Of a stretch of 64,000 nt of DNA, positions 1 through 64,000 are shown in pieces (the stretch's first letter is position 1; each line of letters starts with the position of its first letter). Both the position numbers and the translations under genes were made by a program. The DNA lies in the NCBI GenBank assembly GCA_001898505.1, contig MKTZ01000004.1:248001-312000 (forward strand). Reading direction: 5' to 3'. This stretch comes from Sphingobacteriales bacterium 50-39. GTDB taxonomy: Bacteria; Bacteroidota; Bacteroidia; Chitinophagales; Chitinophagaceae. Below the pieces are notes generated by a model. The model was given only the letters and a program-made list of their open reading frames with translations. It was not told where the DNA came from and did not search any database.

Positions 1-1080
1 CAGTACAACCAGGGAAATCCCGAATATGATGTTCTACTGGTCAATTACCTTATTGATCGGTTGCTATTAGGAAAGAATATTCCTTTTCCTACGCCGCACA
101 AATTAGAAGGCGAAGAAAGACAAATTTACAAACACGCTATTGTGGGATATGCGGAGCCCAACACTCCCGAGCCTGGACCAGAGATAAATTTTGGTCTCCC
201 CCGGGGAGAAAGGTTGCAGGCCTGCCTGGCAGGAGGAGCCATCGGGGACGCTATAGGTAGCTTTTATGAGGGACGGAAGGACATCGAATCGGTAGCATTC
301 GATATTTTACAGGACATTACGGACGATACACAGCTGACGATTGCCACCTGTGAGTCTATATTGGAGTCCGGCCGTGTGTCACCCGAGGGTATTGCCAAAA
401 AGATGCTGGAGTGGTATAACAAGGGTAAGCTTTCGGGGTTGGGGGCTAGCACGCTGAAGGCGCTCAGAGACCTGCAGGCGGGGGCTCATTGGGCGCTTTC
501 GGGACGGTCGGGGGAATATGCCGCGGGAAATGGGGCGGCCATGAGGATAGCACCACTGGCTTTTTTTGTGAATGTTGATACGGAGAGGACGCTGATCCGG
601 GATGTCTGCTATATTACGCATAAGAATGATGAGGCGTATGTCGGCTGTTTGGCTATTCTGTATGCTTTGCACTTTACAATCACTGATCAATGGGGGGCTG
701 GAGAAACCTTATTGAACCTTATAATCCCCCGAATACCCGATACTGCTGTCCGGGACAATCTTATAAAACTGCAGGAGAACCCTTCTTTGAGTATTCGCGA
801 AGCGGCCTATTTGGTGGGGACTTCAGGATATGCTCCTCAATCAGTGCCATTTGCCATATTTGCGGCACAAAAGATCAAAGACATGAGTTTTGAGGATATC
901 ATCACTGACATCATTCTTTGTGGTGGAGATACGGATACCAATGCATCACTGGCTGGGCAGATAATGGGCACTTATACTGGCCTGAGTGGTTTTTCCAGCG
1001 GGGCTATAGCTGCCTTTAATAAGATAAAGGAATCCGGCTATATTTTGCAGGCGGGGTCAGAACTTTCCAACATGCTTTAG
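1..1080 (+). CDS. ADP-ribosylglycohydrolase family protein, 5' partial
   Basis: The reading frame is open from the first base of the window, so the gene begins upstream; the TTG at 61 is only an internal codon. The family removes ADP-ribose from modified proteins or small molecules using two Mg ions. Visible family motifs, numbered from window codon 1: GGAIGDAIGS near 78, ITDDTQLT near 106 (the DDT metal ligands) and CGGDTDTNAS near 307 (the second acidic metal site). Together they indicate an intact catalytic core. About 75 residues precede the core; they resemble nothing I recognise and may be the end of another domain. A small membrane protein gene follows after one base, so the two are probably co-transcribed. 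The family is clear; the substrate cannot be told from sequence. Confidence 0.85.
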   Translation, partial: QYNQGNPEYDVLLVNYLIDRLLLGKNIPFPTPHKLEGEERQIYKHAIVGYAEPNTPEPGPEINFGLPRGERLQACLAGGAIGDAIGSFYEGRKDIESVAFDILQDITDDTQLTIATCESILESGRVSPEGIAKKMLEWYNKGKLSGLGASTLKALRDLQAGAHWALSGRSGEYAAGNGAAMRIAPLAFFVNVDTERTLIRDVCYITHKNDEAYVGCLAILYALHFTITDQWGAGETLLNLIIPRIPDTAVRDNLIKLQENPSLSIREAAYLVGTSGYAPQSVPFAIFAAQKIKDMSFEDIITDIILCGGDTDTNASLAGQIMGTYTGLSGFSSGAIAAFNKIKESGYILQAGSELSNML

Positions 1081-1081
1081 T

Positions 1082-1618
1082 TTGGCAAATGAAGAGAAAT
1101 TTAGTGTATTTTCAGCTAAATTTTTCTCCTCTATGCTCGGTACGTTGATCAACTTTTTCTTCCCGGTACTGTTCCTTGCCTCTATTGGTTTAATAATATA
1201 TGCGATCGTATTGCTGATCCTGTCGTTTAGAAAGAAATCACGTCCATTAAAGATTAAGGCCCTTAAAGTCAGTATCCTTCCTATGATTTACATTGTCGGA
1301 GCAATTAGCCTTATTGCCATATCAAACAAACGCTTTCACACGAGGATACTGCCGGAGGTACCAGGGGACTATGTTTATGAATTAAATGACTCCATCCGGG
1401 CGTCTTTTTCATTGCACAAGGACAATACTTTCACTTTTTATAATGGTCAGACTACTGTAAATGGGTTTTGGAGCATAGATAATTCTCGTCTGATCAAATT
1501 TTATGACCTGAACAAGAAGCAGACGGGGTATACCACCTGGATAGATTCGGGAGCAAAGAAAACCATTGTGTTTATGCAGGATGGGAAACGGATAGATATG
1601 GTCAAGCGGAATCAATAA
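1082..1618 (+). CDS. Small membrane protein, unknown function
   Basis: 178 residues. Two hydrophobic segments (about residues 20-48 and 62-82) are followed by a soluble domain of about 95 residues that contains a short beta-rich stretch resembling lipocalin-like or META-type folds (FTFYNGQTTVNGFWSID). The start shown is a TTG one base after the stop of the ADP-ribosylglycohydrolase gene; the first in-frame ATG is at 1133 and would remove 17 residues while keeping both membrane segments. No recognised family. The tight junction suggests one transcript with its neighbours on both sides. Confidence 0.6.
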   Translation: MANEEKFSVFSAKFFSSMLGTLINFFFPVLFLASIGLIIYAIVLLILSFRKKSRPLKIKALKVSILPMIYIVGAISLIAISNKRFHTRILPEVPGDYVYELNDSIRASFSLHKDNTFTFYNGQTTVNGFWSIDNSRLIKFYDLNKKQTGYTTWIDSGAKKTIVFMQDGKRIDMVKRNQ

Positions 1619-1632
1619 TAATACATTCACCA

Positions 1633-2649
1633 ATGAAATTTCACTTATTCTTTATCTTATCAATGCTGCCATTCTGTTTGTTAAGATCACAGGACAATTC
1701 CGGGCAATCACCTATAGACCCAGCCCTTGCCAGCAAGATCACCGTGGAGGGATTTTGCCTTTGCCGGACGACATTATCCGACCTGAAAAACCTGCAAAAG
1801 AATTTTAACGAGGTGGAGGTAGAAGAAATGGACGAGGGGAAAAGATGTTTTGCTCAGGATTCACGATATATCCATGGGAAAGGATATTATTCCGAAAGCT
1901 ACCCCGGTATGATCTTCCAAAAGGATCGGGATGAGGATTATATCAGCAAGATACGATTGACAAAAGGGTTTAAAGGCAGGCTGCCGGACGGAGCGGCTAT
2001 CGACATGGATAAGCTGCTGCTTAAGGATGTCATCAAGCTATATCCTGCACTTAATAATACATGGGGTTCAAGGGACTGCTCTGATTTTTGGACATTCTCC
2101 AATGATACCGTAGCCTTCTATGTCAGGATCGATAAAAGCAAACAACCGCTGTACCCCATCGATGAGGCTTATTATCTGAATAAACCTATAGAAGGTATCG
2201 ATATTTTGATATCATGTTACAGTGTATATCATCGCTCAAATGAGTTTTCCCTGTTCCCTGCCGATGAGCCGGCATTTTTTCTGGACAGCATAAGAGTGAA
2301 TAGCGGGGTCCTGAAATCATATAGTCCGTCTGAGATTGCGTTTATTTCTGTGTATAAAGACTCGAACGCGATCCGGCTGGCAGGAAAAGATGGTGTGAAT
2401 GGAGCTGTATATATAATTACAAAATCTTTCGCCCGCGAGCATTATTGGAAATACTTTCAATCAAGATCAGCCGAATACCGTAAGCTGGCTCCTGATCTGA
2501 AAAGCGAGTTCAGGCTCGTATATGTGCTGAACGATAAGACATTGACCAAGGACCAGGAAGCAGACCTTTTTGAGATCAACGACAGCAATTTCCTGAAGCT
2601 GAAAATTAGTGGTAAGCGTGTTATTATTAAGAGCCAGCCGCCTCGATAA
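1633..2649 (+). CDS. Secreted protein with TonB-plug-like C-terminal motif, unknown function
   Basis: 338 residues with a typical Sec signal peptide (residues 1-19, ending LLRSQ). The middle part is not recognised. Residues 240-265 read like the last strand-turn of a TonB receptor plug: an ISVYKDSNAIRLAG stretch followed by DGVNGAVYIITK, which parallels the VLKD-A-A-YG--G-NGVI-ITTK signature of SusC plugs. No beta-barrel follows, so this is not a receptor. It lies 14 bases after the small membrane protein and overlaps the convergent YceI gene by 23 bases. A partner of a transport complex is conceivable, but that is a guess. Confidence 0.6.
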   Translation: MKFHLFFILSMLPFCLLRSQDNSGQSPIDPALASKITVEGFCLCRTTLSDLKNLQKNFNEVEVEEMDEGKRCFAQDSRYIHGKGYYSESYPGMIFQKDRDEDYISKIRLTKGFKGRLPDGAAIDMDKLLLKDVIKLYPALNNTWGSRDCSDFWTFSNDTVAFYVRIDKSKQPLYPIDEAYYLNKPIEGIDILISCYSVYHRSNEFSLFPADEPAFFLDSIRVNSGVLKSYSPSEIAFISVYKDSNAIRLAGKDGVNGAVYIITKSFAREHYWKYFQSRSAEYRKLAPDLKSEFRLVYVLNDKTLTKDQEADLFEINDSNFLKLKISGKRVIIKSQPPR

Positions 2650-3181
2650 CAGCATCCGCAAAAGCCTGGGGGGCGGCGGTGAGCTGAACGTTGAGCACAA
2701 AGTTATCGTAAATGAGCGTATCACCAAGGTCCTTGAAGAAATTGCCCGAGCGGAATTTGATGCCGTATTTGGTACGGTCTACGATGATCTTCCCTGATGC
2801 TGTAAGTGTGTTCCCCGCAAGATGGAGACTGGCATCGAAGGCAACGGGCCTGGTAATGCCCTTTATCGTGAGATTGCCTTCTACATGGTTGTCGCGTACC
2901 GAAGTTATCTCAAAAACGACGGTCGGATATTGCTCCGTTGCAAAGAAGTCGTCTGAGGCCAGGTGGCCGGCAAACTGGGCATTGGTCGCCGGATCGGTGA
3001 CATCCAGTATCCTGATAGAGGCGGTGTCGATAGTGAAGTTGCCGCCTGTGAGCTTGTCATCGGCCAGGGTGAGCGCGCCATCGGCGATATCGATGGTGCC
3101 ATTGTGTGCGCCGGTGACCTTTTTACCTACCCATTCAATAGTGCTTTTGGCAGTGTCGATCTTAAAAATTTTCGTTGACAT
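2627..3181 (-). CDS. YceI family protein
   Basis: 184 residues from the ATG at 3181 (MSTKIFKIDTAKSTIEWVGKKV); an earlier in-frame start at 3217 would add 12 lysine/asparagine-rich residues and is less likely. YceI proteins are lipocalin-like barrels that bind isoprenoid or amide lipids. The family pattern is present: the N-terminal STIEWVGKK strand, the central SDDFF..EQYPTVVFEIT segment, the GNLTIKGITRPV segment and a C-terminal DRTKYGIKF stretch. No signal peptide is visible, so a cytoplasmic location is likely, as in many Bacteroidota members. The gene is divergent from the Crp-family regulator and may share its control region. Confidence 0.88.
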   Translation of the reverse strand: MSTKIFKIDTAKSTIEWVGKKVTGAHNGTIDIADGALTLADDKLTGGNFTIDTASIRILDVTDPATNAQFAGHLASDDFFATEQYPTVVFEITSVRDNHVEGNLTIKGITRPVAFDASLHLAGNTLTASGKIIVDRTKYGIKFRSGNFFKDLGDTLIYDNFVLNVQLTAAPQAFADAVIEAAGS

Positions 3182-3247
3182 TTTTTTGATTTTATTGTTA
3201 GGACATATTGATAGCACAAAGTTCGGAGAGGAGGGTGGGGGAATTGC

Positions 3248-3261
3248 GTGACCTACATCAC
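3248..3261. promoter_or_regulatory. Probable Crp-type operator, copy 1
   Basis: GTGACCTACATCAC has the form GTGA-N6-TCAC, the core of the Crp-family half-site pair. It lies between the divergent YceI and Crp-family genes. Read on the minus strand it is GTGATGTAGGTCAC, identical at 13 of 14 positions to the second copy at 3875-3888. Autoregulation is inferred. Confidence 0.6.
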
Positions 3262-3280
3262 AATTGCGGCGGGAATGAAG

Positions 3281-3288
3281 TACATTTG
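3281..3288 (+). promoter_or_regulatory. -7 box (TAnnTTTG) of the Crp-family gene
   Basis: TACATTTG is a full match to the Bacteroidota -7 consensus. It begins 15 bases before the chosen ATG, giving a very short or absent leader. The operator centre lies about 34 bases upstream of its last G. Confidence 0.5.
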
Positions 3289-3295
3289 GTACAAT

Positions 3296-3871
3296 ATGGA
3301 AGCGCGGGAGATATTAAAAGAACATATTGCCAGGACGGCTGTACTGACGGACGAGGAGTTCGATCGCTTTTTTTCTTGTTTCAAACCACTGACCTTCAAA
3401 AAAGGACAGGTCGTGATCAGGGAAGGCGATAAAGTGGATAGCGAATATTTTGTGATCTCCGGCTGCCTTAAGGCTTTCTTTGTCAATGACGATGTCAAAA
3501 TGTATATCCTGCAGTTTGCCATGCCGACCTGGTGGACCTCCGACTATAACGCGCTGTATTCAGGGGCCAGGGCCGGCATCAATGTGGATTGCATCACGGA
3601 TGTGGAGCTGCTTTGTCTGTCCAATGCAGACAGGGAAAAGCTCTGTAAAGAGATCCACCAGGTGGAACATTTCTTTCGCTGGCGTACCAATAAAGGTTAT
3701 GTAGCTGCGCAGCGGCGGTTATTGTCCTTTATGAACAATGATGCGAAGGCCCGTTATGAAGAGCTGCTCAAGTTGTACCCGCAACTATACAATCTCGTTC
3801 CCAAACATCTCATTGCCGCCTATCTGGGGGTTTCGAGAGAGACCCTGAGCCGTCTGTACAACTCCCACTGA
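3296..3871 (+). CDS. Crp/Fnr family transcriptional regulator
   Basis: 191 residues from the ATG at 3296 (MEAREILKEH); a GTG at 3248 would add 16 residues but lies inside the palindrome, so I reject it. The N-terminal half is a cyclic-nucleotide-binding-like barrel (FKKGQVVIREGDKVDSEYFVISG), and the C-terminal end is a helix-turn-helix (HLIAAYLGVSRETLSRL, with the SRETLSR recognition helix). The length fits the short Bacteroidota group of the family, which often lacks canonical cAMP-contact residues, so the effector is unknown. A second palindrome sits three bases after its stop, in front of the NTF2-like/nitronate monooxygenase/SDR genes, which are its likely targets. Confidence 0.9.
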   Translation: MEAREILKEHIARTAVLTDEEFDRFFSCFKPLTFKKGQVVIREGDKVDSEYFVISGCLKAFFVNDDVKMYILQFAMPTWWTSDYNALYSGARAGINVDCITDVELLCLSNADREKLCKEIHQVEHFFRWRTNKGYVAAQRRLLSFMNNDAKARYEELLKLYPQLYNLVPKHLIAAYLGVSRETLSRLYNSH

Positions 3872-3874
3872 AAT

Positions 3875-3888
3875 GTGACGTAGGTCAC
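3875..3888. promoter_or_regulatory. Probable Crp-type operator, copy 2
   Basis: GTGACGTAGGTCAC is a perfect GTGAC-N4-GTCAC palindrome. It is nearly identical to the copy upstream of the Crp-family gene, read in the opposite orientation. It sits upstream of the NTF2-like gene, about 38 bases before the end of a -7-like box. Confidence 0.6.
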
Positions 3889-3912
3889 GTAATCCTCCCT
3901 GAATTTGGTAGT

Positions 3913-3919
3913 TACTTTG
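3913..3919 (+). promoter_or_regulatory. -7-like box of the NTF2-like/nmo/SDR operon
   Basis: TACTTTG matches TAnTTTG, the consensus with one base fewer in the spacer. Its distance from the upstream palindrome would suit a class II type activator position. Confidence 0.35.
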
Positions 3920-3944
3920 TGTCATGCAATCAACGATGCATAAT

Positions 3945-4397
3945 ATGAAGATCTTATTACTCACCGCCTGGCTGTCCTGCTCATGGTGGGGCATCAGGGC
4001 CCAAAACAACATTACTATGTCAACGCAACAGCAAGACTCGCTGGCCATCTCCCAGGTGCTGGAAAAGAGCTATTTGCCGGGGATTTATGTAGGAGATGTC
4101 AAATTGCTTCGGACCATCTATCATCCCGGCACCCTGCTTTTCGGGGATGTAAAGGGGCAGCCGTATGCCAAGAGCCTGGAACAGTACCTGGATGGGGTAG
4201 CGCATCGTCAAAGTCCCAAAGATTCCGGAAAGCCATTTGAGGGAGAGATCGTGAGCATCCGGGTGGTGAACTCCATTGCTGTGGCGGAGATGCAAGTGAA
4301 AATGTATGATTTCAACTACCACGAGTTCCTCTCCTTTCATAAGATAGACGGCAAATGGCTCATCGTCAATAAAATGATCAGCGACGTCAACGAATAA
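3945..4397 (+). CDS. Exported NTF2-like / putative lumazine-binding protein
   Basis: 150 residues from ATG 3945 (MKILLLTAWL), a start that gives a clean signal peptide ending IRAQ; the upstream ATG at 3924 adds seven residues. The mature part has the pattern of the small alpha+beta barrel family called putative lumazine-binding or NTF2-like: an N-terminal helix, YLPGIYVGDVKLLRTIYHPGTLLFG, and a C-terminal EFLSFHKIDGKWLIVNKM strand pair. These proteins often act with oxidoreductases, but their roles are mostly unknown. It is the first gene of a three-gene run ending with the SDR; the next start is 10 bases away. Confidence 0.75.
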   Translation: MKILLLTAWLSCSWWGIRAQNNITMSTQQQDSLAISQVLEKSYLPGIYVGDVKLLRTIYHPGTLLFGDVKGQPYAKSLEQYLDGVAHRQSPKDSGKPFEGEIVSIRVVNSIAVAEMQVKMYDFNYHEFLSFHKIDGKWLIVNKMISDVNE

Positions 4398-4407
4398 ATC
4401 CTGCACT

Positions 4408-5511
4408 ATGTGGTACAATACAAAAGCAACCGAATTATTAGGCATCGATTATCCGATACTGCAAGGACCTTTTGGGGGCGGTCTCTCGTCCGTGGAGCTG
4501 GTGGCTACCGTAAGCAATGCCGGAGGGTTGGGCGGCTATGGGGCTTATACGATGAGCCCGCAGGAGATCTATGAGCTGGATAAGAAGATAAAGGCGGCCA
4601 CCGACCGGCCTTACAATTTAAATTTATGGGTATCGGATACGGATGCGCCGGAGGGGAAGGTCACCGATGAACAATACAGGCGGGCGGAGGAGGTGTTCAG
4701 GCCTTATTTTGAAGAGGTGGGGCTGGCCTTTCCTGAGAAGCCGGCGCCTTTCCGGTCCAGGTTCGAGAACCAGCTGCAGGTGGTGCTGGATATCCGGCCC
4801 AGGGTGTTCAGCTTTATGTTCGGCACATTACCTGCCGACATCCTCGAACAATGCCGCCGTCTTGGCATTAAGACCGTGGGCGCTGCGACAACCCTGGATG
4901 AGGCCATTGCCCTGGAAAGCACGGGCGTGGATATGATCATCGCCTCCGGCTTCGAGGCGGGCGGTCACCGGCCGTCGTTCCTTGCTCCGGCGGAGGCGTC
5001 TACCACAGGAACATTTGTGCTGCTGCAATTGATCCGGGAAAAAGTAAAGACGCCCGTCATTGCCGCGGGAGGGATTGCCAATGGCCGTGGAATAGCTGCG
5101 GCGTTGACGTTAGGAGCCAATGCGGTGCAGATAGGTACTGCTTTTCTGGCCTGTGACGAGTCGAATGCATTGCCTGTCCATAAAGAGATGCTTTTTTCTC
5201 CGGCTGCCCGATACACTATGCTGTCGAGGGCATTTACGGGCCGGCTTGGCCGCGGTCTTACCAGTCGTATCGGGAAAGACCTCACTGGCAGGGAAGCGGA
5301 TATGCTTCCTTTCCCGCTGCAAGGTACGCTGATGTCTTCGCTGAGGAAGGCGGCCCTGGATCAGCAGAAGTGGGATATGGTGCTTTTCTGGGGAGGGCAG
5401 ATCGCGCCACTGCTCAAACACCGAAAGGCGCAGGCGCTGATGGGATCGCTAATTGAAGAGACCAATGCCCACTTCGGCAATCTGAAAGGTATGGTCGAAC
5501 ACAAAAAATAA
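4408..5511 (+). CDS. Nitronate monooxygenase (2-nitropropane dioxygenase family)
   Basis: 367 residues. An FMN-dependent TIM barrel that oxidises alkyl nitronates such as propionate-3-nitronate. Signatures: an N-terminal ILQGPFGGGLSSVELVATVSNAGG (FMN pocket and substrate entry), SGFEAGGHR near residue 178 (the conserved EAGGH with the probable catalytic His), and the phosphate-binding segment VIAAGGIANGRG followed by GANAVQIGTAFL. No signal peptide. It lies 10 bases downstream of the NTF2-like gene and 7 bases upstream of the SDR, so the three are probably one operon behind the Crp-type site. FabK-like enoyl reductases share this fold, but the EAGGH motif and length favour nitronate monooxygenase. 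Confidence 0.87.
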   Translation: MWYNTKATELLGIDYPILQGPFGGGLSSVELVATVSNAGGLGGYGAYTMSPQEIYELDKKIKAATDRPYNLNLWVSDTDAPEGKVTDEQYRRAEEVFRPYFEEVGLAFPEKPAPFRSRFENQLQVVLDIRPRVFSFMFGTLPADILEQCRRLGIKTVGAATTLDEAIALESTGVDMIIASGFEAGGHRPSFLAPAEASTTGTFVLLQLIREKVKTPVIAAGGIANGRGIAAALTLGANAVQIGTAFLACDESNALPVHKEMLFSPAARYTMLSRAFTGRLGRGLTSRIGKDLTGREADMLPFPLQGTLMSSLRKAALDQQKWDMVLFWGGQIAPLLKHRKAQALMGSLIEETNAHFGNLKGMVEHKK

Positions 5512-5518
5512 TGTAATT

Positions 5519-6358
5519 ATGAGCACGTCAAAAGTCTGGTATATCACAGGGGCTTCTCAAGGGTTCGGGTTAAGCCTCGTAAAAAAGCTGCTCGATGCGG
5601 GCCATCGTGTGGCGGCTACTTCCCGCAATGTTCAGGCGTTGAAAAATGCCGTCGGTATTGTCGACAGCACCCGTTTTCTGTCGCTGGCCGTGGACCTGAG
5701 CAACACCGACAGTATCGATGAATCCATACGACAAACCCTTTCGGTCTTTGGCAGGATAGACGTGGTGGTGAACAATGCCGGTTATGGTATGGCCGGTACG
5801 GTGGAAGAGACCGAAGAACAGAAGATCAGGGGGATCATCGATGTGAACCTGGTGGCGGCCATCGACGTGATCAAGCATGTATTGCCTGTGCTGCGCGCCC
5901 AGCGGTCGGGCTATATCCTCAATATCGGGTCGGTGGCGGGTTTTGTGGGGGCGCCTGGCTGGGCCATCTATTCGGCGACAAAGGCTGCGCTGGCCGCCTT
6001 TTCGGAGGTACTGGCGCTGGATGTGGCGGAGTTTGGCATAAGAGTGACCGTGGTAGAACCCGCGGGCTTCCGTACAGGATTTTTGACCGAAGGTTCATTG
6101 GCCTATACGGAGACAAAGCTGGATGGTTATGAGGCTGTGAAAAAGACGCAGGAAAGGTACCTGGCTATGAATGGGCGGCAGGCAGGCGATCCGGAAAAGG
6201 CGGCTGAGATATTTATGCGTTTGGCGGGGCGTTCCGACCCACCTGTGCATTTGTTCCTGGGTGTCGATGCTTATAATCGCGCGTCGAAAAAGCTGGCGGC
6301 CATGACGGAGGAACTGGAGAAATGGAAGGAGATTACACTGTCCGCGGATTTTAGTTAG
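5519..6358 (+). CDS. Short-chain dehydrogenase/reductase (classical SDR)
   Basis: 279 residues. NAD(P)H-dependent oxidoreductase of unknown substrate. The Rossmann glycine motif TGASQGFG is at residues 10-17, the NNAGYG motif near 90, a catalytic Ser in NIGSVAGF and the YSATK active-site Tyr/Lys near 158. The Arg in the loop after beta-2 (TSRNVQAL) suggests NADPH preference. It ends the short operon with nitronate monooxygenase. Many Bacteroidota SDRs of this type have no known substrate. Confidence 0.9.
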   Translation: MSTSKVWYITGASQGFGLSLVKKLLDAGHRVAATSRNVQALKNAVGIVDSTRFLSLAVDLSNTDSIDESIRQTLSVFGRIDVVVNNAGYGMAGTVEETEEQKIRGIIDVNLVAAIDVIKHVLPVLRAQRSGYILNIGSVAGFVGAPGWAIYSATKAALAAFSEVLALDVAEFGIRVTVVEPAGFRTGFLTEGSLAYTETKLDGYEAVKKTQERYLAMNGRQAGDPEKAAEIFMRLAGRSDPPVHLFLGVDAYNRASKKLAAMTEELEKWKEITLSADFS

Positions 6359-6393
6359 TCTGTTCGGATGTCATGATAGCGGGGCATAGCGGT

Positions 6394-6415
6394 CGTAAAA
6401 ATAGGTATTTTTACG
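6394..6415. promoter_or_regulatory. Perfect inverted repeat, possible operator
   Basis: CGTAAAAATA and its exact reverse complement TATTTTTACG are separated by GG. The centre is about 42 bases upstream of the last base of the -7-like box of the metallophosphoesterase gene, a common place for a dimeric activator. It lacks the T-tract expected of a terminator for the upstream SDR, although weak termination cannot be excluded. Confidence 0.5.
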
Positions 6416-6439
6416 GGAGTAGGATCGTCGATAATGGAG

Positions 6440-6446
6440 TAATTTG
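6440..6446 (+). promoter_or_regulatory. -7-like box of the metallophosphoesterase gene
   Basis: TAATTTG, one base shorter than TAnnTTTG, 27 bases before the chosen ATG. Confidence 0.4.
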
Positions 6447-6473
6447 TGGGAGCATATAACCAAAACATTTCCT

Positions 6474-7865
6474 ATGCCAACTAAAAAATCTTCTTCCTCC
6501 CGCCCGGTGTCACCGCGCAAATCTACGCCCAAAAAGGCCCCGGCCAAGAAGGCGGCGCCCAAAAAGTCATCCTCCAGGAGGCGACCGGTCAAGCCCACAT
6601 CTCCGGGACCGGGTACTCCCGCCACATCCGGGACCTCCGCGTCAGGAACCTCTACGCCTGGCCGCCGTATCTTTGCCGACCCGATCTATGTGCCTCTGCC
6701 CCCCGGCAATGTTCCAGACGGGGAAGTTTCTCATTATGATGCTTATGCCAGCGTGCTGCAGAAGATACCTAAGCCCAGGATATCCAATCTTGTCATGCAG
6801 TTGGCAGGCGTCATCGGACAGGACGCAGTCGATGCTATTAAACAGACGGGAAGGATCGTCTTTCATTCCGTAGGTGATACGGGAGCAGATAAGGAATTTC
6901 GGGTAGCGGACGAGGCCGACGTGACCGCGCTTATGGTCAAAGACCTGGCTAACCCTATCCCTGCCGAGCGTCCCTCCTTCTTCTATCATTTAGGCGATGT
7001 GGTCTATGAATTTGGCCAGCCAGATTGTTACTATGCTCAGTTCTATGAGCCCTTCTGCATGTACAATGCCCCCATCTTCGCCATCCCCGGTAATCACGAC
7101 GGTATGGTGTGGGATCCCAGCATGGAATCTCTGCAGGCATTTCAGGCCAATTTTTGCAGCCCGACACCCACCCATGCCGACAATGCAGGCAGCATCATGC
7201 GCTATACCATGGATCAGCCCGGCGTATATTTCACCCTGGAAGCGCCTTTTGTGACCATCATCGGGCTGTACAGCAATGTAGTTGATAAAGGCCCCGGCAT
7301 CATCTCTTCAGAGAACAATCCCAAATACAAAAACATCGTCTCGGATGATCAAAAGAACTGGCTGATCTCGGAGCTTAAGAGACTGGCGCCTATCCGCAAG
7401 AGCAACCAGACGGCGGTGATCCTTGCTGTACACCATCCTCCTTTCACCGGCCATAGTTCCACGACGAATACGCTTGGCGCGGACCTGGATGACGCCTTCA
7501 AGCAGGGCGGCCTGCTGCCGGACCTGGTGATCAGCGGCCATGCCCACCTATATGAGCGATTCCAACGGGATGTCAACGGTATTAAATTGCCTTATATCAT
7601 AGCGGGTTGCGGCGGCTACAACCTGTCTCCTTTTGGCAAAGCCAGCGATCCCAATGTCAAAGTACCGCCCTCCATGTCGGGCGACCCCTCCCTGCAAGCC
7701 TATTTCAAGACATTCGGCTATATGAAGATAAAAGTAACTGCGGATCAGCTGGCCGTTATATTCAATTCCATAGACGCCAACTATGGTGCGGCTTGCGATT
7801 CTATCCTTATCGATCTGAAGACCCATGTGGTGACGGAGGGGAAAAAAGGGAGGGAGCCGCTGTAG
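6474..7865 (+). CDS. Calcineurin-like metallophosphoesterase with basic N-terminal tail
   Basis: 463 residues from ATG 6474; a TTG at 6444 would add ten residues. The two-metal phosphoesterase motifs are in order: a GDTGAD segment near residue 130, HLGDVVYEFG near 170, GNHD near 200, VHHPPFTGH near 320 and SGHAHLYERF near 350. This indicates an intact active site for phosphomono- or diesters. The first 45 residues are very rich in Lys, Ser, Pro and Ala (PKKAPAKKAAPKK), like a histone H1 tail. No signal peptide is present, so the enzyme is likely cytoplasmic and the tail might bind nucleic acid or polyphosphate. It stands alone between the SDR operon and a convergent hydrolase gene. Confidence 0.88.
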   Translation: MPTKKSSSSRPVSPRKSTPKKAPAKKAAPKKSSSRRRPVKPTSPGPGTPATSGTSASGTSTPGRRIFADPIYVPLPPGNVPDGEVSHYDAYASVLQKIPKPRISNLVMQLAGVIGQDAVDAIKQTGRIVFHSVGDTGADKEFRVADEADVTALMVKDLANPIPAERPSFFYHLGDVVYEFGQPDCYYAQFYEPFCMYNAPIFAIPGNHDGMVWDPSMESLQAFQANFCSPTPTHADNAGSIMRYTMDQPGVYFTLEAPFVTIIGLYSNVVDKGPGIISSENNPKYKNIVSDDQKNWLISELKRLAPIRKSNQTAVILAVHHPPFTGHSSTTNTLGADLDDAFKQGGLLPDLVISGHAHLYERFQRDVNGIKLPYIIAGCGGYNLSPFGKASDPNVKVPPSMSGDPSLQAYFKTFGYMKIKVTADQLAVIFNSIDANYGAACDSILIDLKTHVVTEGKKGREPL

Positions 7866-7890
7866 AAAGTCCGGGTGTAGGGGGAGATGA

Positions 7891-8535
7891 TCAGAGCAGA
7901 AAATCTTTTGTCGCCTGGACAAGCATCGACATGGTGTCCTGTTTGCCCGCCTTGAACATGTGGTTGGCGCCTTCGATCTTCACGAGCCTGGCCTTTGGAA
8001 GGGACTTGCAAACGGCGGTGATCAGGTCCCATGTGGCCAGCTCATCCCTCGTGCCTTGCAGAAAAAGCATTTTTGTCTTGATGTCCTTCAGGTGATCGGC
8101 CCTTTCTGTCGATGGTTTGCCGGAAGGATGTAGCGGGAATCCATAAAAGACGATGCCTTTTACTTCCTTTCGCGGGTGTGCCGCCAGGTACTGGGAGGTC
8201 ATCCGTCCGCCAAAAGATTTTCCCGAGGTAAAAAGCGGCAGGTCAGGGAATGTCGCATGGGCGTGGCCGATGGCGGCGGCAACGGCCTGGTGGGCAACTC
8301 CTGGCGTGTCGGGCCGGCCTTTTTTATTTTCCGCAAAAGGGAAGTTGAAGCGCAACGTGGCGATCCCGGCCTCTGCCAGCGCGGAGGCAAGGGTGGTCAT
8401 GAATATATGATCCATGCCGGCGCCTGCTCCATGCGCCAGTGTCATGATACACTTGCCCGTATCGGGAATGGTATATTCGGCCGACACTGAGCCGATGGAG
8501 GGAGATATCTCTATGGATAGCTGGCGGGAGGTCAT
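7891..8535 (-). CDS. Alpha/beta hydrolase (KANL3/Tex30-like)
   Basis: 214 residues from ATG 8535 (MTSRQLSIE); an upstream in-frame start at 8634 would overlap the divergent subtilase gene. Features: the early LAHGAGAGMDH oxyanion loop, RFNFPFAENKKGRPD, the nucleophile elbow GKSFGGRM (Ser), a GTRDELA acid segment and a terminal GANHMF with the catalytic His. This order matches the small serine hydrolase group related to KANL3/Tex30 and dienelactone hydrolase. No signal peptide. The substrate is unknown. It is convergent with the metallophosphoesterase, with 25 bases between. Confidence 0.82.
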   Translation of the reverse strand: MTSRQLSIEISPSIGSVSAEYTIPDTGKCIMTLAHGAGAGMDHIFMTTLASALAEAGIATLRFNFPFAENKKGRPDTPGVAHQAVAAAIGHAHATFPDLPLFTSGKSFGGRMTSQYLAAHPRKEVKGIVFYGFPLHPSGKPSTERADHLKDIKTKMLFLQGTRDELATWDLITAVCKSLPKARLVKIEGANHMFKAGKQDTMSMLVQATKDFLL

Positions 8536-8612
8536 GTAGATGCAAATAGGTGTATCAAATTTATGGTTTATCGTTGATGGCAAAAAATATCCGGAATGCC
8601 CCATTTTTCTAT

Positions 8613-8619
8613 TAATTTG
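8613..8619 (+). promoter_or_regulatory. -7-like box of the subtilase gene, leaderless layout
   Basis: TAATTTG ends four bases before the ATG at 8624. With a start site 4-6 bases after the box, transcription would begin at or next to the start codon. No clear -33 TTG is seen at the usual distance. Confidence 0.4.
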
Positions 8620-8623
8620 CCGT

Positions 8624-9955
8624 ATGCCCTCCAAAAAACATCCAATCCGTCAGGTAGCAGAAAAACCTATTTTCAAGAGCCCCGATCCGTCATCGACAGA
8701 CACCAGGTCATCCGGACCTCACAGAAAAAAACTTACAGGCCGGGTGTTGGTGCAACTGGATCCTTCCGCCAGCACAACCGATATTTCCAAAAAAGCAAGA
8801 ACGCGGTCGCTCCGTCTGATCCCTCTGCATGCACTGCCACCCGGGCATTTGAATGAAGGACTGGAAAAGGCCGATGGGATCATCTTCGAGCGGCTGAAGG
8901 TGGCGCTGGTGAATGAGCGCAGCGCGGGCGTCCTCAAACAGCTACAGGCATTACGCAATACACCTTTTTTGTCGATTGAGCCGGAACGTTATATCTATGC
9001 CCGGGCCGGCGTGCGGAAGGAGCTGCCTTTTAAGGATACGGCTTCGGCCACATGGGGTATCCAGGCGACGAATGTCCGGAAGAGCAGGTTCACGGGGAAG
9101 GATGTGAGACTGGCCATTCTCGATACGGGTTTTGATTTTACCCATCCGGATTTTATGGGTAGGGTGATCCATCGGAAGTCTTTTGTTGGGCGGCAGGCCA
9201 AAGACAGGGAAGGGCATGGGACACATTGTGCGGGTATTGCCGGTGGTAACCGGGCAACGGTCGACGCAGGTCCGACGAAGGCCCTGAAGGCTAAGGCCGG
9301 TGTTCGATATGGCGTGGCGCCGGATGCGCGATTATACATCGGAAAGATACTGAACGATGAGGGAGAGGGGTCGGATGGGCTGGCGCTGGCGGGTATCGAG
9401 TGGGCATTGGAGCAGGGGTGTCGTGTAGTCTCCATGTCGTTTGGGGCGCAGGTGGAGAAAGGGGATAAGCATTCTGTGATCTTTGAGGAGGTGGCAAAGA
9501 TTGCCCTGGACAATAATTGTCTTTTGATAGCGGCTACGGGAAATGAGAGTGACAGGGAGGAAGGTATTATCGCTCCTGTCAATCATCCTGCGAACTGTCC
9601 TTCCGTGATGGCGGTGGGAGCGTTGACGGAACATTTAAAAATAGCGAACTATAGCTGTGCGACGGTGGGGCGTTCTGGTGGTGTGCGTTCCGGCGGGCAG
9701 AGTATACGTTCCGGCGGCCAGGTCGATATTGCCGCGCCGGGTGACGATATATTTAGCGCCTGGATCGATGGCGGGCATGAGGTCGAGTCGGGCACCTCTA
9801 TGGCTGCGCCTTTCGTAGCAGGGGTTGCTGCCCTTTTATGGGAGCAGTATCCGGATGTCACTGCCCGGGAGATATGGGAGAAACTGATAGGGCAGGTGCG
9901 TAAATTGGGGCTGAGGACTGTGGGAGCGGGTGCGGGGCTGGTGTATGTGCCGTGA
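8624..9955 (+). CDS. Subtilisin-like serine protease (S8 family), no signal peptide
   Basis: 443 residues from ATG 8624. The catalytic triad is complete: Asp167 in ILDTGF, His198 in GHGTHCAG, Ser392 in SGTSMAAP, with oxyanion Asn307 in AATGNESD. Residues 38-125 (RVLVQLDPS to IEPERYIYA) look like a built-in inhibitor I9-type propeptide. There is no signal peptide, so the protease is predicted to be intracellular or released by an unusual route. A short SGG repeat (three RSGG/SGGQ units near 350-365) lies in a surface loop. A separate gene for a propeptide-like protein starts 48 bases downstream, suggesting control by an inhibitor supplied in trans. Both genes have a -7 box placed directly in front of the ATG. 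Confidence 0.92.
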   Translation: MPSKKHPIRQVAEKPIFKSPDPSSTDTRSSGPHRKKLTGRVLVQLDPSASTTDISKKARTRSLRLIPLHALPPGHLNEGLEKADGIIFERLKVALVNERSAGVLKQLQALRNTPFLSIEPERYIYARAGVRKELPFKDTASATWGIQATNVRKSRFTGKDVRLAILDTGFDFTHPDFMGRVIHRKSFVGRQAKDREGHGTHCAGIAGGNRATVDAGPTKALKAKAGVRYGVAPDARLYIGKILNDEGEGSDGLALAGIEWALEQGCRVVSMSFGAQVEKGDKHSVIFEEVAKIALDNNCLLIAATGNESDREEGIIAPVNHPANCPSVMAVGALTEHLKIANYSCATVGRSGGVRSGGQSIRSGGQVDIAAPGDDIFSAWIDGGHEVESGTSMAAPFVAGVAALLWEQYPDVTAREIWEKLIGQVRKLGLRTVGAGAGLVYVP

Positions 9956-9990
9956 CGGGCCTGGGCATTGGCGGGCTGACCAATAAAATG

Positions 9991-9998
9991 TACCTTTG
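9991..9998 (+). promoter_or_regulatory. -7 box of the inhibitor-like gene, leaderless layout
   Basis: TACCTTTG is a full consensus match ending four bases before the ATG at 10003, the same spacing as at the subtilase gene. A TTG at 9968-9970 with a 20-base spacer could be the -33 element. Confidence 0.5.
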
Positions 9999-10002
9999 GG
10001 GT

Positions 10003-10212
10003 ATGGAATTCATAGCCAAAGTAGAGGATAGCCAAAAGTCCAACATCCGGGAGATCGCAGCATCTCTGGAGAGTATGGGTATCCAGATCCGCCGGATCAT
10101 GCGCATCACGGGGACCATCTTCGGATCTACCAGGTCTTTGCCGTTGGCTAAATTGAAGATAAAGGGTATCAAGTCTGTAGAGCAGGATCGCCGGCTGCGG
10201 GCGCGCTCATAA
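10003..10212 (+). CDS. Stand-alone subtilase propeptide/I9-like inhibitor
   Basis: 69 residues from ATG 10003; a GTG or ACG start further up would read through the promoter box. The pattern is that of a subtilisin propeptide or I9 inhibitor: a first strand (MEFIAKVED), a helix (IREIAASLESMG), a second strand (IQIRRIMRITGTIFGS), a second helix and a last strand ending in GIKSVEQDRRLRA, where the I9 family has the Val-Glu-x-Asp that meets the protease cleft. It follows the subtilase by 48 bases and has its own promoter. The natural inference is a foldase or inhibitor for that protease. It overlaps the end of the convergent HTH gene by six bases. Confidence 0.7.
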   Translation: MEFIAKVEDSQKSNIREIAASLESMGIQIRRIMRITGTIFGSTRSLPLAKLKIKGIKSVEQDRRLRARS

Positions 10213-11457
10213 CTTCCCCAATTTTACATCTTTTATCCTGCCCGTGCCTTGGAAGCGGAAATCTATTCCGGCAATAGCGAGCGGTTTTGCAGGCAAGGGC
10301 GACTGGAAGACCTGCCGTCCCTCCAGGTAGATACGAAGCTGTCCCTCCCTCCCTTCACAAACTACATGCACCCAATCGGAGAAGTCGACGCCCAGGAAAG
10401 AGAGGTCCCGCGTCCGTCCTGAATAGTTATTATCCAATAACAGCAGGTTCAATTCCGACACACAGCCTTTATTACATAAAGGGATAATGATGGCGCCGTC
10501 CTCGCAAAGCACACGCACTTCCGTATGCTGACAAATAGCTGTTCCTTCCTTATAGTCATTCTTCACCGTGGCTTCCAGCCGGAAGCTGTCTGTATGCAGG
10601 TGACCCCAGTTGCCGATATTGGAATATCTCACCCAGGGCGTCCGGGGTTGTAGCGGTATATTCTCCTTCCGGATGTCATCTATGGTGAGGCCGAACGCCT
10701 TTCCTTGGATCAGACTGTCCTGTTCGGGGAAATATACCGGTACGGTGGCCTGCTCGATAATGGGGAGCCAGCCTTTTGTCTTAATGATCAGGTCATGTGC
10801 TTTTACTACCTGCTGACCGATGACCAGTCTGGCTTTGAAGAACCCCGGATAATAATAGACGGAAGTAAACTGATGCTGGAGCTTTCCCACTTTTCTACGC
10901 CTGGCAGGATCCCAGGACTGTTGGATGTATACCGAATCGTAGGGGGCGGCTGTTGCGTCGTAATCGAAGATCACGGAATTGGGAAGGCCTTCTGTCAATA
11001 CCTTCTTGCTGGAGAACTGATACCGGGATGGATCGATGATGAGGGTGGGGGCGGTTTTTTTTCGGGTGAAGTAAAGGCTTAGAATGCCTGTTATGATCGC
11101 CGCACCGATGATGGTCCATACCCATGTCAAACGGCGAGAGGATGGGGCGGGGATGGACGGCGTCGGGGCTGCTGCCGGTGTGACCTCCTCCTGCCGAAAG
11201 GCCCTCCAATGTTCATAGCCCATGAACCGGGCCAGGGTGTCCAGGGTAGTGACGGCAGGCAGGCTGTCATATTTTACTTTTCCCCATATCCGTTTGAGGG
11301 TGGTGATGCTTAAATGTATATCGGTGGTCTCGCTGATCTTTTCGCTCAGCAGCTCGAAGTCCCGGCTGGTCCAAAGCTCGCTGTCACCCCATCCCAAACG
11401 GGCTTCTATCCGCCGGCGGCATTCCGTGAGATAAAAAATTTCTGTTTTATTGTCCAT
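10207..11457 (-). CDS. Membrane-anchored HTH-domain protein with LamG-like C-terminus
   Basis: 416 residues. Residues 10-90 hold a DNA-binding-like domain seen in many Bacteroidota proteins (the SITTLKRIWGKVKY segment, then TLDTLARFMGYEHW). A Pro/Ala linker leads to one membrane helix at about 109-129. The remaining 285 residues are predicted outside the membrane; the last part (DSFRLEATVKND, WVHVVCEGREGQLRIYLEGRQV) has the strand pattern of a concanavalin/LamG fold. The arrangement suggests a one-piece membrane sensor that could bind DNA near the envelope; the ligand is unknown. It is divergent from the LamG-like secreted protein gene at 11601, a plausible target. Confidence 0.72.
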   Translation of the reverse strand: MDNKTEIFYLTECRRRIEARLGWGDSELWTSRDFELLSEKISETTDIHLSITTLKRIWGKVKYDSLPAVTTLDTLARFMGYEHWRAFRQEEVTPAAAPTPSIPAPSSRRLTWVWTIIGAAIITGILSLYFTRKKTAPTLIIDPSRYQFSSKKVLTEGLPNSVIFDYDATAAPYDSVYIQQSWDPARRRKVGKLQHQFTSVYYYPGFFKARLVIGQQVVKAHDLIIKTKGWLPIIEQATVPVYFPEQDSLIQGKAFGLTIDDIRKENIPLQPRTPWVRYSNIGNWGHLHTDSFRLEATVKNDYKEGTAICQHTEVRVLCEDGAIIIPLCNKGCVSELNLLLLDNNYSGRTRDLSFLGVDFSDWVHVVCEGREGQLRIYLEGRQVFQSPLPAKPLAIAGIDFRFQGTGRIKDVKLGKL

Positions 11458-11600
11458 TGATAGTTAGACGCTTGTGATTTGAACAAACTTGTATCTACTT
11501 GAACAGGTCCTGCACTTACCTTCTCAGATCTTACCGCCATTTTTACCGGGAGCCACCGGACGCGGTCCGGCTAAAGTTTTTCAAAAATAAAAATATAAAC

Positions 11601-12728
11601 ATGAACAAAGTAATGCTGGCGACGGGATGCCTTCTCTTCCACTTATTTCTTTCCGCGCAAAAGACCATGCCCCGGGCGGTCCAGGTACCGCTGGTGGCCG
11701 AAAAATGGGGGTTCCCTGCCGGAACATGCGAATTCCTGTCCTACAAATCCGTACCGGCCATGCGGCTGCTCTCCAATAAAGACACTACAGTGTTGAAAGA
11801 CCTTCGTTTTTCCAACGGCGTCATCGAATATGACATCGAGCCGGAGGACGATGATTTTACGGGTGTTTTTTTCAGGAGACAGGACAGCAAGGAAAGTGAA
11901 TACTTCTATTTACGGGTGTTTGGCGGCGGCATTCCCGGCATGATGCCGGCCGTACAGTATGCTCCTATCCTGCACGGGGTCAATCTGTGGAACCTGCTGC
12001 CTTACTGCCAGGGGGCGGCCTCTTTTGGGCGTGGTCGGTGGAACCATATCAAGCTGGTCATATCCGGCGAACAAATGTTGGTATATATCAATGACCCCAT
12101 CCACCCTACTCTGGAGATTGCCCATCTGGAAGGTGTTACGCGGGAGGGTAGTATCGGCTTTGACGGGAAGGCTGTCATTGCCAACCTGGTGGTTACACCC
12201 GACAAGACGGAGGGATTGTCTCCGGTAGCCGGTTTCGACCCATACTACAGCGACCCCCGTTATGTGCGGCACTGGTCGGTAAGCCAGCCCATTCCACTAC
12301 CCAAGGGGCGCGAGCTGACGCATGATGATCTTCCAAAGGCAGGGGTTGTCTGGTCGGGGATAGAAGCCGAACGGCTGGGCCTGGTCAATCTTACCCGTAT
12401 GTTTGGTAACAGCGAAAGCCGCCGTTACATTTGGCTTAAATGCCGGCTAAAGGCGCCGGAGGCGCAGGTCCGCCAGGTTGCTTTTGGCTTTACCAATGAG
12501 GTATGGGTCTTTGTGAACGGTAAAATGGCCTTTGTAGACAAGAATATGTATGATGAGCTGATGCGTAAACAGCCAAGGGCAAGGTGCTCGGTAGAGAATG
12601 CCAGTTTTACCCTGCCGCTGCAGGCAGGTGACAACGAGATACTCATCGGCGTGGCCAATGACTTTTATGGTTGGGCCATCATCGCCCGGCTGGATAGTAT
12701 GGAAGGGATCGAAGCGCTGAGAGAATAA
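11601..12728 (+). CDS. Secreted LamG/DUF1080-like protein
   Basis: 375 residues from ATG 11601 (MNKVMLATGCLLF); an in-frame start at 11499 would put 34 basic residues before the signal peptide and is unlikely. The signal peptide ends at LSAQ. The N-terminal half is a concanavalin-like fold of the kind called 3-keto-disaccharide hydrolase or DUF1080 (RFSNGVIEYDIEPEDDDFTGVFFRRQ, GRWNHIKLVISGEQMLVYIND). The second half (residues 235-375) contains another beta-sandwich with VFVNGKMAFVDK, as in glycoside hydrolase family 2 sugar-binding modules. Enzyme activity is not proven. It stops one base before the stop of the convergent parvulin gene. Confidence 0.72.
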   Translation: MNKVMLATGCLLFHLFLSAQKTMPRAVQVPLVAEKWGFPAGTCEFLSYKSVPAMRLLSNKDTTVLKDLRFSNGVIEYDIEPEDDDFTGVFFRRQDSKESEYFYLRVFGGGIPGMMPAVQYAPILHGVNLWNLLPYCQGAASFGRGRWNHIKLVISGEQMLVYINDPIHPTLEIAHLEGVTREGSIGFDGKAVIANLVVTPDKTEGLSPVAGFDPYYSDPRYVRHWSVSQPIPLPKGRELTHDDLPKAGVVWSGIEAERLGLVNLTRMFGNSESRRYIWLKCRLKAPEAQVRQVAFGFTNEVWVFVNGKMAFVDKNMYDELMRKQPRARCSVENASFTLPLQAGDNEILIGVANDFYGWAIIARLDSMEGIEALRE

Positions 12729-13346
12729 CTATCGCCCGTTGGCCCTGAGGACGGTCATATCCTTCTTGAGATCGTCTTCGTAGGTCTTTTTGACGATGTA
12801 ATGCCATTGTTTATCGGACACGTCCACGGCAAAGACCTCGTCTTTTTTGTGGTTGGCTACGGCGTCCTGGACTTCCTTGGGCATCATCTCTTCTCCAAAG
12901 AACCAGCCCGTATCGCCATGGGTTGTGTTGCCGTCCATCGTATATTCATCGGAAAGCTTGTCGAAGGACTCGCCTGCGGCTGCTTTTTGCAGGATGATCT
13001 TTTTGAGGCTGTCGACCTGGGAGTTCGTCAGGGAACCGCCGTCGAGGAAGATGTAATTTGCGCGGTATTTGACTGTTTCGGTGGACTCGACGACCTTATA
13101 AGTAACATATCCTACGGAGAAGAGGTCGCCCTTCTTCTGGCGTAAGAGCCTTTTGTCGATGAGCGTGGTATCTTTTCCGGCCGACAGGTGAAGGATGGCA
13201 GGTTTTAGATTCTTATTGGCGTCCATCCATGCCTGTGCCTGCTGCATATTGTCGATCTTTTTGAACTGATCGGTAACGGTGGTTCCCTGTGCGAATGCGG
13301 ATGCGGAAAAGAGAAGCAATGATAGACCTAGGATCGTATTCTTCAT
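12729..13346 (-). CDS. Periplasmic parvulin-type peptidyl-prolyl isomerase
   Basis: 205 residues with a signal peptide (residues 1-19, ASAFAQ). The parvulin domain occupies about residues 92-192: YRANYIFLDG, then AAAGESFDKLSDEYT, HGDTGWFFG with the conserved Gly-Trp/Phe stretch, and a final VFAVDVSDKQWHYIVKK. These are the landmarks of SurA/PrsA-like rotamases. The N-terminal 70 residues are not recognised. Role: isomerisation of X-Pro bonds during folding of exported proteins. It is a single gene with its own upstream region. Confidence 0.82.
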   Translation of the reverse strand: MKNTILGLSLLLFSASAFAQGTTVTDQFKKIDNMQQAQAWMDANKNLKPAILHLSAGKDTTLIDKRLLRQKKGDLFSVGYVTYKVVESTETVKYRANYIFLDGGSLTNSQVDSLKKIILQKAAAGESFDKLSDEYTMDGNTTHGDTGWFFGEEMMPKEVQDAVANHKKDEVFAVDVSDKQWHYIVKKTYEDDLKKDMTVLRANGR

Positions 13347-13491
13347 ATACTCGATGTTTAAGTATCCTTCGACGGACCGCTTCCGGCGGTGCCTGAAGAC
13401 TGGATATTAAAAATATTATAATTACGCGGCATAATATCAAATAGTTGCTTTTTATTCACAAAAACCGCGCTGGATCCTGCGCTGGGATTAA

Positions 13492-13611
13492 TTTTTTGTT
13501 AAAAAGTTCTCCCCGAAAACCTATGGGTCACGATCCACCATGATGTTGAAGGTGAAGGGGACCAAAGACACTACGGTGATCTTTATGGGAGATATCTGGA
13601 AGCCAAATTAG
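13492..13611 (+). pseudogene. Remnant of a coding sequence, possibly the C-terminus of a GH43-like protein
   Basis: The 260-base gap between the parvulin and the serine hydrolase gene holds a short frame, open between the stop at 13489 and the TAG at 13609. Its last 30 residues look like genuine protein: MLKVKGTKDTTVIFMGDIWK. I recognise the IFMGD-W-P pattern from C-terminal ends of family 43 glycoside hydrolases. There is no start and no upstream homologous frame. The alternative is chance similarity. Confidence 0.35.
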
Positions 13612-14723
13612 TTGGTCAGATCATGCAGCCTGAACACGGGTGAGAAGTCTCCCGCTCCTTCTTCCTGAAGGATGCGGACAATATCCCGGAAGGGGCGGCT
13701 GTTGTCAGCCAGGTTGGAGAAGTAGAAGATGCTCCATTCGTCCCCCGGCAGCTGGATGACGAAGTTGGAGAAGCCGCAGGTGCTGCCGGAGTGAAAGAGG
13801 ATCAGGGGCGAGCTGCCTGTCATAAACCATCCGCCGGCGTAGTAACTTCCTTCCATCCCCGCAATGGGGCTGCGCAGGCGGCGGAGGATGGGCGCGAGCC
13901 GTATCAGTTTATTTTCCTGCAGAGCTTTCATCCATTTGGAATAATCGCTGATGGAAGTATATACTCCGCCGTCGCCCCGGGTGGCGCTGGTGATATTTTG
14001 ATCGGAGAGATAGATCTTACCGGACGAGTCGCGGGCAAACCCCAGTGCCCGGTGAAGGGAATCGTAACCTTCATAGACAGCCGACCAGCTCACATCATAT
14101 ACGAAAGAATGATCCATGTGCAGGGGAGTGAATATGCCGTCTTTTAGGAAGGATGTGAAAGACTGATGAGCTGCCCGCTCGATGATCAGGGCCAGCAGAC
14201 AAAATCCGGAGTTGCTATACTGGAATTTGGAGCCCGGGATAAAATAAGTGGAGTCGTGGGTGGACAGCAAATGCAGTACATCTTCATCCAGCAGCTGGCG
14301 GGTCTGGGTGCGGGGGATCAGCGACTCATAGTCCAGGATGCCGGAGGTATGGGTGAGCAGGTGACGGATCGATACCTGCTGTCCGACGTGCGCGGGAAGC
14401 TCAGGCAGCCAGCGACCGATGGGGTCGTCGAAGCCGAGGCGCTCTTCTTTCTCCAGTAAGAAGATGCCCATGGCCGTGAATTGCTTGGTGACGGAGGCCA
14501 TGCGAAAGTTGGAGGTGGAATCCAGGGCCACGCCGGGAGGGAAAAGGTTGGTGCGGCCAATGGCGTTCCGATAGAGTACATCCCCTTTTTTCTCGATAGA
14601 TAATACGAAGCCTGGCGAGTCGGAAGCGTAGGAATGGAATAATGAGTCCAGAGGCGCGGTCAGGCGGGACTGGGAGAATGTAGTAACGCTGAGGAAGAGC
14701 AGCGGGAGAAAGGATAAACGCAT
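13608..14723 (-). CDS. Exported serine hydrolase (beta-lactamase/class C family)
   Basis: 371 residues with a signal peptide ending TTFSQ. The SxxK motif is SVTK near residue 77 (MASVTKQFTAMG), the YxN motif is YSNSG near 172, and a C-terminal HSGSTCGFSN occupies the KTG-box position. This group includes esterases, D-aminopeptidases and penicillin-binding proteins, so the substrate is open; periplasmic location is likely. It is the last gene of the seven-gene operon that starts with SusC and lies 9 bases after the APS kinase gene. In the context it could release an ester or amide from the imported or sulfonated compound, but this is inference. Confidence 0.85.
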   Translation of the reverse strand: MRLSFLPLLFLSVTTFSQSRLTAPLDSLFHSYASDSPGFVLSIEKKGDVLYRNAIGRTNLFPPGVALDSTSNFRMASVTKQFTAMGIFLLEKEERLGFDDPIGRWLPELPAHVGQQVSIRHLLTHTSGILDYESLIPRTQTRQLLDEDVLHLLSTHDSTYFIPGSKFQYSNSGFCLLALIIERAAHQSFTSFLKDGIFTPLHMDHSFVYDVSWSAVYEGYDSLHRALGFARDSSGKIYLSDQNITSATRGDGGVYTSISDYSKWMKALQENKLIRLAPILRRLRSPIAGMEGSYYAGGWFMTGSSPLILFHSGSTCGFSNFVIQLPGDEWSIFYFSNLADNSRPFRDIVRILQEEGAGDFSPVFRLHDLTN

Positions 14724-14732
14724 AGACGCAAT

Positions 14733-15347
14733 TTACGCGTAATCCTGAATCCCCCTAAAAATACGTCCAGCGCTTTGTTCGGGGGACTCCCGGTCTGTAG
14801 TGATGACCAGGTCAGATGTGGAGGGAATGTCGAACCTGGCCTGAATCCCTGTAAAGTCGATGATCTCTTTGTTGCGCGCTTTTTTATACAGCCCTTTTAC
14901 ATCCCGTTGTTCACAGACCTCCAGGGGGCAGGATACAAATACCTCAAAGTAGCCGGCGCCTATAATGGATCTTGCCAGATCGCGCTGTTCCCTGAGCGGG
15001 GTGATAAAGGAGCAGATCACAATGATATTGTTCTGTACCAGTATTTTTGCTATTTCTGCTGCTCTTCGTATGTTTTCGAGCCTGTCCGATTCGCTAAAGG
15101 TCAGGTCCTTGTTGATCCCCGACCGCAGATCGTCCCCATCGAGCAGGACAGTGATGAAACCTTTGTCTGCCAATAGCTTTGCCATGGTTTTGGCAAGGGT
15201 GCTTTTGCCTGCTCCGGATAAGCCGAGAAGCCAGATGACCATGCCTTTTTGTGTCAATAACGTTCCGGTGGTGGATGTTCCGGGATGGACGGGGCTTGGG
15301 AGGCCGACGGTGGCCTGGAAGTTGCCTAAGATGGTGTCTGATCTCAT
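14733..15347 (-). CDS. cysC: Adenylylsulfate (APS) kinase
   Basis: 204 residues. Phosphorylates APS at the 3' position to give PAPS, the sulfate donor of sulfotransferases. Motifs: the P-loop GLSGAGKST at residues 42-50, the DGDDLRSGINKDLTFSESDR segment that contacts APS, an ENIRRAAEIAK helix, a FITPLREQRD segment and a C-terminal CPLEVCEQRDVKGLYKKAR. All key parts are present. It overlaps the sulfotransferase-phosphatase fusion by four bases (ATGA), so translation is likely coupled. No ATP sulfurylase is encoded nearby; APS must come from elsewhere in the genome. The first 32 residues are shorter and different from typical CysC, but the core is intact. Confidence 0.92.
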   Translation of the reverse strand: MRSDTILGNFQATVGLPSPVHPGTSTTGTLLTQKGMVIWLLGLSGAGKSTLAKTMAKLLADKGFITVLLDGDDLRSGINKDLTFSESDRLENIRRAAEIAKILVQNNIIVICSFITPLREQRDLARSIIGAGYFEVFVSCPLEVCEQRDVKGLYKKARNKEIIDFTGIQARFDIPSTSDLVITTDRESPEQSAGRIFRGIQDYA

Positions 15348-17209
15348 AATGTGTCAGCTATTTGCATGGATGTAATGGAAGTGAGTGGATCGATCTGACT
15401 GGTCCCGCAAAGGAATGGACCGTTGAGGAGCTGCTCCTTATTGTATAAGAAAGGCTCCCCCGAGGGCTGGATGAATTGGCCTCCGCTGTATTGTATGATG
15501 GCGTGCCCGGCAGCAGTGTCCCACTCCATGGTAGGGCCATGCCGGTAATAGATATGTGCGCTGCCTTCTGCGATCAGGCAAAATTTGAGCGCGCTGCCCG
15601 CAGCGGCTTGTTTGGTAACAGGGTACTGCTCCAGCACTTCATTTTCCTTGTCACTGGAGTGGCTCCGGCTGGTGACGGCGGTCCAGTCTGTGGCTCGATG
15701 ATCTGTCCGGAGCTTCACCGGCTGCTGCCCCGGCGTCCGTTTCCAGCTGCCTGTTGACTCGGAACCATAATAAACAGTATGCGACGTGGGAATGTAGATC
15801 ATTCCAAATACCGGTTGTCGATGATGGATCAGTGCTATATTGATACAGAACTCTCCGTTGCGTTGCAGGAACTCTTTGGTGCCATCCAGGGGATCGATAC
15901 ACCAGAAATATTCCCAGTGTTGGCGAACCGCGTAAGGAACCGCGGCGCCTTCTTCCGACACGACGGGGATGGACGGGGTCAGCGACTGTAAGCTTTTGAC
16001 GAGGATCTCATGCGATGCCCTGTCGGCCAAGGTCAGGGGAGTAGAATCCTTTTTGATGGTGACCTGGCTGGTCATTGCGGGGTCGTTATAGATGGACAGG
16101 ATCGCGCTCCCGGCTGCTTGTACAATCCCGACGAGCGGGTCGATGAGGGAGGCGATCAGCGGGTCGATGAGAGAGGCATGGGGTGGGGCAGCCGGTGGTA
16201 TCCGGCCGGGGCGGTTTCTGATGGATGTAAGTATGTCGGATTGCTTTTTTCTTTTTTCCAGATCGCCCGGACGTGCTGTCGATAAAAATGCTGCCTTCAA
16301 CTGTTGGTTGATGGTCTCGTATTCTGCTATCGCCTGTGGCGATAACAAGTGATGATCCTCTCGGCTGGTATAGAGAGGATATCCCAGCGCCTGCAGCTCT
16401 TCTCCTGCGATGAGCTCGAACAGGACCAGCTCTGATCCGGTGAAACTGGTGAGGAATTTCCTGGTATTATCGCTCATGATGGGTTTTTCGAGGTTGCTCC
16501 ACATCTCACCTGCTGCGGCTGTATTGTGGGAGGCAGAGGAATGGTGGAATTGCAGCATTTCCTGCATAAAAGGAATTTCCAGGTAATGGCAAAGGGCTTG
16601 AATGGTCTGTTCCGGTGCACTGATCAAGGTCTCATAGCTCAGAGAAAAAAAGCGGGCGGGATCGATATCCCGCTGCAATGCGAGGCAGCGGCGCTGGTCC
16701 TCCTTCCATTGCGTGGCAAGGTGATAGATATGTTTTTCCCCAACGATGGCCTTTTTAAAAGAGGCCGCAACATCCCTGCCGTCCCGGTATAGAAAAATGT
16801 ATTTTGGCTGTATGCCGAATGCCTCCATCTCCGGAGCAAAATAGACATTGCCCATACTTTTACAGCACCAATACCGTGCTCCTTTGGCCAGCGCCGCCTG
16901 CTCATAGACCAGCCGGACCAGCTCGAACAGTTGATAATGGCGGGACTGTCTGAACAGCGCCTCTTTGTCCAATACTACTCCCTCCCAGGGTACGGGGTTG
17001 GCCTCGACATACGCTACTACATCAGCTATCAGCAGCTTGTAACCCGCCTCATCCATCGGCTCATAAGTTGGCATCAGCGGCATGAAATGGCTGATCAGGT
17101 GGGGCGGATGAGGCGCCGCGATAGCTGCAGACTGATCGAGCATCACCCGGAGGAGGTTGGAGCCCGACCGTTGAATACCGATGATTTGGATTCCCTGTAT
17201 GTTGCGCAT
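15344..17209 (-). CDS. Fusion of PAPS-type sulfotransferase and PAP phosphatase (CysQ-like)
   Basis: 621 residues. Residues 1-300 form a sulfotransferase: the 5'-phosphosulfate loop GIQRSGSNLL is at 11-20 and the 3'-phosphate segment YRDGRDVAASF at 141-151. Residues 357-621 form an inositol-phosphatase-fold domain with all metal motifs: VVSEEG at 416-421, CIDPLDGTKEF at 437-447 and EWDTAAGHA at 562-570, the pattern of 3'(2'),5'-bisphosphate nucleotidase. One chain would thus transfer sulfate from PAPS to an acceptor and hydrolyse the inhibitory by-product PAP to AMP. The linker (300-356) carries an 8-residue tandem repeat. No signal peptide, so it acts in the cytoplasm. It is co-translated with the APS kinase that makes its donor. 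The acceptor is unknown. Confidence 0.9.
   Translation of the reverse strand: MRNIQGIQIIGIQRSGSNLLRVMLDQSAAIAAPHPPHLISHFMPLMPTYEPMDEAGYKLLIADVVAYVEANPVPWEGVVLDKEALFRQSRHYQLFELVRLVYEQAALAKGARYWCCKSMGNVYFAPEMEAFGIQPKYIFLYRDGRDVAASFKKAIVGEKHIYHLATQWKEDQRRCLALQRDIDPARFFSLSYETLISAPEQTIQALCHYLEIPFMQEMLQFHHSSASHNTAAAGEMWSNLEKPIMSDNTRKFLTSFTGSELVLFELIAGEELQALGYPLYTSREDHHLLSPQAIAEYETINQQLKAAFLSTARPGDLEKRKKQSDILTSIRNRPGRIPPAAPPHASLIDPLIASLIDPLVGIVQAAGSAILSIYNDPAMTSQVTIKKDSTPLTLADRASHEILVKSLQSLTPSIPVVSEEGAAVPYAVRQHWEYFWCIDPLDGTKEFLQRNGEFCINIALIHHRQPVFGMIYIPTSHTVYYGSESTGSWKRTPGQQPVKLRTDHRATDWTAVTSRSHSSDKENEVLEQYPVTKQAAAGSALKFCLIAEGSAHIYYRHGPTMEWDTAAGHAIIQYSGGQFIQPSGEPFLYNKEQLLNGPFLCGTSQIDPLTSITSMQIADTL
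16130..16177 (-). repeat. 24-base tandem repeat at the fusion junction
   Basis: Two 24-base units, 21 of 24 identical, encode ASLIDPLI and ASLIDPLV between the sulfotransferase and phosphatase domains (residues 345-360 of the fusion). It may be a trace of how the two genes were joined. Confidence 0.8.
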
Positions 17210-17214
17210 AAGCC

Positions 17215-18576
17215 TTATTTTAAAACATAATATAACAAGTCAATACCCACCGTCCCCATGATGATCAATACGGGATTGATGCGGTAACGGCAGAGCAGGA
17301 TGAACGAAATCAATGCCACCAGCCATACCCATACGCCGGCGCCGCTCTGTACCGGCAACCTGATGCCTGTAGCCAGGATCATTCCGATGACGATGGGCTT
17401 TACCCCTGCCATTATCTTCTTCAACAGGGTATGTCCTTTGTATATCAGCAGTATCCGGGACATACAGATCATAAGCAGTACGGAAGGCAGGAAAATGCAA
17501 AGGGTTGCCAGCACCGCCCCCATCGCTCCCGCCAGCCTGTAGCCGGCAAAAGTGGCGCTGACCAGTATCGGGCCCGGCGTAGCCTGGCTGAAGGCAATAC
17601 CATCGACAAACTCTCTGAGGGTGAGCCAGTGTAAATGATCGACCAGCATCGACTGCATGAGGGGGATCATCACATACCCACCTCCAAAAAGTGTAAGGCT
17701 GATCCCTGAAAAGACGGCCGCCAGCCGGAGGAGCATGCTGTCTGCATACCGCTGTACGTCCGCCAGAAATTGCAATACCAGTCCCGAGAGCAAGGATAAT
17801 CTAAGCAGCATTCCCCACCCGAGGGGACTGCCCGGCTCCTGAAGGGCCGACTGCCCGGGGTTATGAAGAGGTGACTGCTCTGGCTTGTGAAGGGGGGCGG
17901 GGGACAAGAAGATGCCGGCGGTCACGCCAGCCAGGATGGCGCCGAGGGTGATATAATAATTGGTTACAAACAACATGACTCCGGCGGTGAGCACACAAAG
18001 GATATAGTTCAACGGATTGCTGCCTTTGATCTCTTTTTGGAACAGCCTTACTCCAGTGGATAAGATTATTGCGCAGACCGCACCGGTGATATGAGACCAT
18101 ACATTGGGGATCAGCTGCCGGCTGCCATAGTCCACATACAGCCAGGACAGGAACAACATAGCGGTAAATGCAGGCAGTAGTACGCCCAGCACACTGGCCA
18201 GGGCGCCCGCTATCCCTTTGGCGCGATAGCCTATATGCGCGACTACGTTTACGGCCAGTGGTCCCGGCAGGAGGCCGGCCAGGCTGATCCCCTCCAATAT
18301 CGTCTCGTGGCTGACACGTTTATCTTTGTCTGCCATGATCTTCTGTACCATCGCGACCAGGGCCATATGTCCTCCGAAAGAGACCATGCCTATCTTGAGA
18401 CAGGTACAGAACAGGTACCCCACCCCGGGATTGACAGTTGTGTCGCCTGTTGCGGCGGTCGCAGGAAAAAGGGGGATGGGTTTATCCTGCACAAAGGAGG
18501 GGATTGGCCCATTCTGCACCAGGAGGATTGGTTGATCCTGTGCCGGGGGCGCCGCTTTATTAAAGTTTGATAGCAT
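17215..18576 (-). CDS. chrA: CHR family anion transporter (chromate/sulfate type)
   Basis: 453 residues. It is a full-length two-domain member of the CHR superfamily: each half carries the family pattern, FGGHMALV...GLLPGPLAVNV in the first and FGGGYVMIPLM...ISFSQATPGPILVSATFAGY-like residues in the second. About 11-12 membrane segments are visible. ChrA proteins export chromate, a structural analogue of sulfate, and some members are linked to sulfate uptake. Here the gene is three bases from the arylsulfotransferase gene and five bases from the sulfotransferase-phosphatase gene, so a role in sulfate movement is more likely than chromate resistance. The N-terminal 50 residues are low-complexity with imperfect repeats (QNGPIP / QDKPIP), as is the linker between halves. 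Confidence 0.88.
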   Translation of the reverse strand: MLSNFNKAAPPAQDQPILLVQNGPIPSFVQDKPIPLFPATAATGDTTVNPGVGYLFCTCLKIGMVSFGGHMALVAMVQKIMADKDKRVSHETILEGISLAGLLPGPLAVNVVAHIGYRAKGIAGALASVLGVLLPAFTAMLFLSWLYVDYGSRQLIPNVWSHITGAVCAIILSTGVRLFQKEIKGSNPLNYILCVLTAGVMLFVTNYYITLGAILAGVTAGIFLSPAPLHKPEQSPLHNPGQSALQEPGSPLGWGMLLRLSLLSGLVLQFLADVQRYADSMLLRLAAVFSGISLTLFGGGYVMIPLMQSMLVDHLHWLTLREFVDGIAFSQATPGPILVSATFAGYRLAGAMGAVLATLCIFLPSVLLMICMSRILLIYKGHTLLKKIMAGVKPIVIGMILATGIRLPVQSGAGVWVWLVALISFILLCRYRINPVLIIMGTVGIDLLYYVLK

Positions 18577-18579
18577 CGG

Positions 18580-20052
18580 TTATAGTTTATAGCTAGGACG
18601 GGCATTCAAAAAATCCGAAATGGCTTCGATCCTGTAGGGATCCCCTCCCACATCGACTTTCCACAGTGTTTTGCCCTGGAGGTCCGTCAGCAGGAACAGG
18701 CGCGGGTCGGTGAGGCTGAACAGGAGCTTATTGCCATCGAGCAGCTGGACGCTGCCTTTGGAGGTGTTGAAATAGTCTTTCGGCAGTGTGACATCGATGT
18801 GACTGCGCGCGACCCTATTGACCGTGTCGAGACGGAAAGAGAGTGCCCGGGTAAGGCCTTTTTTTACACCATTGTCGAGGACCAGGAGCTCCTTGTCGGC
18901 ATCCATATGCACCGCATGCTGTCCGCTGAAAAGATCGCTGTCCGCCATCCTGTAATCCCCGCCTTGTCCGAGCTTCCAGAGGACCCGGCCGGTGCCATAT
19001 TCCACTTTCCAGACCTGGTTGAGATTGCGGAAGGAGATCAGAAAATTGCCGTCTTTGTCCCTGTAGAGAGCATTGGCATGCAGCCAGTCCTTCTTCTTTC
19101 GCATAATGGCGGTATCCTGTCGGGGATCCAGATGATCAAAGACAGACCATTCCCAGAGTTTGTGCCCTGTTTTGCTGAACAGCACGATACCATCTCCGGA
19201 GACGGTATCCTTCCCGGAAGCTGCTTTCGGCGGATGGCCCGGGGAACGGGCATTTCCGATGTCGCCTGAGGAAGTCAGATCGAAGAGTCTTTTGTCGAAT
19301 GTAAGCGCATAGATATTACCGATACTGTCTTTGCGGACCTCGTGGTGGACCAGCTTATCCATTTCTCCCTTGCCTGTTATAAGATCCGTCACCATTTTGC
19401 CGGTGAGGTCCATTTCGATGATCTCATCGCCGCCCGAGAAGGGGATCGAGGCGGCGCCGGCAATACAGAGAACAGTTTTGTCTTTGGTCCAGTGAGATAC
19501 TTTTATGCCTTTGTTGAAAGGGGCGTACCACACGATGTCACCCTGGTAATTGAATATGACGGCAGAACCCGGCTCTGTCAGGATCTGGGTTAGAAAATAA
19601 GTATCCTTCATCTCCTTCTTCACGGAAGCATCGAGTGTATCCAGTGAGAAATAAGGGGTCGCCTGGTAGATCGGCCCGGTGGAAAAACTATGGACAAGGC
19701 TGGTCGCAACGGGAATGCCGGAAGGATATGCCAGCACCCGGAACTGATAGGTCCTGGGGCCTTGCAGGTTGGTGAGACAAATGGCATGATAGCTTTTGCC
19801 GCGGCTGACGGTGGAATAGAGGGTATCTCCCGAACCAGGCAGCCAATAGGCTATTACCGCATCGCAGGATTTGTTCGTCTCCACCTCGAGGACCATCCTG
19901 AGCCTGTTGTCCGGCACGGGCGCCAGCTGAATATGATCGATCCGGAAGGGCGCGAAATAATGGACCGCCCATATGATGCCGGGGATCAACAGCAATGCCG
20001 GTAAAAGGAATACTCCCGCACGGATGATGATAGCAGCAGCTTTATTTTGCAT
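18580..20052 (-). CDS. Periplasmic arylsulfotransferase (ASST family)
   Basis: 490 residues from ATG 20052; a TTG two codons earlier is possible. PAPS-independent enzyme that moves sulfate from one phenolic sulfate to another phenol through a sulfo-histidine. The active-site pattern of the family is complete: His-His at 236-237, DWLHAN with His325, ISFRN with Arg342, and the nucleophile His379 in SGQHAVHMD followed by VLDNG. A single N-terminal hydrophobic segment (about residues 8-30) would anchor it in the inner membrane with the propeller in the periplasm. It lies 14 bases after SusD and three before the CHR transporter. The substrates are unknown; the SusC/D pair may supply them. Confidence 0.87.
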   Translation of the reverse strand: MQNKAAAIIIRAGVFLLPALLLIPGIIWAVHYFAPFRIDHIQLAPVPDNRLRMVLEVETNKSCDAVIAYWLPGSGDTLYSTVSRGKSYHAICLTNLQGPRTYQFRVLAYPSGIPVATSLVHSFSTGPIYQATPYFSLDTLDASVKKEMKDTYFLTQILTEPGSAVIFNYQGDIVWYAPFNKGIKVSHWTKDKTVLCIAGAASIPFSGGDEIIEMDLTGKMVTDLITGKGEMDKLVHHEVRKDSIGNIYALTFDKRLFDLTSSGDIGNARSPGHPPKAASGKDTVSGDGIVLFSKTGHKLWEWSVFDHLDPRQDTAIMRKKKDWLHANALYRDKDGNFLISFRNLNQVWKVEYGTGRVLWKLGQGGDYRMADSDLFSGQHAVHMDADKELLVLDNGVKKGLTRALSFRLDTVNRVARSHIDVTLPKDYFNTSKGSVQLLDGNKLLFSLTDPRLFLLTDLQGKTLWKVDVGGDPYRIEAISDFLNARPSYKL

Positions 20053-20066
20053 AAGCAAAGATTTTG

Positions 20067-21644
20067 TTATTGCCGGACCCGGCCATTGTTGACAGACGGA
20101 GTTAAGGAGGTATTGGCCTGCAGCTCGCTTTGCGGATAGGGGTAGACGGCATAATTCACCGCATCGGAATAGGTATTGGGGTCTCTCAGCCGGGGTAAGA
20201 CATATGTTTTGAATTTAGACAAGGGACTGGCGCCATTGGTAGCGCTTCTGCCCCACCGGAGCAGATCGTCCCTGCGCCGTCCTTCCATGAAGAACTCCAG
20301 ATTCCTTTCATCAAAGATCTTATCGCGCAGCTGTTGTTTGGTAGCATAATCCGTCAGGTTGATATTGGGCAGCTTGCTGCGGTTCCTCACCTGGTTGACC
20401 AGGTCGATGCTCTCCTGGGTGGGGCCATTGATCTCATTTAATGCTTCTGCCCTCATCAACAGGACGTCTGCATATCGTAAGATGGTGACATTGTTGAACC
20501 CGGCATAATTGTAATTGTTGATATGCGGATATTTCAGGTTGTATACATAGGTTGCCGCTACGGTATCGGGCGCACTACCGCCGGGTCCGCCATATGCTTT
20601 AGGTACGCTGATAACTTCTCCATAGAGGGACTTGTAAATGCCTGTCAACAGCGTTTTCCGGTCGTCCGCCGAATCGAAAAGGGCGTAGAATTCGAGGTGT
20701 ATAGGGAAATTGCCCCAGCCCCGGTTGTAGTCCCAAGGTAAGGAGTTGATCCCAAAACTGTTGGAGTTGATGGTATAGGCTCCCGGATCGCTGGATGATT
20801 TCAATACGAATATGAACTCGTTGTCGGCACGGTTATCCGTATAAAACAGGGACTGGATGCCGCCTTCGGCAACTGCCCTCAGGTCATACTGTCCCGATTG
20901 GATGATCGTCTGCGCCTCATCGGCGGCATTTTGCCACTCTCCCCTGCGCATATATAATCTTGTGAGCAGGGCGGAAGCTGCTCCGGTGGTGGCCCTTGCG
21001 ATCTGTGCGGGCGGATAGCCGGCCGGGAGATATTGTTTGGCAAATTTCAGGTCCGTGATCATGGAATCTTCGATAATGGCCTGGCTGGTCAGCTTTGGGT
21101 TCATATCCGCGGTTGTGAATTGAGAAGAGGGTTTACGGATCAGGGGAACATCTCCCCAGAGATCAGTGGCATCGAAGTAGGCGAGTGCGCGCAGGAACCG
21201 TACTTCTCCCAGGTGCTGGTTTTTGATGGCTGCAGTAGAGCCGTTGTTGACGTAGTCGATGTTATTGATCAGGGCGTCTGCCTCGTTGGTCCTGGAGATC
21301 AGTCTGAAGATGCTGCCCCAGACGTTATTGATAATGGAATTGGAGGCGTCATAGGTCAGCTGGTCGAGTTGGACACCCTGTTTGGAAACGGGGCTGGTCG
21401 TGACCACATCAGCGGGGTATTCATATAGCCAGTAGAGAAAGCCGGCGTAATAGCCATAACCGCCATTGTCCTTGAGTCCGGCATAGGCCCCGACCACGGC
21501 CTGCTGACCGTTCTCAGGTTTGGTAAGGGTGTTCTGATCGTAGGTGGAATAAGTTTCCTCCTTTAAGTTCTTGTCACAGCCCTGCAAGGTACAGGCAGCC
21601 ATGAGATATAAAAGAGCTAAGGGGTATGATAGTTGTCGTTTCAT
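20067..21644 (-). CDS. SusD/RagB-type outer-membrane lipoprotein
   Basis: 525 residues from the ATG at 21644 (MKRQLSYPL); an ATG at 21653 would add three residues. The signal peptide ends in LQGC (Cys23 from this start), a lipobox. The SusD signature is present: the N-terminal NGQQAVVGAYAGLKD, the TPR-like HLGEVRFLRALAYFDATDLWGDVPLI, and the C-terminal FFMEGRRRDDLLRWGR. SusD binds the ligand and closes over the SusC barrel. It follows SusC by about 28 bases and precedes the arylsulfotransferase gene by 14. The ligand is unknown and SusD proteins are too divergent to predict it by eye. Confidence 0.93.
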   Translation of the reverse strand: MKRQLSYPLALLYLMAACTLQGCDKNLKEETYSTYDQNTLTKPENGQQAVVGAYAGLKDNGGYGYYAGFLYWLYEYPADVVTTSPVSKQGVQLDQLTYDASNSIINNVWGSIFRLISRTNEADALINNIDYVNNGSTAAIKNQHLGEVRFLRALAYFDATDLWGDVPLIRKPSSQFTTADMNPKLTSQAIIEDSMITDLKFAKQYLPAGYPPAQIARATTGAASALLTRLYMRRGEWQNAADEAQTIIQSGQYDLRAVAEGGIQSLFYTDNRADNEFIFVLKSSSDPGAYTINSNSFGINSLPWDYNRGWGNFPIHLEFYALFDSADDRKTLLTGIYKSLYGEVISVPKAYGGPGGSAPDTVAATYVYNLKYPHINNYNYAGFNNVTILRYADVLLMRAEALNEINGPTQESIDLVNQVRNRSKLPNINLTDYATKQQLRDKIFDERNLEFFMEGRRRDDLLRWGRSATNGASPLSKFKTYVLPRLRDPNTYSDAVNYAVYPYPQSELQANTSLTPSVNNGRVRQ

Positions 21645-21672
21645 GTTGTGCATTTTTTAATGTGGAACACGC

Positions 21673-24600
21673 TTAGTTAAATCTGACTTTTATTCCTACC
21701 GTGATGATCCTGCTCATGGGATAGGCATTGAAATCCAGTCCGCGGGCAGCATTCTGGTTCAGGTAAGAGGCCGATACCATGTTGCCTACCTCGGGATTCA
21801 ATCCTGAATATCGGGTGAAAGTGTGCAGGTTCTGTCCGTTGATATAGGCATCGAGAGAGGAGATGCCGGAATGTTTGAGCAGCCGGTCCGGTATATGATA
21901 GTTGAGCGTGACGTTGCGAATCTTCACAAAGTCGGAGCTCTCTATAAAAAAGGAGTTGACAAAGCCTCCATAGGGATTGCCATACCAGCCCCGCTCGGGG
22001 ATGGCTCCTCCGGGGTTTGAAGGGGACCAGGTTTGTGTCAGCAGTGTTTTCAGCTCATTGCCGGTGGAGAGGGGATTTTCCAGGTCCTCCTTCTGAATGT
22101 TCACGAGCTTGCCTCCGAACTGTCCCTGCAGCACAATGTCCAGCGTGAACCCTGAGTAGGACAGACTGGTATTGAAGCCTGCGATGACGGTAGGGATGCT
22201 CTGTCCAAGAATGACCCTGTCGGCGGCGCTGACAACGGAGTTGCTGGTGGTCTTTACGAATTTCGGGTCGCCCGGTTTGGAGTTCGGCTGGGTGGTGGTC
22301 AGCACTTTGTCGTTGACCTGGACAATGCCGGCATATTTATACCCGTAAATAGCGCCGATGGGTTCTCCTGTCCGGAGGATAAAGGGGTCTTCGAAATTGG
22401 CTGTGCCATCGGGTTTGAAGGAGCCCAAATAGATATCCGCATTGTTCTCGCCGAGTGACAATACCTTGCTGTGGTTGATCGCATAGCTGAAGCCGGTGGT
22501 CCATTTAAATGTTGCTGTGGAAATATTGGTGGAGTTGACGGCAATCTCGAATCCATTGTTTTGGACGGCGCCGTCATTGCCTATCTGTGTTGTAAATCCC
22601 GTGGAGGGGGCGATGTTGCGATTGAGCAGGAGGTTGGTGGTCTTTTTCCGGTAATAGTCTGCTTCTATGAGCACCCTGTCCCTGAAGAAGCCGATGTCTA
22701 ATCCGAGATCGAGCGCGGCAGTCTGTTCCCATTTGAGATTGGGGTCGGCGAGGCTGGTCACTGCAATGCCGCTGACGGGGGCGGAGCCGCTAAAAGTATA
22801 GATGGTGGCGTTAGAACTCGCCCAGGTAGCTATAGAGTTGCCGGCGCTGATCCGGTCGTTGCCTGTTATCCCATAGCTGGCTCTTAGCTTACCTGTGGAA
22901 AGCGCTGTCAGGGTTTCGAGGAAGTCCTCTTTTCTAAAGTTCCAGGCAAGGGCTGCGGAGGGAAAGTATCCCAGTTTATTGTTGGCTCCAAAGACAGACG
23001 AACCGTCGATGCGATAAGTGCCGCTGAATATGTATTTGCCATCGAAGTCATAATCGATCCTTCCGAACCAGCTTTGTCTTTTGATGAGTGTTTTGACGGA
23101 ATAGGCGGAAAAATGCTGGGCGCTGGCGAGATTGTTATAGCCGAGGGCGTCGCTGCTGAAGTCGGTGGCGCTGGTGCCCTGTTCCCAGTACGAGGAGCCT
23201 TGCAGGTTGTATCCCAATAAGATCCCGAAATTATGCCGACCGGTCTTGTAGCCATAGTTGAGGGTTGGATTGATCAGCAGGTCTTGCGACTGTATGTTCA
23301 CGATGCTGGCCTGTCCGCTGTCCGACTGTCCTGCGGGTACGGAGGACGGGGCAAAATAGTAGCTGTTGTTGTGATTGATGTCTGCACCCAGGTCCATTTT
23401 CAGCGTCAATCTTTTTAAGAGCTGGTATTGGGCGGAAAAATAGCCCTGCAGACGAAACCAGGTGTTTTTCTGATCGATGTCGGCTATAAAGTGGAGCGGA
23501 TTTTGCGCGTCGAGCACTGCCGGCGCATCGAAGGTAGAGGAGGGGTTGGCTTTCAGCACCTGTTTGACGAATCCATTGATGGTGGATGGGGCCAGGGGCA
23601 GGCTGTTTTGAATGCCATAGGTGGAGAAGATCCGTTCCGATATTTTGATCTTGTCATTGATCTCCTGGTCCATGTTCAGGCGGCCGCCTATCCTCCGGTA
23701 TTTTGAGTTGATCACGATCCCGTCCTGGTTCAGGTAGTCCAGGCTGGAATAGGTGGTGGAGCGTTTGGACCCGCCCGTTGTACTGACGGAAAAATTTTGG
23801 ATGTTGGCCGGACGGAAGGCGACCTTTTGCCAGTCGGTGCCAAAGAAACCTCTTTTAAGGGAGTCCAGCATGCCTGCGGAATAAGGGGCGGGGTTGCCTA
23901 AAGAGGTTTGCAACGCATTCAAACGTACTGCATTGTCATAGGGGCCGATGAGGTCATAACGGCCAACTACCTTTTGTACGCCCATGGAGGCAGAGGCATT
24001 GACCCTGGTGGGCTTGTTGTATCCGCTCTTCGTGGTGATCATGACGACGCCATTGGCTCCCCGGGCCCCATAGATGGAGGTGGAGGCGGCATCTTTCAAT
24101 ACCGTGATCGATTCGATGTCGTCCGGGTTCATCGAGAACCCGATGTTGTCGCTCAAGGGAAATCCATCTACCACGTAGAGCGGATCGCTGCCGGCATTGA
24201 TGGAATTGGTGCCTCGTATCCGGATGGTGAGACCTGCTCCGGGCGTGGCGTCGTTCTGGTATACTTCTACTCCGGAGGCCTTGCCTTGTAAGAGGTTGGC
24301 TACCGACAGGCTGGATTTGTTCAATTGTTCGGCCTGGAGCACAACTCCGGCTCCGGCAAACTCACTTTTTTTGCGGGTGCCATAGCCTACTACCATCACC
24401 TGGTTCAATACTTTTACATCCGGCAGCATGGTGATGGTGATCTTCGACTGATCCACGATACGGAGTTCCTGGGAGAAATAGTTGACGGAACTACAGACCA
24501 GTGTTGCGCCGGGATGTACTTTTAACACAAAGTTGCCTGTCTCGTCCGTCCTTGTGCGGTGGGCTGTCCCCTTTACGATGATGTCGGCTCCGGGGAGGGG

Positions 24601-24765
24601 TTCCCCTTTATCTGACAGGACTTGTCCCGTGACCGTGAGCTGTCCGGCCGGCGTGATTTGTTGCCCGTCGGCAGCAGGTTTGGACTGGGCAATAGCGGGA
24701 TGATGGTACAGGAGAGCTCCGCATAATAATAAGGAGAGCAATCTGGTTTTGGTTGATGGATGCAT
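21673..24765 (-). CDS. SusC/RagA-type TonB-dependent outer-membrane transporter
   Basis: 1030 residues. The signal peptide ends at AIAQ (about residue 27). A carboxypeptidase-D-like domain follows (TVTGQVLSDKGEPLPGADIIVKGT), then the plug (VMVVGYGTRKKSE, VRIRGTNSINAGSDPLYVVDGFPL, ITVLKDAASTSIYGARGANGVVMITTK), then a large barrel ending in FN as usual. It imports a ligand of unknown nature together with SusD. This is the first gene of the seven-gene sulfur operon and is divergent from the hybrid sensor gene. A promoter-like box and a probable operator lie upstream (24783-24825). No STN sigma-control domain is visible, fitting control by the hybrid sensor rather than an ECF sigma factor. Confidence 0.95.
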   Translation of the reverse strand: MHPSTKTRLLSLLLCGALLYHHPAIAQSKPAADGQQITPAGQLTVTGQVLSDKGEPLPGADIIVKGTAHRTRTDETGNFVLKVHPGATLVCSSVNYFSQELRIVDQSKITITMLPDVKVLNQVMVVGYGTRKKSEFAGAGVVLQAEQLNKSSLSVANLLQGKASGVEVYQNDATPGAGLTIRIRGTNSINAGSDPLYVVDGFPLSDNIGFSMNPDDIESITVLKDAASTSIYGARGANGVVMITTKSGYNKPTRVNASASMGVQKVVGRYDLIGPYDNAVRLNALQTSLGNPAPYSAGMLDSLKRGFFGTDWQKVAFRPANIQNFSVSTTGGSKRSTTYSSLDYLNQDGIVINSKYRRIGGRLNMDQEINDKIKISERIFSTYGIQNSLPLAPSTINGFVKQVLKANPSSTFDAPAVLDAQNPLHFIADIDQKNTWFRLQGYFSAQYQLLKRLTLKMDLGADINHNNSYYFAPSSVPAGQSDSGQASIVNIQSQDLLINPTLNYGYKTGRHNFGILLGYNLQGSSYWEQGTSATDFSSDALGYNNLASAQHFSAYSVKTLIKRQSWFGRIDYDFDGKYIFSGTYRIDGSSVFGANNKLGYFPSAALAWNFRKEDFLETLTALSTGKLRASYGITGNDRISAGNSIATWASSNATIYTFSGSAPVSGIAVTSLADPNLKWEQTAALDLGLDIGFFRDRVLIEADYYRKKTTNLLLNRNIAPSTGFTTQIGNDGAVQNNGFEIAVNSTNISTATFKWTTGFSYAINHSKVLSLGENNADIYLGSFKPDGTANFEDPFILRTGEPIGAIYGYKYAGIVQVNDKVLTTTQPNSKPGDPKFVKTTSNSVVSAADRVILGQSIPTVIAGFNTSLSYSGFTLDIVLQGQFGGKLVNIQKEDLENPLSTGNELKTLLTQTWSPSNPGGAIPERGWYGNPYGGFVNSFFIESSDFVKIRNVTLNYHIPDRLLKHSGISSLDAYINGQNLHTFTRYSGLNPEVGNMVSASYLNQNAARGLDFNAYPMSRIITVGIKVRFN

Positions 24766-24782
24766 AATCTAATTGATTGGAT

Positions 24783-24790
24783 TAAAATTA
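24783..24790 (-). promoter_or_regulatory. -7-like box of the SusC operon
   Basis: On the minus strand TAATTTTA, 7 of 8 positions of TAnnTTTG. Its last base lies 35.5 bases from the centre of the 14-base motif, exactly as in the GH16 promoter. Confidence 0.45.
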
Positions 24791-24811
24791 GCTGCGTGGC
24801 GGCTGCAAGGA

Positions 24812-24825
24812 TGTTCCAATAGTCC
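24812..24825 (-). promoter_or_regulatory. Probable operator of the hybrid two-component regulator, copy 1
   Basis: GGACTATTGGAACA on the minus strand, upstream of SusC. The identical 14 bases occur at 29115-29128 on the plus strand upstream of the GH16-like genes. Both copies read in the direction of transcription. The most likely binder is the AraC domain of the sensor encoded between them. Confidence 0.65.
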
Positions 24826-24945
24826 TGATTGTATGTACCAGGGTCCGGGAATCGTCCCAATTGATGGGGAATGGGCTTTAACGGGTTAAAATATTTCAGT
24901 AGCTTTAGTTACCAACCGGCAGTATTGACCGGCTAACTGAGAGGA

Positions 24946-27900
24946 ATGAGAAAATTGCTTCTGTTACCGACTTTATTGGTCTTGCCATTTTGCCTGTTTT
25001 CCCAGACCTTGCCCGTCCGGTTCGAGCAGGTGGGCATCAATGAGGGGCTTTCCCAGAGTACCGTCACCTGTATCCTGCAGGACAGAAAGGGGTTTATTTG
25101 GTTTGGCACCAAGGATGGGCTGAATAAATACGATGGTTACCGTTTCACGGTGTTTAAGAAAAACTTCAAGAACGAGAATTGTCTTAGCTCCAATGACATA
25201 AAGTCCATGGTAGAGGACAGGGATGGTAAAATATGGATCGCCACCTCTGAAGGCGGTGTCAACAAACTGGACCCGGTCACCGGTAGGTTTGTCCATTATT
25301 ATAAAGGTGCGTCTGTGAATGGGATCTCCAGTGACCATACGCGATGCATTTATGAGGACAGGGAGGGGAATATCTGGCTGGGCACGGAAGGGGAGGGGGT
25401 AGATGTGTGCGATAAAAAGACGGGGCGGTTCCGGCATTTTGTCTATGATGATAAAGTTGTCTACGAGGATAAAGCCAGGCAGTCGGGGATAAACGGCGAT
25501 GATATAAGCGACAATACCATCAATGCATTGTACCAGGACAGCAAGGGGAATATCTGGATCGGTACCGCTAAAAAGGGATTATATCTTTTTAACCCGGTGA
25601 CCAATGAACTGCATGGTTTTCTTAACGACGCCGCTGATAAACGATCGCTGTCCAATAATAATGTACAGTTTATCTATGAGGATAAGCAAAAGCGTCTATG
25701 GGTCGGGACCTATGGCGGCGGGCTCGATCTGTATGATCCGGCCATTAGGGGTTTTCTGTCATTCCCGGGGTCGCAGGGCTCCGCCGGAAATGGGGGCGGC
25801 AACAGGCTGCTTTCAGTGGCTGAAGATGACAAAGGGATGTTGTGGATCGGCACTGAGAATGGAGGGGTGGAAGTTTTTGATCCTGTGACGCAGCGGGCGA
25901 TGACCTATGTTCACCAGGATGCCGACAATACCAGTCTCTCGGGCAATACCATCAACGCGGTCTACAGCGACACCAAGGGAAATATCTGGCTGGGAGTGCT
26001 GAATGGCGGTATCAATATGGTCAACAAAGATGCGGCCCGGTTCGCTCACTACAAATACACACCCGGCAATAATATTATTAACTGCCTGTATGAAGATGGG
26101 ATGGGCAAACTTTGGATCGGGACGGATGGGGGAGGATTGCGCAGATTTGACCGTACCAGCAAACAAGTCTTTGCTTACAGGCATGTAAAGAATGATCCGC
26201 GCAGCATCAGCGGTGATTATGTACTATCGGTGTGCGAGGATGCCGCCCATCAGCTCTGGGTTGGTACCTGGGGCGACGGGATCTCGGTGATGGACCCGCG
26301 GACCGGGGTGTGCAGGCAATTCCGATATACCCCCGGTGACGCCCATAGCCTGAGCAACAATAATGCATTTGTCCTGCTGCGTGATAGAAGGAACAAGATC
26401 TGGATTGGCACTTACGGCGGCGGGCTCAATCTTTATGATCCGTCCAAGGGTGGTTTTGTCCATTTTCTTCACGACCCGTCCGACCCGGCCAGCCTGAGCA
26501 GTAACTATATTCTAACGCTGCAGGAGGACCGTCAGGGGCATCTTTGGGTGGGTACGGATGGGGGTGGCTTGGATCGCCTGGACCCGGAGAGTCATACCTT
26601 CCATACTTACAGGCGCGGTGATGCAAAAAACTCCTTAAGCAGTAATAGCGTCCGAACGATGTGGCAAGATCAACAGGGCTATCTTTGGCTGGGGACCAAT
26701 TTTGGACTGGACAGGTTTGATCCGTCCACCGGTGCGACGGTTGCTTATTTTGAACAGAACGGCCTGCCTGATGACTGGGTCACCGGTATCCTGGGAGATG
26801 CCCGGGGCACGCTATGGATCAGCACTACCAAGGGACTTTCCCGATTCAATGCTGAAACGGGCAGTTTTAAGAATTTCACGATGTCCGATGGTATTCAGGG
26901 ATATGAGTTCAAATCCGCGTGTTTGTGCAGGGATGGACAAATGTACTTTGGCGGAAAAAATGGTTTTAATGAATTCTATCCGGACAGCATTCGCAGCACC
27001 AATTTCGATCCGCCGATTGTCTTTACGGATTTCCAGCTTTTTAATAAGGAGGTGGAGGTTGCCCAAAATGACAAAGACCCCTCACCGCTGAAGGTGAATA
27101 TTGCTGATGCGGACCAGATCGTGCTGACCCATGACCAGTCAGTGATCTCTTTTGGTTTTGCTTCCCTGAACTACACCGGAAGAGAAAAGAAAGCATATGC
27201 CTATATGCTGGAAAACTTTGACAAGGGCTGGCATGATCTGGGCCCCAAGAACAGTGTCACCTATACCAATATCGATCCGGGAGATTATGTGCTGAGGGTT
27301 AGGGGCCTAACCAATGACGGGCAAAGGTCGACCCGGCAGGCATCGATCCGGCTCCGGTTTTTGCCTCCCTACTGGAAAACATGGTGGTTCAGATCGATGG
27401 TAGTTGTATTGATCAGCGGGATCACGTTGCTGATCTTTTATCGCCGTGTGGCCGCCATCAAAAATCGAAACAGGCTCCTGGAGCGGCAGGTTGCCGTCCG
27501 GACAAAAGAGCTGCAGGAGGCCAATCATACGAAGGACCGTTTTTTTTCTATTCTGGCTCATGATCTTAAAAACCCGGTGTCTGCGTTGGCCGGGATCTCG
27601 GATATGTTGAAAAAGCAGCTGCCTGAACTAAGCGAAGAGGCGGTATATGATCATGTCGATACGATCCATAAGGCTGCGGGGTCGGTGAGCAATTTATTAA
27701 ACAACCTTTTGGACTGGGCCAGGACCCAGACGCAGCATATTTCCTGTACGCCGGCCGGCGTCAGTGCTTATGAACTGGTGCGCAAGAACCAGCTGCTGGC
27801 TGAGCCGCAGCTCAATGATAAGCATATTGGCTTCAGCATGGATGTTGCTACCGAGCATGTCCTATGGGTCGACCCCCGGATGATGGATACTGTTCTGCGC

Positions 27901-29103
27901 AATATCATCAGCAACAGTATAAAGTTCACGCCGGCGCATGGAAAGATCACGGTGGTTTCGGAGGATTTGGGTAACGAGATATCCATTACGGTGTCCGATA
28001 CCGGGATCGGTATGACCAGGGAACAGATTGAAATGCTGTATGCGATAAAGAAGCAGCGCCCGATGGACGGTACTGCCGGTGAAAAAGGCACCGGGCTGGG
28101 GCTGATCATTTCCAGGGAGTTTATGGAGATCAACAAGGGCTCCATTGTTATCCAGAGCGAGCCCGGTAAAGGATCTTCCTTCCGGATGCTTTGTCCCAAA
28201 GCAGCTGATACCGGGTTGACCTTTGTTCTGCCCGATGATCTATTGGGAGGCGCTCCGGATATAGCCTCTTCCCCTGCCTCCGCTGACATGGACAGCCTGT
28301 CTGCCGCAAAGATCAGCGACCTGAAAGGACGCAAGGTGTTGGTGGTAGATGACAATGAGGAGATCAGGAATTATCTCAAGCTGATGCTTTCCGGCAATTT
28401 CGGGATCGTCGAAGCCGCCAATGGGCAGGAAGGGATCGAGGCAGCCAGGGAACACCAGCCCGACGTGATCATATCAGATATGCTAATGCCTGTGATGAAC
28501 GGATTGGAATTTTGTAAAAAGATAAAGGGGGATAAGGCTACTTCACATATCCCCGTCATTATCCTCACCAGTCAGACCAGCCAGGAGAGCCATCTTTCAG
28601 GTTATGAGGCGGGGGCTGACGTCTACCTGATGAAAGATATCAGCCGGCATATCTTATTCCAGGTGATCCTTAATTTTTTGCGCAACCAGGAGAAATTGCG
28701 CGAGCGATTTGCCCGGTCGGGTGATATTTACCCTGAAGGGCTGGATTTCAATAAACTGGATAAGGAATTTTTGGATGACGTCAGCCGGTTTGTGGAAGCT
28801 CATTTATCCGATGTGGACCTGGACTATAAGAAGATATGCAGTCATACAGCAATGAGCAGGACCGTGCTTTATGCCAAGTTCAAGACGCTGACCGGGCAGG
28901 GGGTACATGATTTTGTCAAGACCGTCCGGGTTAAAAAGGGTCTGCAGCTGCTACAGGAAGGGCGGTTAAATATTACTCAAATTGCTTATGAGGTCGGATT
29001 CTCTACTCCCTCTTATTTTTCCAAAAGCTTCACCAAACAGTTCGGCCTTCCTCCCAAGGAATACCTGGCGGAACTAAAGAAAAAGGCAGTTCAGGACCTA
29101 TAG
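24946..29103 (+). CDS. Hybrid two-component system sensor-regulator (HTCS)
   Basis: 1385 residues. Order of parts: signal peptide (1-20, CLFSQ); fourteen or so propeller repeats with the typical D--G-IWIGT--GGL-R/YD pattern up to about 700; a Y_Y_Y domain (about 715-790); a membrane helix near 810-832; HisKA with the phospho-acceptor His in SILAHDLKNP near 870; HATPase with NIISNSIKFTP, DTGIGM and GTGLGL; a receiver with KVLVVDDNEE near 1129 and the target Asp in IISDMLMP near 1176; and an AraC DNA-binding domain in the last 110 residues. The periplasmic propeller dimer senses a released oligosaccharide or similar ligand and turns on nearby genes. It lies between the SusC operon and the GH16 pair, and both carry the same upstream motif. 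All catalytic residues look intact. Confidence 0.96.
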   Translation: MRKLLLLPTLLVLPFCLFSQTLPVRFEQVGINEGLSQSTVTCILQDRKGFIWFGTKDGLNKYDGYRFTVFKKNFKNENCLSSNDIKSMVEDRDGKIWIATSEGGVNKLDPVTGRFVHYYKGASVNGISSDHTRCIYEDREGNIWLGTEGEGVDVCDKKTGRFRHFVYDDKVVYEDKARQSGINGDDISDNTINALYQDSKGNIWIGTAKKGLYLFNPVTNELHGFLNDAADKRSLSNNNVQFIYEDKQKRLWVGTYGGGLDLYDPAIRGFLSFPGSQGSAGNGGGNRLLSVAEDDKGMLWIGTENGGVEVFDPVTQRAMTYVHQDADNTSLSGNTINAVYSDTKGNIWLGVLNGGINMVNKDAARFAHYKYTPGNNIINCLYEDGMGKLWIGTDGGGLRRFDRTSKQVFAYRHVKNDPRSISGDYVLSVCEDAAHQLWVGTWGDGISVMDPRTGVCRQFRYTPGDAHSLSNNNAFVLLRDRRNKIWIGTYGGGLNLYDPSKGGFVHFLHDPSDPASLSSNYILTLQEDRQGHLWVGTDGGGLDRLDPESHTFHTYRRGDAKNSLSSNSVRTMWQDQQGYLWLGTNFGLDRFDPSTGATVAYFEQNGLPDDWVTGILGDARGTLWISTTKGLSRFNAETGSFKNFTMSDGIQGYEFKSACLCRDGQMYFGGKNGFNEFYPDSIRSTNFDPPIVFTDFQLFNKEVEVAQNDKDPSPLKVNIADADQIVLTHDQSVISFGFASLNYTGREKKAYAYMLENFDKGWHDLGPKNSVTYTNIDPGDYVLRVRGLTNDGQRSTRQASIRLRFLPPYWKTWWFRSMVVVLISGITLLIFYRRVAAIKNRNRLLERQVAVRTKELQEANHTKDRFFSILAHDLKNPVSALAGISDMLKKQLPELSEEAVYDHVDTIHKAAGSVSNLLNNLLDWARTQTQHISCTPAGVSAYELVRKNQLLAEPQLNDKHIGFSMDVATEHVLWVDPRMMDTVLRNIISNSIKFTPAHGKITVVSEDLGNEISITVSDTGIGMTREQIEMLYAIKKQRPMDGTAGEKGTGLGLIISREFMEINKGSIVIQSEPGKGSSFRMLCPKAADTGLTFVLPDDLLGGAPDIASSPASADMDSLSAAKISDLKGRKVLVVDDNEEIRNYLKLMLSGNFGIVEAANGQEGIEAAREHQPDVIISDMLMPVMNGLEFCKKIKGDKATSHIPVIILTSQTSQESHLSGYEAGADVYLMKDISRHILFQVILNFLRNQEKLRERFARSGDIYPEGLDFNKLDKEFLDDVSRFVEAHLSDVDLDYKKICSHTAMSRTVLYAKFKTLTGQGVHDFVKTVRVKKGLQLLQEGRLNITQIAYEVGFSTPSYFSKSFTKQFGLPPKEYLAELKKKAVQDL

Positions 29104-29114
29104 ACTGAAAGTCC

Positions 29115-29128
29115 GGACTATTGGAACA
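29115..29128 (+). promoter_or_regulatory. Probable operator of the hybrid two-component regulator, copy 2
   Basis: GGACTATTGGAACA, identical to the copy upstream of SusC (24812-24825, minus strand). It lies 12 bases after the sensor stop and 46 bases before the GH16-like start. Confidence 0.65.
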
Positions 29129-29149
29129 GCGGACAGGCATGATCGGGGT

Positions 29150-29157
29150 TTTATTTG
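29150..29157 (+). promoter_or_regulatory. -7-like box of the GH16-like gene pair
   Basis: TTTATTTG, 7 of 8 positions of TAnnTTTG. The distance to the 14-base motif is the same as in the SusC promoter (35.5 bases from motif centre to box end). Confidence 0.45.
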
Positions 29158-29174
29158 CATAAAGCAATCACTTT

Positions 29175-29867
29175 ATGACAAATATGATTTTGGCCTTGAT
29201 CGGATTACTATCTTTTGGCTCTTCGGATTCTACTTCACCCTCTGTTCACGGGCAGTCCCAAAGATGGGAGTTCAACAACCTGGCAGGATGGACAGACGCT
29301 TCCCAAAACATGAATGGGACGATCAATTATGTCATTCAAAATGATACGCTCCGGATGTATACCCGGAGGGGGACCTGGGACCGTCCCAAGGTAAAGACCG
29401 TGGATAGCAATTATACTTCGGGGACCTATACCTGGCGGGTATATGTGCCGGAGATGGGCAAGGGCGACCGGTCCAGCATCGGCGCTTTTTTGTACCAGGA
29501 CGACACCCATGAGCTGGATTTCGAGACCGGCTATGGAACAAAGAAGATAAGGGAGGAACTTGGGGCGGTGAAGGACGATATTGTTGTCTATATGACTTCG
29601 CAGGCGTATCCCTTTCAATCCATCCCTCAAAAGATAAAAAGGGAGCAGTGGCATACTTTCTCCATCCGGCTGGAAGACAATCAGGGAAAATACCTGGCAT
29701 CCTGGTACATCGATGGCAGGCCGGCAGTGCAGTTGCCGCTGGGATTCGGGCCGGAGACCCATTTTGCCATTTTTTGCAGTGTGGAGAACCTGAAGTTTAT
29801 CGGGGACCATATTGCAAAGCAGGACAACTATGCGCTATTCGATTATGTGGAATACAAAAATGACTAA
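29175..29867 (+). CDS. Secreted GH16-like / concanavalin-fold protein
   Basis: 230 residues with a short signal peptide (about residues 1-27). The fold resembles glycoside hydrolase family 16: GTYTWRVYVPEMGKGDRSSIGAFLY precedes ELDFE (about residues 116-120), which fits the E-x-D-x-E catalytic motif of that family, and a later WHTFSIRLED...ASWYIDGRPAV pair of strands is also typical. GH16 enzymes cleave beta-1,3 or beta-1,4 glucans and galactans (laminarin, agar, carrageenan). It is followed 24 bases later by a second GH16-like gene. A motif shared with the SusC operon suggests control by the adjacent sensor. It is short for a GH16 enzyme, and a binding role is possible. Confidence 0.72.
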   Translation: MTNMILALIGLLSFGSSDSTSPSVHGQSQRWEFNNLAGWTDASQNMNGTINYVIQNDTLRMYTRRGTWDRPKVKTVDSNYTSGTYTWRVYVPEMGKGDRSSIGAFLYQDDTHELDFETGYGTKKIREELGAVKDDIVVYMTSQAYPFQSIPQKIKREQWHTFSIRLEDNQGKYLASWYIDGRPAVQLPLGFGPETHFAIFCSVENLKFIGDHIAKQDNYALFDYVEYKND

Positions 29868-29891
29868 TTGTTAAACCAAAAAACATCCATT

Positions 29892-30665
29892 ATGAACAAA
29901 GTTTGCATGGGACTGGCGATCATGGTGATGATCTCCGCCTGTAAAAAGAACAGCCCGGCGATGTCGGGCGGGGACCGTAACACAAATCCCAGGACCGTAA
30001 CTCAATTGTCTTTCAGCGGGTATACCTGGAATGTAAAGAGCAGCGGGACTTCTACAGCCGGCCCGGGGCCCAACTATTGGAATAGCAACAATGTGTGGGT
30101 GGATGCCAATGGCTATCTGCATCTGAAGCTGTCGTATGACAGCGCTGCAGGCCATTGGGATTGTGCGGAGGTGTGGAGCGACTCCAGCTTTGGCTATGGA
30201 ACCTATCAGTGGTGGGTAGAGGGCCGGGTGGACACGCTCGACAAAAATGTGGTGCTGGGGCTTTTCAACTATTCCGGCAATGATGGTTATGATGAGATGG
30301 ATATTGAATTTTCAAGATGGGGAGTCAGCACCAATCCCATCCTGAACTATACTGTCTACCCCGCGACGGGCAGCAAAGGCAAAACCGCCTGGCAGTCTAC
30401 GAGCAACTTTACCATGACGGGCGGGACCTATTCGACGCACCGGTTTACCCGTAATCATGCCGACTCTGTTGTGTTCAAGGGTTTGTACGGATTCTATAAT
30501 GATGACACCAATCTGTTCAAAAAGGCAACCTGTGCTCCTCCCAAATCGATCAGCACCTTGAGCATGCCTGTGCATATGAATTTGTGGCTGTTCCAGGGTA
30601 TGACTCCTTCCAACGGACAAAATGTGGAGATCATTATACATAGTTTCACCTATACTGCGATATAG
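29892..30665 (+). CDS. GH16-like lipoprotein
   Basis: 257 residues from ATG 29892 (MNKVCMG); a TTG at 29868 would place eight residues in front. The lipobox is MISAC with Cys17, so the protein is lipid-anchored. GH16 landmarks: YGTYQWWVEGRVDTLDKNVVLGLF, then DEMDIEFSRWG with the E-x-D-x-E pattern, then HMNLWLF near the end. It lies 24 bases after the first GH16-like gene and is followed by a strong hairpin that ends the transcript. The pair suggests that the locus degrades or binds a beta-glucan or galactan whose fragments are taken up by the SusC/D pair across the sensor gene. Confidence 0.8.
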   Translation: MNKVCMGLAIMVMISACKKNSPAMSGGDRNTNPRTVTQLSFSGYTWNVKSSGTSTAGPGPNYWNSNNVWVDANGYLHLKLSYDSAAGHWDCAEVWSDSSFGYGTYQWWVEGRVDTLDKNVVLGLFNYSGNDGYDEMDIEFSRWGVSTNPILNYTVYPATGSKGKTAWQSTSNFTMTGGTYSTHRFTRNHADSVVFKGLYGFYNDDTNLFKKATCAPPKSISTLSMPVHMNLWLFQGMTPSNGQNVEIIIHSFTYTAI

Positions 30666-30676
30666 GTGTGGATTGG

Positions 30677-30704
30677 CAAAGGCCGCAGAAACCTGCGGCC
30701 TTTG
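30677..30704. terminator. Bidirectional transcription terminator
   Basis: A perfect 12-base-pair stem (CAAAGGCCGCAG against CTGCGGCCTTTG) with the loop AAAC lies between the convergent GH16-like and DUF4242 genes. The T run is short, so strength is uncertain. Confidence 0.75.
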
Positions 30705-30717
30705 ATTAGTGCCTGGC

Positions 30718-31317
30718 TTATTGGCCTTGCTTTACCTTCTCCACAGACACTGGCAACAGCCCATGCGCCTCTTTATGCGTATTGATCACTGCCGTTGAAT
30801 CCGGCGCCTGAGACAAACACACAACACGTCCGTCCTTCTCGTCAACCCAGTAATTGATGAAGTTGACTCCATATTTTTTTTCTACTGCCAGATCTTTTTG
30901 GTGAGCGGCTGCTACATCTGCTGCCTTAACATTACCTGCGCCGAGCTCATGCACGTCCAGGTAGAGATCATTTGATCCTTTTATTTTTGCTGCCTTACCG
31001 GACGTGACCATATAGATCTGGTCGGGGAGCAGTCCATGAGCTTCCGCATGTGTCTTGCGGATATCCGCCGTATCCGGGGCGGAAGACAGGCAGTACACCG
31101 TACCGGCGGATTCGTCCACCCAATACTTAATGAATTGTACCCCATACTTTTTTTCTACTGCCAGGTCTTTGGCATGGGCATCCGCAACGGCTGCGGCGGT
31201 TACTTTTCCGGCCCCCAGATGATGTACGTCTATATAATAGTTGTTAGTTTGGGCCATCAGGTTGGAGGAGAGCGCGCAGGTGATCATGAACACTGGAAAA
31301 ATAAACAAAGCTTTCAT
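30718..31317 (-). CDS. Exported protein with two DUF4242 domains
   Basis: 199 residues with a signal peptide ending LMAQ. Two homologous units follow (about 26-107 and 115-195), each with YIDVHHLGAGKV / YLDVHELGAGNV, a DLAVEKKYGV-FI-YWVDE stretch and a closing THAEAHGLLP / THKEAHGLLP. This is the DUF4242 fold; one Streptomyces member binds nickel. The conserved His residues (HHLG, AEAHG) may bind metal here too. Function unknown. It is divergent from the LuxR-type regulator gene, beyond which lies a single-domain DUF4242 gene, and a shared motif (AAATAGGGAA) precedes both. Confidence 0.85.
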   Translation of the reverse strand: MKALFIFPVFMITCALSSNLMAQTNNYYIDVHHLGAGKVTAAAVADAHAKDLAVEKKYGVQFIKYWVDESAGTVYCLSSAPDTADIRKTHAEAHGLLPDQIYMVTSGKAAKIKGSNDLYLDVHELGAGNVKAADVAAAHQKDLAVEKKYGVNFINYWVDEKDGRVVCLSQAPDSTAVINTHKEAHGLLPVSVEKVKQGQ

Positions 31318-31393
31318 TTCAAATTGTTTTTAAATGATAAATAGATATTCTTCGACAAAGGAAACTCCATTTTTTTGGTAGGATATGGGGGAT

Positions 31394-31404
31394 TTTCCCT
31401 ATTT
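31394..31404 (-). promoter_or_regulatory. AAATAGGGAA motif, copy 1
   Basis: On the minus strand AAATAGGGAAA, between the divergent DUF4242 and LuxR-type genes. Ten bases are shared with two copies at 34062-34093. A TTCCTTTG box (7 of 8 of TAnnTTTG, minus strand 31356-31363) lies about 43 bases downstream toward the DUF4242 gene. Confidence 0.5.
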
Positions 31405-31439
31405 TTAATGTACCTCCACCTCATTTTACTATTACAATT

Positions 31440-34028
31440 ATGGAACTCATCGAAAGGGCCGGGTTTTTGGCCTCGCTGCGCACCAGATTTGAGGATATAG
31501 AGGAGGGCGAAGGCCATTGCATCATGATAAGTGGGGAGGCCGGTATCGGCAAGACCTCACTGGTCAGGGCTTTCTGCAAGGAAGGCGGCTCCAGGGTCTA
31601 CCAGGGCACCTGTGACGCCTTGTTTACTCCCCGGCCATTGGCTCCACTTTATGATATAGTCTGGCAGATACGGGATGATATTTGGGAGGACAGCGGGAAC
31701 ATTACCGACAGGACGGAGCTGTTCACACGGGTATTTCATGCATTGGACAGCCTGAAAGGCAAGAGTCTTATTGTATTCGAGGATGTCCATTGGGCGGATG
31801 AGGCGACTTTGGATTTTATAAAGTTCCTCGCCCGTCGTATCAACCGTCTGCACTGTCTGTTCATACTCACCTACCGGGATGACGAGATCCATTCCCACCA
31901 TCCATTACGGAGCGTGCTGGGACAGCTGCCACCCGACTCGTTTACAAGGATGCAACTAACACCCCTTTCCAGGGAGGCCGTTGAAAAAATGGCGGCTGAA
32001 CGAGGATACAAGGGAGAGGATGTGTACAGTATCTCCGGCGGTAATCCTTTTTATGTCAACGAGATACTAGCAAGCTACAGCACGGGGGTGCCGGATAATA
32101 TCAAGGATTCCGTGCTGTCCGTATACCATCGGCTGGAGGACAGGGTCCGGCAGGTGTGGCAGATACTGGCGATACTTCCAACGGGGTTGGAGGTCAGGCA
32201 CATGGAAAAGATGAACCCTTCCTATATCGAGGCCATCGAGAATTGTATAGACCTGAAGATATTGCTTTTGAAGAATGGGGTGATCCTTTTCAAACACGAG
32301 CTGTACAGGAGGACGATCGAGTCGTCGTTGTCGCCTCTGCTGCGGGTGGCTTTGAATAAAAAGATACTGGACCTCTTCCTTGAAAGCTTTGAGAGGGACC
32401 AGGAGGTAGAGAGGATCATCCATCATGCAAAAAATTGTAATGAATATGAGCTGGTAGTGCGTTATGCGCCGCAGGCGGCCAGGCAGGCTGCGGCCGTGGG
32501 GGCTCACCGGGAGGCGGCAAAGCTGTATTATTCCGCGATAGAATATTACCAGGGCAGCGACAAGGATGTGCTGCTGCAGCTCTATGAGCCGTATGCATAT
32601 GAATGTTATCTGACCAACAGGATAAGTGAGGCGATCATTTACCAGGGCCGTGCGTTGAAGATATGGAGGGAGCGGAATGACCAGGAGCGGATCGGGGACT
32701 GCCTGCGATTTCTCTCCCGGCTGTGGTGGTTTAACGGCAATGGCCGACAGGCGGATAGCTATGCGGAACAGGCCATCGGGGTATTGGACAGCCAGCCTCC
32801 TTCCACGACGAAGGCAAGGGCATTCAGCTATATGTCGCAGCTGAAGATGTTGTCGGGCCTGGCGGCCGAGTGTATCGCCTGGGGAGAGAAAGCCATTGCC
32901 CTTGCCAAAGAGCTGGGGGATGAGGAGATTCTGGCACATGCTCTGAACAATGTCGGTACCGTGAAGATGAGGGAACTCTCTACCCGGCAGGAAGGTCTTG
33001 GCCAGCTGCAGGAAAGCCTGGATATATCCCTGAGGAACTCCTATCACGAACATGCGGCACGGGCCTATACCAACCTGGGCAGCTACTCAGTAGAGATGAG
33101 AGAATATGCCTTTTCCGGGCGGGTATTGGAAGCGGGTATCCATTACTGTGAAGAAAGAGACCTGAGCCTGTGGATGATCTATATGCTGTATAGCAAGGCC
33201 CGGCTGAACCTGGAAACAGGCCATTGGGATGACGCCTGCCGCATCGTGGACAACCTGTTAAAGAATGAGGATCATCCTTCGATAGTAAGGATCGGAGCGC
33301 TCTATGTAGCGGCAGCAATTAAAATGCGCAGGGGCGAGTCGAACGTGCTGTCCCTATTGAAGGATGCAAGGGCCAGGGCCTTCGAGACGATGGAGCTGCA
33401 GCGGATCATCCCGGTGATGGCGGCCATGCTGGAATACGAGTGGATCACGGGGAAGAACATAGTGGAGCAGGAAGATATAGAGGCTACGACCGCGCTTCTT
33501 GCACGGATCGATGACCCATATGGAAGCAATGAATTTTCTTACTGGCTGATAAAGACGGGGAGAGAGACGATACCGCTGAAGGAGGTTCATGAGGTATACA
33601 GGCAGGGTACTCCCGCCGAGGTATTGAAGGCTGCCAAATTGTGGGAGCAATTAGGATCTCCCTACAGACGTGCGCTGGCCTTATTCGAGGGCAATGAGGA
33701 GGATAAGGTGAATGCGATGACTATCATTCGTAAATTGGGGGCCAGCGCTGTCTGCGAAAAAATGAAGCGTGAAATGAGGAATTGCGGCATCAGGAGCATT
33801 CCCAGAGGGATACGAAAATCCACGCAATCCAATCCGGCGTTGTTGACGGAGCGGGAGGTCGGAGTGCTCCAGCTGTTGAAGGAAGGAATGCAGAATAAGG
33901 AGATCGCGGCCAGGCTGTTCATATCGGCCAAGACCGTGGATCATCATATTTCGGCGATCCTTTTTAAGCTGGATGCGAATTCGCGGATGAAGGCGGTGCA
34001 GGAGGCTATACAGCTGGGGATTATCTAA
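31440..34028 (+). CDS. LuxR-family regulator with AAA-type ATPase domain (MalT-like/LAL type)
   Basis: 862 residues. The Walker A motif is GEAGIGKTS (residues 32-40) and a Walker B-like VFEDVHWADEATLDF lies near 103-117. The centre (about 350-760) is helical and repeat-rich, TPR-like, for signal or partner binding. The last 65 residues are a LuxR helix-turn-helix (LLTEREVGVLQLLKEGMQNKEIAARLFISAKTVDHHI). Such proteins are ATP-dependent activators of one or a few operons. The gene lies between two DUF4242 genes, both of which have a shared upstream motif, so they are its likely targets. The ATG at 31440 is the first start after the divergent promoter region. Confidence 0.92.
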   Translation: MELIERAGFLASLRTRFEDIEEGEGHCIMISGEAGIGKTSLVRAFCKEGGSRVYQGTCDALFTPRPLAPLYDIVWQIRDDIWEDSGNITDRTELFTRVFHALDSLKGKSLIVFEDVHWADEATLDFIKFLARRINRLHCLFILTYRDDEIHSHHPLRSVLGQLPPDSFTRMQLTPLSREAVEKMAAERGYKGEDVYSISGGNPFYVNEILASYSTGVPDNIKDSVLSVYHRLEDRVRQVWQILAILPTGLEVRHMEKMNPSYIEAIENCIDLKILLLKNGVILFKHELYRRTIESSLSPLLRVALNKKILDLFLESFERDQEVERIIHHAKNCNEYELVVRYAPQAARQAAAVGAHREAAKLYYSAIEYYQGSDKDVLLQLYEPYAYECYLTNRISEAIIYQGRALKIWRERNDQERIGDCLRFLSRLWWFNGNGRQADSYAEQAIGVLDSQPPSTTKARAFSYMSQLKMLSGLAAECIAWGEKAIALAKELGDEEILAHALNNVGTVKMRELSTRQEGLGQLQESLDISLRNSYHEHAARAYTNLGSYSVEMREYAFSGRVLEAGIHYCEERDLSLWMIYMLYSKARLNLETGHWDDACRIVDNLLKNEDHPSIVRIGALYVAAAIKMRRGESNVLSLLKDARARAFETMELQRIIPVMAAMLEYEWITGKNIVEQEDIEATTALLARIDDPYGSNEFSYWLIKTGRETIPLKEVHEVYRQGTPAEVLKAAKLWEQLGSPYRRALALFEGNEEDKVNAMTIIRKLGASAVCEKMKREMRNCGIRSIPRGIRKSTQSNPALLTEREVGVLQLLKEGMQNKEIAARLFISAKTVDHHISAILFKLDANSRMKAVQEAIQLGII

Positions 34029-34061
34029 TGTCCGCCCTTTGGCCGGGTCGAAGGTTCGTTA

Positions 34062-34093
34062 AAATAGGGAATCTCTTACTTTAAATAGGGAAT
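34062..34093 (+). promoter_or_regulatory. AAATAGGGAAT direct repeat, copies 2 and 3
   Basis: Two exact 11-base copies (34062-34072 and 34083-34093) with a 21-base period, two helix turns, upstream of the single-domain DUF4242 gene. The same core occurs upstream of the other DUF4242 gene. A site for the LuxR-type regulator is the leading guess. Confidence 0.55.
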
Positions 34094-34122
34094 GGATTTT
34101 TCATGGATTGGGGAATAACTGC

Positions 34123-34129
34123 TAATTTG
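34123..34129 (+). promoter_or_regulatory. -7-like box of the DUF4242 gene
   Basis: TAATTTG, about 41 bases downstream of the centre of the nearer repeat; the ATG follows at 34182. Confidence 0.35.
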
Positions 34130-34181
34130 TATCAGACCTCTTGGCGGACAACAGGTTCGCCGGACAATAAATATATTTTTT

Positions 34182-34460
34182 ATGAAAAAGTTCGTTGTCG
34201 AAAGAAATCTGCCGGGGGCGGGAAACCTTACGCCTGAAGAGCTGCAGCAGATGTCTGAAGTCTCTTGCGAAGCAATGAAAAAATTAGGTAAACCTTATTT
34301 CTGGATACAATCCTTCGTCACAGAAGATAAGATATACTGTATTCATATTGCGGAGAGCGAGGAAGTGATCAGGGAGCATGCCAGGCTGGGAAAGTTCCCG
34401 GTGCATAGCATCTCCGAAGTGAAAAATATCATTGATCCGCTGACGAGCAATCCTCTTTAA
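34182..34460 (+). CDS. Single-domain DUF4242 protein
   Basis: 92 residues, no signal peptide. It has the DUF4242 landmarks MKKFVVERNLPGAGNLTPEELQ, a central WIQSFVTEDKIYCIH strand pair and the closing EVIREHARLGKFPVHSI. It lies 150 bases downstream of the LuxR-type regulator with its own promoter-like box and repeat motif. In many genomes a gene of this family sits next to a LuxR-type ATPase, which supports a functional link. Molecular role unknown; a small metal- or ligand-binding protein is possible. It is cytoplasmic, unlike the exported two-domain relative on the other side. Confidence 0.85.
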   Translation: MKKFVVERNLPGAGNLTPEELQQMSEVSCEAMKKLGKPYFWIQSFVTEDKIYCIHIAESEEVIREHARLGKFPVHSISEVKNIIDPLTSNPL

Positions 34461-34465
34461 AAAAA

Positions 34466-34489
34466 TGCCCCGGACATGCGAAAGGGGCA
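34466..34489 (-). terminator. Rho-independent terminator of the tricorn-like gene
   Basis: TGCCCC pairs with GGGGCA across a 12-base loop. On the minus strand the stem is followed by a run of T (complement of the A run at 34459-34465), which fits termination of the gene at 34501-37704. Confidence 0.65.
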
Positions 34490-34500
34490 AGGCGCGCGGT

Positions 34501-37500
34501 CTATTTCTTTTTTGCCGGCGTCGAATAAGGCGGATGATCCACCTCCGGCTGCGGCTCCTCTTTTAGCAGACGCAGACATTCCTGTACGGCGCGGGCCAGC
34601 TGGGGGTCGATGCCTTTGGAAGCGCTGACGGCGTCGATCTTTTGTTCGATGTCCGGCGCAACTCCTTCATTTTCGGCTATCCACTTATGTTGTACAGGAT
34701 CGAATATGGCATTGTCCGGTGCTGTCAGCGCGCCGCCATCCACCAGGGCGTAGTGTACCGAGGACTTTACCAACCCGCCCCAGGTGCGGGTACCGATGAG
34801 GGGGCCTACTTTCTGGTGCCGGAATGCCCAGGGGAAGAAATCCCCCCCGGAACCTGCGAGCTCGTTGATCAGGAGCACCTTTGGTCCCAGGATACCCGCG
34901 GGCAGACGGAAAGCTTTACCACCGGGCACTTCGTTGGTAGCGGCCGCCCGCAGACGTCTCACCATCAGGTCGACCATATAGTCATCCAAGTATCCTCCGC
35001 CGTTGAATCGTTCGTCGATGACGGCCCCTTCCTTATCCTGCTGTGAAAAAAAGTAACGGTTGAAGGACACGAATCCGGAGCCGCCCGTATTGGGCACCCA
35101 TATATAACCCAGCTTGCCATGGGAAAGCTCGTCCACCTTTCTGCGATTGTCCTCCACCCAGGCGCGTTGCAGGAGCGCATTCTCATTTTGTATGGGCTCG
35201 ACGCGAATAGTCCAGGCGCCTTCTGCCGATGGCTGGCTGTTGATGGAGAGTGTTGTCTGTACGCCTGCCCGCCCGTCCAGCAGCTGATAGGGATCTTCGG
35301 AGACCGTCAATTCCTTTCCGTCGATGGAGATGATATAGTCCCCTTCCGACACCTTCAGACCCGGCTGAGCCAGCGGGGCCGAGAGACCCGGGTTCCAGCT
35401 TTCGGTATTGTATATGCGTCCGATACGCCATCTGCCCTGCTGTGGTAGGAGATCGGCGCCCAGTACGCCTACCCGTACCGTATCGACGGCGGGGAAGTCG
35501 CCGCCAAAGACAAAACTATGTCCTACGGACAGTTCGCCTCCCAGCTGATCCAGCAGCCAGGTGAGGTCGCTGCGATGTCTGATATAGGGGATCTGCGGCG
35601 CGTAGTAATCCCAGACCTCCTGCCAGTCCCTGCCATGGTGGTCGGGGTCATAAAAATAGTCGCGTTCATAACGCCAGGCTTCAGTGTATATCTGCCGCCA
35701 TTCGTCGAGCCTGTTGAGCTCCATGCGTATGTTGAGGGCTACCGCTCCTTCGGTGGGACTGGGTGGCTTGGCCGTGGAGACAACCTTCCAGCTGTTGCCC
35801 GCCCGTAGCAGTATCTTTTCACCGTTGGCGGATACGCGGGCATCGGAAATGCCCTTGGCGAATTCCTCCAGTTTTTTACCTTCCAGGGTGAATTTGCTGA
35901 GGGTCTGGCCGTTGCGGATGAAAACGCTGCCCTTGGGGCCGGCGATCATGGAATTGTATTCGTCAATGGGTATGGGTAAGGGGATCGTGCGCCGGTCGAT
36001 ATTATCCAAGTCGATAAGGACAGAACTGTCCTTGGAAGGCATGGGCTTTTTGGCTGTATCGTTGGGCTCTTCGTCACTTTTTAATGGGAAGGGGGCGGGA
36101 TCATTCTTGCGGAGGACGATCACATAAGCGCCGAAGGTTGGTTTGGCCTGCATCGAGCTGGTATTGGCCCAGCCGGAGCCCAGTCCGATGTCGGTGCTGG
36201 CCAGGAAATACAAATGGCGCGCATCCCTGTCCCATGCAGGTTCTACTGCATCAGCCATGAGGTCGGTGAGGGGTACGGCTTTTCCTGTTGCCAGCGACCA
36301 GGCCGTGATCCTTCTGAAATTATTGGGACCAGTTCTTGAATAGACCAGCCATTTGGAGTCGGGCGACCAGGAGGGACTCATGTTGCCTCTTTCGATGTTG
36401 GAGCCTCCCACATCGGCAGTGCTGATCTTACCGGTGGCAAGCTCCACTATCCGCACTCTTACTTTATTGTCGACAAAGGCGATGTACTTGCTATCCGGGG
36501 ACCATGCGGGTTCCCAGGCCATCTTGGACTCCCCAATGGATATTTTACGTGGGGTGGTCCTGGCTTCCTGATCCGTAAGATAGAGCGCGTATGCGCCATC
36601 CTTGTCGGAGAACCAGGCGAGCTGCCTGCCATCGGGCGACCACAGCGGCTGTCTGTCGGCGGCATCGGAGCTGTTGGTGATGTTCCTTGGATTGCCATTC
36701 TCCACGGGTACGGTAAATATCTCGCCACGGGCTTCGAGGATTATTCTTTTACCCGTGGGGGAGAGCGAGGCGTTGACCGCGCGGGTGGTGACATTTTCCC
36801 AGTGGGTCTCCGCCCAGGGGAAATCGCCGTGTACGGCGATCTCTATCTGTTTGCTCTGGCCGGAAGAAAGGTCTAAAAGATAGAGCAGCCCTCCCTGTTC
36901 GTAAGCCAGCTCTTTGCCATATCCGGTGAGCCATTTTATATCGCCCTTTTTGGAAGTGGTGATTTGCTTTAAAGATGCGTCGGCGGGATTGTAGGACCAG
37001 ATATTCATGATAAAATCCCTGTCTGAAAGAAAATAGACTCGATCACCGAGCCAGACAGGATGGATATCCATGGTGCGATCATTGGGGATCGGGGTTTCTG
37101 CTAGGGTAGTGAGATCCATGATCTGTAGCGGTGTATTTTGTCCTCCGCGATAGTGCCGCCATTCCGAGTCCCACCGGCCTACGCGATCCAACACCATCTT
37201 TTTACCATCGGAAGAGATGGAGGCATCGAAGCCCCATGGGGCGGGCAATAAGGTGGAAGGACCACCTTTGATAGACACGGACCAGAGCCTGGAATAGCCG
37301 ACGGGCGCGGTACCGCGTCCTGTGGTGTAGATGACATGCTGACCATCGGGTGTCCATCCCCTTGCGTTGGAGCCTGCCGGGTACCAGGTCAGGCGGGTTG
37401 GAGCGCCTCCTTCGACGGGTACGATATAGACCTGGGCGATGCCCGACCGATTGGAAGTAAAAGCGATCCATTTACCATCGGGAGAGAACTGGGGGTCACT

Positions 37501-37704
37501 CTCAGTAGCGGGCGTGCTGGTGATACGCCGGGCCTCACCGCCATTCTTGTCTGCTACCCATATATCACCTCCGTATTCAAATACAAGCTGTGTAGCGGAG
37601 AGACTTGGTTGGCGCAGCAGGCGGGTGCCCTGGGCATACGAATGTAACTGGAGGTTCAATAGTAACAGACATGCGAACAATCGCCGGAGGATTTTGGTGG
37701 ACAT
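34501..37704 (-). CDS. Tricorn-like S41 peptidase with WD40/PD40 propeller and PDZ domain
   Basis: 1067 residues with a signal peptide ending HSYAQ. The N-terminal two thirds carry PD40-type propeller repeats (SDPQFSPDGKWIAFTSNRSG and similar, many times), then a helical segment with SVGHS (His), a PDZ domain (about 780-850; LKVSEGDYIISIDGKEL) and a C-terminal S41 core with NELAGSGGDFFPW near residue 950 carrying the catalytic Ser. This order is that of tricorn protease homologues, which trim peptides. An export signal places it in the periplasm, as in other Bacteroidota. It is a single gene with its own terminator. Confidence 0.93.
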   Translation of the reverse strand: MSTKILRRLFACLLLLNLQLHSYAQGTRLLRQPSLSATQLVFEYGGDIWVADKNGGEARRITSTPATESDPQFSPDGKWIAFTSNRSGIAQVYIVPVEGGAPTRLTWYPAGSNARGWTPDGQHVIYTTGRGTAPVGYSRLWSVSIKGGPSTLLPAPWGFDASISSDGKKMVLDRVGRWDSEWRHYRGGQNTPLQIMDLTTLAETPIPNDRTMDIHPVWLGDRVYFLSDRDFIMNIWSYNPADASLKQITTSKKGDIKWLTGYGKELAYEQGGLLYLLDLSSGQSKQIEIAVHGDFPWAETHWENVTTRAVNASLSPTGKRIILEARGEIFTVPVENGNPRNITNSSDAADRQPLWSPDGRQLAWFSDKDGAYALYLTDQEARTTPRKISIGESKMAWEPAWSPDSKYIAFVDNKVRVRIVELATGKISTADVGGSNIERGNMSPSWSPDSKWLVYSRTGPNNFRRITAWSLATGKAVPLTDLMADAVEPAWDRDARHLYFLASTDIGLGSGWANTSSMQAKPTFGAYVIVLRKNDPAPFPLKSDEEPNDTAKKPMPSKDSSVLIDLDNIDRRTIPLPIPIDEYNSMIAGPKGSVFIRNGQTLSKFTLEGKKLEEFAKGISDARVSANGEKILLRAGNSWKVVSTAKPPSPTEGAVALNIRMELNRLDEWRQIYTEAWRYERDYFYDPDHHGRDWQEVWDYYAPQIPYIRHRSDLTWLLDQLGGELSVGHSFVFGGDFPAVDTVRVGVLGADLLPQQGRWRIGRIYNTESWNPGLSAPLAQPGLKVSEGDYIISIDGKELTVSEDPYQLLDGRAGVQTTLSINSQPSAEGAWTIRVEPIQNENALLQRAWVEDNRRKVDELSHGKLGYIWVPNTGGSGFVSFNRYFFSQQDKEGAVIDERFNGGGYLDDYMVDLMVRRLRAAATNEVPGGKAFRLPAGILGPKVLLINELAGSGGDFFPWAFRHQKVGPLIGTRTWGGLVKSSVHYALVDGGALTAPDNAIFDPVQHKWIAENEGVAPDIEQKIDAVSASKGIDPQLARAVQECLRLLKEEPQPEVDHPPYSTPAKKK

Positions 37705-37878
37705 AGCTACAAAATTTTGGTAGAGGATTATAAATATAAGCTATTGATGATAGCGGACAATAATAAAATTGAAACAGTGTCTGTATCACATTCGAACAGG
37801 TTCCGGGGATAATGCTATGATAGGTATCTGATCGACAAATGATTACAAAAGCGGCATCCCATTGGTAGAAGATATCGC

Positions 37879-40269
37879 ATGCTAAAGACATACTTGAAGA
37901 CTGCATGGCGCAATCTCGTCCGGACTGCAGGCTACAGCACGCTGAATATATCAGGACTTGCCATCGGTATGGGGGTGGCCCTATTGATCGGCATATGGGT
38001 ATATGATCAGTATTCTTATGAGAAGTTCCTGCCGGATAATGGGCGCATCTATCGTGTGCTGCGGAACTTTAACAGTAATGGGGATACGCTGACCTTCGCC
38101 ACAGTCTCTTTAAAGCTGTCGGACGCCTTGCGCCGCGAAATACCGGATATGGAATATGTAGTGGAGGGCGATTGGATGGAGGAACATGGATTGGTAGTCG
38201 GCGATAAAAAATTATACGTGACAGGTGGTATGGTAGGCAGCGATTTTGAAAAGATGTTCCAATTTCCCCTTTTGAAAGGGAGCTTTGAGACGGTGTTGCG
38301 CGACCCTTATTCCATCGTCCTGACCCAGGGCACGGCCAAAGCCCTGTTTGGCAATGACGATCCTATCGGGAAGACCGTCCGGTTTGACAATATGAATGAG
38401 CTGCGGGTGACGGGGATCTTAAAGGACTTGCCGTCCAATACATCATTCGACTTCCATTTTTTGGTTCCCTTTCGCTACCTGGAGCTGACGGACTTTGATG
38501 CGCGTTCCGGCAGGGGAGGCAGTTTTCAGGAAAATGGCTTCCAGATCTTCGTAAAGCTGAAACGGGACGCGAATAAGGAGCTGGTTGCCGCCAAGATCCG
38601 GAATATCGAACATACGGAGACTGGGAATGTGAATGCCATGAATTCTTATGTGATCCTGCATCCGATGGATCGCTGGCATCTGTATGGCAGGTTCGAGAAT
38701 GGAAAGGATGGCCCCGGCTTCCTGGTGTATGTCCGGCTGTTCGGAGCTATCGGGATATTGGTGCTGTTGATAGCATGCATCAATTTTATCAACCTGACCA
38801 CGGCGCGGAGCGAGAAAAGGGCAAGAGAGGTGGGCGTACGAAAGGCCATCGGGTCCAGTCGAAGGAACCTGATCTTTCAGTTCCTGATGGAATCTTTCCT
38901 GCTGACCTTTATCGCTTTCCTGGTTTCGCTGATGCTGGTGGAACTGGGGCGAAGCCCCTTCAATGCTCTCACGGGAGAAACTGTCGCTATCCCTTACTCC
39001 AGGCCAATGTTCTGGCTGGTGATGCTGGCTTTTGTGATTGTCACGGCTATCATTGCGGGCAGCCGGCCTGCTTTTTATCTTTCGTCTTTTCAGCCGGTGA
39101 AGGTCCTCAAGGGAACCGAGGGATACCGAAGTTCCCTACAGGTGCGGCGGGCGCGATCGTTGCCAAGAAAGGCGCTGGTGGTGTTGCAATTCACCTGCTC
39201 TATCGCCTTTGTCATCAGTACGATCATCATCTATCGTCAGATACAGTATGCCAAGGACAGACCGAGCGGGTATGATCTCAACAGGGTATTGAGCACCCAC
39301 AAGACGGCGGACCTGGAAATGGATTATCCGGCATTGAAAAACGAATTGCTGGAAAAAGGGATCGTATCGAGCATTTCTACCTGTACAAGCCCCGCCACGG
39401 GTGTCTGGTGGCATACGAATATAGAGTACTGGCCGGGCAAGCATCCCGGCGAGACGGTGGAGATGGGCACCTTGTATATAGACGAGGATTTTTTCAAGAC
39501 GGTAGGGATGAACTTGAAGAATGGCCGGAATTTTACTACCCGGAACGATACAACGGACGTCCTATTCAACGAGACGGCCATTGCCCGGCTGCGGATCAGG
39601 GAGCCTTTGAATCAAATGATCACCTGGCAAGGGAAGAAATACAGGATCATCGGGGTGGTGGGGGATGCATTGCAGTATTCTCCCTTCGAACACGCCCATC
39701 CTACTATGTTCTTTTGCAAGCCCAATGTGCAGAATTTCCTGATCTACCGGCTGGCTCCTACTATAAAGACACAGGATGCGCTGGCGAAGCTGGCGGCGGC
39801 TTTTAGCAAATACAACCCCGCAGTGCCCTATCAATACCGGTTCGAGGATGAGAACTATGCCGCCAAGTTCAGGCTGGAAGTGCTGGTGGGCAAGTTATCC
39901 GGACTATTTGCGGGCCTTGCCATCTTTATTTCCTGTTTGGGGCTGTTAGGGCTGGCAGCCTATGTGGCCGAGCGGCGGACAAAGGAGATCAGCATCCGGA
40001 AAGTGTTGGGGGCATCGGTGTCACAGGTATGGCTGTTATTGTCAAAGGATTTTTTGTTGCTGGTGCTTATCAGCTGCGTCATTGCCTCACCGCTGACATT
40101 CTATTTTCTGCATAGCTGGCTGATGAAATATGAATATCGTATCTCCATCGGGGCGGGTGTGTTTATCATCGCGGCCATCCTGGCGATGGCCCTCACCATC
40201 ATTACCATCAGCTTCCAGGCCATACGGGCGGCGCTGGCCAACCCGGTGGATAAACTGCGATCGGAGTAA
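37879..40269 (+). CDS. ABC transporter permease, MacB/FtsX type
   Basis: 796 residues. N-terminal MLKTYLKTAWRNLVRTAGYS followed by a first helix, a MacB-like periplasmic domain, three helices around residue 290-390 with the conserved ARSEKRAREVGVRKAIGSSRRN FtsX segment, a second periplasmic domain, and a repeat of the FtsX pattern (RRTKEISIRKVLGAS) near residue 705. This is the full eight-helix duplicate arrangement common in Bacteroidota. No ATPase gene is adjacent, which is usual for this lineage; such permeases are thought to move lipids, lipoproteins or drugs by mechanotransmission. Substrate unknown. Confidence 0.92.
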   Translation: MLKTYLKTAWRNLVRTAGYSTLNISGLAIGMGVALLIGIWVYDQYSYEKFLPDNGRIYRVLRNFNSNGDTLTFATVSLKLSDALRREIPDMEYVVEGDWMEEHGLVVGDKKLYVTGGMVGSDFEKMFQFPLLKGSFETVLRDPYSIVLTQGTAKALFGNDDPIGKTVRFDNMNELRVTGILKDLPSNTSFDFHFLVPFRYLELTDFDARSGRGGSFQENGFQIFVKLKRDANKELVAAKIRNIEHTETGNVNAMNSYVILHPMDRWHLYGRFENGKDGPGFLVYVRLFGAIGILVLLIACINFINLTTARSEKRAREVGVRKAIGSSRRNLIFQFLMESFLLTFIAFLVSLMLVELGRSPFNALTGETVAIPYSRPMFWLVMLAFVIVTAIIAGSRPAFYLSSFQPVKVLKGTEGYRSSLQVRRARSLPRKALVVLQFTCSIAFVISTIIIYRQIQYAKDRPSGYDLNRVLSTHKTADLEMDYPALKNELLEKGIVSSISTCTSPATGVWWHTNIEYWPGKHPGETVEMGTLYIDEDFFKTVGMNLKNGRNFTTRNDTTDVLFNETAIARLRIREPLNQMITWQGKKYRIIGVVGDALQYSPFEHAHPTMFFCKPNVQNFLIYRLAPTIKTQDALAKLAAAFSKYNPAVPYQYRFEDENYAAKFRLEVLVGKLSGLFAGLAIFISCLGLLGLAAYVAERRTKEISIRKVLGASVSQVWLLLSKDFLLLVLISCVIASPLTFYFLHSWLMKYEYRISIGAGVFIIAAILAMALTIITISFQAIRAALANPVDKLRSE

Positions 40270-40296
40270 GATCATTTTGTATATTGTGGTCTGCAC

Positions 40297-41574
40297 ATGA
40301 CCAATCGTACAACTGCATCTACCGAGATACTGGCAGGGATCTCCACCTTCCTGGCCGCCAGCTATATCATTGTGGTCAACCCTTCCATATTAAGCCAGAC
40401 GGGTATGCCTTTCTCCGCTGTGCTGACCGCAACGGTGCTGGTATCTTTTTTTAGCAGCCTGATGATGGGGTTGTATGCACGGAATCCTATTTTGGTGGCG
40501 CCCGGCATGGGGCTCAATGCCTTTTTTACTTTTTCGGCGGTGCTGGGTATGAAGGTGTCCTGGCAGGTGGCATTGGGAGCTGTCTTCTGGTCGGGCGTCA
40601 TCTTTCTGCTTTTATCCGTCTTCAACATACGTACGTATATCGTCCGCGCCATTCCCCGGCCATTACGGTATGCCATTGCCGCAGGCATCGGTCTCTTTAT
40701 CTCCCTTATCGGGCTGGCGAATGCCCATATGATCACGGCGCATCCTGCGACCATGGTGGGTATGGGTAAGCTGACGCCCGCATTGCTGACATTTATTGTG
40801 GGGTTGTTTATCATGGCCGGCCTGGTGCTCAGGAAAGTAAAGGGTGGTATTCTATTGGGCATCGTGATCACTACTATACTGGCATGGCCGTTAGGCCGCT
40901 GGTGGGGGGATGAGATGCTGGTCAGCGGGAAGGAGATTTTTTCCCGTCCTGACTTTAGTCTTCTCTTCCAACTTGACATGGTGCATTCCCTAAAATGGTC
41001 TGTGGCGCCCGTGATCTTTTCCTTTGTCTTTACGGATATGTTCGACAGCCTCTCCACCTTTGTCGGGCTGGCGGAAGCGGCTGATCTGCTGGATGCGGAT
41101 GGAGAGCCCAGGAATGTACAACGAAGTCTGATCACGGACGCCGTGGCTACGGTACTGGCGGGGCTGACCGGTTCCAGTCCCGGGACTGCGTATATCGAGA
41201 GTGCCGTGGGTATCGAGTCGGGAGGACGCACTGGGTTGACCGCCGTGACCGCCGCTCTGCTGTTCCTGCCTTTTTTATTTTTGGCCCCTCTTTTATCCAT
41301 GGTGCCTTCCATTGCTACGGCTCCGGCGCTGGTGCTGGTAGGTGTCTTTATGATGGGGCCGGTGATAAAGATCAACTGGACGCAGCTGGATGAGGCCATA
41401 CCCGCCTTTATAGCGATGGTGCTGATACCTTTTACCTACTCCATTACCCAAGGCATCGTCTGGGGTTTCCTCAGCTGGACCTTATTGCAGGTGATGGCGG
41501 GGAAGGTCCGCAGGATCAGCCCGGCGTTGTGGGTGATCGATATTTTCTCGATATTGGCATTGATAATACAATAA
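40297..41574 (+). CDS. NCS2-type purine permease (AzgA family)
   Basis: 425 residues, about 12-14 membrane segments. Family signatures: TFLAASYIIVVNPSILSQTGMP, APGMGLNAFFTFS, FVFTDMFDSLSTFVGLAE and TGSSPGTAYIESAVGIESGGRTG, which match the AzgA/PbuG group of adenine, guanine and hypoxanthine/proton symporters. It lies seven bases upstream of an exported MTA/SAH nucleosidase gene. The pair can work as a salvage route: the nucleosidase frees adenine in the periplasm and the permease brings it in. Confidence 0.93.
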   Translation: MTNRTTASTEILAGISTFLAASYIIVVNPSILSQTGMPFSAVLTATVLVSFFSSLMMGLYARNPILVAPGMGLNAFFTFSAVLGMKVSWQVALGAVFWSGVIFLLLSVFNIRTYIVRAIPRPLRYAIAAGIGLFISLIGLANAHMITAHPATMVGMGKLTPALLTFIVGLFIMAGLVLRKVKGGILLGIVITTILAWPLGRWWGDEMLVSGKEIFSRPDFSLLFQLDMVHSLKWSVAPVIFSFVFTDMFDSLSTFVGLAEAADLLDADGEPRNVQRSLITDAVATVLAGLTGSSPGTAYIESAVGIESGGRTGLTAVTAALLFLPFLFLAPLLSMVPSIATAPALVLVGVFMMGPVIKINWTQLDEAIPAFIAMVLIPFTYSITQGIVWGFLSWTLLQVMAGKVRRISPALWVIDIFSILALIIQ

Positions 41575-41581
41575 CATCGAC

Positions 41582-42385
41582 ATGATGAGGACCTTTCTTA
41601 TATTGGTAGTTCTTTTTCTGGGAGGCACTGTCCAAGGACAGGTGACGGCTATTCTGGGGGCATTCAGGGATGAGGTGGACCTCGTGCGGAGCCAGGTGCA
41701 GGATAAAAAAGAGGTATTCATACAGCAGATACATTTCACGGAAGGCACGTTGAAGGGGAGAAAGGTGGTCGTGGCTTTGTCGGGAGTGGGGAAGGTGAAT
41801 GCAGCCATTACCAGCACGTTGTTATTGGAGCATTTTCATCCTTCGGAAGTAATTTTTACGGGTATTGCCGGAGCCGTGGATCCCGATCTATCGCCGGGCG
41901 ACCTGGTCATTGGAGTAGAGGTAGGGTATCATGACTATGGGGCTTTAAAGCCGGACAGCCTGGAACGGTGGAGTACGCGCAACCCCATCACGAATGAACA
42001 GAATCCCCTGTATTTCCCTTCCGATGCCCGGCTGGTGCGGCTGGCTTATACTGTATCGCAAACCACGAAGCTGGAGAGGACGGGGGTGAATGACAGTACT
42101 GCCCCCAGGGTCGTCAGAGGGCGTATTATCACGGGGGATGAGTTTATTTCTTCCCAGGCGGCTACGGCCCGATTGTACAGACAGCTGGGGGCATCAGCTA
42201 CGGAGATGGAGGGGGCTGCGGTGGCGCAGGTATGCTGGCAGCAGAAAGTGCCTTTTGTCGTGATCCGCAGCATGAGTGACCGCGCGGGAGATAGCGCTCA
42301 TATGGATATGGATAATTTTTATCATATCGCTGCGCGCAACTCCGCCAGCCTGGTGATCGGTATGGCGGGGAAATTGGCCAATTAA
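41582..42385 (+). CDS. Exported 5'-methylthioadenosine/S-adenosylhomocysteine nucleosidase
   Basis: 267 residues. The signal peptide is unusual for this enzyme (residues 1-20, GGTVQGQ). The nucleoside phosphorylase fold follows: ILGAFRDEVD at the start, ALSGVGKVNAA, FTGIAGAVDPDLSPGD, ITGDEFISS, the ribose-binding ATEMEGAAVAQVC and the catalytic VIRSMSDRAGD (Asp). It cleaves MTA or SAH to adenine plus a thioribose. Being exported, it would act on nucleosides outside the cytoplasm. It sits between the purine permease (seven bases upstream) and the Tat-type M24 peptidase (12 bases downstream). Confidence 0.88.
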   Translation: MMRTFLILVVLFLGGTVQGQVTAILGAFRDEVDLVRSQVQDKKEVFIQQIHFTEGTLKGRKVVVALSGVGKVNAAITSTLLLEHFHPSEVIFTGIAGAVDPDLSPGDLVIGVEVGYHDYGALKPDSLERWSTRNPITNEQNPLYFPSDARLVRLAYTVSQTTKLERTGVNDSTAPRVVRGRIITGDEFISSQAATARLYRQLGASATEMEGAAVAQVCWQQKVPFVVIRSMSDRAGDSAHMDMDNFYHIAARNSASLVIGMAGKLAN

Positions 42386-42397
42386 ACTACTACATAT

Positions 42398-43648
42398 ATG
42401 AGACTAAAAAGAAGAGAATTTATCCTGACAGCAGGCAGGGCTGCTGCGGGAACAGCCATTTTATCGGGGGTGACTGCTTTTAAGCACATCGACCTGGAGC
42501 CCATGACCGGGGATGTTGCTCCCATCACCCTGGAGGAGCGATTGGCCCGTATCGAAAAGGCCCGGCGGCTGATGGTGGAGAACAAGATCGAGGCGCTGCT
42601 GCTGGACTGCGGGACCTCCATGCAATATTTTACGGGTGTAAACTGGTGGGCCAGCGAAAGGACCATGGTGGCCATCATTCCTGCCAAAGGGGATGTCAAA
42701 TATGTTGGCCCTGCCTTTGAGGCGGAGCGGCTGCGGGAGCTGATCAAGATAGGTACAGATATCCGCGTCTGGGAGGAGCACGAAAGTCCGTACAAACAGA
42801 TCGCGAATGCGATCAGGGATATGGGCATTCACAGCGGGAACATCGGGATCGAGGAGCGGCTGCGGTTCTTTATATTCGATGGAGTAAGGAAGGAAGCTGC
42901 CCATCTCAATTATGTCAGCGGCGATCCTGTCACCATGAACTGCCGGCTGATCAAGACCCCGGCGGAGATCGCCCTGATGAAAAAGGCCAGCGATATTACC
43001 ATTGCCGCCTACAAGGCCGGGGTCGCGCTGTTGCATGAAGGGATGACACCGGGGGATTTCGGGTCCATTACGGCTGATGCGCATTCGAGGCTGGGAGCGG
43101 CCGGTGAGATAGGGGTGAATTTTGGTCAGGCGTCCGCCTTTCCCCATGGTAGTATTCAACCGCAGCATCTGAAAAAAGGGGATATCGTGCTGATGGATGG
43201 GGGATGCAAGGTGGAGGGGTATAGCTCCGACATCTCCCGGACCATTGTATTTGGGGCAGAGCCTACGAAGCGGCAACGGGAGGTCTGGGACATCGAGAAA
43301 AGGGCGCAGGCGGCGGGTTTTGCCGCGGCCAGGATAGGAGAGCCCTGCGAAAATGTGGATAAAGCCGCTCGTAAAGTGCTGACCGATGCAGGGTTCGGAC
43401 CGGGGTATAAGATACCAGGCTGTCCCCACCGGACGGGTCATGGTATTGGTATGGACGGGCACGAATGGGGTAATATGGTGTTAGGGAACAGGCAACCCTT
43501 GCAGCCGGGGATGTGTTTTAGTATAGAGCCGACCATTGCCATTTATGGCGAATTCGGCATCCGGCTGGAGGATTGTGCCTATATGACGGAGGATGGTCCC
43601 CGGTGGTTTTCGGAGCCGAGTCCCTCTATCGATCAGCCATTTGCATAA
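42398..43648 (+). CDS. M24 family metallopeptidase (Xaa-Pro aminopeptidase-like), Tat signal
   Basis: 416 residues. The N-terminus (MRLKRREFILTAGRAAAG) has a Tat-type twin-arginine motif (KRREF) and a hydrophobic stretch, so it is exported folded. The creatinase N-domain is followed by the pita-bread fold with metal ligands: Asp in LMDGGCK, Asp in YSSDISRT, His in HRTGHGIG, Glu in CFSIEPTI and Glu in RLEDCAY. Such enzymes remove an N-terminal residue from X-Pro peptides; related members are creatinases. It is the last gene of the short permease/nucleosidase/peptidase run. Confidence 0.9.
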   Translation: MRLKRREFILTAGRAAAGTAILSGVTAFKHIDLEPMTGDVAPITLEERLARIEKARRLMVENKIEALLLDCGTSMQYFTGVNWWASERTMVAIIPAKGDVKYVGPAFEAERLRELIKIGTDIRVWEEHESPYKQIANAIRDMGIHSGNIGIEERLRFFIFDGVRKEAAHLNYVSGDPVTMNCRLIKTPAEIALMKKASDITIAAYKAGVALLHEGMTPGDFGSITADAHSRLGAAGEIGVNFGQASAFPHGSIQPQHLKKGDIVLMDGGCKVEGYSSDISRTIVFGAEPTKRQREVWDIEKRAQAAGFAAARIGEPCENVDKAARKVLTDAGFGPGYKIPGCPHRTGHGIGMDGHEWGNMVLGNRQPLQPGMCFSIEPTIAIYGEFGIRLEDCAYMTEDGPRWFSEPSPSIDQPFA

Positions 43649-43774
43649 TCGGATCGATGATTTGGGGATGGTTTGCACTATTTGGGGAAATTTCCTTAAA
43701 TTCATTCCGGGTAGGCAACCCTGATATGGATGGTAACTATTAAATTTTTTTTCACTGCTAAAATGAGAATAAAC

Positions 43775-44389
43775 ATGAAAAGTATTTCCAAGCTAGTAGC
43801 TGCTTGTGCTATCACTATAGCGACAGTAAGTATCGTATCCTGTAAAAAGGGCGACACCGGTCCCGCGGGACCGGCAGGACCTGCGGGCGCTCAAGGCCCT
43901 CAGGGGGTACAGGGGCTGGCCGGACCTACAGGACAGAACGGCAACGCCAACGTCATGCAATATATTTTCGCACCGCTGAACCCTGACACTACTTTTGCCG
44001 GCATAAAGAATTTTACAAAGCCCTCGGCGGATAGCGCTTATGTAGGCCTTCTCTTAACTGTGCTGAACGACACGGCAGACAAGGCCGCCTGGTTTACGTA
44101 CTTGTATAGGGGGGGAGTATGGTATGCTGTTCCGGGCGCCGGCAAAGGCGATAGCAGCACCTATAGTTTTTCGTATGGGTATATAGATTATACGCTTCCC
44201 CTGGATTCATGCGCCTTTTTCATAGACAGGGTTACGGGCAAGGGTGAGGTATACGATGCCATCCGTATCGTGCGTATCCTGATCAGCGGTACTGCAACGG
44301 GCTCTACCAATGGCGGCAAATACCCAGGTCTGCCCAACATCGACTTTAACAATTACTTGGAGGTCAAAAAGTATTACAATCTGCCATAA
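43775..44389 (+). CDS. Collagen-like lipoprotein
   Basis: 204 residues from ATG 43775; an in-frame ATG at 43730 would add 15 residues before the signal. The lipobox is SIVSC (Cys24), followed by CKKGDTGPAGPAGPAG and further Gly-x-y triplets (about residues 27-58), with Pro and Gln as in bacterial collagen-like stalks. The rest is a beta-rich head of about 145 residues that I do not recognise. The short Gly-x-y region could trimerise the head domain. A strong terminator separates it from the downstream SusC gene. Confidence 0.85.
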   Translation: MKSISKLVAACAITIATVSIVSCKKGDTGPAGPAGPAGAQGPQGVQGLAGPTGQNGNANVMQYIFAPLNPDTTFAGIKNFTKPSADSAYVGLLLTVLNDTADKAAWFTYLYRGGVWYAVPGAGKGDSSTYSFSYGYIDYTLPLDSCAFFIDRVTGKGEVYDAIRIVRILISGTATGSTNGGKYPGLPNIDFNNYLEVKKYYNLP

Positions 44390-44410
44390 ATTTGTGGCTT
44401 ACTTATTTGG

Positions 44411-44440
44411 AAGTGGTGTCTCCGTCAGGAGACGCCACTT
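44411..44440 (+). terminator. Terminator after the collagen-like lipoprotein gene
   Basis: A 13-base stem (AAGTGGTGTCTCC with GGAGACGCCACTT, one G-T pair) and a GTCA loop, followed by a T-rich stretch. It isolates the SusC/SusD locus that begins at 44474. Confidence 0.75.
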
Positions 44441-44473
44441 TGTTCTTCAATTCATCAAAACTGCTGTCAACTT

Positions 44474-47400
44474 ATGATTACCGTGAGAGCAACTTTACTT
44501 TTTTTGTTTTTGTGGTGCCTTCATGTGGCGGGTCAATCGCCCGGAGGGTCAGTGAAGGTGCATGTAGCTGATGAGGCGGGTCAGCCCCTGCCAGGGATCA
44601 CTGTGCAGATAAAAGGGACGCCCCGAAAGTATGTTTCGGGTGTCAACGGGGATCTGACCATCAACAATGTCCCTGCCGGCGCAGTGCTTGTCTTTTCGGG
44701 GGTTAGCATCGAGGAGGTCGAGCTGGCCGTGGATGGCAGGTCGGAAATGACGACCCGTCTGAAGCGGAAGGTGGCAGCGCTGGAGGATGTTGTCGTAACG
44801 GGTTTCCAACGTATAGACCGTAAAAAATTTACAGGTTCGGCGGTGACGGTAAAGGCGGACAGTATCAAACTCGACGGGGTCACCGATATCAGCAGGATGC
44901 TGGAAGGCCGTGCGGCTGGTGTCAGCATACAGAATGTGTCCGGCACTTTTGGTGCGGCGCCCAAGGTGCGTATCCGTGGCGCCACCTCCATCAACGGGGA
45001 GAACAAGCCCTTATGGGTCGTGGATGGGGTCGTGCTGGAGGATATCGTCAATGTCTCGAATGAGCAGCTGACCAGCGGCGATGCCAGCACTTTGCTGGGT
45101 TCTTCGGTGGCCGGATTGAACATCAACGATATCGAGACCTTCGACATATTGAAGGACGCCTCTGCCGCAGCGGTGTATGGGGCGCGGGCCATGAATGGCG
45201 TCATCGTCATCACTACCAAAAAGGGAAAATCAGGCACACCTGCCATCTCTTATACAGGCAATTTCGGTCTTCAGCTCAGACCAAGCTATACTTCCTATGA
45301 TATCATGAACTCGGCCGACCAGATGTCCGTGAATGCGGAGCTGGAGCGGAAGGGGCTCATCGTTTATCCCCAATTAGTGAATGCTCCCAACTCCGGTATC
45401 TATGGCGAGCTGGCGAGGCTACTGCAATATCCGGATGCCAACGGCAATTTCGCCGTTCAGAACACACCCGAAGGAAGACAGGCCTGGCTGATGAAATATG
45501 CCAATATCAATACGAATTGGTTCAAGCAGCTGTTCCGGAACTCCGTCAACCAGCAGCATACGCTGTCCATCACGTCGGGTAATGAAAAAGCGCAGTCCTA
45601 TATCTCTACCAGCTTCTTCACAGATCCGGGATGGTCGGTTGCCGACAAGGTAAAGAGCTATACACTGAATTTCCGCCAGGACTATACGATGAACAGCAAG
45701 CTGTCCTTTGGCTTCCTTGCCGGCGGTAATGTCCGTCAGCAGCAGACGGCCGGTACCGAGAACAGGACTTCCGACCCGCTGGTTGGGCAATATTCCAGGG
45801 ATTTTGATATCAACCCTTTCAGCTATGCTCTGAACATCTCCCGTACGCTGCCAGCTTACAACTCGAATGGGTCTTATAATTACTCCACACAGAATTTTGC
45901 GCCTTTTAATATCCTTTCCGAGCTGAAGAACAACTATACCAAATTGAATGTGCTGGATGGAAGGCTGCAGGGCAGGCTGTCCTATAAGCTCACCCCACAT
46001 ATCACCTACGACTTTACGGGCGCCCTCCGCTATGTCAAAACTACGGAAGAACACGATGTGCTGGAGAACAGCAATGAGGCCAATGCCTATCGCGTGGGTG
46101 ATCCGAATCAGCCGGGCTATAACAGTATCATCAATGCCTCCAATCCCTTCCTGTACCAGGACCCAACGCTGCCTTTCAACCAGGCGGTATCCGTACTGCC
46201 CTACGGTGGCTTTTACAAACGGACGGACAGGACCCTGGTCAACTACACTTTCCGGAACACGATCAGCTACAATGAGACCTTTGACGATAGAAAGCATGCA
46301 ATAACTGCGCTGCTGGGACAGGAGTACCGGTCGGTGGATCGTCAGACGGCCAATGATGTGGGGGTCGGCTACCAGTACAATACAGGAGGAACTCCTTTTG
46401 TCAACTATCTTTTCTTCAAGAAGATGGTAGAGAGCAATGATACTTACTATGGTATGTTCAATGAATACGAACGTGCCGCGGCATTTTTCGCCAATGCTCA
46501 ATATACATACGACAATAAATATACCGTGATGGGAACTGTCAGGGCCGATGGTTCCAACAGGATGGGTAATTCCACTCATGCCCGCTGGCTGCCTACCTGG
46601 ACGGTGGCCGGTGTCTGGAATATAGACCAGGAGCAATTCCTTGAAGGAGTAAGGCCGACATTAAGCCACCTGATGCTGAAATCCAGCTATGGATTGAACG
46701 CCAGCGTCGGCAATGCCATCAACAGCACCACCATCCTCAAGTCGCAGATCACCAACCGGCAGTACCAGGGGGACCAGCAGACGTCCATCACGATACAGGA
46801 CCTTAAAAACGGAGACCTGACCTGGGAAAAGAAGTATGAGCTGAATGTGGGCGTAGATGCGGGATTCTTCAATGAGCGGATGGGGCTTACCGTAGACTGG
46901 TATGATCGCAAGAGCTTCGATCTCATCGGGCTGATACGAACTTCGGGCATCGGCGGAGAGGTTTACCAGTATGCCAATTATGCCGACATGAAATCTCATG
47001 GCCTGGACATATCGCTGACGGGAAGGATACTCGCGAATAAGGAATGGAATATTTCCAGCACGCTGAACTTTGGATGGAATGTGACAAATATCACCAATCT
47101 CAAGAGCACGCCGAACATCTGGCAACTGGTGGGTGAGGGCGGCGGTGCGCAGCAGGGATTCCCTGTGCGCGGCCTATTCTCCATCGCCAACAGGGGATTG
47201 GACCCTTATTATGGCTATCCCATATTTCTCAACGACAGCGGTATCGTCAGCCCCGTGGTGAACCTGCAAAGCACGAATACCAAGTATCTGAAATACGAGG
47301 GGCCTGCGGATCCGACTATTACCGGTGGCTGGTCGAACTCATTCCGGTACAAGGATTTTTCGCTGAATGTGCTGATCACCTATCAAATGGGTAGCAAGGT

Positions 47401-47833
47401 AAGGCTTCGCCCTGTCTATGGGGTATCCTATTCGGACATGTTTGCCCTGCCCAACGAATTTAAAAGGAGATGGGAATTGCCGGGAGATGAAAAACTGACG
47501 AACATACCTTCCATAGCAATGTTCACGCAGGCTGGTTATCAGTTGCAGCAGCAGTCGGCCTTCCCATATAACAATTATAATTATTCCAGCGACAGAGTGG
47601 CGGATGGAGGCTTTGCACGGCTGAAGGCGGTGACCTTTTCTTATCTGCTGCCCGGGACACTGATGACCCGGCTCGGCATGAGGAGCGGATCGCTCTCCGT
47701 TACAGGGAACAATTTATGGCTGATCTATTCCGACAGCCGGCTACATGGCCAGGACCCTGAGTTCTTTGGGTCGGGCGGGGTAGCGTTGCCGGTGAACAAA
47801 CAGATAACTTTTTCTCTAAAACTCGGGATCTGA
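44474..47833 (+). CDS. SusC/RagA-type TonB-dependent transporter (second locus)
   Basis: 1119 residues. The signal peptide ends at HVAGQ. A carboxypeptidase-like domain follows (VHVADEAGQPLPGITVQIKG), then the plug (VVVTGFQRIDRKKFTG, VRIRGATSINGENKPLWVVDG, FDILKDASAAAVYGARAMNGVIVITTKKGKSG) and a large barrel. The plug has no STN domain. It is followed at 16 bases by SusD and then by a HExxH lipoprotein and a DUF4302 lipoprotein, the composition of the substrate-import loci described as associated with a zinc metallohydrolase. The cargo may be a peptide or other non-sugar ligand. No regulator gene is next to it. Confidence 0.95.
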   Translation: MITVRATLLFLFLWCLHVAGQSPGGSVKVHVADEAGQPLPGITVQIKGTPRKYVSGVNGDLTINNVPAGAVLVFSGVSIEEVELAVDGRSEMTTRLKRKVAALEDVVVTGFQRIDRKKFTGSAVTVKADSIKLDGVTDISRMLEGRAAGVSIQNVSGTFGAAPKVRIRGATSINGENKPLWVVDGVVLEDIVNVSNEQLTSGDASTLLGSSVAGLNINDIETFDILKDASAAAVYGARAMNGVIVITTKKGKSGTPAISYTGNFGLQLRPSYTSYDIMNSADQMSVNAELERKGLIVYPQLVNAPNSGIYGELARLLQYPDANGNFAVQNTPEGRQAWLMKYANINTNWFKQLFRNSVNQQHTLSITSGNEKAQSYISTSFFTDPGWSVADKVKSYTLNFRQDYTMNSKLSFGFLAGGNVRQQQTAGTENRTSDPLVGQYSRDFDINPFSYALNISRTLPAYNSNGSYNYSTQNFAPFNILSELKNNYTKLNVLDGRLQGRLSYKLTPHITYDFTGALRYVKTTEEHDVLENSNEANAYRVGDPNQPGYNSIINASNPFLYQDPTLPFNQAVSVLPYGGFYKRTDRTLVNYTFRNTISYNETFDDRKHAITALLGQEYRSVDRQTANDVGVGYQYNTGGTPFVNYLFFKKMVESNDTYYGMFNEYERAAAFFANAQYTYDNKYTVMGTVRADGSNRMGNSTHARWLPTWTVAGVWNIDQEQFLEGVRPTLSHLMLKSSYGLNASVGNAINSTTILKSQITNRQYQGDQQTSITIQDLKNGDLTWEKKYELNVGVDAGFFNERMGLTVDWYDRKSFDLIGLIRTSGIGGEVYQYANYADMKSHGLDISLTGRILANKEWNISSTLNFGWNVTNITNLKSTPNIWQLVGEGGGAQQGFPVRGLFSIANRGLDPYYGYPIFLNDSGIVSPVVNLQSTNTKYLKYEGPADPTITGGWSNSFRYKDFSLNVLITYQMGSKVRLRPVYGVSYSDMFALPNEFKRRWELPGDEKLTNIPSIAMFTQAGYQLQQQSAFPYNNYNYSSDRVADGGFARLKAVTFSYLLPGTLMTRLGMRSGSLSVTGNNLWLIYSDSRLHGQDPEFFGSGGVALPVNKQITFSLKLGI

Positions 47834-47849
47834 TCAAAATAATTCGATT

Positions 47850-49313
47850 ATGAAGAAAGTAGCTTATTTATTGATTTGGTGCCCGGGGCTTTGCCTTATG
47901 AGCTGTAGCAAGCAGCTGGACAAGCTCCCCGACAACCGGGCCGTCATTACTACGGTGGACCAGGTGACGCAGTTGCTGGTGGCCGCTTATCCGCATGCGA
48001 ACTATATCCCTTTTATGGAGCCGATGAGCGACAATGCGGAGGATAAGGGAACGGCGCCTGCGACGGCCGACCCGGAGTCCTACCAGATCAATTCACAGTC
48101 CTATCGGTTCGAAGATGTCACCAGCATACGATACGACAGCCCCATAGCGTATTGGGATAGCTGTTATAAGGCTATTGCCACGGCCAACCTGGCGCTGACC
48201 TATTGCAACGGGCCGGATTCAGCCAGTTTTGCCGCGCAGAAGGGGGAGGCGCTGGTATGCCGCGCCTATGCACATTTTATGCTCGTATGTCTTTTTGCAA
48301 AACCGTACGATCCAAGCTCCAGCGCCACCGACCCTGGCATCCCTTATGTGACCGAGCCACAGGGTTCGGTATTCCAAAAATATCAGCGGGGCACTGTAGC
48401 ATCCGTATACAGCAATATCGAGAGCGATCTGACCCGTGGTCTCGCTCTTATCCAGGATAAGATCTATGGGACAGCGCCTAAGTTCCATTTTACATTGCAG
48501 GCGGCGCATGCTTTTGCGACAAGGTTCTATCTTTTTAAAAGGGATTATGCACAGGTGATCGCACATGCGTCGGCAGTATTTGGCAGCAGCAGCCCTGCCA
48601 CGCTGATAAGGCCCCAGGCCGACGACTATGCCAACCTGCAATATCAGCAGCTGGCGATCAAATATGTCTCTTCTTCCAATTCCGCCAATATCCTTCTGCA
48701 GGAGGCGCAAAGCGCTTATTTCGATAGCTATGCGCAATACAGGTATGGCTACGGACAGGGGCTGAATACCAATTTCTTCAATGCGACGAATGTAACGGGG
48801 GGAACTATTGGCATCATCACTTATGGGGCTACGCCACAGGTGTTCAACTTTCCGAAATGGAGCCCCTATACCGTGGGCAATGCTTCCAACGGTGTACGGT
48901 ACGGTCTGATCCCGCTGTTCAGCATGGAGGAAGTGCTGATGAACAGGGCCGAGGCCTATGCGCGTACATCGAATAATACGGCGGCGCTGACGGACCTGAA
49001 TGCCTGGGTGAGCAAGAATATCAAGAATTACAACCCGGGGACCCATAATGTAACGGTAGCAAGGGCGTCCAACTTTTATGGGCTGACGGCGACCAATGCG
49101 CTTATCCAGACCGCCCTGGATTTTAAACGATTTACATATTTCCAGGAAGGCATCCGGTGGCTGGATAATATACGTGTGGGTATGACGATATACCGATTTA
49201 ACGGCTCGGATTTTAGCACGCCCATAGCTTCAATTCCGCCGGGGGACAACAGAAGAGTATTGCAGCTGCCACCTGAGGCTATTGCTGCCGGACTCGAACC
49301 TAATCCAAAATAA
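47850..49313 (+). CDS. SusD/RagB-type lipoprotein (second locus)
   Basis: 487 residues. The lipobox is LMSC (Cys19). SusD features: LDKLPDNRAVITTVDQVTQLLVAAYPHANY near the start, the TPR region with KGEALVCRAYAHFMLVCLFAKPYD, and the C-terminal FTYFQEGIRWLDNIR (the RW-D motif). It partners with the SusC upstream and is 12 bases from the next gene. The sequence is quite different from the first SusD in this window, so a different ligand is expected. Confidence 0.9.
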   Translation: MKKVAYLLIWCPGLCLMSCSKQLDKLPDNRAVITTVDQVTQLLVAAYPHANYIPFMEPMSDNAEDKGTAPATADPESYQINSQSYRFEDVTSIRYDSPIAYWDSCYKAIATANLALTYCNGPDSASFAAQKGEALVCRAYAHFMLVCLFAKPYDPSSSATDPGIPYVTEPQGSVFQKYQRGTVASVYSNIESDLTRGLALIQDKIYGTAPKFHFTLQAAHAFATRFYLFKRDYAQVIAHASAVFGSSSPATLIRPQADDYANLQYQQLAIKYVSSSNSANILLQEAQSAYFDSYAQYRYGYGQGLNTNFFNATNVTGGTIGIITYGATPQVFNFPKWSPYTVGNASNGVRYGLIPLFSMEEVLMNRAEAYARTSNNTAALTDLNAWVSKNIKNYNPGTHNVTVARASNFYGLTATNALIQTALDFKRFTYFQEGIRWLDNIRVGMTIYRFNGSDFSTPIASIPPGDNRRVLQLPPEAIAAGLEPNPK

Positions 49314-49325
49314 AAATTATCGATC

Positions 49326-50240
49326 ATGCGACTGATATCAAAGATATTACCTCCAAGAATATTAATTGTGCTGTGCATAGGCGTCCTGAGTGGAATGACG
49401 TCCTGCAAAAAGGATAGTTTCACTCCCATCACTACGCCTCCTGTAGGATTGGGCGGTGACGACTGGAAGCATGACAGCATCGATGCATTCATTTACGACA
49501 GCCTCACGGTGCCCTATAATGTGGCTGTCTATTATAAATGGCTGCCGGGGCAGCTGGACTTTCCCACCGACATTACGCCGCCCGATGCTGCGAAGGTGGT
49601 GCCAGTGCTGAAAGCGCTGCTGAATGTTGCGTATGCTCCCTATAATATCCAGACGGGGAACAATGCTTTTCTGAGACGCTATTTGCCCAAGGCGCTTGAG
49701 CTGGCTGGCAGCGCCGAATATCTTCCGAATGGCGCCATTTTCCTGGGGCAGGCAGAGGGCGGGACGGCCATGCTTCTCTACCAGGTGAACTATTACTCTC
49801 GCATGAAGGCCGACTCGAATGCTTTCAAACAGATGATGCATACGATGCACCATGAGTTCGGGCATATTCTCAACCATAATGTATTGTATCCTGTCTCGTT
49901 CAAGACCATCTCTACAGGCTATACGGGCAACTGGTACAATATATCCGATGCGGATGCACGACAGCTGGGCTTTATTACGTCCTATGCCCAGGCCGCTCCG
50001 GACGAAGACTTCGTGGAAATGGTCAGCAGTATGCTGGCAGGGGGTCCCAACGGTCCGTCGGGAGGGTATGATGAATACGAGGCATTGCTGAGCCAGACAG
50101 GGGGGCCTTCTTCTCCGGGGTATCAGACCATCAAACAAAAGGAAGCCGTTGTCGTCGATTATTTTCAGCGGGTGTGGAATATCAATTTTTATGCATTAAG
50201 GGCTACATGCCGTACCGCCTTTGTGAACTATCTGCAATAA
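49326..50240 (+). CDS. Substrate import-associated zinc metallohydrolase lipoprotein
   Basis: 304 residues. The lipobox is MTSC (Cys27). The zinc site HHEFGH is at residues 175-180 (HExxH with His176 and His180), preceded by AMLLYQVNYYSRM. Family members sit next to SusC/SusD pairs as here (TIGR04549 type). A likely role is hydrolysis of an imported or captured peptide or ester at the cell surface. It is followed 18 bases later by the DUF4302 gene. The third zinc ligand is not certain by eye. Confidence 0.88.
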   Translation: MRLISKILPPRILIVLCIGVLSGMTSCKKDSFTPITTPPVGLGGDDWKHDSIDAFIYDSLTVPYNVAVYYKWLPGQLDFPTDITPPDAAKVVPVLKALLNVAYAPYNIQTGNNAFLRRYLPKALELAGSAEYLPNGAIFLGQAEGGTAMLLYQVNYYSRMKADSNAFKQMMHTMHHEFGHILNHNVLYPVSFKTISTGYTGNWYNISDADARQLGFITSYAQAAPDEDFVEMVSSMLAGGPNGPSGGYDEYEALLSQTGGPSSPGYQTIKQKEAVVVDYFQRVWNINFYALRATCRTAFVNYLQ

Positions 50241-50258
50241 AGCTCAAAACAAAGCAAG

Positions 50259-51635
50259 ATGAAAAGAATTAGTTTATATATACTCGTGGTGATGATGGTA
50301 AGCGCCGGATGTCAGAAGAAGGACTCCGATACCATCGGAGGGTTGACGCCGGACCAGCGGATAGCCAAGGCGCTGGCCGCCTATCAGAGTAAGCTTATGG
50401 GATCACAGTATGGCTGGATCTTCGTGGAAAGCACGACCGGTATAGCGTATAACCAGGGCGTGAGCCAGAACGGCCCTGCCATCACCCTGGCGTATTATAT
50501 GCAGTTCGTCGACAGCAATACTGTGGTCATGTTCTCCGACTTCGACACGTCTATGTCTGTGCCCAAGAGCTCGAGCTATCGTATCAAGGAGCTGACGAGG
50601 CCGGCGCTGATCTTCGATACGTACAGCTATCTTCATGTGCCATGTGATCCTGATCCTGCTATCTCGAAGAGCCCGTTCGGTCCGGGCTATGGCTGGGGTA
50701 CGGATTTCGAGTTCTCTTTTTCGGACAGTACCGTGCCTGCTGCGGCGGGCGATACCGTCCATCTGCGGGGTAATCTCAACAGCGCGGGCGGACTGCTGAT
50801 AAAAGCTACCCAGGCGCAGCGGGACGCTTACTACAGCGGAGCGCTTAGGAACAATACAACCGCGCTGCTCAATATTCTGGAGTATTTTAAGCGGCTCACC
50901 GTGAATGGCGTTACTTATGAGCTAAGGCCCAATGCCGACAGGACGATAACCGTCACCTGGACGTCGGGCGGGCAAGCCGAATCTCAGACCACCAGTTACT
51001 ATTTCACTGCCAGCGGTCTTGTCTTTGCTACCCCCATTGTCGCGGGGAGTGCGACCCTGACCGGCATCGACAATCTGCTCTGGAATCCTGGCACACAGAC
51101 GATCACGGCCACTGTAGGCGGACAGGCTGCGACGATAAAGGGCGCTACAGCCCCTATCAGCAACGATGTAAATGCTCCCGGCAGATGGTGGCATTACGCC
51201 AATGACAATGGCGGCTACTGGGCCAGCTGGAACGGATGGCATGTGAATGGGGTGGACGATGCGTTTGGTGTTACGCAGGTGACTGATGAAGGGGGACCCT
51301 TTTATCAATTTGCCTATATCCCCAATTTGCTGGGACCCCGGAACGGCAATCCTAATGCCGATGCATTTGTACCCCTGGTGGTAAAGAACAACGCTCTCGC
51401 GCTCGGTAATTATTTTTCGGTGCCGGCCACGCCGCCTTCTTTTGCGGGCGGGAGGGCCACCTTCACTGAGCTGGGTACTATAGGCACTATTCCTGCGGGC
51501 TCACCGGTAGATAAATCGGACCAGGTGTTGTATAATCCTGCGGGCTTTTATCTTGTGCAGACCGGCGCGAAGAGCTATGATATGGTCCTTGCCTCGAATG
51601 CAAGGTCATGGATATCCTGGTTCTCGCCCTTCTAA
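50259..51635 (+). CDS. DUF4302 lipoprotein
   Basis: 458 residues. The lipobox is VSAGC (Cys18). The N-terminal part (GLTPDQRIAKALAAYQSKLMGSQYGWIFV) and the overall beta-rich layout match the DUF4302 family found with SusC/SusD and HExxH lipoproteins in Bacteroidota. It is probably a surface ligand-binding protein of the same import system. It overlaps the end of the convergent gene by four bases. Molecular role not known. Confidence 0.8.
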   Translation: MKRISLYILVVMMVSAGCQKKDSDTIGGLTPDQRIAKALAAYQSKLMGSQYGWIFVESTTGIAYNQGVSQNGPAITLAYYMQFVDSNTVVMFSDFDTSMSVPKSSSYRIKELTRPALIFDTYSYLHVPCDPDPAISKSPFGPGYGWGTDFEFSFSDSTVPAAAGDTVHLRGNLNSAGGLLIKATQAQRDAYYSGALRNNTTALLNILEYFKRLTVNGVTYELRPNADRTITVTWTSGGQAESQTTSYYFTASGLVFATPIVAGSATLTGIDNLLWNPGTQTITATVGGQAATIKGATAPISNDVNAPGRWWHYANDNGGYWASWNGWHVNGVDDAFGVTQVTDEGGPFYQFAYIPNLLGPRNGNPNADAFVPLVVKNNALALGNYFSVPATPPSFAGGRATFTELGTIGTIPAGSPVDKSDQVLYNPAGFYLVQTGAKSYDMVLASNARSWISWFSPF

Positions 51636-52777
51636 AACGCAATCTTACTGAAAGGGATACCTGCTGTGAGCCCGATGGCTGTTCGGCCGTTGAGCCCCCT
51701 GCCAGCATCGATGGAATTCCCCATGTCATAAAAACGGACCTGGAACTCGAAGTTCATGGCGGCTTCCGCCTGTTTGTTGATCAGCACAACGGGGATGCCC
51801 AGTATGCCGTTGAGGGCATGATAATCCCCCATGAACTGCTGTAGTTGAAAGCTTATGCCAATATGCGAATCGGTAGGGAACCATGCAAGCTGGCCTTTTA
51901 CCGAAGGGGTAATGAAGGTCTTATAGTCTCCTGTATAGAGACTGCCGAACTTATAGAGCTGGTAGCCGTCGCTGGAATTGTTTAGCCGGGCGTCGCCTGC
52001 CAGCGTTGCAAATATTCGTCCAAATTTACTGCCTTCCCACAGTCGGGTGTGGGTGATATTGAAGTGAAGAGGGTAGGCGTGTCTGGTCGAAGGAGCGTCG
52101 CCAGGCGCCGGCGCTACCTGAAAATTTTCAGTGATGAGAGGAACGTACATACTGACGCTGGTCCAGTGGAAAGAGATCACTTTATAGATAAATCTTTTCG
52201 CGAGCGTACTGGCCTGTTTATGGGCATAGTCAAATTCAAAGTACCGCGGGAGGTCCGGGTCGAAGATAAAATCACCCGCCTGCTGCCGGATGGCCGTTTC
52301 GGTGGAATGCAGGATGGCTGCGCGTAGCGTGTCCATGATCCTCATCTGATCGGGAGTGGCCGAGACCGCGGTGTGTCCGATCCAGGTGTTTTTCAGAAGG
52401 AGTCCGAACTGGTTGTTATAGGGTCTGCCCTCCGAGTGGGCTGCAAAGGCGTCCGCGATATTAGCTTGGGCGCCGATGCTGAAAAATGATCGTACCGGCT
52501 GGTCTATGCCCGCTGGCTGTCTCAGATTGTGATAGATGGCCAGGGTGCCTTCCGCGGCATTGGCGATGACGGAGTTCTTATACAGGGTGAGGTTGTCCGG
52601 GTCCGACAGATAATAACCTGCTGCCTCCGAGAGGAAGACGTTCATCGCGCGATGGGAGATGAGATTGGCGCCGGGAGTGGAGTCGTTAATGATACGCAGC
52701 TGGCGCAGGATGCTATCCGGACTTTGGGCGGAAACCGTTCGAATGAGGCAAAGCAGGATCAATGCTATCCTATACAT
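51632..52777 (-). CDS. Exported protein of unknown function, translationally coupled to FAD oxidase
   Basis: 381 residues from the ATG at 52777 (MYRIALILL); an in-frame start at 52855 would run 86 bases inside the upstream gene and lacks a signal peptide. With the chosen start the signal peptide ends TVSAQ and the gene overlaps the end of the oxidase gene by eight bases, suggesting coupled translation. The protein is not recognised. The C-terminal third has alternating hydrophobic patterns and several FEFQVRFYD-like strands, compatible with an outer-membrane or lipid-binding beta structure. Confidence 0.65.
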   Translation of the reverse strand: MYRIALILLCLIRTVSAQSPDSILRQLRIINDSTPGANLISHRAMNVFLSEAAGYYLSDPDNLTLYKNSVIANAAEGTLAIYHNLRQPAGIDQPVRSFFSIGAQANIADAFAAHSEGRPYNNQFGLLLKNTWIGHTAVSATPDQMRIMDTLRAAILHSTETAIRQQAGDFIFDPDLPRYFEFDYAHKQASTLAKRFIYKVISFHWTSVSMYVPLITENFQVAPAPGDAPSTRHAYPLHFNITHTRLWEGSKFGRIFATLAGDARLNNSSDGYQLYKFGSLYTGDYKTFITPSVKGQLAWFPTDSHIGISFQLQQFMGDYHALNGILGIPVVLINKQAEAAMNFEFQVRFYDMGNSIDAGRGLNGRTAIGLTAGIPFSKIAF

Positions 52778-54275
52778 CCAGTCCCCATTTGGTGAGTGTA
52801 GCGTTGGTAAACACTTTTTTGGAGTCGGCATCCAGGAGCTTGTTGCGGGATGCAAGCCAGGTCTTCAGGTCGTCGCCATACATATTGGTGAGACGGTTGA
52901 AGTCAAGCTCATTGATCTTGCCCCAATGGAAGGCGAAGGGGATATTTTCTTCTTCGAACTTCTTCCAAACGGCAGTGTAGAATGCATATGTCTCGTCCGA
53001 GAAGGCTGCGTCCAACTCCAGTACGCAGGTATAATCGAATTTGGTAAAGGCCAGTTTGGCGTTGGATTTTTTTACAAACCGGTAGGCGAACAATCCAGCA
53101 AACGGGCCGTTGCTTTTGTTGATGGCCAGCAGCAGATCGGTGGCCTTGCTGACATAGCTGATAGGGATGCCGATGGCTGCGCTGAGCAGCCTACCATGGA
53201 GGGTGGTGTTGTCGAATATCTCACCCATGGTGCCGAATTGTTGGGAGTAGGGGGTGAGGCTGGATGCCAGCAGTTTTGTCACCAGCGTCGGCACCAGGGA
53301 TGGTATCACCTGTGTGATCTTTCCGATGAAGCAGGGCGCGTCATCACCCGGTCCCAGCCCATTGAGATTTCGTACCGGAGGGGTATAGCCTGCCTTATAA
53401 GGCCTTTTATACATGGTGGTGACATAGGCACCTTTGTCGAGGTCATAAGGGTTGAGCGAGACGGCGAAGTGAAAGGGTCTTTCGCTGCCATAGGGAAGTT
53501 TGGAATTGGTGAAGTCGAGCGTCTGCATGATCTGCTGCAAAGAGTTGTCGAAAGGCATAGTGGACATATAAGCCTCGAGCAGGAAGATGCTTTCCGTCTC
53601 GATCATCGCACCGTGTATGATACCGAAGCTGCCGAAGCTTACCAGCGCCGAATTAAAGAGATCGTCATCTTGTACCAGCTCCGTCTGCAGACTTCGTATA
53701 AGGTTATCCGATACTACAGGATAGGATTTGCGTTCCAGCCAGATGTGACGGGTGGGGCTTACGATGATGTGCAGACCGACGACGAAGTCCTGTACCGCCC
53801 CTACGTCGAAGGCGGAGCCGTGGGCCCCCGTGGCGATGACGCCTGCGATGGTCTGACCATTGCTGGCGCCGGATGTCTTTAAAGAAAGGTTACGGTTCTT
53901 GAGGAATCGACTAAGTTCCCAGACGCCGTTGCCGCATTGGGCCAGGAACAGCTTGGTGGGATCGCCTTTGTAGGAGGTGGCCACGCTGGGTCCGGAGATA
54001 TCGAAGATCATATTCAGGGGCTTGGTGTCCAGCATGATGCCTGCCTCGGCGGTGGCGATCTTTGTCCATGACCAGCCGGCTCCCAGCGCACGCAGCGGGA
54101 TCTTTTTTGCAATGGCGTCGGCGATGATCTGTTGCAGGCCTTTTGTGGTATCGTTATAGCTGTCGATAGGAGGTAGGGAGTCATCGTTGCCCAACTCGTA
54201 CAGGTCCCGGATGGTCTCTACAAAAGTTTCATGTCTGTTCTCCCATGAGCTGAAACCAGTCTTGATTATTTTCAT
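52770..54275 (-). CDS. FAD-binding oxidoreductase (PCMH-type, lactone/alditol oxidase-like)
   Basis: 501 residues. The PCMH-type FAD domain is visible: IPLRALGAGWSW near residue 60, then SGASNGQTIAGVIATGAHGS at about 135-155 (the pyrophosphate loop with the His that is often flavinylated). The C-terminal half (FAFHWGKINELDFNRL) resembles the ALO/alditol oxidase domain, whose conserved H-x-x-K/W segment contacts the sugar-like substrate. The predicted role is oxidation of a polyol or lactone with FAD and oxygen. No signal peptide. It sits in the middle of the minus-strand group with the exported protein downstream. Confidence 0.82.
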   Translation of the reverse strand: MKIIKTGFSSWENRHETFVETIRDLYELGNDDSLPPIDSYNDTTKGLQQIIADAIAKKIPLRALGAGWSWTKIATAEAGIMLDTKPLNMIFDISGPSVATSYKGDPTKLFLAQCGNGVWELSRFLKNRNLSLKTSGASNGQTIAGVIATGAHGSAFDVGAVQDFVVGLHIIVSPTRHIWLERKSYPVVSDNLIRSLQTELVQDDDLFNSALVSFGSFGIIHGAMIETESIFLLEAYMSTMPFDNSLQQIMQTLDFTNSKLPYGSERPFHFAVSLNPYDLDKGAYVTTMYKRPYKAGYTPPVRNLNGLGPGDDAPCFIGKITQVIPSLVPTLVTKLLASSLTPYSQQFGTMGEIFDNTTLHGRLLSAAIGIPISYVSKATDLLLAINKSNGPFAGLFAYRFVKKSNAKLAFTKFDYTCVLELDAAFSDETYAFYTAVWKKFEEENIPFAFHWGKINELDFNRLTNMYGDDLKTWLASRNKLLDADSKKVFTNATLTKWGLDV

Positions 54276-54293
54276 GCTAGTGGAGTTGGTTTG

Positions 54294-54623
54294 TCAAAGA
54301 TGGCCCGTCACCTGACAGGGTTTGCTGCATTTCCATTCTATTTTCATCGGGGACCAGATGCCCAGCGTGAGCACGGTGATAAGTGAATAGCCGAAATTGC
54401 TCTTTACCTGCACGAGAGCCACACCGTTGGCATTGAGTGAATCGCAGATGGGTGTGGCTATTTCCTTCGGGTTTTGTACCAGCCCCCAGAAGAAGGAATG
54501 GGCCGTTCGGGATTGGAATTCTGTACCCGGCTGGGCGTGGGTTGCAACGCGATAGGTATAACAGCTGCTAAGCAACAACAAGCATGTCAATAGTGCAAGC
54601 GGCACACGGAGGAAAGGAGGCAT
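54294..54623 (-). CDS. Bor-like lipoprotein
   Basis: 109 residues. The lipobox is LSSC (Cys21). The arrangement resembles lambda Bor/Iss: a Cys followed by a short strand, HSFFWGLVQNPKE (Bor has HHFFVSGIGQ-K), a middle ICDS segment, then SLITVLTLGIWSPMKIEWKC, which parallels Bor LGFITLGIYTPLEARVYC. Bor is a prophage-encoded outer-membrane lipoprotein linked to serum survival in E. coli; the function in free-living Bacteroidota is unknown. It is 18 bases upstream of the FAD oxidase gene. Confidence 0.65.
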   Translation of the reverse strand: MPPFLRVPLALLTCLLLLSSCYTYRVATHAQPGTEFQSRTAHSFFWGLVQNPKEIATPICDSLNANGVALVQVKSNFGYSLITVLTLGIWSPMKIEWKCSKPCQVTGHL

Positions 54624-54687
54624 AGAATAGTGTTAGCTCTAAATATAGAGCTATTTCCGAATATGGCCAAGGTCAAAGTTATTACAC

Positions 54688-55764
54688 TTATTTGCTTAAC
54701 AGCGCTTTTAGCTGGCGGAAGTCGATGTTCTCCCTTACCTGGTGGTCGATATTGCTTGCGTCGGCGCCGGCGGGATCATAGCTCCAACTGACGAGGAATA
54801 ACAGCGGCCGGTCGCTGCCGGTGTTTGCGTAATAGGCGGGATTGATCTTTACCAGCATGTTCCTGTCTGCCTGGTTGTCTTCGAACGCGCTGAAGTTGGC
54901 GGCTTCTACGGAGACCATGGCGGGCTTATCGAGATCCGCTGCTGTGCTACGGGCAGACAAAGAGTCCATCAGATGTATAGTTCTATCGAGGGCTGCGGTA
55001 GCTTTTTCAATGCTGAGTTTCAGATACTCTTCATCGGTATGGTATTCTTTTGCGAAGAGACGCTGTCTCACCTGAAGGTCGGCGCCGGAATAGTTATTGT
55101 TCAACTCATCGATGGCTGCTTTTTTCTCAGCCTCCTGGACGGCTGCGGAGCGGATGGGGGTCTTTGTCTTAATGTCTGCAATGATGCTGTTCTTTTTATC
55201 TAAGAGCTCTGCGCGGGCTTCCTGCAGATATTCCTTGCGGGTGATCCTGATGTAAGGCAAGCGGGTGCTATCCGGAGTTATGAGCCAATATATTGTGCGT
55301 GCGTGGTCTTCTTCTTCATATTCGAAGTAAGGGTAGTTTTCTTGCAGGCCGGAGGAGGGGCGGATACCTGCGAACTCCTTGCCGTTCACCGTCAGATAAC
55401 GCAGAAGGGGGCTGATATCGTTGGACATGATCGTCAGGCGGCCTCTCCTGTCCTCTGACCTGCATTGGACGCCAAACCGGCCAATGGCGTATTCGCCGTG
55501 CCAGACAGGGGTGAAGTCTGTTGTAGAGAAACAGGAATCATGAAGGAAGGAGATCATGGCTCCTGTCGCGTTCTGCATTTTGACGAGCTTGCTGTGGGGA
55601 ACGTGGCCATCGATCTGGTCCTGTTCTTTCACCCATTCTTTGGGAGCTTTGTCCAAAAAGGGATTGGCGGCGCCATCGGTGTTAAAAGCGACGTTGTCGA
55701 TGGACATTTGCGCATCGGCAATAAAAGGCGATATGAAAAGAAGTAGCGAGTAGAAAAGCTTCAT
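54688..55764 (-). CDS. Secreted protein of unknown function
   Basis: 358 residues with a signal peptide ending IADAQ. It contains a charged, helix-rich centre (about 175-260; KKAAIDELNNNYSGADLQVRQRLFAKEYH) that may form a coiled coil, between two beta-rich regions. No recognised domain. It is the first gene of the minus-strand group; the 64-base gap before the Bor-like gene makes a shared transcript only possible. Its upstream side faces a gap that contains the promoter region shared with the GlxA-like regulator. Confidence 0.55.
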   Translation of the reverse strand: MKLFYSLLLFISPFIADAQMSIDNVAFNTDGAANPFLDKAPKEWVKEQDQIDGHVPHSKLVKMQNATGAMISFLHDSCFSTTDFTPVWHGEYAIGRFGVQCRSEDRRGRLTIMSNDISPLLRYLTVNGKEFAGIRPSSGLQENYPYFEYEEEDHARTIYWLITPDSTRLPYIRITRKEYLQEARAELLDKKNSIIADIKTKTPIRSAAVQEAEKKAAIDELNNNYSGADLQVRQRLFAKEYHTDEEYLKLSIEKATAALDRTIHLMDSLSARSTAADLDKPAMVSVEAANFSAFEDNQADRNMLVKINPAYYANTGSDRPLLFLVSWSYDPAGADASNIDHQVRENIDFRQLKALLSK

Positions 55765-56173
55765 AATTCGTGTGTTTTACAGGGACTGATAATACGATCA
55801 TGACTGCTTTTCAAAAGATATGGGCGGACATCAAAGGATATGAATAGAGGGATCGCTGGAAGCGATTTGACGGAAGGTCAGATATTAGACATCACCGAAG
55901 GCCGGGTTGTAACCGACGAATCAATAAAAGGGCTGGTTTTTTGAGGGAAAATTTGGATGTAAGAAGAAAAGGGTTAAGTCTTTACGAGAGGGTCCAAGGC
56001 AAAGATAATATGCAGGTATGGCATTTGCAAGCCATTTTCTAAAAAACATAGCATTGATTAACAAGGAGATATGAAATTAACTTTCTCATGCAACAAAATT
56101 ACCTGGAAGATTGTCAACCGGGGGGAAAATGGCCACTTTCAGACCAATTCCCGCACTTTTAAAATTACAATTG
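55765..56173. other. Intergenic region between divergent genes
   Basis: About 400 bases without a convincing gene. It should hold divergent promoters for the secreted protein and the GlxA-like regulator. The stretch AAGGAGAT before an ATG at 56071 is the strongest Shine-Dalgarno-like sequence in the region, yet the frame it opens (74 codons) differs from that of the GlxA-like regulator. I see no repeat or terminator. Confidence 0.5.
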
Positions 56174-57172
56174 ATGATACAGCTTGGTGTACTATTGACG
56201 AAATACCACCGCCTGTTGAGCATTGCTGCGATCCTGGACGTTTTCGAGACTGTCAACAGCTTCAGTGTAGAAGAAGGCGGGGCGCCATCTTTTAAGATCC
56301 ATGTATTGAATGCCGGTGAAGATCATAAGGGGTCTTATAGTGGATATCCTTTACAGGAATTGAATGACAAACTGCGTTTTGATGTGATCCTCATACCGGC
56401 CTTTGCCATTAACGATATGCATAAGGCTATCCGCGACAACGAAGCGTTCATAGAATGGCTCTGTGACATGCGTCATCAGGGAGCTGCCATTGCCAGTGTT
56501 TGTACAGGCGCTTTTTTACTGGCGGCTACAGGGTTGTTGGATGACAAGACGGCTACTACCCATGTGGATGCCACGGGGAGATTTGCTGTCGCCTTCCCCT
56601 CGGTGAGGCTGCAGGCTGATGCGGTGGTGACCCGGGATCAGGATATCTATACCAGCGGTGGTTCCACCAACAGTTTCCTCCTGCTGCTGTTGCTGGTCGA
56701 AAATTATTGCGGGCGGGAGATGGCTATCCGCACGGCCAAGTATTTTGCCATCGATATGGACCGGGAGCAGCAGACCTATTTTGCCACGTTCAATCCGGCG
56801 CCTTCGGACCAGGATGAGCTGGTGTCCCAACTCCAGGAACGTATCCGCAGGGACTATGCACAGGTAAATACCATCGAGGAACTGATCAATGACCTTCCTT
56901 CCAGCCGCCGCAATCTGGCGCGCAGGTTCAAGCATGCTACGGGGATCACTTTTATCGAATATTTGCAACGGACGCGGATCGAGGCTGCCAAGCGGGTGCT
57001 GGAGCAGGCGTCCGGCGGAGTATTGGAATCCATGATCGCCTCGGGCTATAATGATGAAAAGACCTTTCGCCAGCTGTTCAAAAAAACGGTGGGTATGACG
57101 CCCAGCAGCTATCGCGAAAAGTATAGCAAAAAATCTTCTATTTTATTCCCATTGCTTCTTCCTGGTAAGTAA
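56174..57172 (+). CDS. GlxA-like AraC-family regulator with DJ-1/PfpI domain
   Basis: 332 residues from ATG 56174 (MIQLGVLLTKYHRLLS, the expected first strand of the domain); ATGs at 56111 and 56129 are alternatives, the latter behind a G-rich stretch. The N-terminal DJ-1/PfpI-like domain has the nucleophile-elbow-like SVCTGAFLLAATGLLDDKTATTH near residue 114. The C-terminal AraC domain (last 100 residues) has FKHATGITFIEYLQRTRIEAAKRVLEQ and a second helix-turn-helix ending FRQLFKKTVGMTPSSYREKY. Such regulators respond to unknown small ligands. It converges with the AraC gene on its right and overlaps it by 35 bases. Confidence 0.85.
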   Translation: MIQLGVLLTKYHRLLSIAAILDVFETVNSFSVEEGGAPSFKIHVLNAGEDHKGSYSGYPLQELNDKLRFDVILIPAFAINDMHKAIRDNEAFIEWLCDMRHQGAAIASVCTGAFLLAATGLLDDKTATTHVDATGRFAVAFPSVRLQADAVVTRDQDIYTSGGSTNSFLLLLLLVENYCGREMAIRTAKYFAIDMDREQQTYFATFNPAPSDQDELVSQLQERIRRDYAQVNTIEELINDLPSSRRNLARRFKHATGITFIEYLQRTRIEAAKRVLEQASGGVLESMIASGYNDEKTFRQLFKKTVGMTPSSYREKYSKKSSILFPLLLPGK

Positions 57173-58049
57173 ACTTATTCCGGTAGTCTTTGGGCGACAT
57201 GCTCATTATTTTTGTGAACAACCGGGAAAAATAATAAGGGTCTTCGATCCCGACCTTGTTGGCTATTTCCTTAACCCGCATTTCCGTGAATTGCAGGTAT
57301 TGACATGCCTTTTGGATCTTTAAATGATTAAAGTATTCAATGGGTGGAAAGCCGGTGTTCTTTTTGAATAAGAACGAATAATGCGAGGCGGATATATTTA
57401 CCTGATCGGCAAGTGCATCCACAGATAGCATTTTGTCCATGTTTTTTTGCATGTATGAGATGGAAAGAGCAACCAGGTCCTGCGGATTGTCCCGGGATGC
57501 TTCATTCAAGCCTTCGTCGAATAAAAAGGAAGCAAGAAAATGCGGCAGGATCATGTTGCTGTAGTTGAGGTTGTCATATCCATATCCTCTTTCCAGCGTT
57601 TTGCACATCTGATCAAAAAGCGTTATCCGGCCGTCATCGAATCGCAACGTCCCGCAGAAGGAATCGATCTTTTCAAAATAGGTCTTTATAAATGCATCAA
57701 CCGCAGGCCCTTTACAATGTATCCAATAAATAGACCAGGGGTCCTTTGCATCGGCGGCATAGCGGTGGTATTGTCCGGCGGGCGCGATAAAAAAATTACC
57801 TGGATGGATGGTATATTTCCTATCGCCTATTTCAGCCCATCCGGATCCTTCGTGGCTGTAAACTAAGATATGCTGATCGATGCCTTGTGGCCGGATACGG
57901 TAGTGAAATTTCGCCCTTGGATAGTATCCAATGTCCGTAATGTAAGCGGCGGAGATCAAAGGGTTGCCGACACAATATTTGTCAATGATATCACGCGGCA
58001 AGACTATCGCCTTTTGCCCCTGAAACCCATCTTTCTTTTTTTTCATCAT
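57138..58049 (-). CDS. AraC family transcriptional regulator
   Basis: 303 residues. The N-terminal cupin-like sensor (HYRIRPQGIDQHILVYSHEGSGWAEIGDRKYTIHPGNFFIAPAGQYHRY) is the pattern of sugar-responsive AraC regulators. The C-terminal domain has YSFLFKKNTGFPPIEYFNHLKIQKACQYLQ and IEDPYYFSRLFTKIMSMSPKDYR. It is divergent from the GH59/GH2 operon at 58180, with 130 bases between, so it is the probable sugar-responsive regulator of that operon. Confidence 0.93.
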   Translation of the reverse strand: MMKKKKDGFQGQKAIVLPRDIIDKYCVGNPLISAAYITDIGYYPRAKFHYRIRPQGIDQHILVYSHEGSGWAEIGDRKYTIHPGNFFIAPAGQYHRYAADAKDPWSIYWIHCKGPAVDAFIKTYFEKIDSFCGTLRFDDGRITLFDQMCKTLERGYGYDNLNYSNMILPHFLASFLFDEGLNEASRDNPQDLVALSISYMQKNMDKMLSVDALADQVNISASHYSFLFKKNTGFPPIEYFNHLKIQKACQYLQFTEMRVKEIANKVGIEDPYYFSRLFTKIMSMSPKDYRNKFTYQEEAMGIK

Positions 58050-58150
58050 ATTGGACCGACATTTGCTCGCTGACCAATTTAGGGATTAATATCGTAGAAT
58101 AATCCATCTTTATGGAATATCCGTCCATTTTTTGACATATACCCTCCTTT

Positions 58151-58158
58151 TAATTTTG
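58151..58158 (+). promoter_or_regulatory. -7 box of the GH59 operon
   Basis: TAATTTTG is a full match to TAnnTTTG. TTTG at 58131-58134 with a 16-base spacer can be the -33 element. The ATG follows at 58180. Confidence 0.6.
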
Positions 58159-58179
58159 TTTTTCGACGAAATTGCCAAT

Positions 58180-60561
58180 ATGCAAAAGTTATCATTGACA
58201 TTGTCCGGCCTGCTCTTGCTGGCCGTTTTGAAAGGAGCCCCGGTGCTCCATGACACTATTCCCATCAACGGGAAGGGCGCCGGAAGGGTCTTTGAAGGCA
58301 TCGGCGCGGTGAGTGCGGGGGCTTCTTCCCGGCTGCTGATCGATTATCCTGAGCCCGCCCGGAGTAATATTTTAGACTATTTGTTCAAACCTTATTTTGG
58401 CGCGGGATTTACTTATTTGAAAACCGAGATCGGCGGGGATGGTAATTCAACCTGCGGGTCTGAGCCCAGCTTTGCCAGGACAAGGGAAGAAATGAGCGCA
58501 CCGGATTACAACAGGGGATATGAGTATTGGCTGATGCGGGAAGCTGCAAACAGAAACCCCGGAATTGAGCTGGATGCACTGGAGTGGACCATGCCTGGCT
58601 GGTTCAACGGTATATGGTCGAAGGACAATGCCGACTACCTGGTGCGTTTTATCCAGGGGGCGCAGCATTGGGGACTCACGATGAAATATATCGGTGGGTG
58701 CTGGAATGAGCGGGAATATAACAGGAACTGGATCGTGGATACCTTGCGTCCCGCCCTTGACCGGAACGGGTTGAGCTATATTAAGATCAATGCCCCGGAA
58801 GGGGCGGGAAAGAGTTGGGCGATCGCGGACGAGCTGTTAAAGGATAGCACTTTCAAAAAGACATTGTCAGTGGTCAGTTATCATTATGTAGACTCTTATA
58901 TGTGGCGGGAAAATGAAGAGCAGGCCAGTCCCAGCGCCATCAACTGCGGATTGCCACTTTGGTCGGGTGAAGATTTCTCGCTGCCGGGCCGGACATGGCG
59001 GAATACCACCTACCTGGCAAAGAATATCCTGCAATGTTATATCAAAAGAAAAATAGTGCGGGTGAATATGTGGTGCCCCATCGCATCCATGCCTGAAAAT
59101 GCTTGCTTCTCCAATGTAGGGATCATGAAAGCCACTCGTCCCTGGTCCGGATATTATGAGGTATGGCCGACGATATGGGCTGTTGCTCATTTTAACCAAT
59201 TCGTAAAACCAGGCTGGCAATATCTCGACGATGCCTGCGGACTGCTGGGGGGAAATGGCGCCTACTGCACGTATGTAAGCCCTGAAAATTCCAACGGGAA
59301 GCGCGACTACAGTATCGTAATCGTCAGCGGCTCCACGCCGCAGCAACTGCATTTCCGTGTCTCCAATCTGTCCCCGGCAAGCCTGCGTGTCTGGAAATCC
59401 GATAGCAGCAGGCAGTTTATCAGGATGGCTGATATAGTTCCGGTGAATGGAATATTTACACTGACAGTCGATCCGGAAAGTATTTATTCCGTAACTACTA
59501 CTACCGGTGCATCAAAGGGGACACATAAAATACCGGCGCCGCACAAATTTGCAACGGAATACTCCGACGACTTTGAAAAATACTCCCTTGCAAAGGCCCC
59601 CAAGTCACCTGCCTATTTCTGTGATAATTCGGGAGCCTTCGAATTATTCCAGGCCCCGGGTGAAACTAAGTGCGTGAGACAGGTTGTTGACAGGGACATC
59701 ACGCACTGGATACCTGATGAATGTGCGTTTACCTTCGTGGCACAGGGTGAGGAGTGGGAGAGGGGAGAGATCTCATCCGACGTATTGGTAGAGGAGGACG
59801 CCTTCAATGGGGCCGGTTATGCAGGAGTTATTCTCAGAGGTGCGTATGATAAGGCTTCCCAGGCGAATATCCCTCATGGCTACCGGCTTAATATTTACCG
59901 GGATGGAACCTGGAAACTACAGACTCGCACCCATACGCTTGCCCAGGGGCGGGTGGGTGCTGCCCAGGGCCAGGTGCGTGCGGGGAAATGGCACAGGCTG
60001 CGCCTGGTTTGTAATACGGATACGGTACAGGCCTTTATCGATGGAATAAGGGTGGCGATGGTGAAGGATCGTACTTACCGACTGGGAGCTGCCGGCTACA
60101 CTTCGGGTTGGAATAAGGCAAGGTTTGATAATTTGAATATAAAGTATTGGCCGGTGGACGGGGAATTGCTTTCCGAATGGGCATCGGTGAGGACGTCTTC
60201 TGAGACGATGGGAAATGAAGGGGTGAATGCAGTTGACGGGAATTCGCTTTCCAAATGGCAGGCAAAGGACACCGATAGTTTTCCCTTCCTGGTAGCAGAC
60301 CTGGGCAGGAGCTATCAAATCACCCGGACAGAGACATTTGTGGAGTATTCGGGAAAATCGCTTCCCTATAAAATAGAGGTCTCCGGTGATGGCGTGAACT
60401 GGAAGCCATTCGCTGCAAAAAAGGCAGATGATGCGGTGGAAGACCCTTGTTATGTCGATAAAAATACGGCAACCGGCAGATGGGTACGACTGACTGTCCT
60501 TCCCACGAAAGATAAAGGTGCGCCTGGGGTCTATGAGCTTAAAGTGTATGGTAGAAATTAA
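58180..60561 (+). CDS. GH59-family galactocerebrosidase-like enzyme with C-terminal discoidin-like domain
   Basis: 793 residues from ATG 58180 (MQKLSLTLSG); the TTG-type start at 58132 lies before the promoter box. A signal peptide is present. The catalytic barrel has the GALC hallmark FEGIGAVSAGASSRLL and YLKTEIGGDGNST; the acid/base Glu177 is in WNEREYN and the nucleophile Glu264 in LWSGEDFS, at the positions of human GALC E182 and E258. A beta-sandwich/lectin-like domain follows (about 500-660), then a discoidin-like domain (about 665-793; DLGRSYQITRTETFVEYSG). The enzyme should release galactose from beta-galactosyl lipids or glycans. The stop abuts the GH2 gene, so they are one operon, under the divergent AraC gene. 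Confidence 0.88.
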   Translation: MQKLSLTLSGLLLLAVLKGAPVLHDTIPINGKGAGRVFEGIGAVSAGASSRLLIDYPEPARSNILDYLFKPYFGAGFTYLKTEIGGDGNSTCGSEPSFARTREEMSAPDYNRGYEYWLMREAANRNPGIELDALEWTMPGWFNGIWSKDNADYLVRFIQGAQHWGLTMKYIGGCWNEREYNRNWIVDTLRPALDRNGLSYIKINAPEGAGKSWAIADELLKDSTFKKTLSVVSYHYVDSYMWRENEEQASPSAINCGLPLWSGEDFSLPGRTWRNTTYLAKNILQCYIKRKIVRVNMWCPIASMPENACFSNVGIMKATRPWSGYYEVWPTIWAVAHFNQFVKPGWQYLDDACGLLGGNGAYCTYVSPENSNGKRDYSIVIVSGSTPQQLHFRVSNLSPASLRVWKSDSSRQFIRMADIVPVNGIFTLTVDPESIYSVTTTTGASKGTHKIPAPHKFATEYSDDFEKYSLAKAPKSPAYFCDNSGAFELFQAPGETKCVRQVVDRDITHWIPDECAFTFVAQGEEWERGEISSDVLVEEDAFNGAGYAGVILRGAYDKASQANIPHGYRLNIYRDGTWKLQTRTHTLAQGRVGAAQGQVRAGKWHRLRLVCNTDTVQAFIDGIRVAMVKDRTYRLGAAGYTSGWNKARFDNLNIKYWPVDGELLSEWASVRTSSETMGNEGVNAVDGNSLSKWQAKDTDSFPFLVADLGRSYQITRTETFVEYSGKSLPYKIEVSGDGVNWKPFAAKKADDAVEDPCYVDKNTATGRWVRLTVLPTKDKGAPGVYELKVYGRN

Positions 60562-63288
60562 ATGTCAGATATGGTCGTAAGGAGATTTTTGATAGCGGGT
60601 GTAGTAGTTTTCTTTTGTGGCAGGTTGCCGGCGCAGCAGGTGATCCCCTTGGCGGGGCAATGGAATGTGAAATTGGAGCAAGGGGTGGCCAGACAGATAC
60701 GTTTGCCGGGAACATTGGATGACGCGGGCATTGGGGACCCGCCTGTGCTGACAGATGCGAAGCTGACGAGGGAGGTGCTTTTGCATCTTACGCGCAAACA
60801 TACTTATATAGGTCCCGCATCCTATGAGAGGGCGGTGGATATACCGCGGGATTGGGCCGGGAAAAGTATTACGCTGGAGCTGGAGAGGGTGTTGTGGACC
60901 AGCCATGTCCTTGTGGATGGCCGGGAGGCCGGGGTGCGGGAAAGTCTTACCACTCCGCATTATTATGAATTGGGGGACCTGCTGACACCGGGCAGACATC
61001 GTATCGTCATCCGGGTGGACAATCGTAAGCAGTATGATATCTCCATCAGGGATATGGCTCATTCCTATACAGAAGAGACACAAATTATATGGAATGGGAT
61101 ACTCGGAAAGATACAGTTGGTGGCGAGGGCCCCGGACCATATACGCTCCGTGCAGGTATATCCCGTGGAAAGGGAGAAGAAGATCAGGGTGGTCACGGCG
61201 CTGGAGAGGCAGGCGAATCTGGATGGCAAGGTGAATGAGGCCAGGGGACGGTTGATGTTGCAGGTGTTGGATGGCGCCGGGCATGTGGTGACCAGCCGGC
61301 AGAAGGAAGTGACGACATCGGGCGAGGATGATATTGCGCTGCCTGTCTGTAAGGAGTGGGATGAATTTACGCCTAATGTTTATACCGTTCGCGCGACGCT
61401 AACGACAGGCCATGGTAAGGATGTTGTCAATACCACATGGGGAATGCGTGCGCTCGGCAATGAGAACAGCGAACTGTGGATCAACGGTCGCCGTATGTTT
61501 TTGAGAGGAACACTGGAGTGCGATATATTTCCATTGACTGGTCATCCGCCCATGGATAAGCGTGGCTGGTTAAAGGAGTTCACCGTAGCCCGGTCATATG
61601 GGCTGAATCATCTGCGGTTCCATTCGTGGTGCCCACCTGCGGCTGCTTTTGAAGTAGCGGATTCTTTGGGTTTTTATCTCCAGGTCGAGCTGCCGCTCTG
61701 GAATACGAATGCTGGAAAGGACACGGCCATGAACAGGTTCCTGCGGGAAGAGGCGTTCCGTATCAGCCAGGAGTATGGCAATCATCCCTCCTTTTGTTTT
61801 TGGTCGATGGGCAATGAACTGGAAGGGGATTTCGACTGGCTGCACGGGATGGTAAGCGCCCTGCGGCAGGCTGATCCGCGTCATTTGTATACTTCTACCT
61901 CGTTCAGTTTTCAGGCCGGACATGGGCTATGGCCTGAGCCCGGAGACGATTATTATATTACGCAGTATACCAGGAAGGGTTGGGTGAGGGGGCAGGGCAT
62001 TTTCAATACGTATCCGCCCGAGTTCAAAAGCGATTATGCCAAGGCGGTAGAGGGAATGCCCGTACCGCTGATCATACATGAGATGGGCCAGTATTCCGTC
62101 TACCCCGACATGCGGGAGATAGACAAATATACCGGCGTGCTGGACCCTCTGAACTTTTCAGCCATCCGCAGGGATCTGGAGCGGAAGGGGATGCTCGATC
62201 TGTCCCCGGCCTTTACGAGGGCCAGTGGAAAGTTCGCTGCGCGGCTATATAAGGAGGAAATAGAAAGAGTATTGAGGACACCCGGCGCCAGTGGGTTCCA
62301 GCTGTTGGACTTGCATGATTTCCCCGGTCAGGGCACCGCCCTTATTGGTATGTTGGATGCTTTTTGGGATAGCAAGGGGCTGGTGACACCAGCGCAGCAT
62401 CGGATGTATTGCTCCGCTGTGGTGCCGCTGATAAGATTCGACAAGGCCGTTTATACCAATAATGAGCAGTTTACCGCTACCGTGGAAGTTGCCAATTTTG
62501 GCAAGGGCGTGCTGAAGGGCGTGACCCCCGAGTGGACCGTTGAAGATGCGGGTGGCCGGCGGATTGCCGGTGGTGTGCTGGCCGTCCAGGATATTGCCAT
62601 GGGGAATGGGCATGGGATCGGCTCCTTCTCTTTTGCGTTGGGGGAAGTGAAACAGGCGGCACAATTGACCATTGTGTTGCGGTTGAAGGGGACCTCTTAT
62701 AAGAATGAATGGAATATATGGGTGTATCCGGAGCTGCTTACTGAACCATCTGTGGTTTTTGATAGTACTTTAGAGGATGCACTACATCATCTGCAACAAG
62801 GCAAGGACGTCCTGTTTAACCCAGACACTGTCTGTCTCAATGGCGTTACCGGCAGATTTGCCCCCGTGTTCTGGAGTCCCGTGCATTTCCCCGATCAGCC
62901 CGGCACTATGGGATTGTTGATGCGGTCCGACCATCCCGCGCTGAAAGATTTTCCGACGGAGGCATATTCCGACTGGCAGTGGTGGGACCTTGTTACCTCT
63001 TCGAAGACGATGATCCTGGATTCACTACCGGCCATCGATCCTATTGTCCGGGTGATCGACAATTTTGTCAGGAACAGGAAGATGGCAGAGATCATAGAAG
63101 CGAAAGCAGGCAAAGGGAGACTGGTGCTTGTGTCTGCGGATATAAAACATGATCTCGATCACCGGCCCGCGGCGAGACAGTTGCGATACAGCCTGGAGAA
63201 ATATATGAGAGGGGCGGCGTTCCATCCTGCTGTTGAGCTGAACGCCGTGCAATTGGAGCGACTGGCCGGTGTGGTTCGGAAATTTTAA
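60562..63288 (+). CDS. Glycoside hydrolase family 2 protein
   Basis: 908 residues, with a signal peptide ending LPAQQ. The ATG follows the upstream stop directly. The order is a sugar-binding domain (LAGQWNVKL, WTSHVLVDGREAGVRES), an Ig-like domain, then a TIM barrel with the acid/base Glu419 in SMGNELEGDF and the nucleophile Glu507 in IIHEMGQYS, a layout seen in family 2 beta-galactosidases, beta-mannosidases and glucuronidases. The C-terminal 250 residues add another beta-rich domain. It probably completes the breakdown begun by the GH59 enzyme; the exact bond is unknown. Confidence 0.88.
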   Translation: MSDMVVRRFLIAGVVVFFCGRLPAQQVIPLAGQWNVKLEQGVARQIRLPGTLDDAGIGDPPVLTDAKLTREVLLHLTRKHTYIGPASYERAVDIPRDWAGKSITLELERVLWTSHVLVDGREAGVRESLTTPHYYELGDLLTPGRHRIVIRVDNRKQYDISIRDMAHSYTEETQIIWNGILGKIQLVARAPDHIRSVQVYPVEREKKIRVVTALERQANLDGKVNEARGRLMLQVLDGAGHVVTSRQKEVTTSGEDDIALPVCKEWDEFTPNVYTVRATLTTGHGKDVVNTTWGMRALGNENSELWINGRRMFLRGTLECDIFPLTGHPPMDKRGWLKEFTVARSYGLNHLRFHSWCPPAAAFEVADSLGFYLQVELPLWNTNAGKDTAMNRFLREEAFRISQEYGNHPSFCFWSMGNELEGDFDWLHGMVSALRQADPRHLYTSTSFSFQAGHGLWPEPGDDYYITQYTRKGWVRGQGIFNTYPPEFKSDYAKAVEGMPVPLIIHEMGQYSVYPDMREIDKYTGVLDPLNFSAIRRDLERKGMLDLSPAFTRASGKFAARLYKEEIERVLRTPGASGFQLLDLHDFPGQGTALIGMLDAFWDSKGLVTPAQHRMYCSAVVPLIRFDKAVYTNNEQFTATVEVANFGKGVLKGVTPEWTVEDAGGRRIAGGVLAVQDIAMGNGHGIGSFSFALGEVKQAAQLTIVLRLKGTSYKNEWNIWVYPELLTEPSVVFDSTLEDALHHLQQGKDVLFNPDTVCLNGVTGRFAPVFWSPVHFPDQPGTMGLLMRSDHPALKDFPTEAYSDWQWWDLVTSSKTMILDSLPAIDPIVRVIDNFVRNRKMAEIIEAKAGKGRLVLVSADIKHDLDHRPAARQLRYSLEKYMRGAAFHPAVELNAVQLERLAGVVRKF

Positions 63289-63329
63289 TGCAATCGGTGT
63301 AAGGGAATAAGAATTTTTTGTAAATTCGC

Positions 63330-63351
63330 CATGTTCATACAATAGAACATG
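63330..63351. promoter_or_regulatory. Inverted repeat overlapping the start codon
   Basis: CATGTTC and GAACATG are separated by eight bases. The right arm contains the ATG of the downstream gene. It could be an operator or an RNA hairpin that hides the start. The ATG in the left arm is in frame but meets a stop after four codons. Confidence 0.45.
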
Positions 63352-64000
63352 TCTGCTAGAATACCAACGATACTTGCCGCTATAGCGATAGGGATATGCA
63401 TTATCTCTTCCTGCCTTCATCATGACAAAAGTGCGCAGCATTCAGACGCCTTACCCGACGTGGTAAGCTTTAATTTCGACATACGTCCCATACTATCGGA
63501 CAAGTGTTTCAAATGCCATGGACCAGATGGGAGTCACCGTGAAGCTGGTCTCCGCCTGGATATTGCCGACAGCGCCTATGCACCGTTGAAAAATTTAAAA
63601 GGCGCCTTTGCCATCGTGCCCGGCAAGCCCGGTCAGAGCGAGCTTGTAAAAAGGGTGACGTCCAGCGACCAGACCTATATGATGCCCCCTCCCGACGCGC
63701 ATTTAGGGATGTTGACCGAACGTGAGAAAAAGCTGTTTACCAGATGGATCGAGCAGGGTGCGAAATACCAGCGGCATTGGGCCTTTACGCCTCCTGTCGC
63801 AGCGCCGCTGCCAGATGTGCACGACAAGACATGGCCTGCCAACGAGATCGATCATTTTATCCTTCATAAGCTTGAGTCGGCGGGGCTCACGCCCAATGCG
63901 CCTGCCGACAAGGAACGTCTGCTCAAAAGAGTGTGCATGGATATCACCGGACTTCCACCCACGCTTGACATGATGGACCATTACATGGCCGACAATGATG
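63349..64000 (+). CDS. Cytochrome-domain lipoprotein of the PSCyt1/DUF1549 (PSD1) type, 3' partial
   Basis: The frame is open from the ATG at 63349 to the end of the window (217 codons), so the gene continues beyond. The lipobox is IISSC (Cys22). A heme c site CFKCH (Cys53, Cys56, His57) lies in an FDIRPILSDKCFKCHGPDG segment, the signature of planctomycete-type cytochrome C domains. From about residue 160 (WPANEIDHFILHKLESAGLTPN, DKERLLKRVCMDITGLPPT) the DUF1549 domain begins. Full proteins of this type end with DUF1553. They are frequent beside sugar-degradation genes in Planctomycetes, Verrucomicrobia and some Bacteroidota and are thought to be periplasmic redox proteins. It lies 60 bases after the GH2 gene. 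Confidence 0.88.
   Translation, partial: MSARIPTILAAIAIGICIISSCLHHDKSAQHSDALPDVVSFNFDIRPILSDKCFKCHGPDGSHREAGLRLDIADSAYAPLKNLKGAFAIVPGKPGQSELVKRVTSSDQTYMMPPPDAHLGMLTEREKKLFTRWIEQGAKYQRHWAFTPPVAAPLPDVHDKTWPANEIDHFILHKLESAGLTPNAPADKERLLKRVCMDITGLPPTLDMMDHYMADND

Follow-up and report, generated by a model that had tools for sequence, protein, structure and literature searches.

Within the window, the whole stretch of 64,000 nucleotides that was analysed, from a member of the Bacteroidota, there is an operon of seven minus-strand genes that very probably encodes one joint sulfonation system. SusC, SusD and an ASST-family sulfotransferase (ASST) seem to handle a compound outside the cell, and a CHR-family permease, a PAPS-dependent-type sulfotransferase (ST), the PAP phosphatase CysQ and the APS kinase CysC seem to make a sulfated small molecule and, we infer, to export it. 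Relatives keep the same gene combination, and the operon may therefore pass activated sulfate from the inside of the cell to the outside. That it is a dedicated sulfonation system, relaying sulfate over the inner membrane in two stages, we regard as just short of evenly balanced. More tentatively we propose that some Gram-negative bacteria supply activated sulfate outside the inner membrane in this way, with ST charging a carrier, CHR exporting it and ASST sulfating the cargo of SusC/SusD.

In the relay, CysC would convert APS, provided by CysDN encoded elsewhere, into PAPS. With PAPS as donor, a cytosolic ST would sulfate a small carrier that bears a hydroxyl group, and the CysQ domain on the same chain would clear the by-product PAP. 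The CHR permease, a member of a separate clade, would then export the sulfated carrier, this being its putative cargo and direction. Finally a histidine of the anchored, extracytoplasmic ASST would pick up the sulfuryl group and pass it on to the last acceptor; this would most likely be an oligosaccharide or a glycoside brought through the outer membrane by SusC/SusD. Against the relay stands the lack of any carrier gene among those of the operon; a carrier might be made by a type III polyketide synthase (PKS)-UbiA-methyltransferase cluster on contig C8 of the same genome, or any cellular phenol might serve.

Table 1. Genes of the operon and its divergent neighbours, with window positions and the matches on which each assignment is based.
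Feature	Position	Strand	Basis
SusC/RagA TonB-linked outer-membrane transporter	21673..24765	-	TIGR04056 783.6 bits, cut-off 368
SusD-family outer-membrane lipoprotein	20067..21653	-	PF07980 126 bits, cut-off 23
ASST-family sulfotransferase, N-terminal hydrophobic helix	18580..20058	-	PF05935 95.3 bits, cut-off 24.2
Two-domain CHR-family permease, ST-linked clade	17215..18576	-	PF02417; TIGR00937 211 vs 172; tree
ST-CysQ fusion	15344..17209	-	Sulfotransfer_3 PF13469 90 vs 27; PF00459; TIGR01331 267 vs 229
APS kinase CysC	14733..15347	-	TIGR00455 209 bits, cut-off 139
Beta-lactamase-fold serine hydrolase	13608..14723	-	PF00144 165 bits, cut-off 27
Hybrid two-component regulator, HTCS type, divergent	24946..29103	+	Reg_prop, HisKA, Response_reg, HTH_18
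GH16-like protein, ExDxE motif	29175..29867	+	Alignment, motif in 15/15 rows
GH16-like putative lipoprotein, ExDxE motif	29868..30665	+	Alignment; GH16-glucanase matches of a low-confidence model (pLDDT 60)

The seven open reading frames are intact, with no internal stops, all lie inside the span first assigned to the operon, and their families score above curated cut-offs, so that the operon is as real as the sequence-only reading took it to be. From SusC to the serine hydrolase the intergenic gaps are 19, 8, 3, 5, -4 and 9 bases. The earlier figures were gaps of 3-28 bases and a 4-base overlap; the overlap and the gap of 3 stand, and the 28 does not, the largest gap measured being 19. A gap of 28 bases would fit a later start codon for SusD. 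The stated lack of a sulfatase and an ATP sulfurylase is borne out by the family search, in which none of the seven operon proteins matched either family. Scans for promoters and terminators gave 16 and 16 compared with shuffle means of 11.2 and 12.1, where the signal is not clear.

The ST-CysQ chain has 621 residues, with the PAPS-dependent-type ST at about 7-230 and the CysQ PAP phosphatase at about 356-601 as placed by profiles and alignment. Among the labelled loci the two occur as a single chain in this genome only. SusC and SusD belong to outer-membrane families, and CHR is a permease by family. Inspected by eye, 17 of 19 ASST N-termini have an anchor of hydrophobic residues, a lipobox or a stretch resembling a signal, and none of these is seen at the N-termini of ST-CysQ and CysC; ASST should on this reading act outside the cytoplasm. 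With the compartments read in this manner, the genes would be ordered from those acting outside the cell to those acting within it.

An AlphaFold model of the window ASST has a mean pLDDT of 88 and a single long N-terminal helix. Its top Foldseek match is Cpz4 (9kf6; E=3.3e-18, 22% identity, TM-score 0.58/0.62), and this is also the nearest solved structure in a phmmer search (E=2.8e-17). E. coli AssT is absent from the best 50 Foldseek matches listed for the model, and gave no match from the ASST profile. His238, His239, His327, Asn329 and His381 are kept in all 39 aligned ASSTs, with H327, N329 and H381 aligning with His, Asn and His of Cpz4; the conserved residues probably correspond to His252/His356/Asn358/His436 of EcAST. 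The window protein has the active-site Arg, Arg344, which aligns with an Arg of Cpz4 and is present in 12 of the 39 sequences and replaced in 27, a point that counts against the relay. It was considered as a mark of ST-linked ASSTs (11/21, compared with 1/18 of the others) and rejected; it is replaced in 10 of the 21 ST-linked proteins, and since its distribution follows the ASST tree no rule is drawn.

The gene order recurs in relatives. In a scan of genome_contigs, 80 of 269 candidate loci were kept; the query included CysQ, so that CysQ adjacency in these loci is not independent, and the neighbour table excludes loci shorter than 5,000 bases and STs below 200 bits. An ST above 200 bits is found in 19 of the 80 loci. 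Ten of these 19 have SusC-SusD-ASST-CHR-ST-CysQ in the same order on one strand, with ST and CysQ as separate genes, in Chitinophaga, Parapedobacter, Dyadobacter, Mucilaginibacter, Niabella, a Chitinophagales MAG and bacterium A37T11. CHR lies no more than 90 bases from ST in 16 of the 19, CysC is within 2.1 kb of ST in 15, and SusC, SusD and ASST fall within about 8 kb in 12. Against the relay, over the loci of all samples, CHR is absent beside ST in L009/L153, L013 and L155; CHR-ST occurs without ASST in the stretch examined in L160, L040 and L010; and ST is without any partner in L147, L149, L151 (weak) and L045. No serine hydrolase was found near ST in the other loci of the neighbour table. 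This recurrence in relatives argues against chance in the grouping of the operon genes.

The genes divergent from the operon are of the kind found in polysaccharide utilization loci. The HTCS gene begins 180 bases from the start of SusC, and is followed by the two GH16-like genes. A relative of this regulator is also near 7 of the 12 SusCD-ASST-ST loci of the neighbour table (drawn from the same 80 of 269 candidates), and it is possibly the regulator of the operon. The second GH16-like protein is a homologue of a gene found in nine relative loci, and recurs as a neighbour of these operons. Neither GH16-like protein has a Pfam match, and because the model of the second is poor its Foldseek matches to glucanases back only the motif. 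The operon itself contains no glycan-degrading enzyme, these two genes lying past the regulator. From neighbours of the HTCS, GH16, GH123 and GH20 types we consider that the acceptor is probably a saccharide.

Linkage was also measured with the ST domain alone as query, lacking CysQ, in 395 class genomes and 294 family genomes. ST was found in 7 of the former and 8 of the latter, our own genome being included in both, and there are 13 ST places besides our own. ASST lies within 15 kb of ST at nine of the 13 (L148, L150, L152, L155, L156, L157 and L159, with G995 at 11.6 kb and G955 at 12.9 kb), and CHR is adjacent to ST at eight (L148, L150, L152, L154 and L156-L159); both are missing at L147, L149 and the weak L151. 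The ASSTs of L148 and L150 are distant ones by Pfam (72 and 61 bits vs 24), and there ST, CHR and ASST stand together in 18-20 kb of examined sequence that shows neither SusCD nor cys genes. No ST was found in the five other genomes listed under our genus, making the trait patchy. The family sample and the genome_contigs loci overlap, with three G genomes shared with L008, L009 and L046.

Across the 294 family genomes the partners follow ST closely, by Fisher tests in which kinship is ignored. A close CHR (a match of at least 247 bits, the next best being 102) is present in 6/8 genomes with ST and 0/286 without (p=3e-11), so that all six genomes having the close CHR also have ST. ASST is found in 16 genomes, comprising 7/8 with ST and 9/286 others (p=3e-9); the ST genome scored as lacking ASST, G779, has a 101-residue open reading frame at a contig end that clustered with ASSTs, with no phmmer label or search match. 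APS kinase at E<=1e-18 is present in 75 genomes (98/294 at the default cut), in 8/8 with ST and 67/286 others (p=1e-5).

The CHR proteins divide by their linkage to ST. In a tree of 44 rows (chains longer than 300 aa and above 60 bits numbered 59, with 44 distinct, and there was a long-branch warning) the 24 ST-linked CHRs, including that of Serratia, fall together to one side of a branch supported at 100/99. This clade is apart from 20 unlinked family CHRs, which represent 20 of 31 unlinked places, and no proven chromate transporter is among the rows. The sequence-only reading had allowed that a lack of conservation in relatives would argue against one system; in the event the order recurs, the genes co-occur, and the CHRs form their own clade. 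Its proposal of an uptake-linked sulfonation system is supported, and as a conserved one, by the same order in the ten loci and by the co-occurrence in family genomes. That ASST is found together with the PAPS-dependent ST and with CHRs of a clade of their own suggests that transfer runs outward. The further statement that sulfate is added inside therefore holds for sulfonation and not for the inside as its only site, as the ASST N-termini and the ST/CHR linkage point outward too.

Correlations of sequence identity, calculated over up to 16 loci and over pairs that are not independent, separate the operon into two sets. ASST correlates with SusC at 0.96 and with SusD at 0.95, the SusC/SusD/ASST set spanning 0.95-0.97. 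ST/CHR gives 0.89 and CHR/CysC 0.93 (11 loci), the ST/CHR/CysC set spanning 0.86-0.93. CysQ correlates at 0.69 with ST, 0.82 with CHR and 0.83 with CysC, and the values between sets are 0.46-0.81, with ASST/CysC at 0.81. This suggests two modules, SusC/SusD/ASST and ST/CHR/CysC, although the low ST/CysQ value and the high ASST/CysC value speak against it. On an ASST tree of 37 rows the presence of ST needs six changes, at least five of them forced by well-supported branches; the labels depend on the stretch examined, and three were set by hand where ST lies just beyond it. Accordingly the tree suggests that the two modules have joined or split repeatedly, and their recurrent association makes most sense if the ST/CHR/CysQ/CysC set provides the donor for ASST.

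ASST also has a second type of locus. In 14 of the 37 rows (L118 and L119 on contigs C15 and C9 of our own genome, L121-L127, L166-L169 and L171) SusC-SusD-ASST occurs with a dihaem SoxA/TsdA-like cytochrome c and with no ST in the stretch examined, so that ASST is not always dependent on the ST/CHR/CysC module. Two rows have both ST and the cytochrome. Some of the dihaem-cytochrome loci also carry GH123N and DUF5107 genes. A phylum scan with ASST gave matches in 41 of 395 genomes, mostly weak, and none of the four weak matches examined (L129-L132) had SusC/SusD beside the ASST gene.

These relationships bear on a different view of the operon, in which it serves detoxification: ST would sulfate phenolics in the cytosol and CHR expel them, with ASST only shuffling sulfate among phenols outside. 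As a family ASTs act on phenols, according to the accessible part of PMC13426309, and a Serratia plasmid with Sat-CysC, TauE/SafE, ST, CysQ and CHR, and with no SusCD or ASST annotated over the 25 kb viewed, resembles a portable export cassette. Against this, the ASST gene is no more than 600 bases from SusD in 36 of the 37 rows of the ASST tree and diverges in step with SusC and SusD, which suggests that ASST works on SusCD cargo, and the neighbours are of the glycan type already described. We consider detoxification unlikely.

The supply of PAPS points toward sulfonation. CysC is the sole APS-kinase match in its genome. CysH, CysD and CysN are encoded on contig C16, so that the earlier idea of a complete PAPS cycle within the operon has to be given up, the ATP sulfurylase (CysD/CysN) being on another contig. 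CysH exceeds the cut-off for the APS-reductase family TIGR02055 (247.9 vs 235.3) and falls below that for the PAPS-reductase family TIGR02057 (153.1 vs 254.2); it also exceeds the cut-offs of PRK02090 (264 vs 154) and TIGR00434 (181.4 vs 165.1), two generic models that bear the name phosphoadenylyl-sulfate reductase. On balance it leans to the APS type, in which case CysC and CysQ should both be dispensable for assimilation. With the only APS kinase in the operon and CysH apparently of the APS type, the PAPS from this operon probably serves sulfonation, as the sequence-only reading had supposed. Sulfur assimilation was rejected as the role of the operon on the same location of CysDNH and the same CysH assignment.

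CHR could alternatively import sulfate for CysC and ST, with ASST and ST acting independently on separate substrates and merely being co-regulated. BT_0412 was proposed as a sulfate importer in a Bacteroides PAPS/ST cluster (in the accessible part of PMC9417993), and the high CHR/CysC correlation would agree with such a role. However, CHR adjoins ST with no cys genes in the stretch examined in L148, L150, L156, L157 (a short contig) and L159, and two SulP permeases are encoded elsewhere in the genome, outside the operon. We think this improbable, to the same degree as detoxification. On those two observations CHR was rejected as the sole sulfate importer, and its first description as a handler of sulfate-like anions proves too general.

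SusCD with glycoside hydrolase neighbours is catabolic in known loci. A catabolic salvage pathway, in which SusCD takes up sulfated compounds, ASST moves their sulfate to a small phenol and sulfur assimilation accounts for the cys genes, would fit this background, and three loci with ST have sulfatase-like genes nearby (L010, L156, and L163 as the continuation of L155). Such a pathway has no place for a PAPS-type ST, and the CysDNH genes on another contig and the apparently APS-type CysH do not fit an assimilatory role, so that salvage is very improbable. Catabolism of sulfated glycans was likewise rejected: the operon is without a sulfatase, and the 14 Sulfatase-family matches of the genome, eight of them with E <1e-35, are on other contigs. 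In L156, a family genome, an SGSH-type sulfatase gene (4377-6089) has three genes between it and the SusCD-ASST-CHR-ST operon. That the genes are neighbours with no joint function is scarcely credible, for although each module is also found alone, the operon-like spacing, the ST/CHR/ASST co-occurrence and the forced changes on the ASST tree all stand against it.

The proposed relay has its closest parallel in caprazamycin biosynthesis in Streptomyces, where one pathway uses both an ST that depends on PAPS and an ASST that does not (accessible part of PMC4257720). There Cpz8, the PAPS-dependent ST, makes phenolic sulfate esters that are the donors for the ASST Cpz4 (Tang et al. 2013, as described in that part of PMC4257720). 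Both in sequence and in fold, the solved relative closest to the window ASST is Cpz4. It favours the sugar hydroxyl of glycosides (accessible part of PMC13426309). The two systems differ in that Cpz8/Cpz4 uses triketide pyrones as carrier and has an antibiotic as product (PMC4257720, same part), whereas the window operon, with neither a carrier gene nor a type III PKS, comes with SusC/SusD, a regulator and a CHR permease. A type III PKS is matched once in the genome, on contig C8, and by none of the operon proteins; its gene lies with UbiA prenyltransferase and methyltransferase genes (L194, 228-3140).

Other systems share parts of this arrangement. The cholesterol-sulfate cluster BT_0411-BT_0416 of Bacteroides, also in the Bacteroidota, has PAPS-forming genes beside an ST, but the accessible part of PMC9417993 mentions no ASST, SusCD or CHR. 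AssT of E. coli CFT073 and other bacterial ASTs share the Pfam family, the extracytoplasmic location and the catalytic histidine; they use aryl sulfate donors, the accessible part of PMC13426309 mentions no PAPS-fed partner, and the CFT073 gene sits with dsb genes, unlike the window ASST. Adipostatin adpST with adpP1-P3 is similarly an ST with a dedicated PAPS cassette, but performs a one-step resorcinol sulfation, and the accessible part of PMC12135136 mentions no ASST or transporter. Polysaccharide utilization loci share SusC/SusD, an HTCS-type regulator and nearby GH16-like proteins, whereas inside the window operon there is no glycoside hydrolase or sulfatase and the enzymes add or move sulfate. 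A literature search covering few subscription papers found no published description of a SusC/SusD-ASST locus with ST and CHR.

If true, the relay would answer where ASSTs outside the cell obtain their sulfate, giving them a natural donor. It would also give the CHR clade a physiological role, and define a class of sulfate-adding uptake loci; the present data suggest that some SusC/SusD loci sulfate their own cargo. The pairing of ASST with its own PAPS-fed ST and a transporter makes the questions of donor and acceptor directly testable, and offers a non-chromate role of the CHR clade for testing.

The ST-CHR pair extends beyond the Bacteroidota to plasmids. In a plasmid collection ST has 10 matching records; of these, two Serratia plasmids alone reach a coverage of 80% or more, at 42% identity. 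Both also head the CHR matches, at 37% identity. On one of these, Serratia sp. plasmid NZ_CP074141.1 (L160), no SusCD or ASST is annotated across the 25 kb viewed. Its Sat-CysC, TauE/SafE, ST, CysQ and CHR cassette occupies 8967-15008 and is near IS30 and Tn3 transposases, and the plasmid is typed as conjugative.
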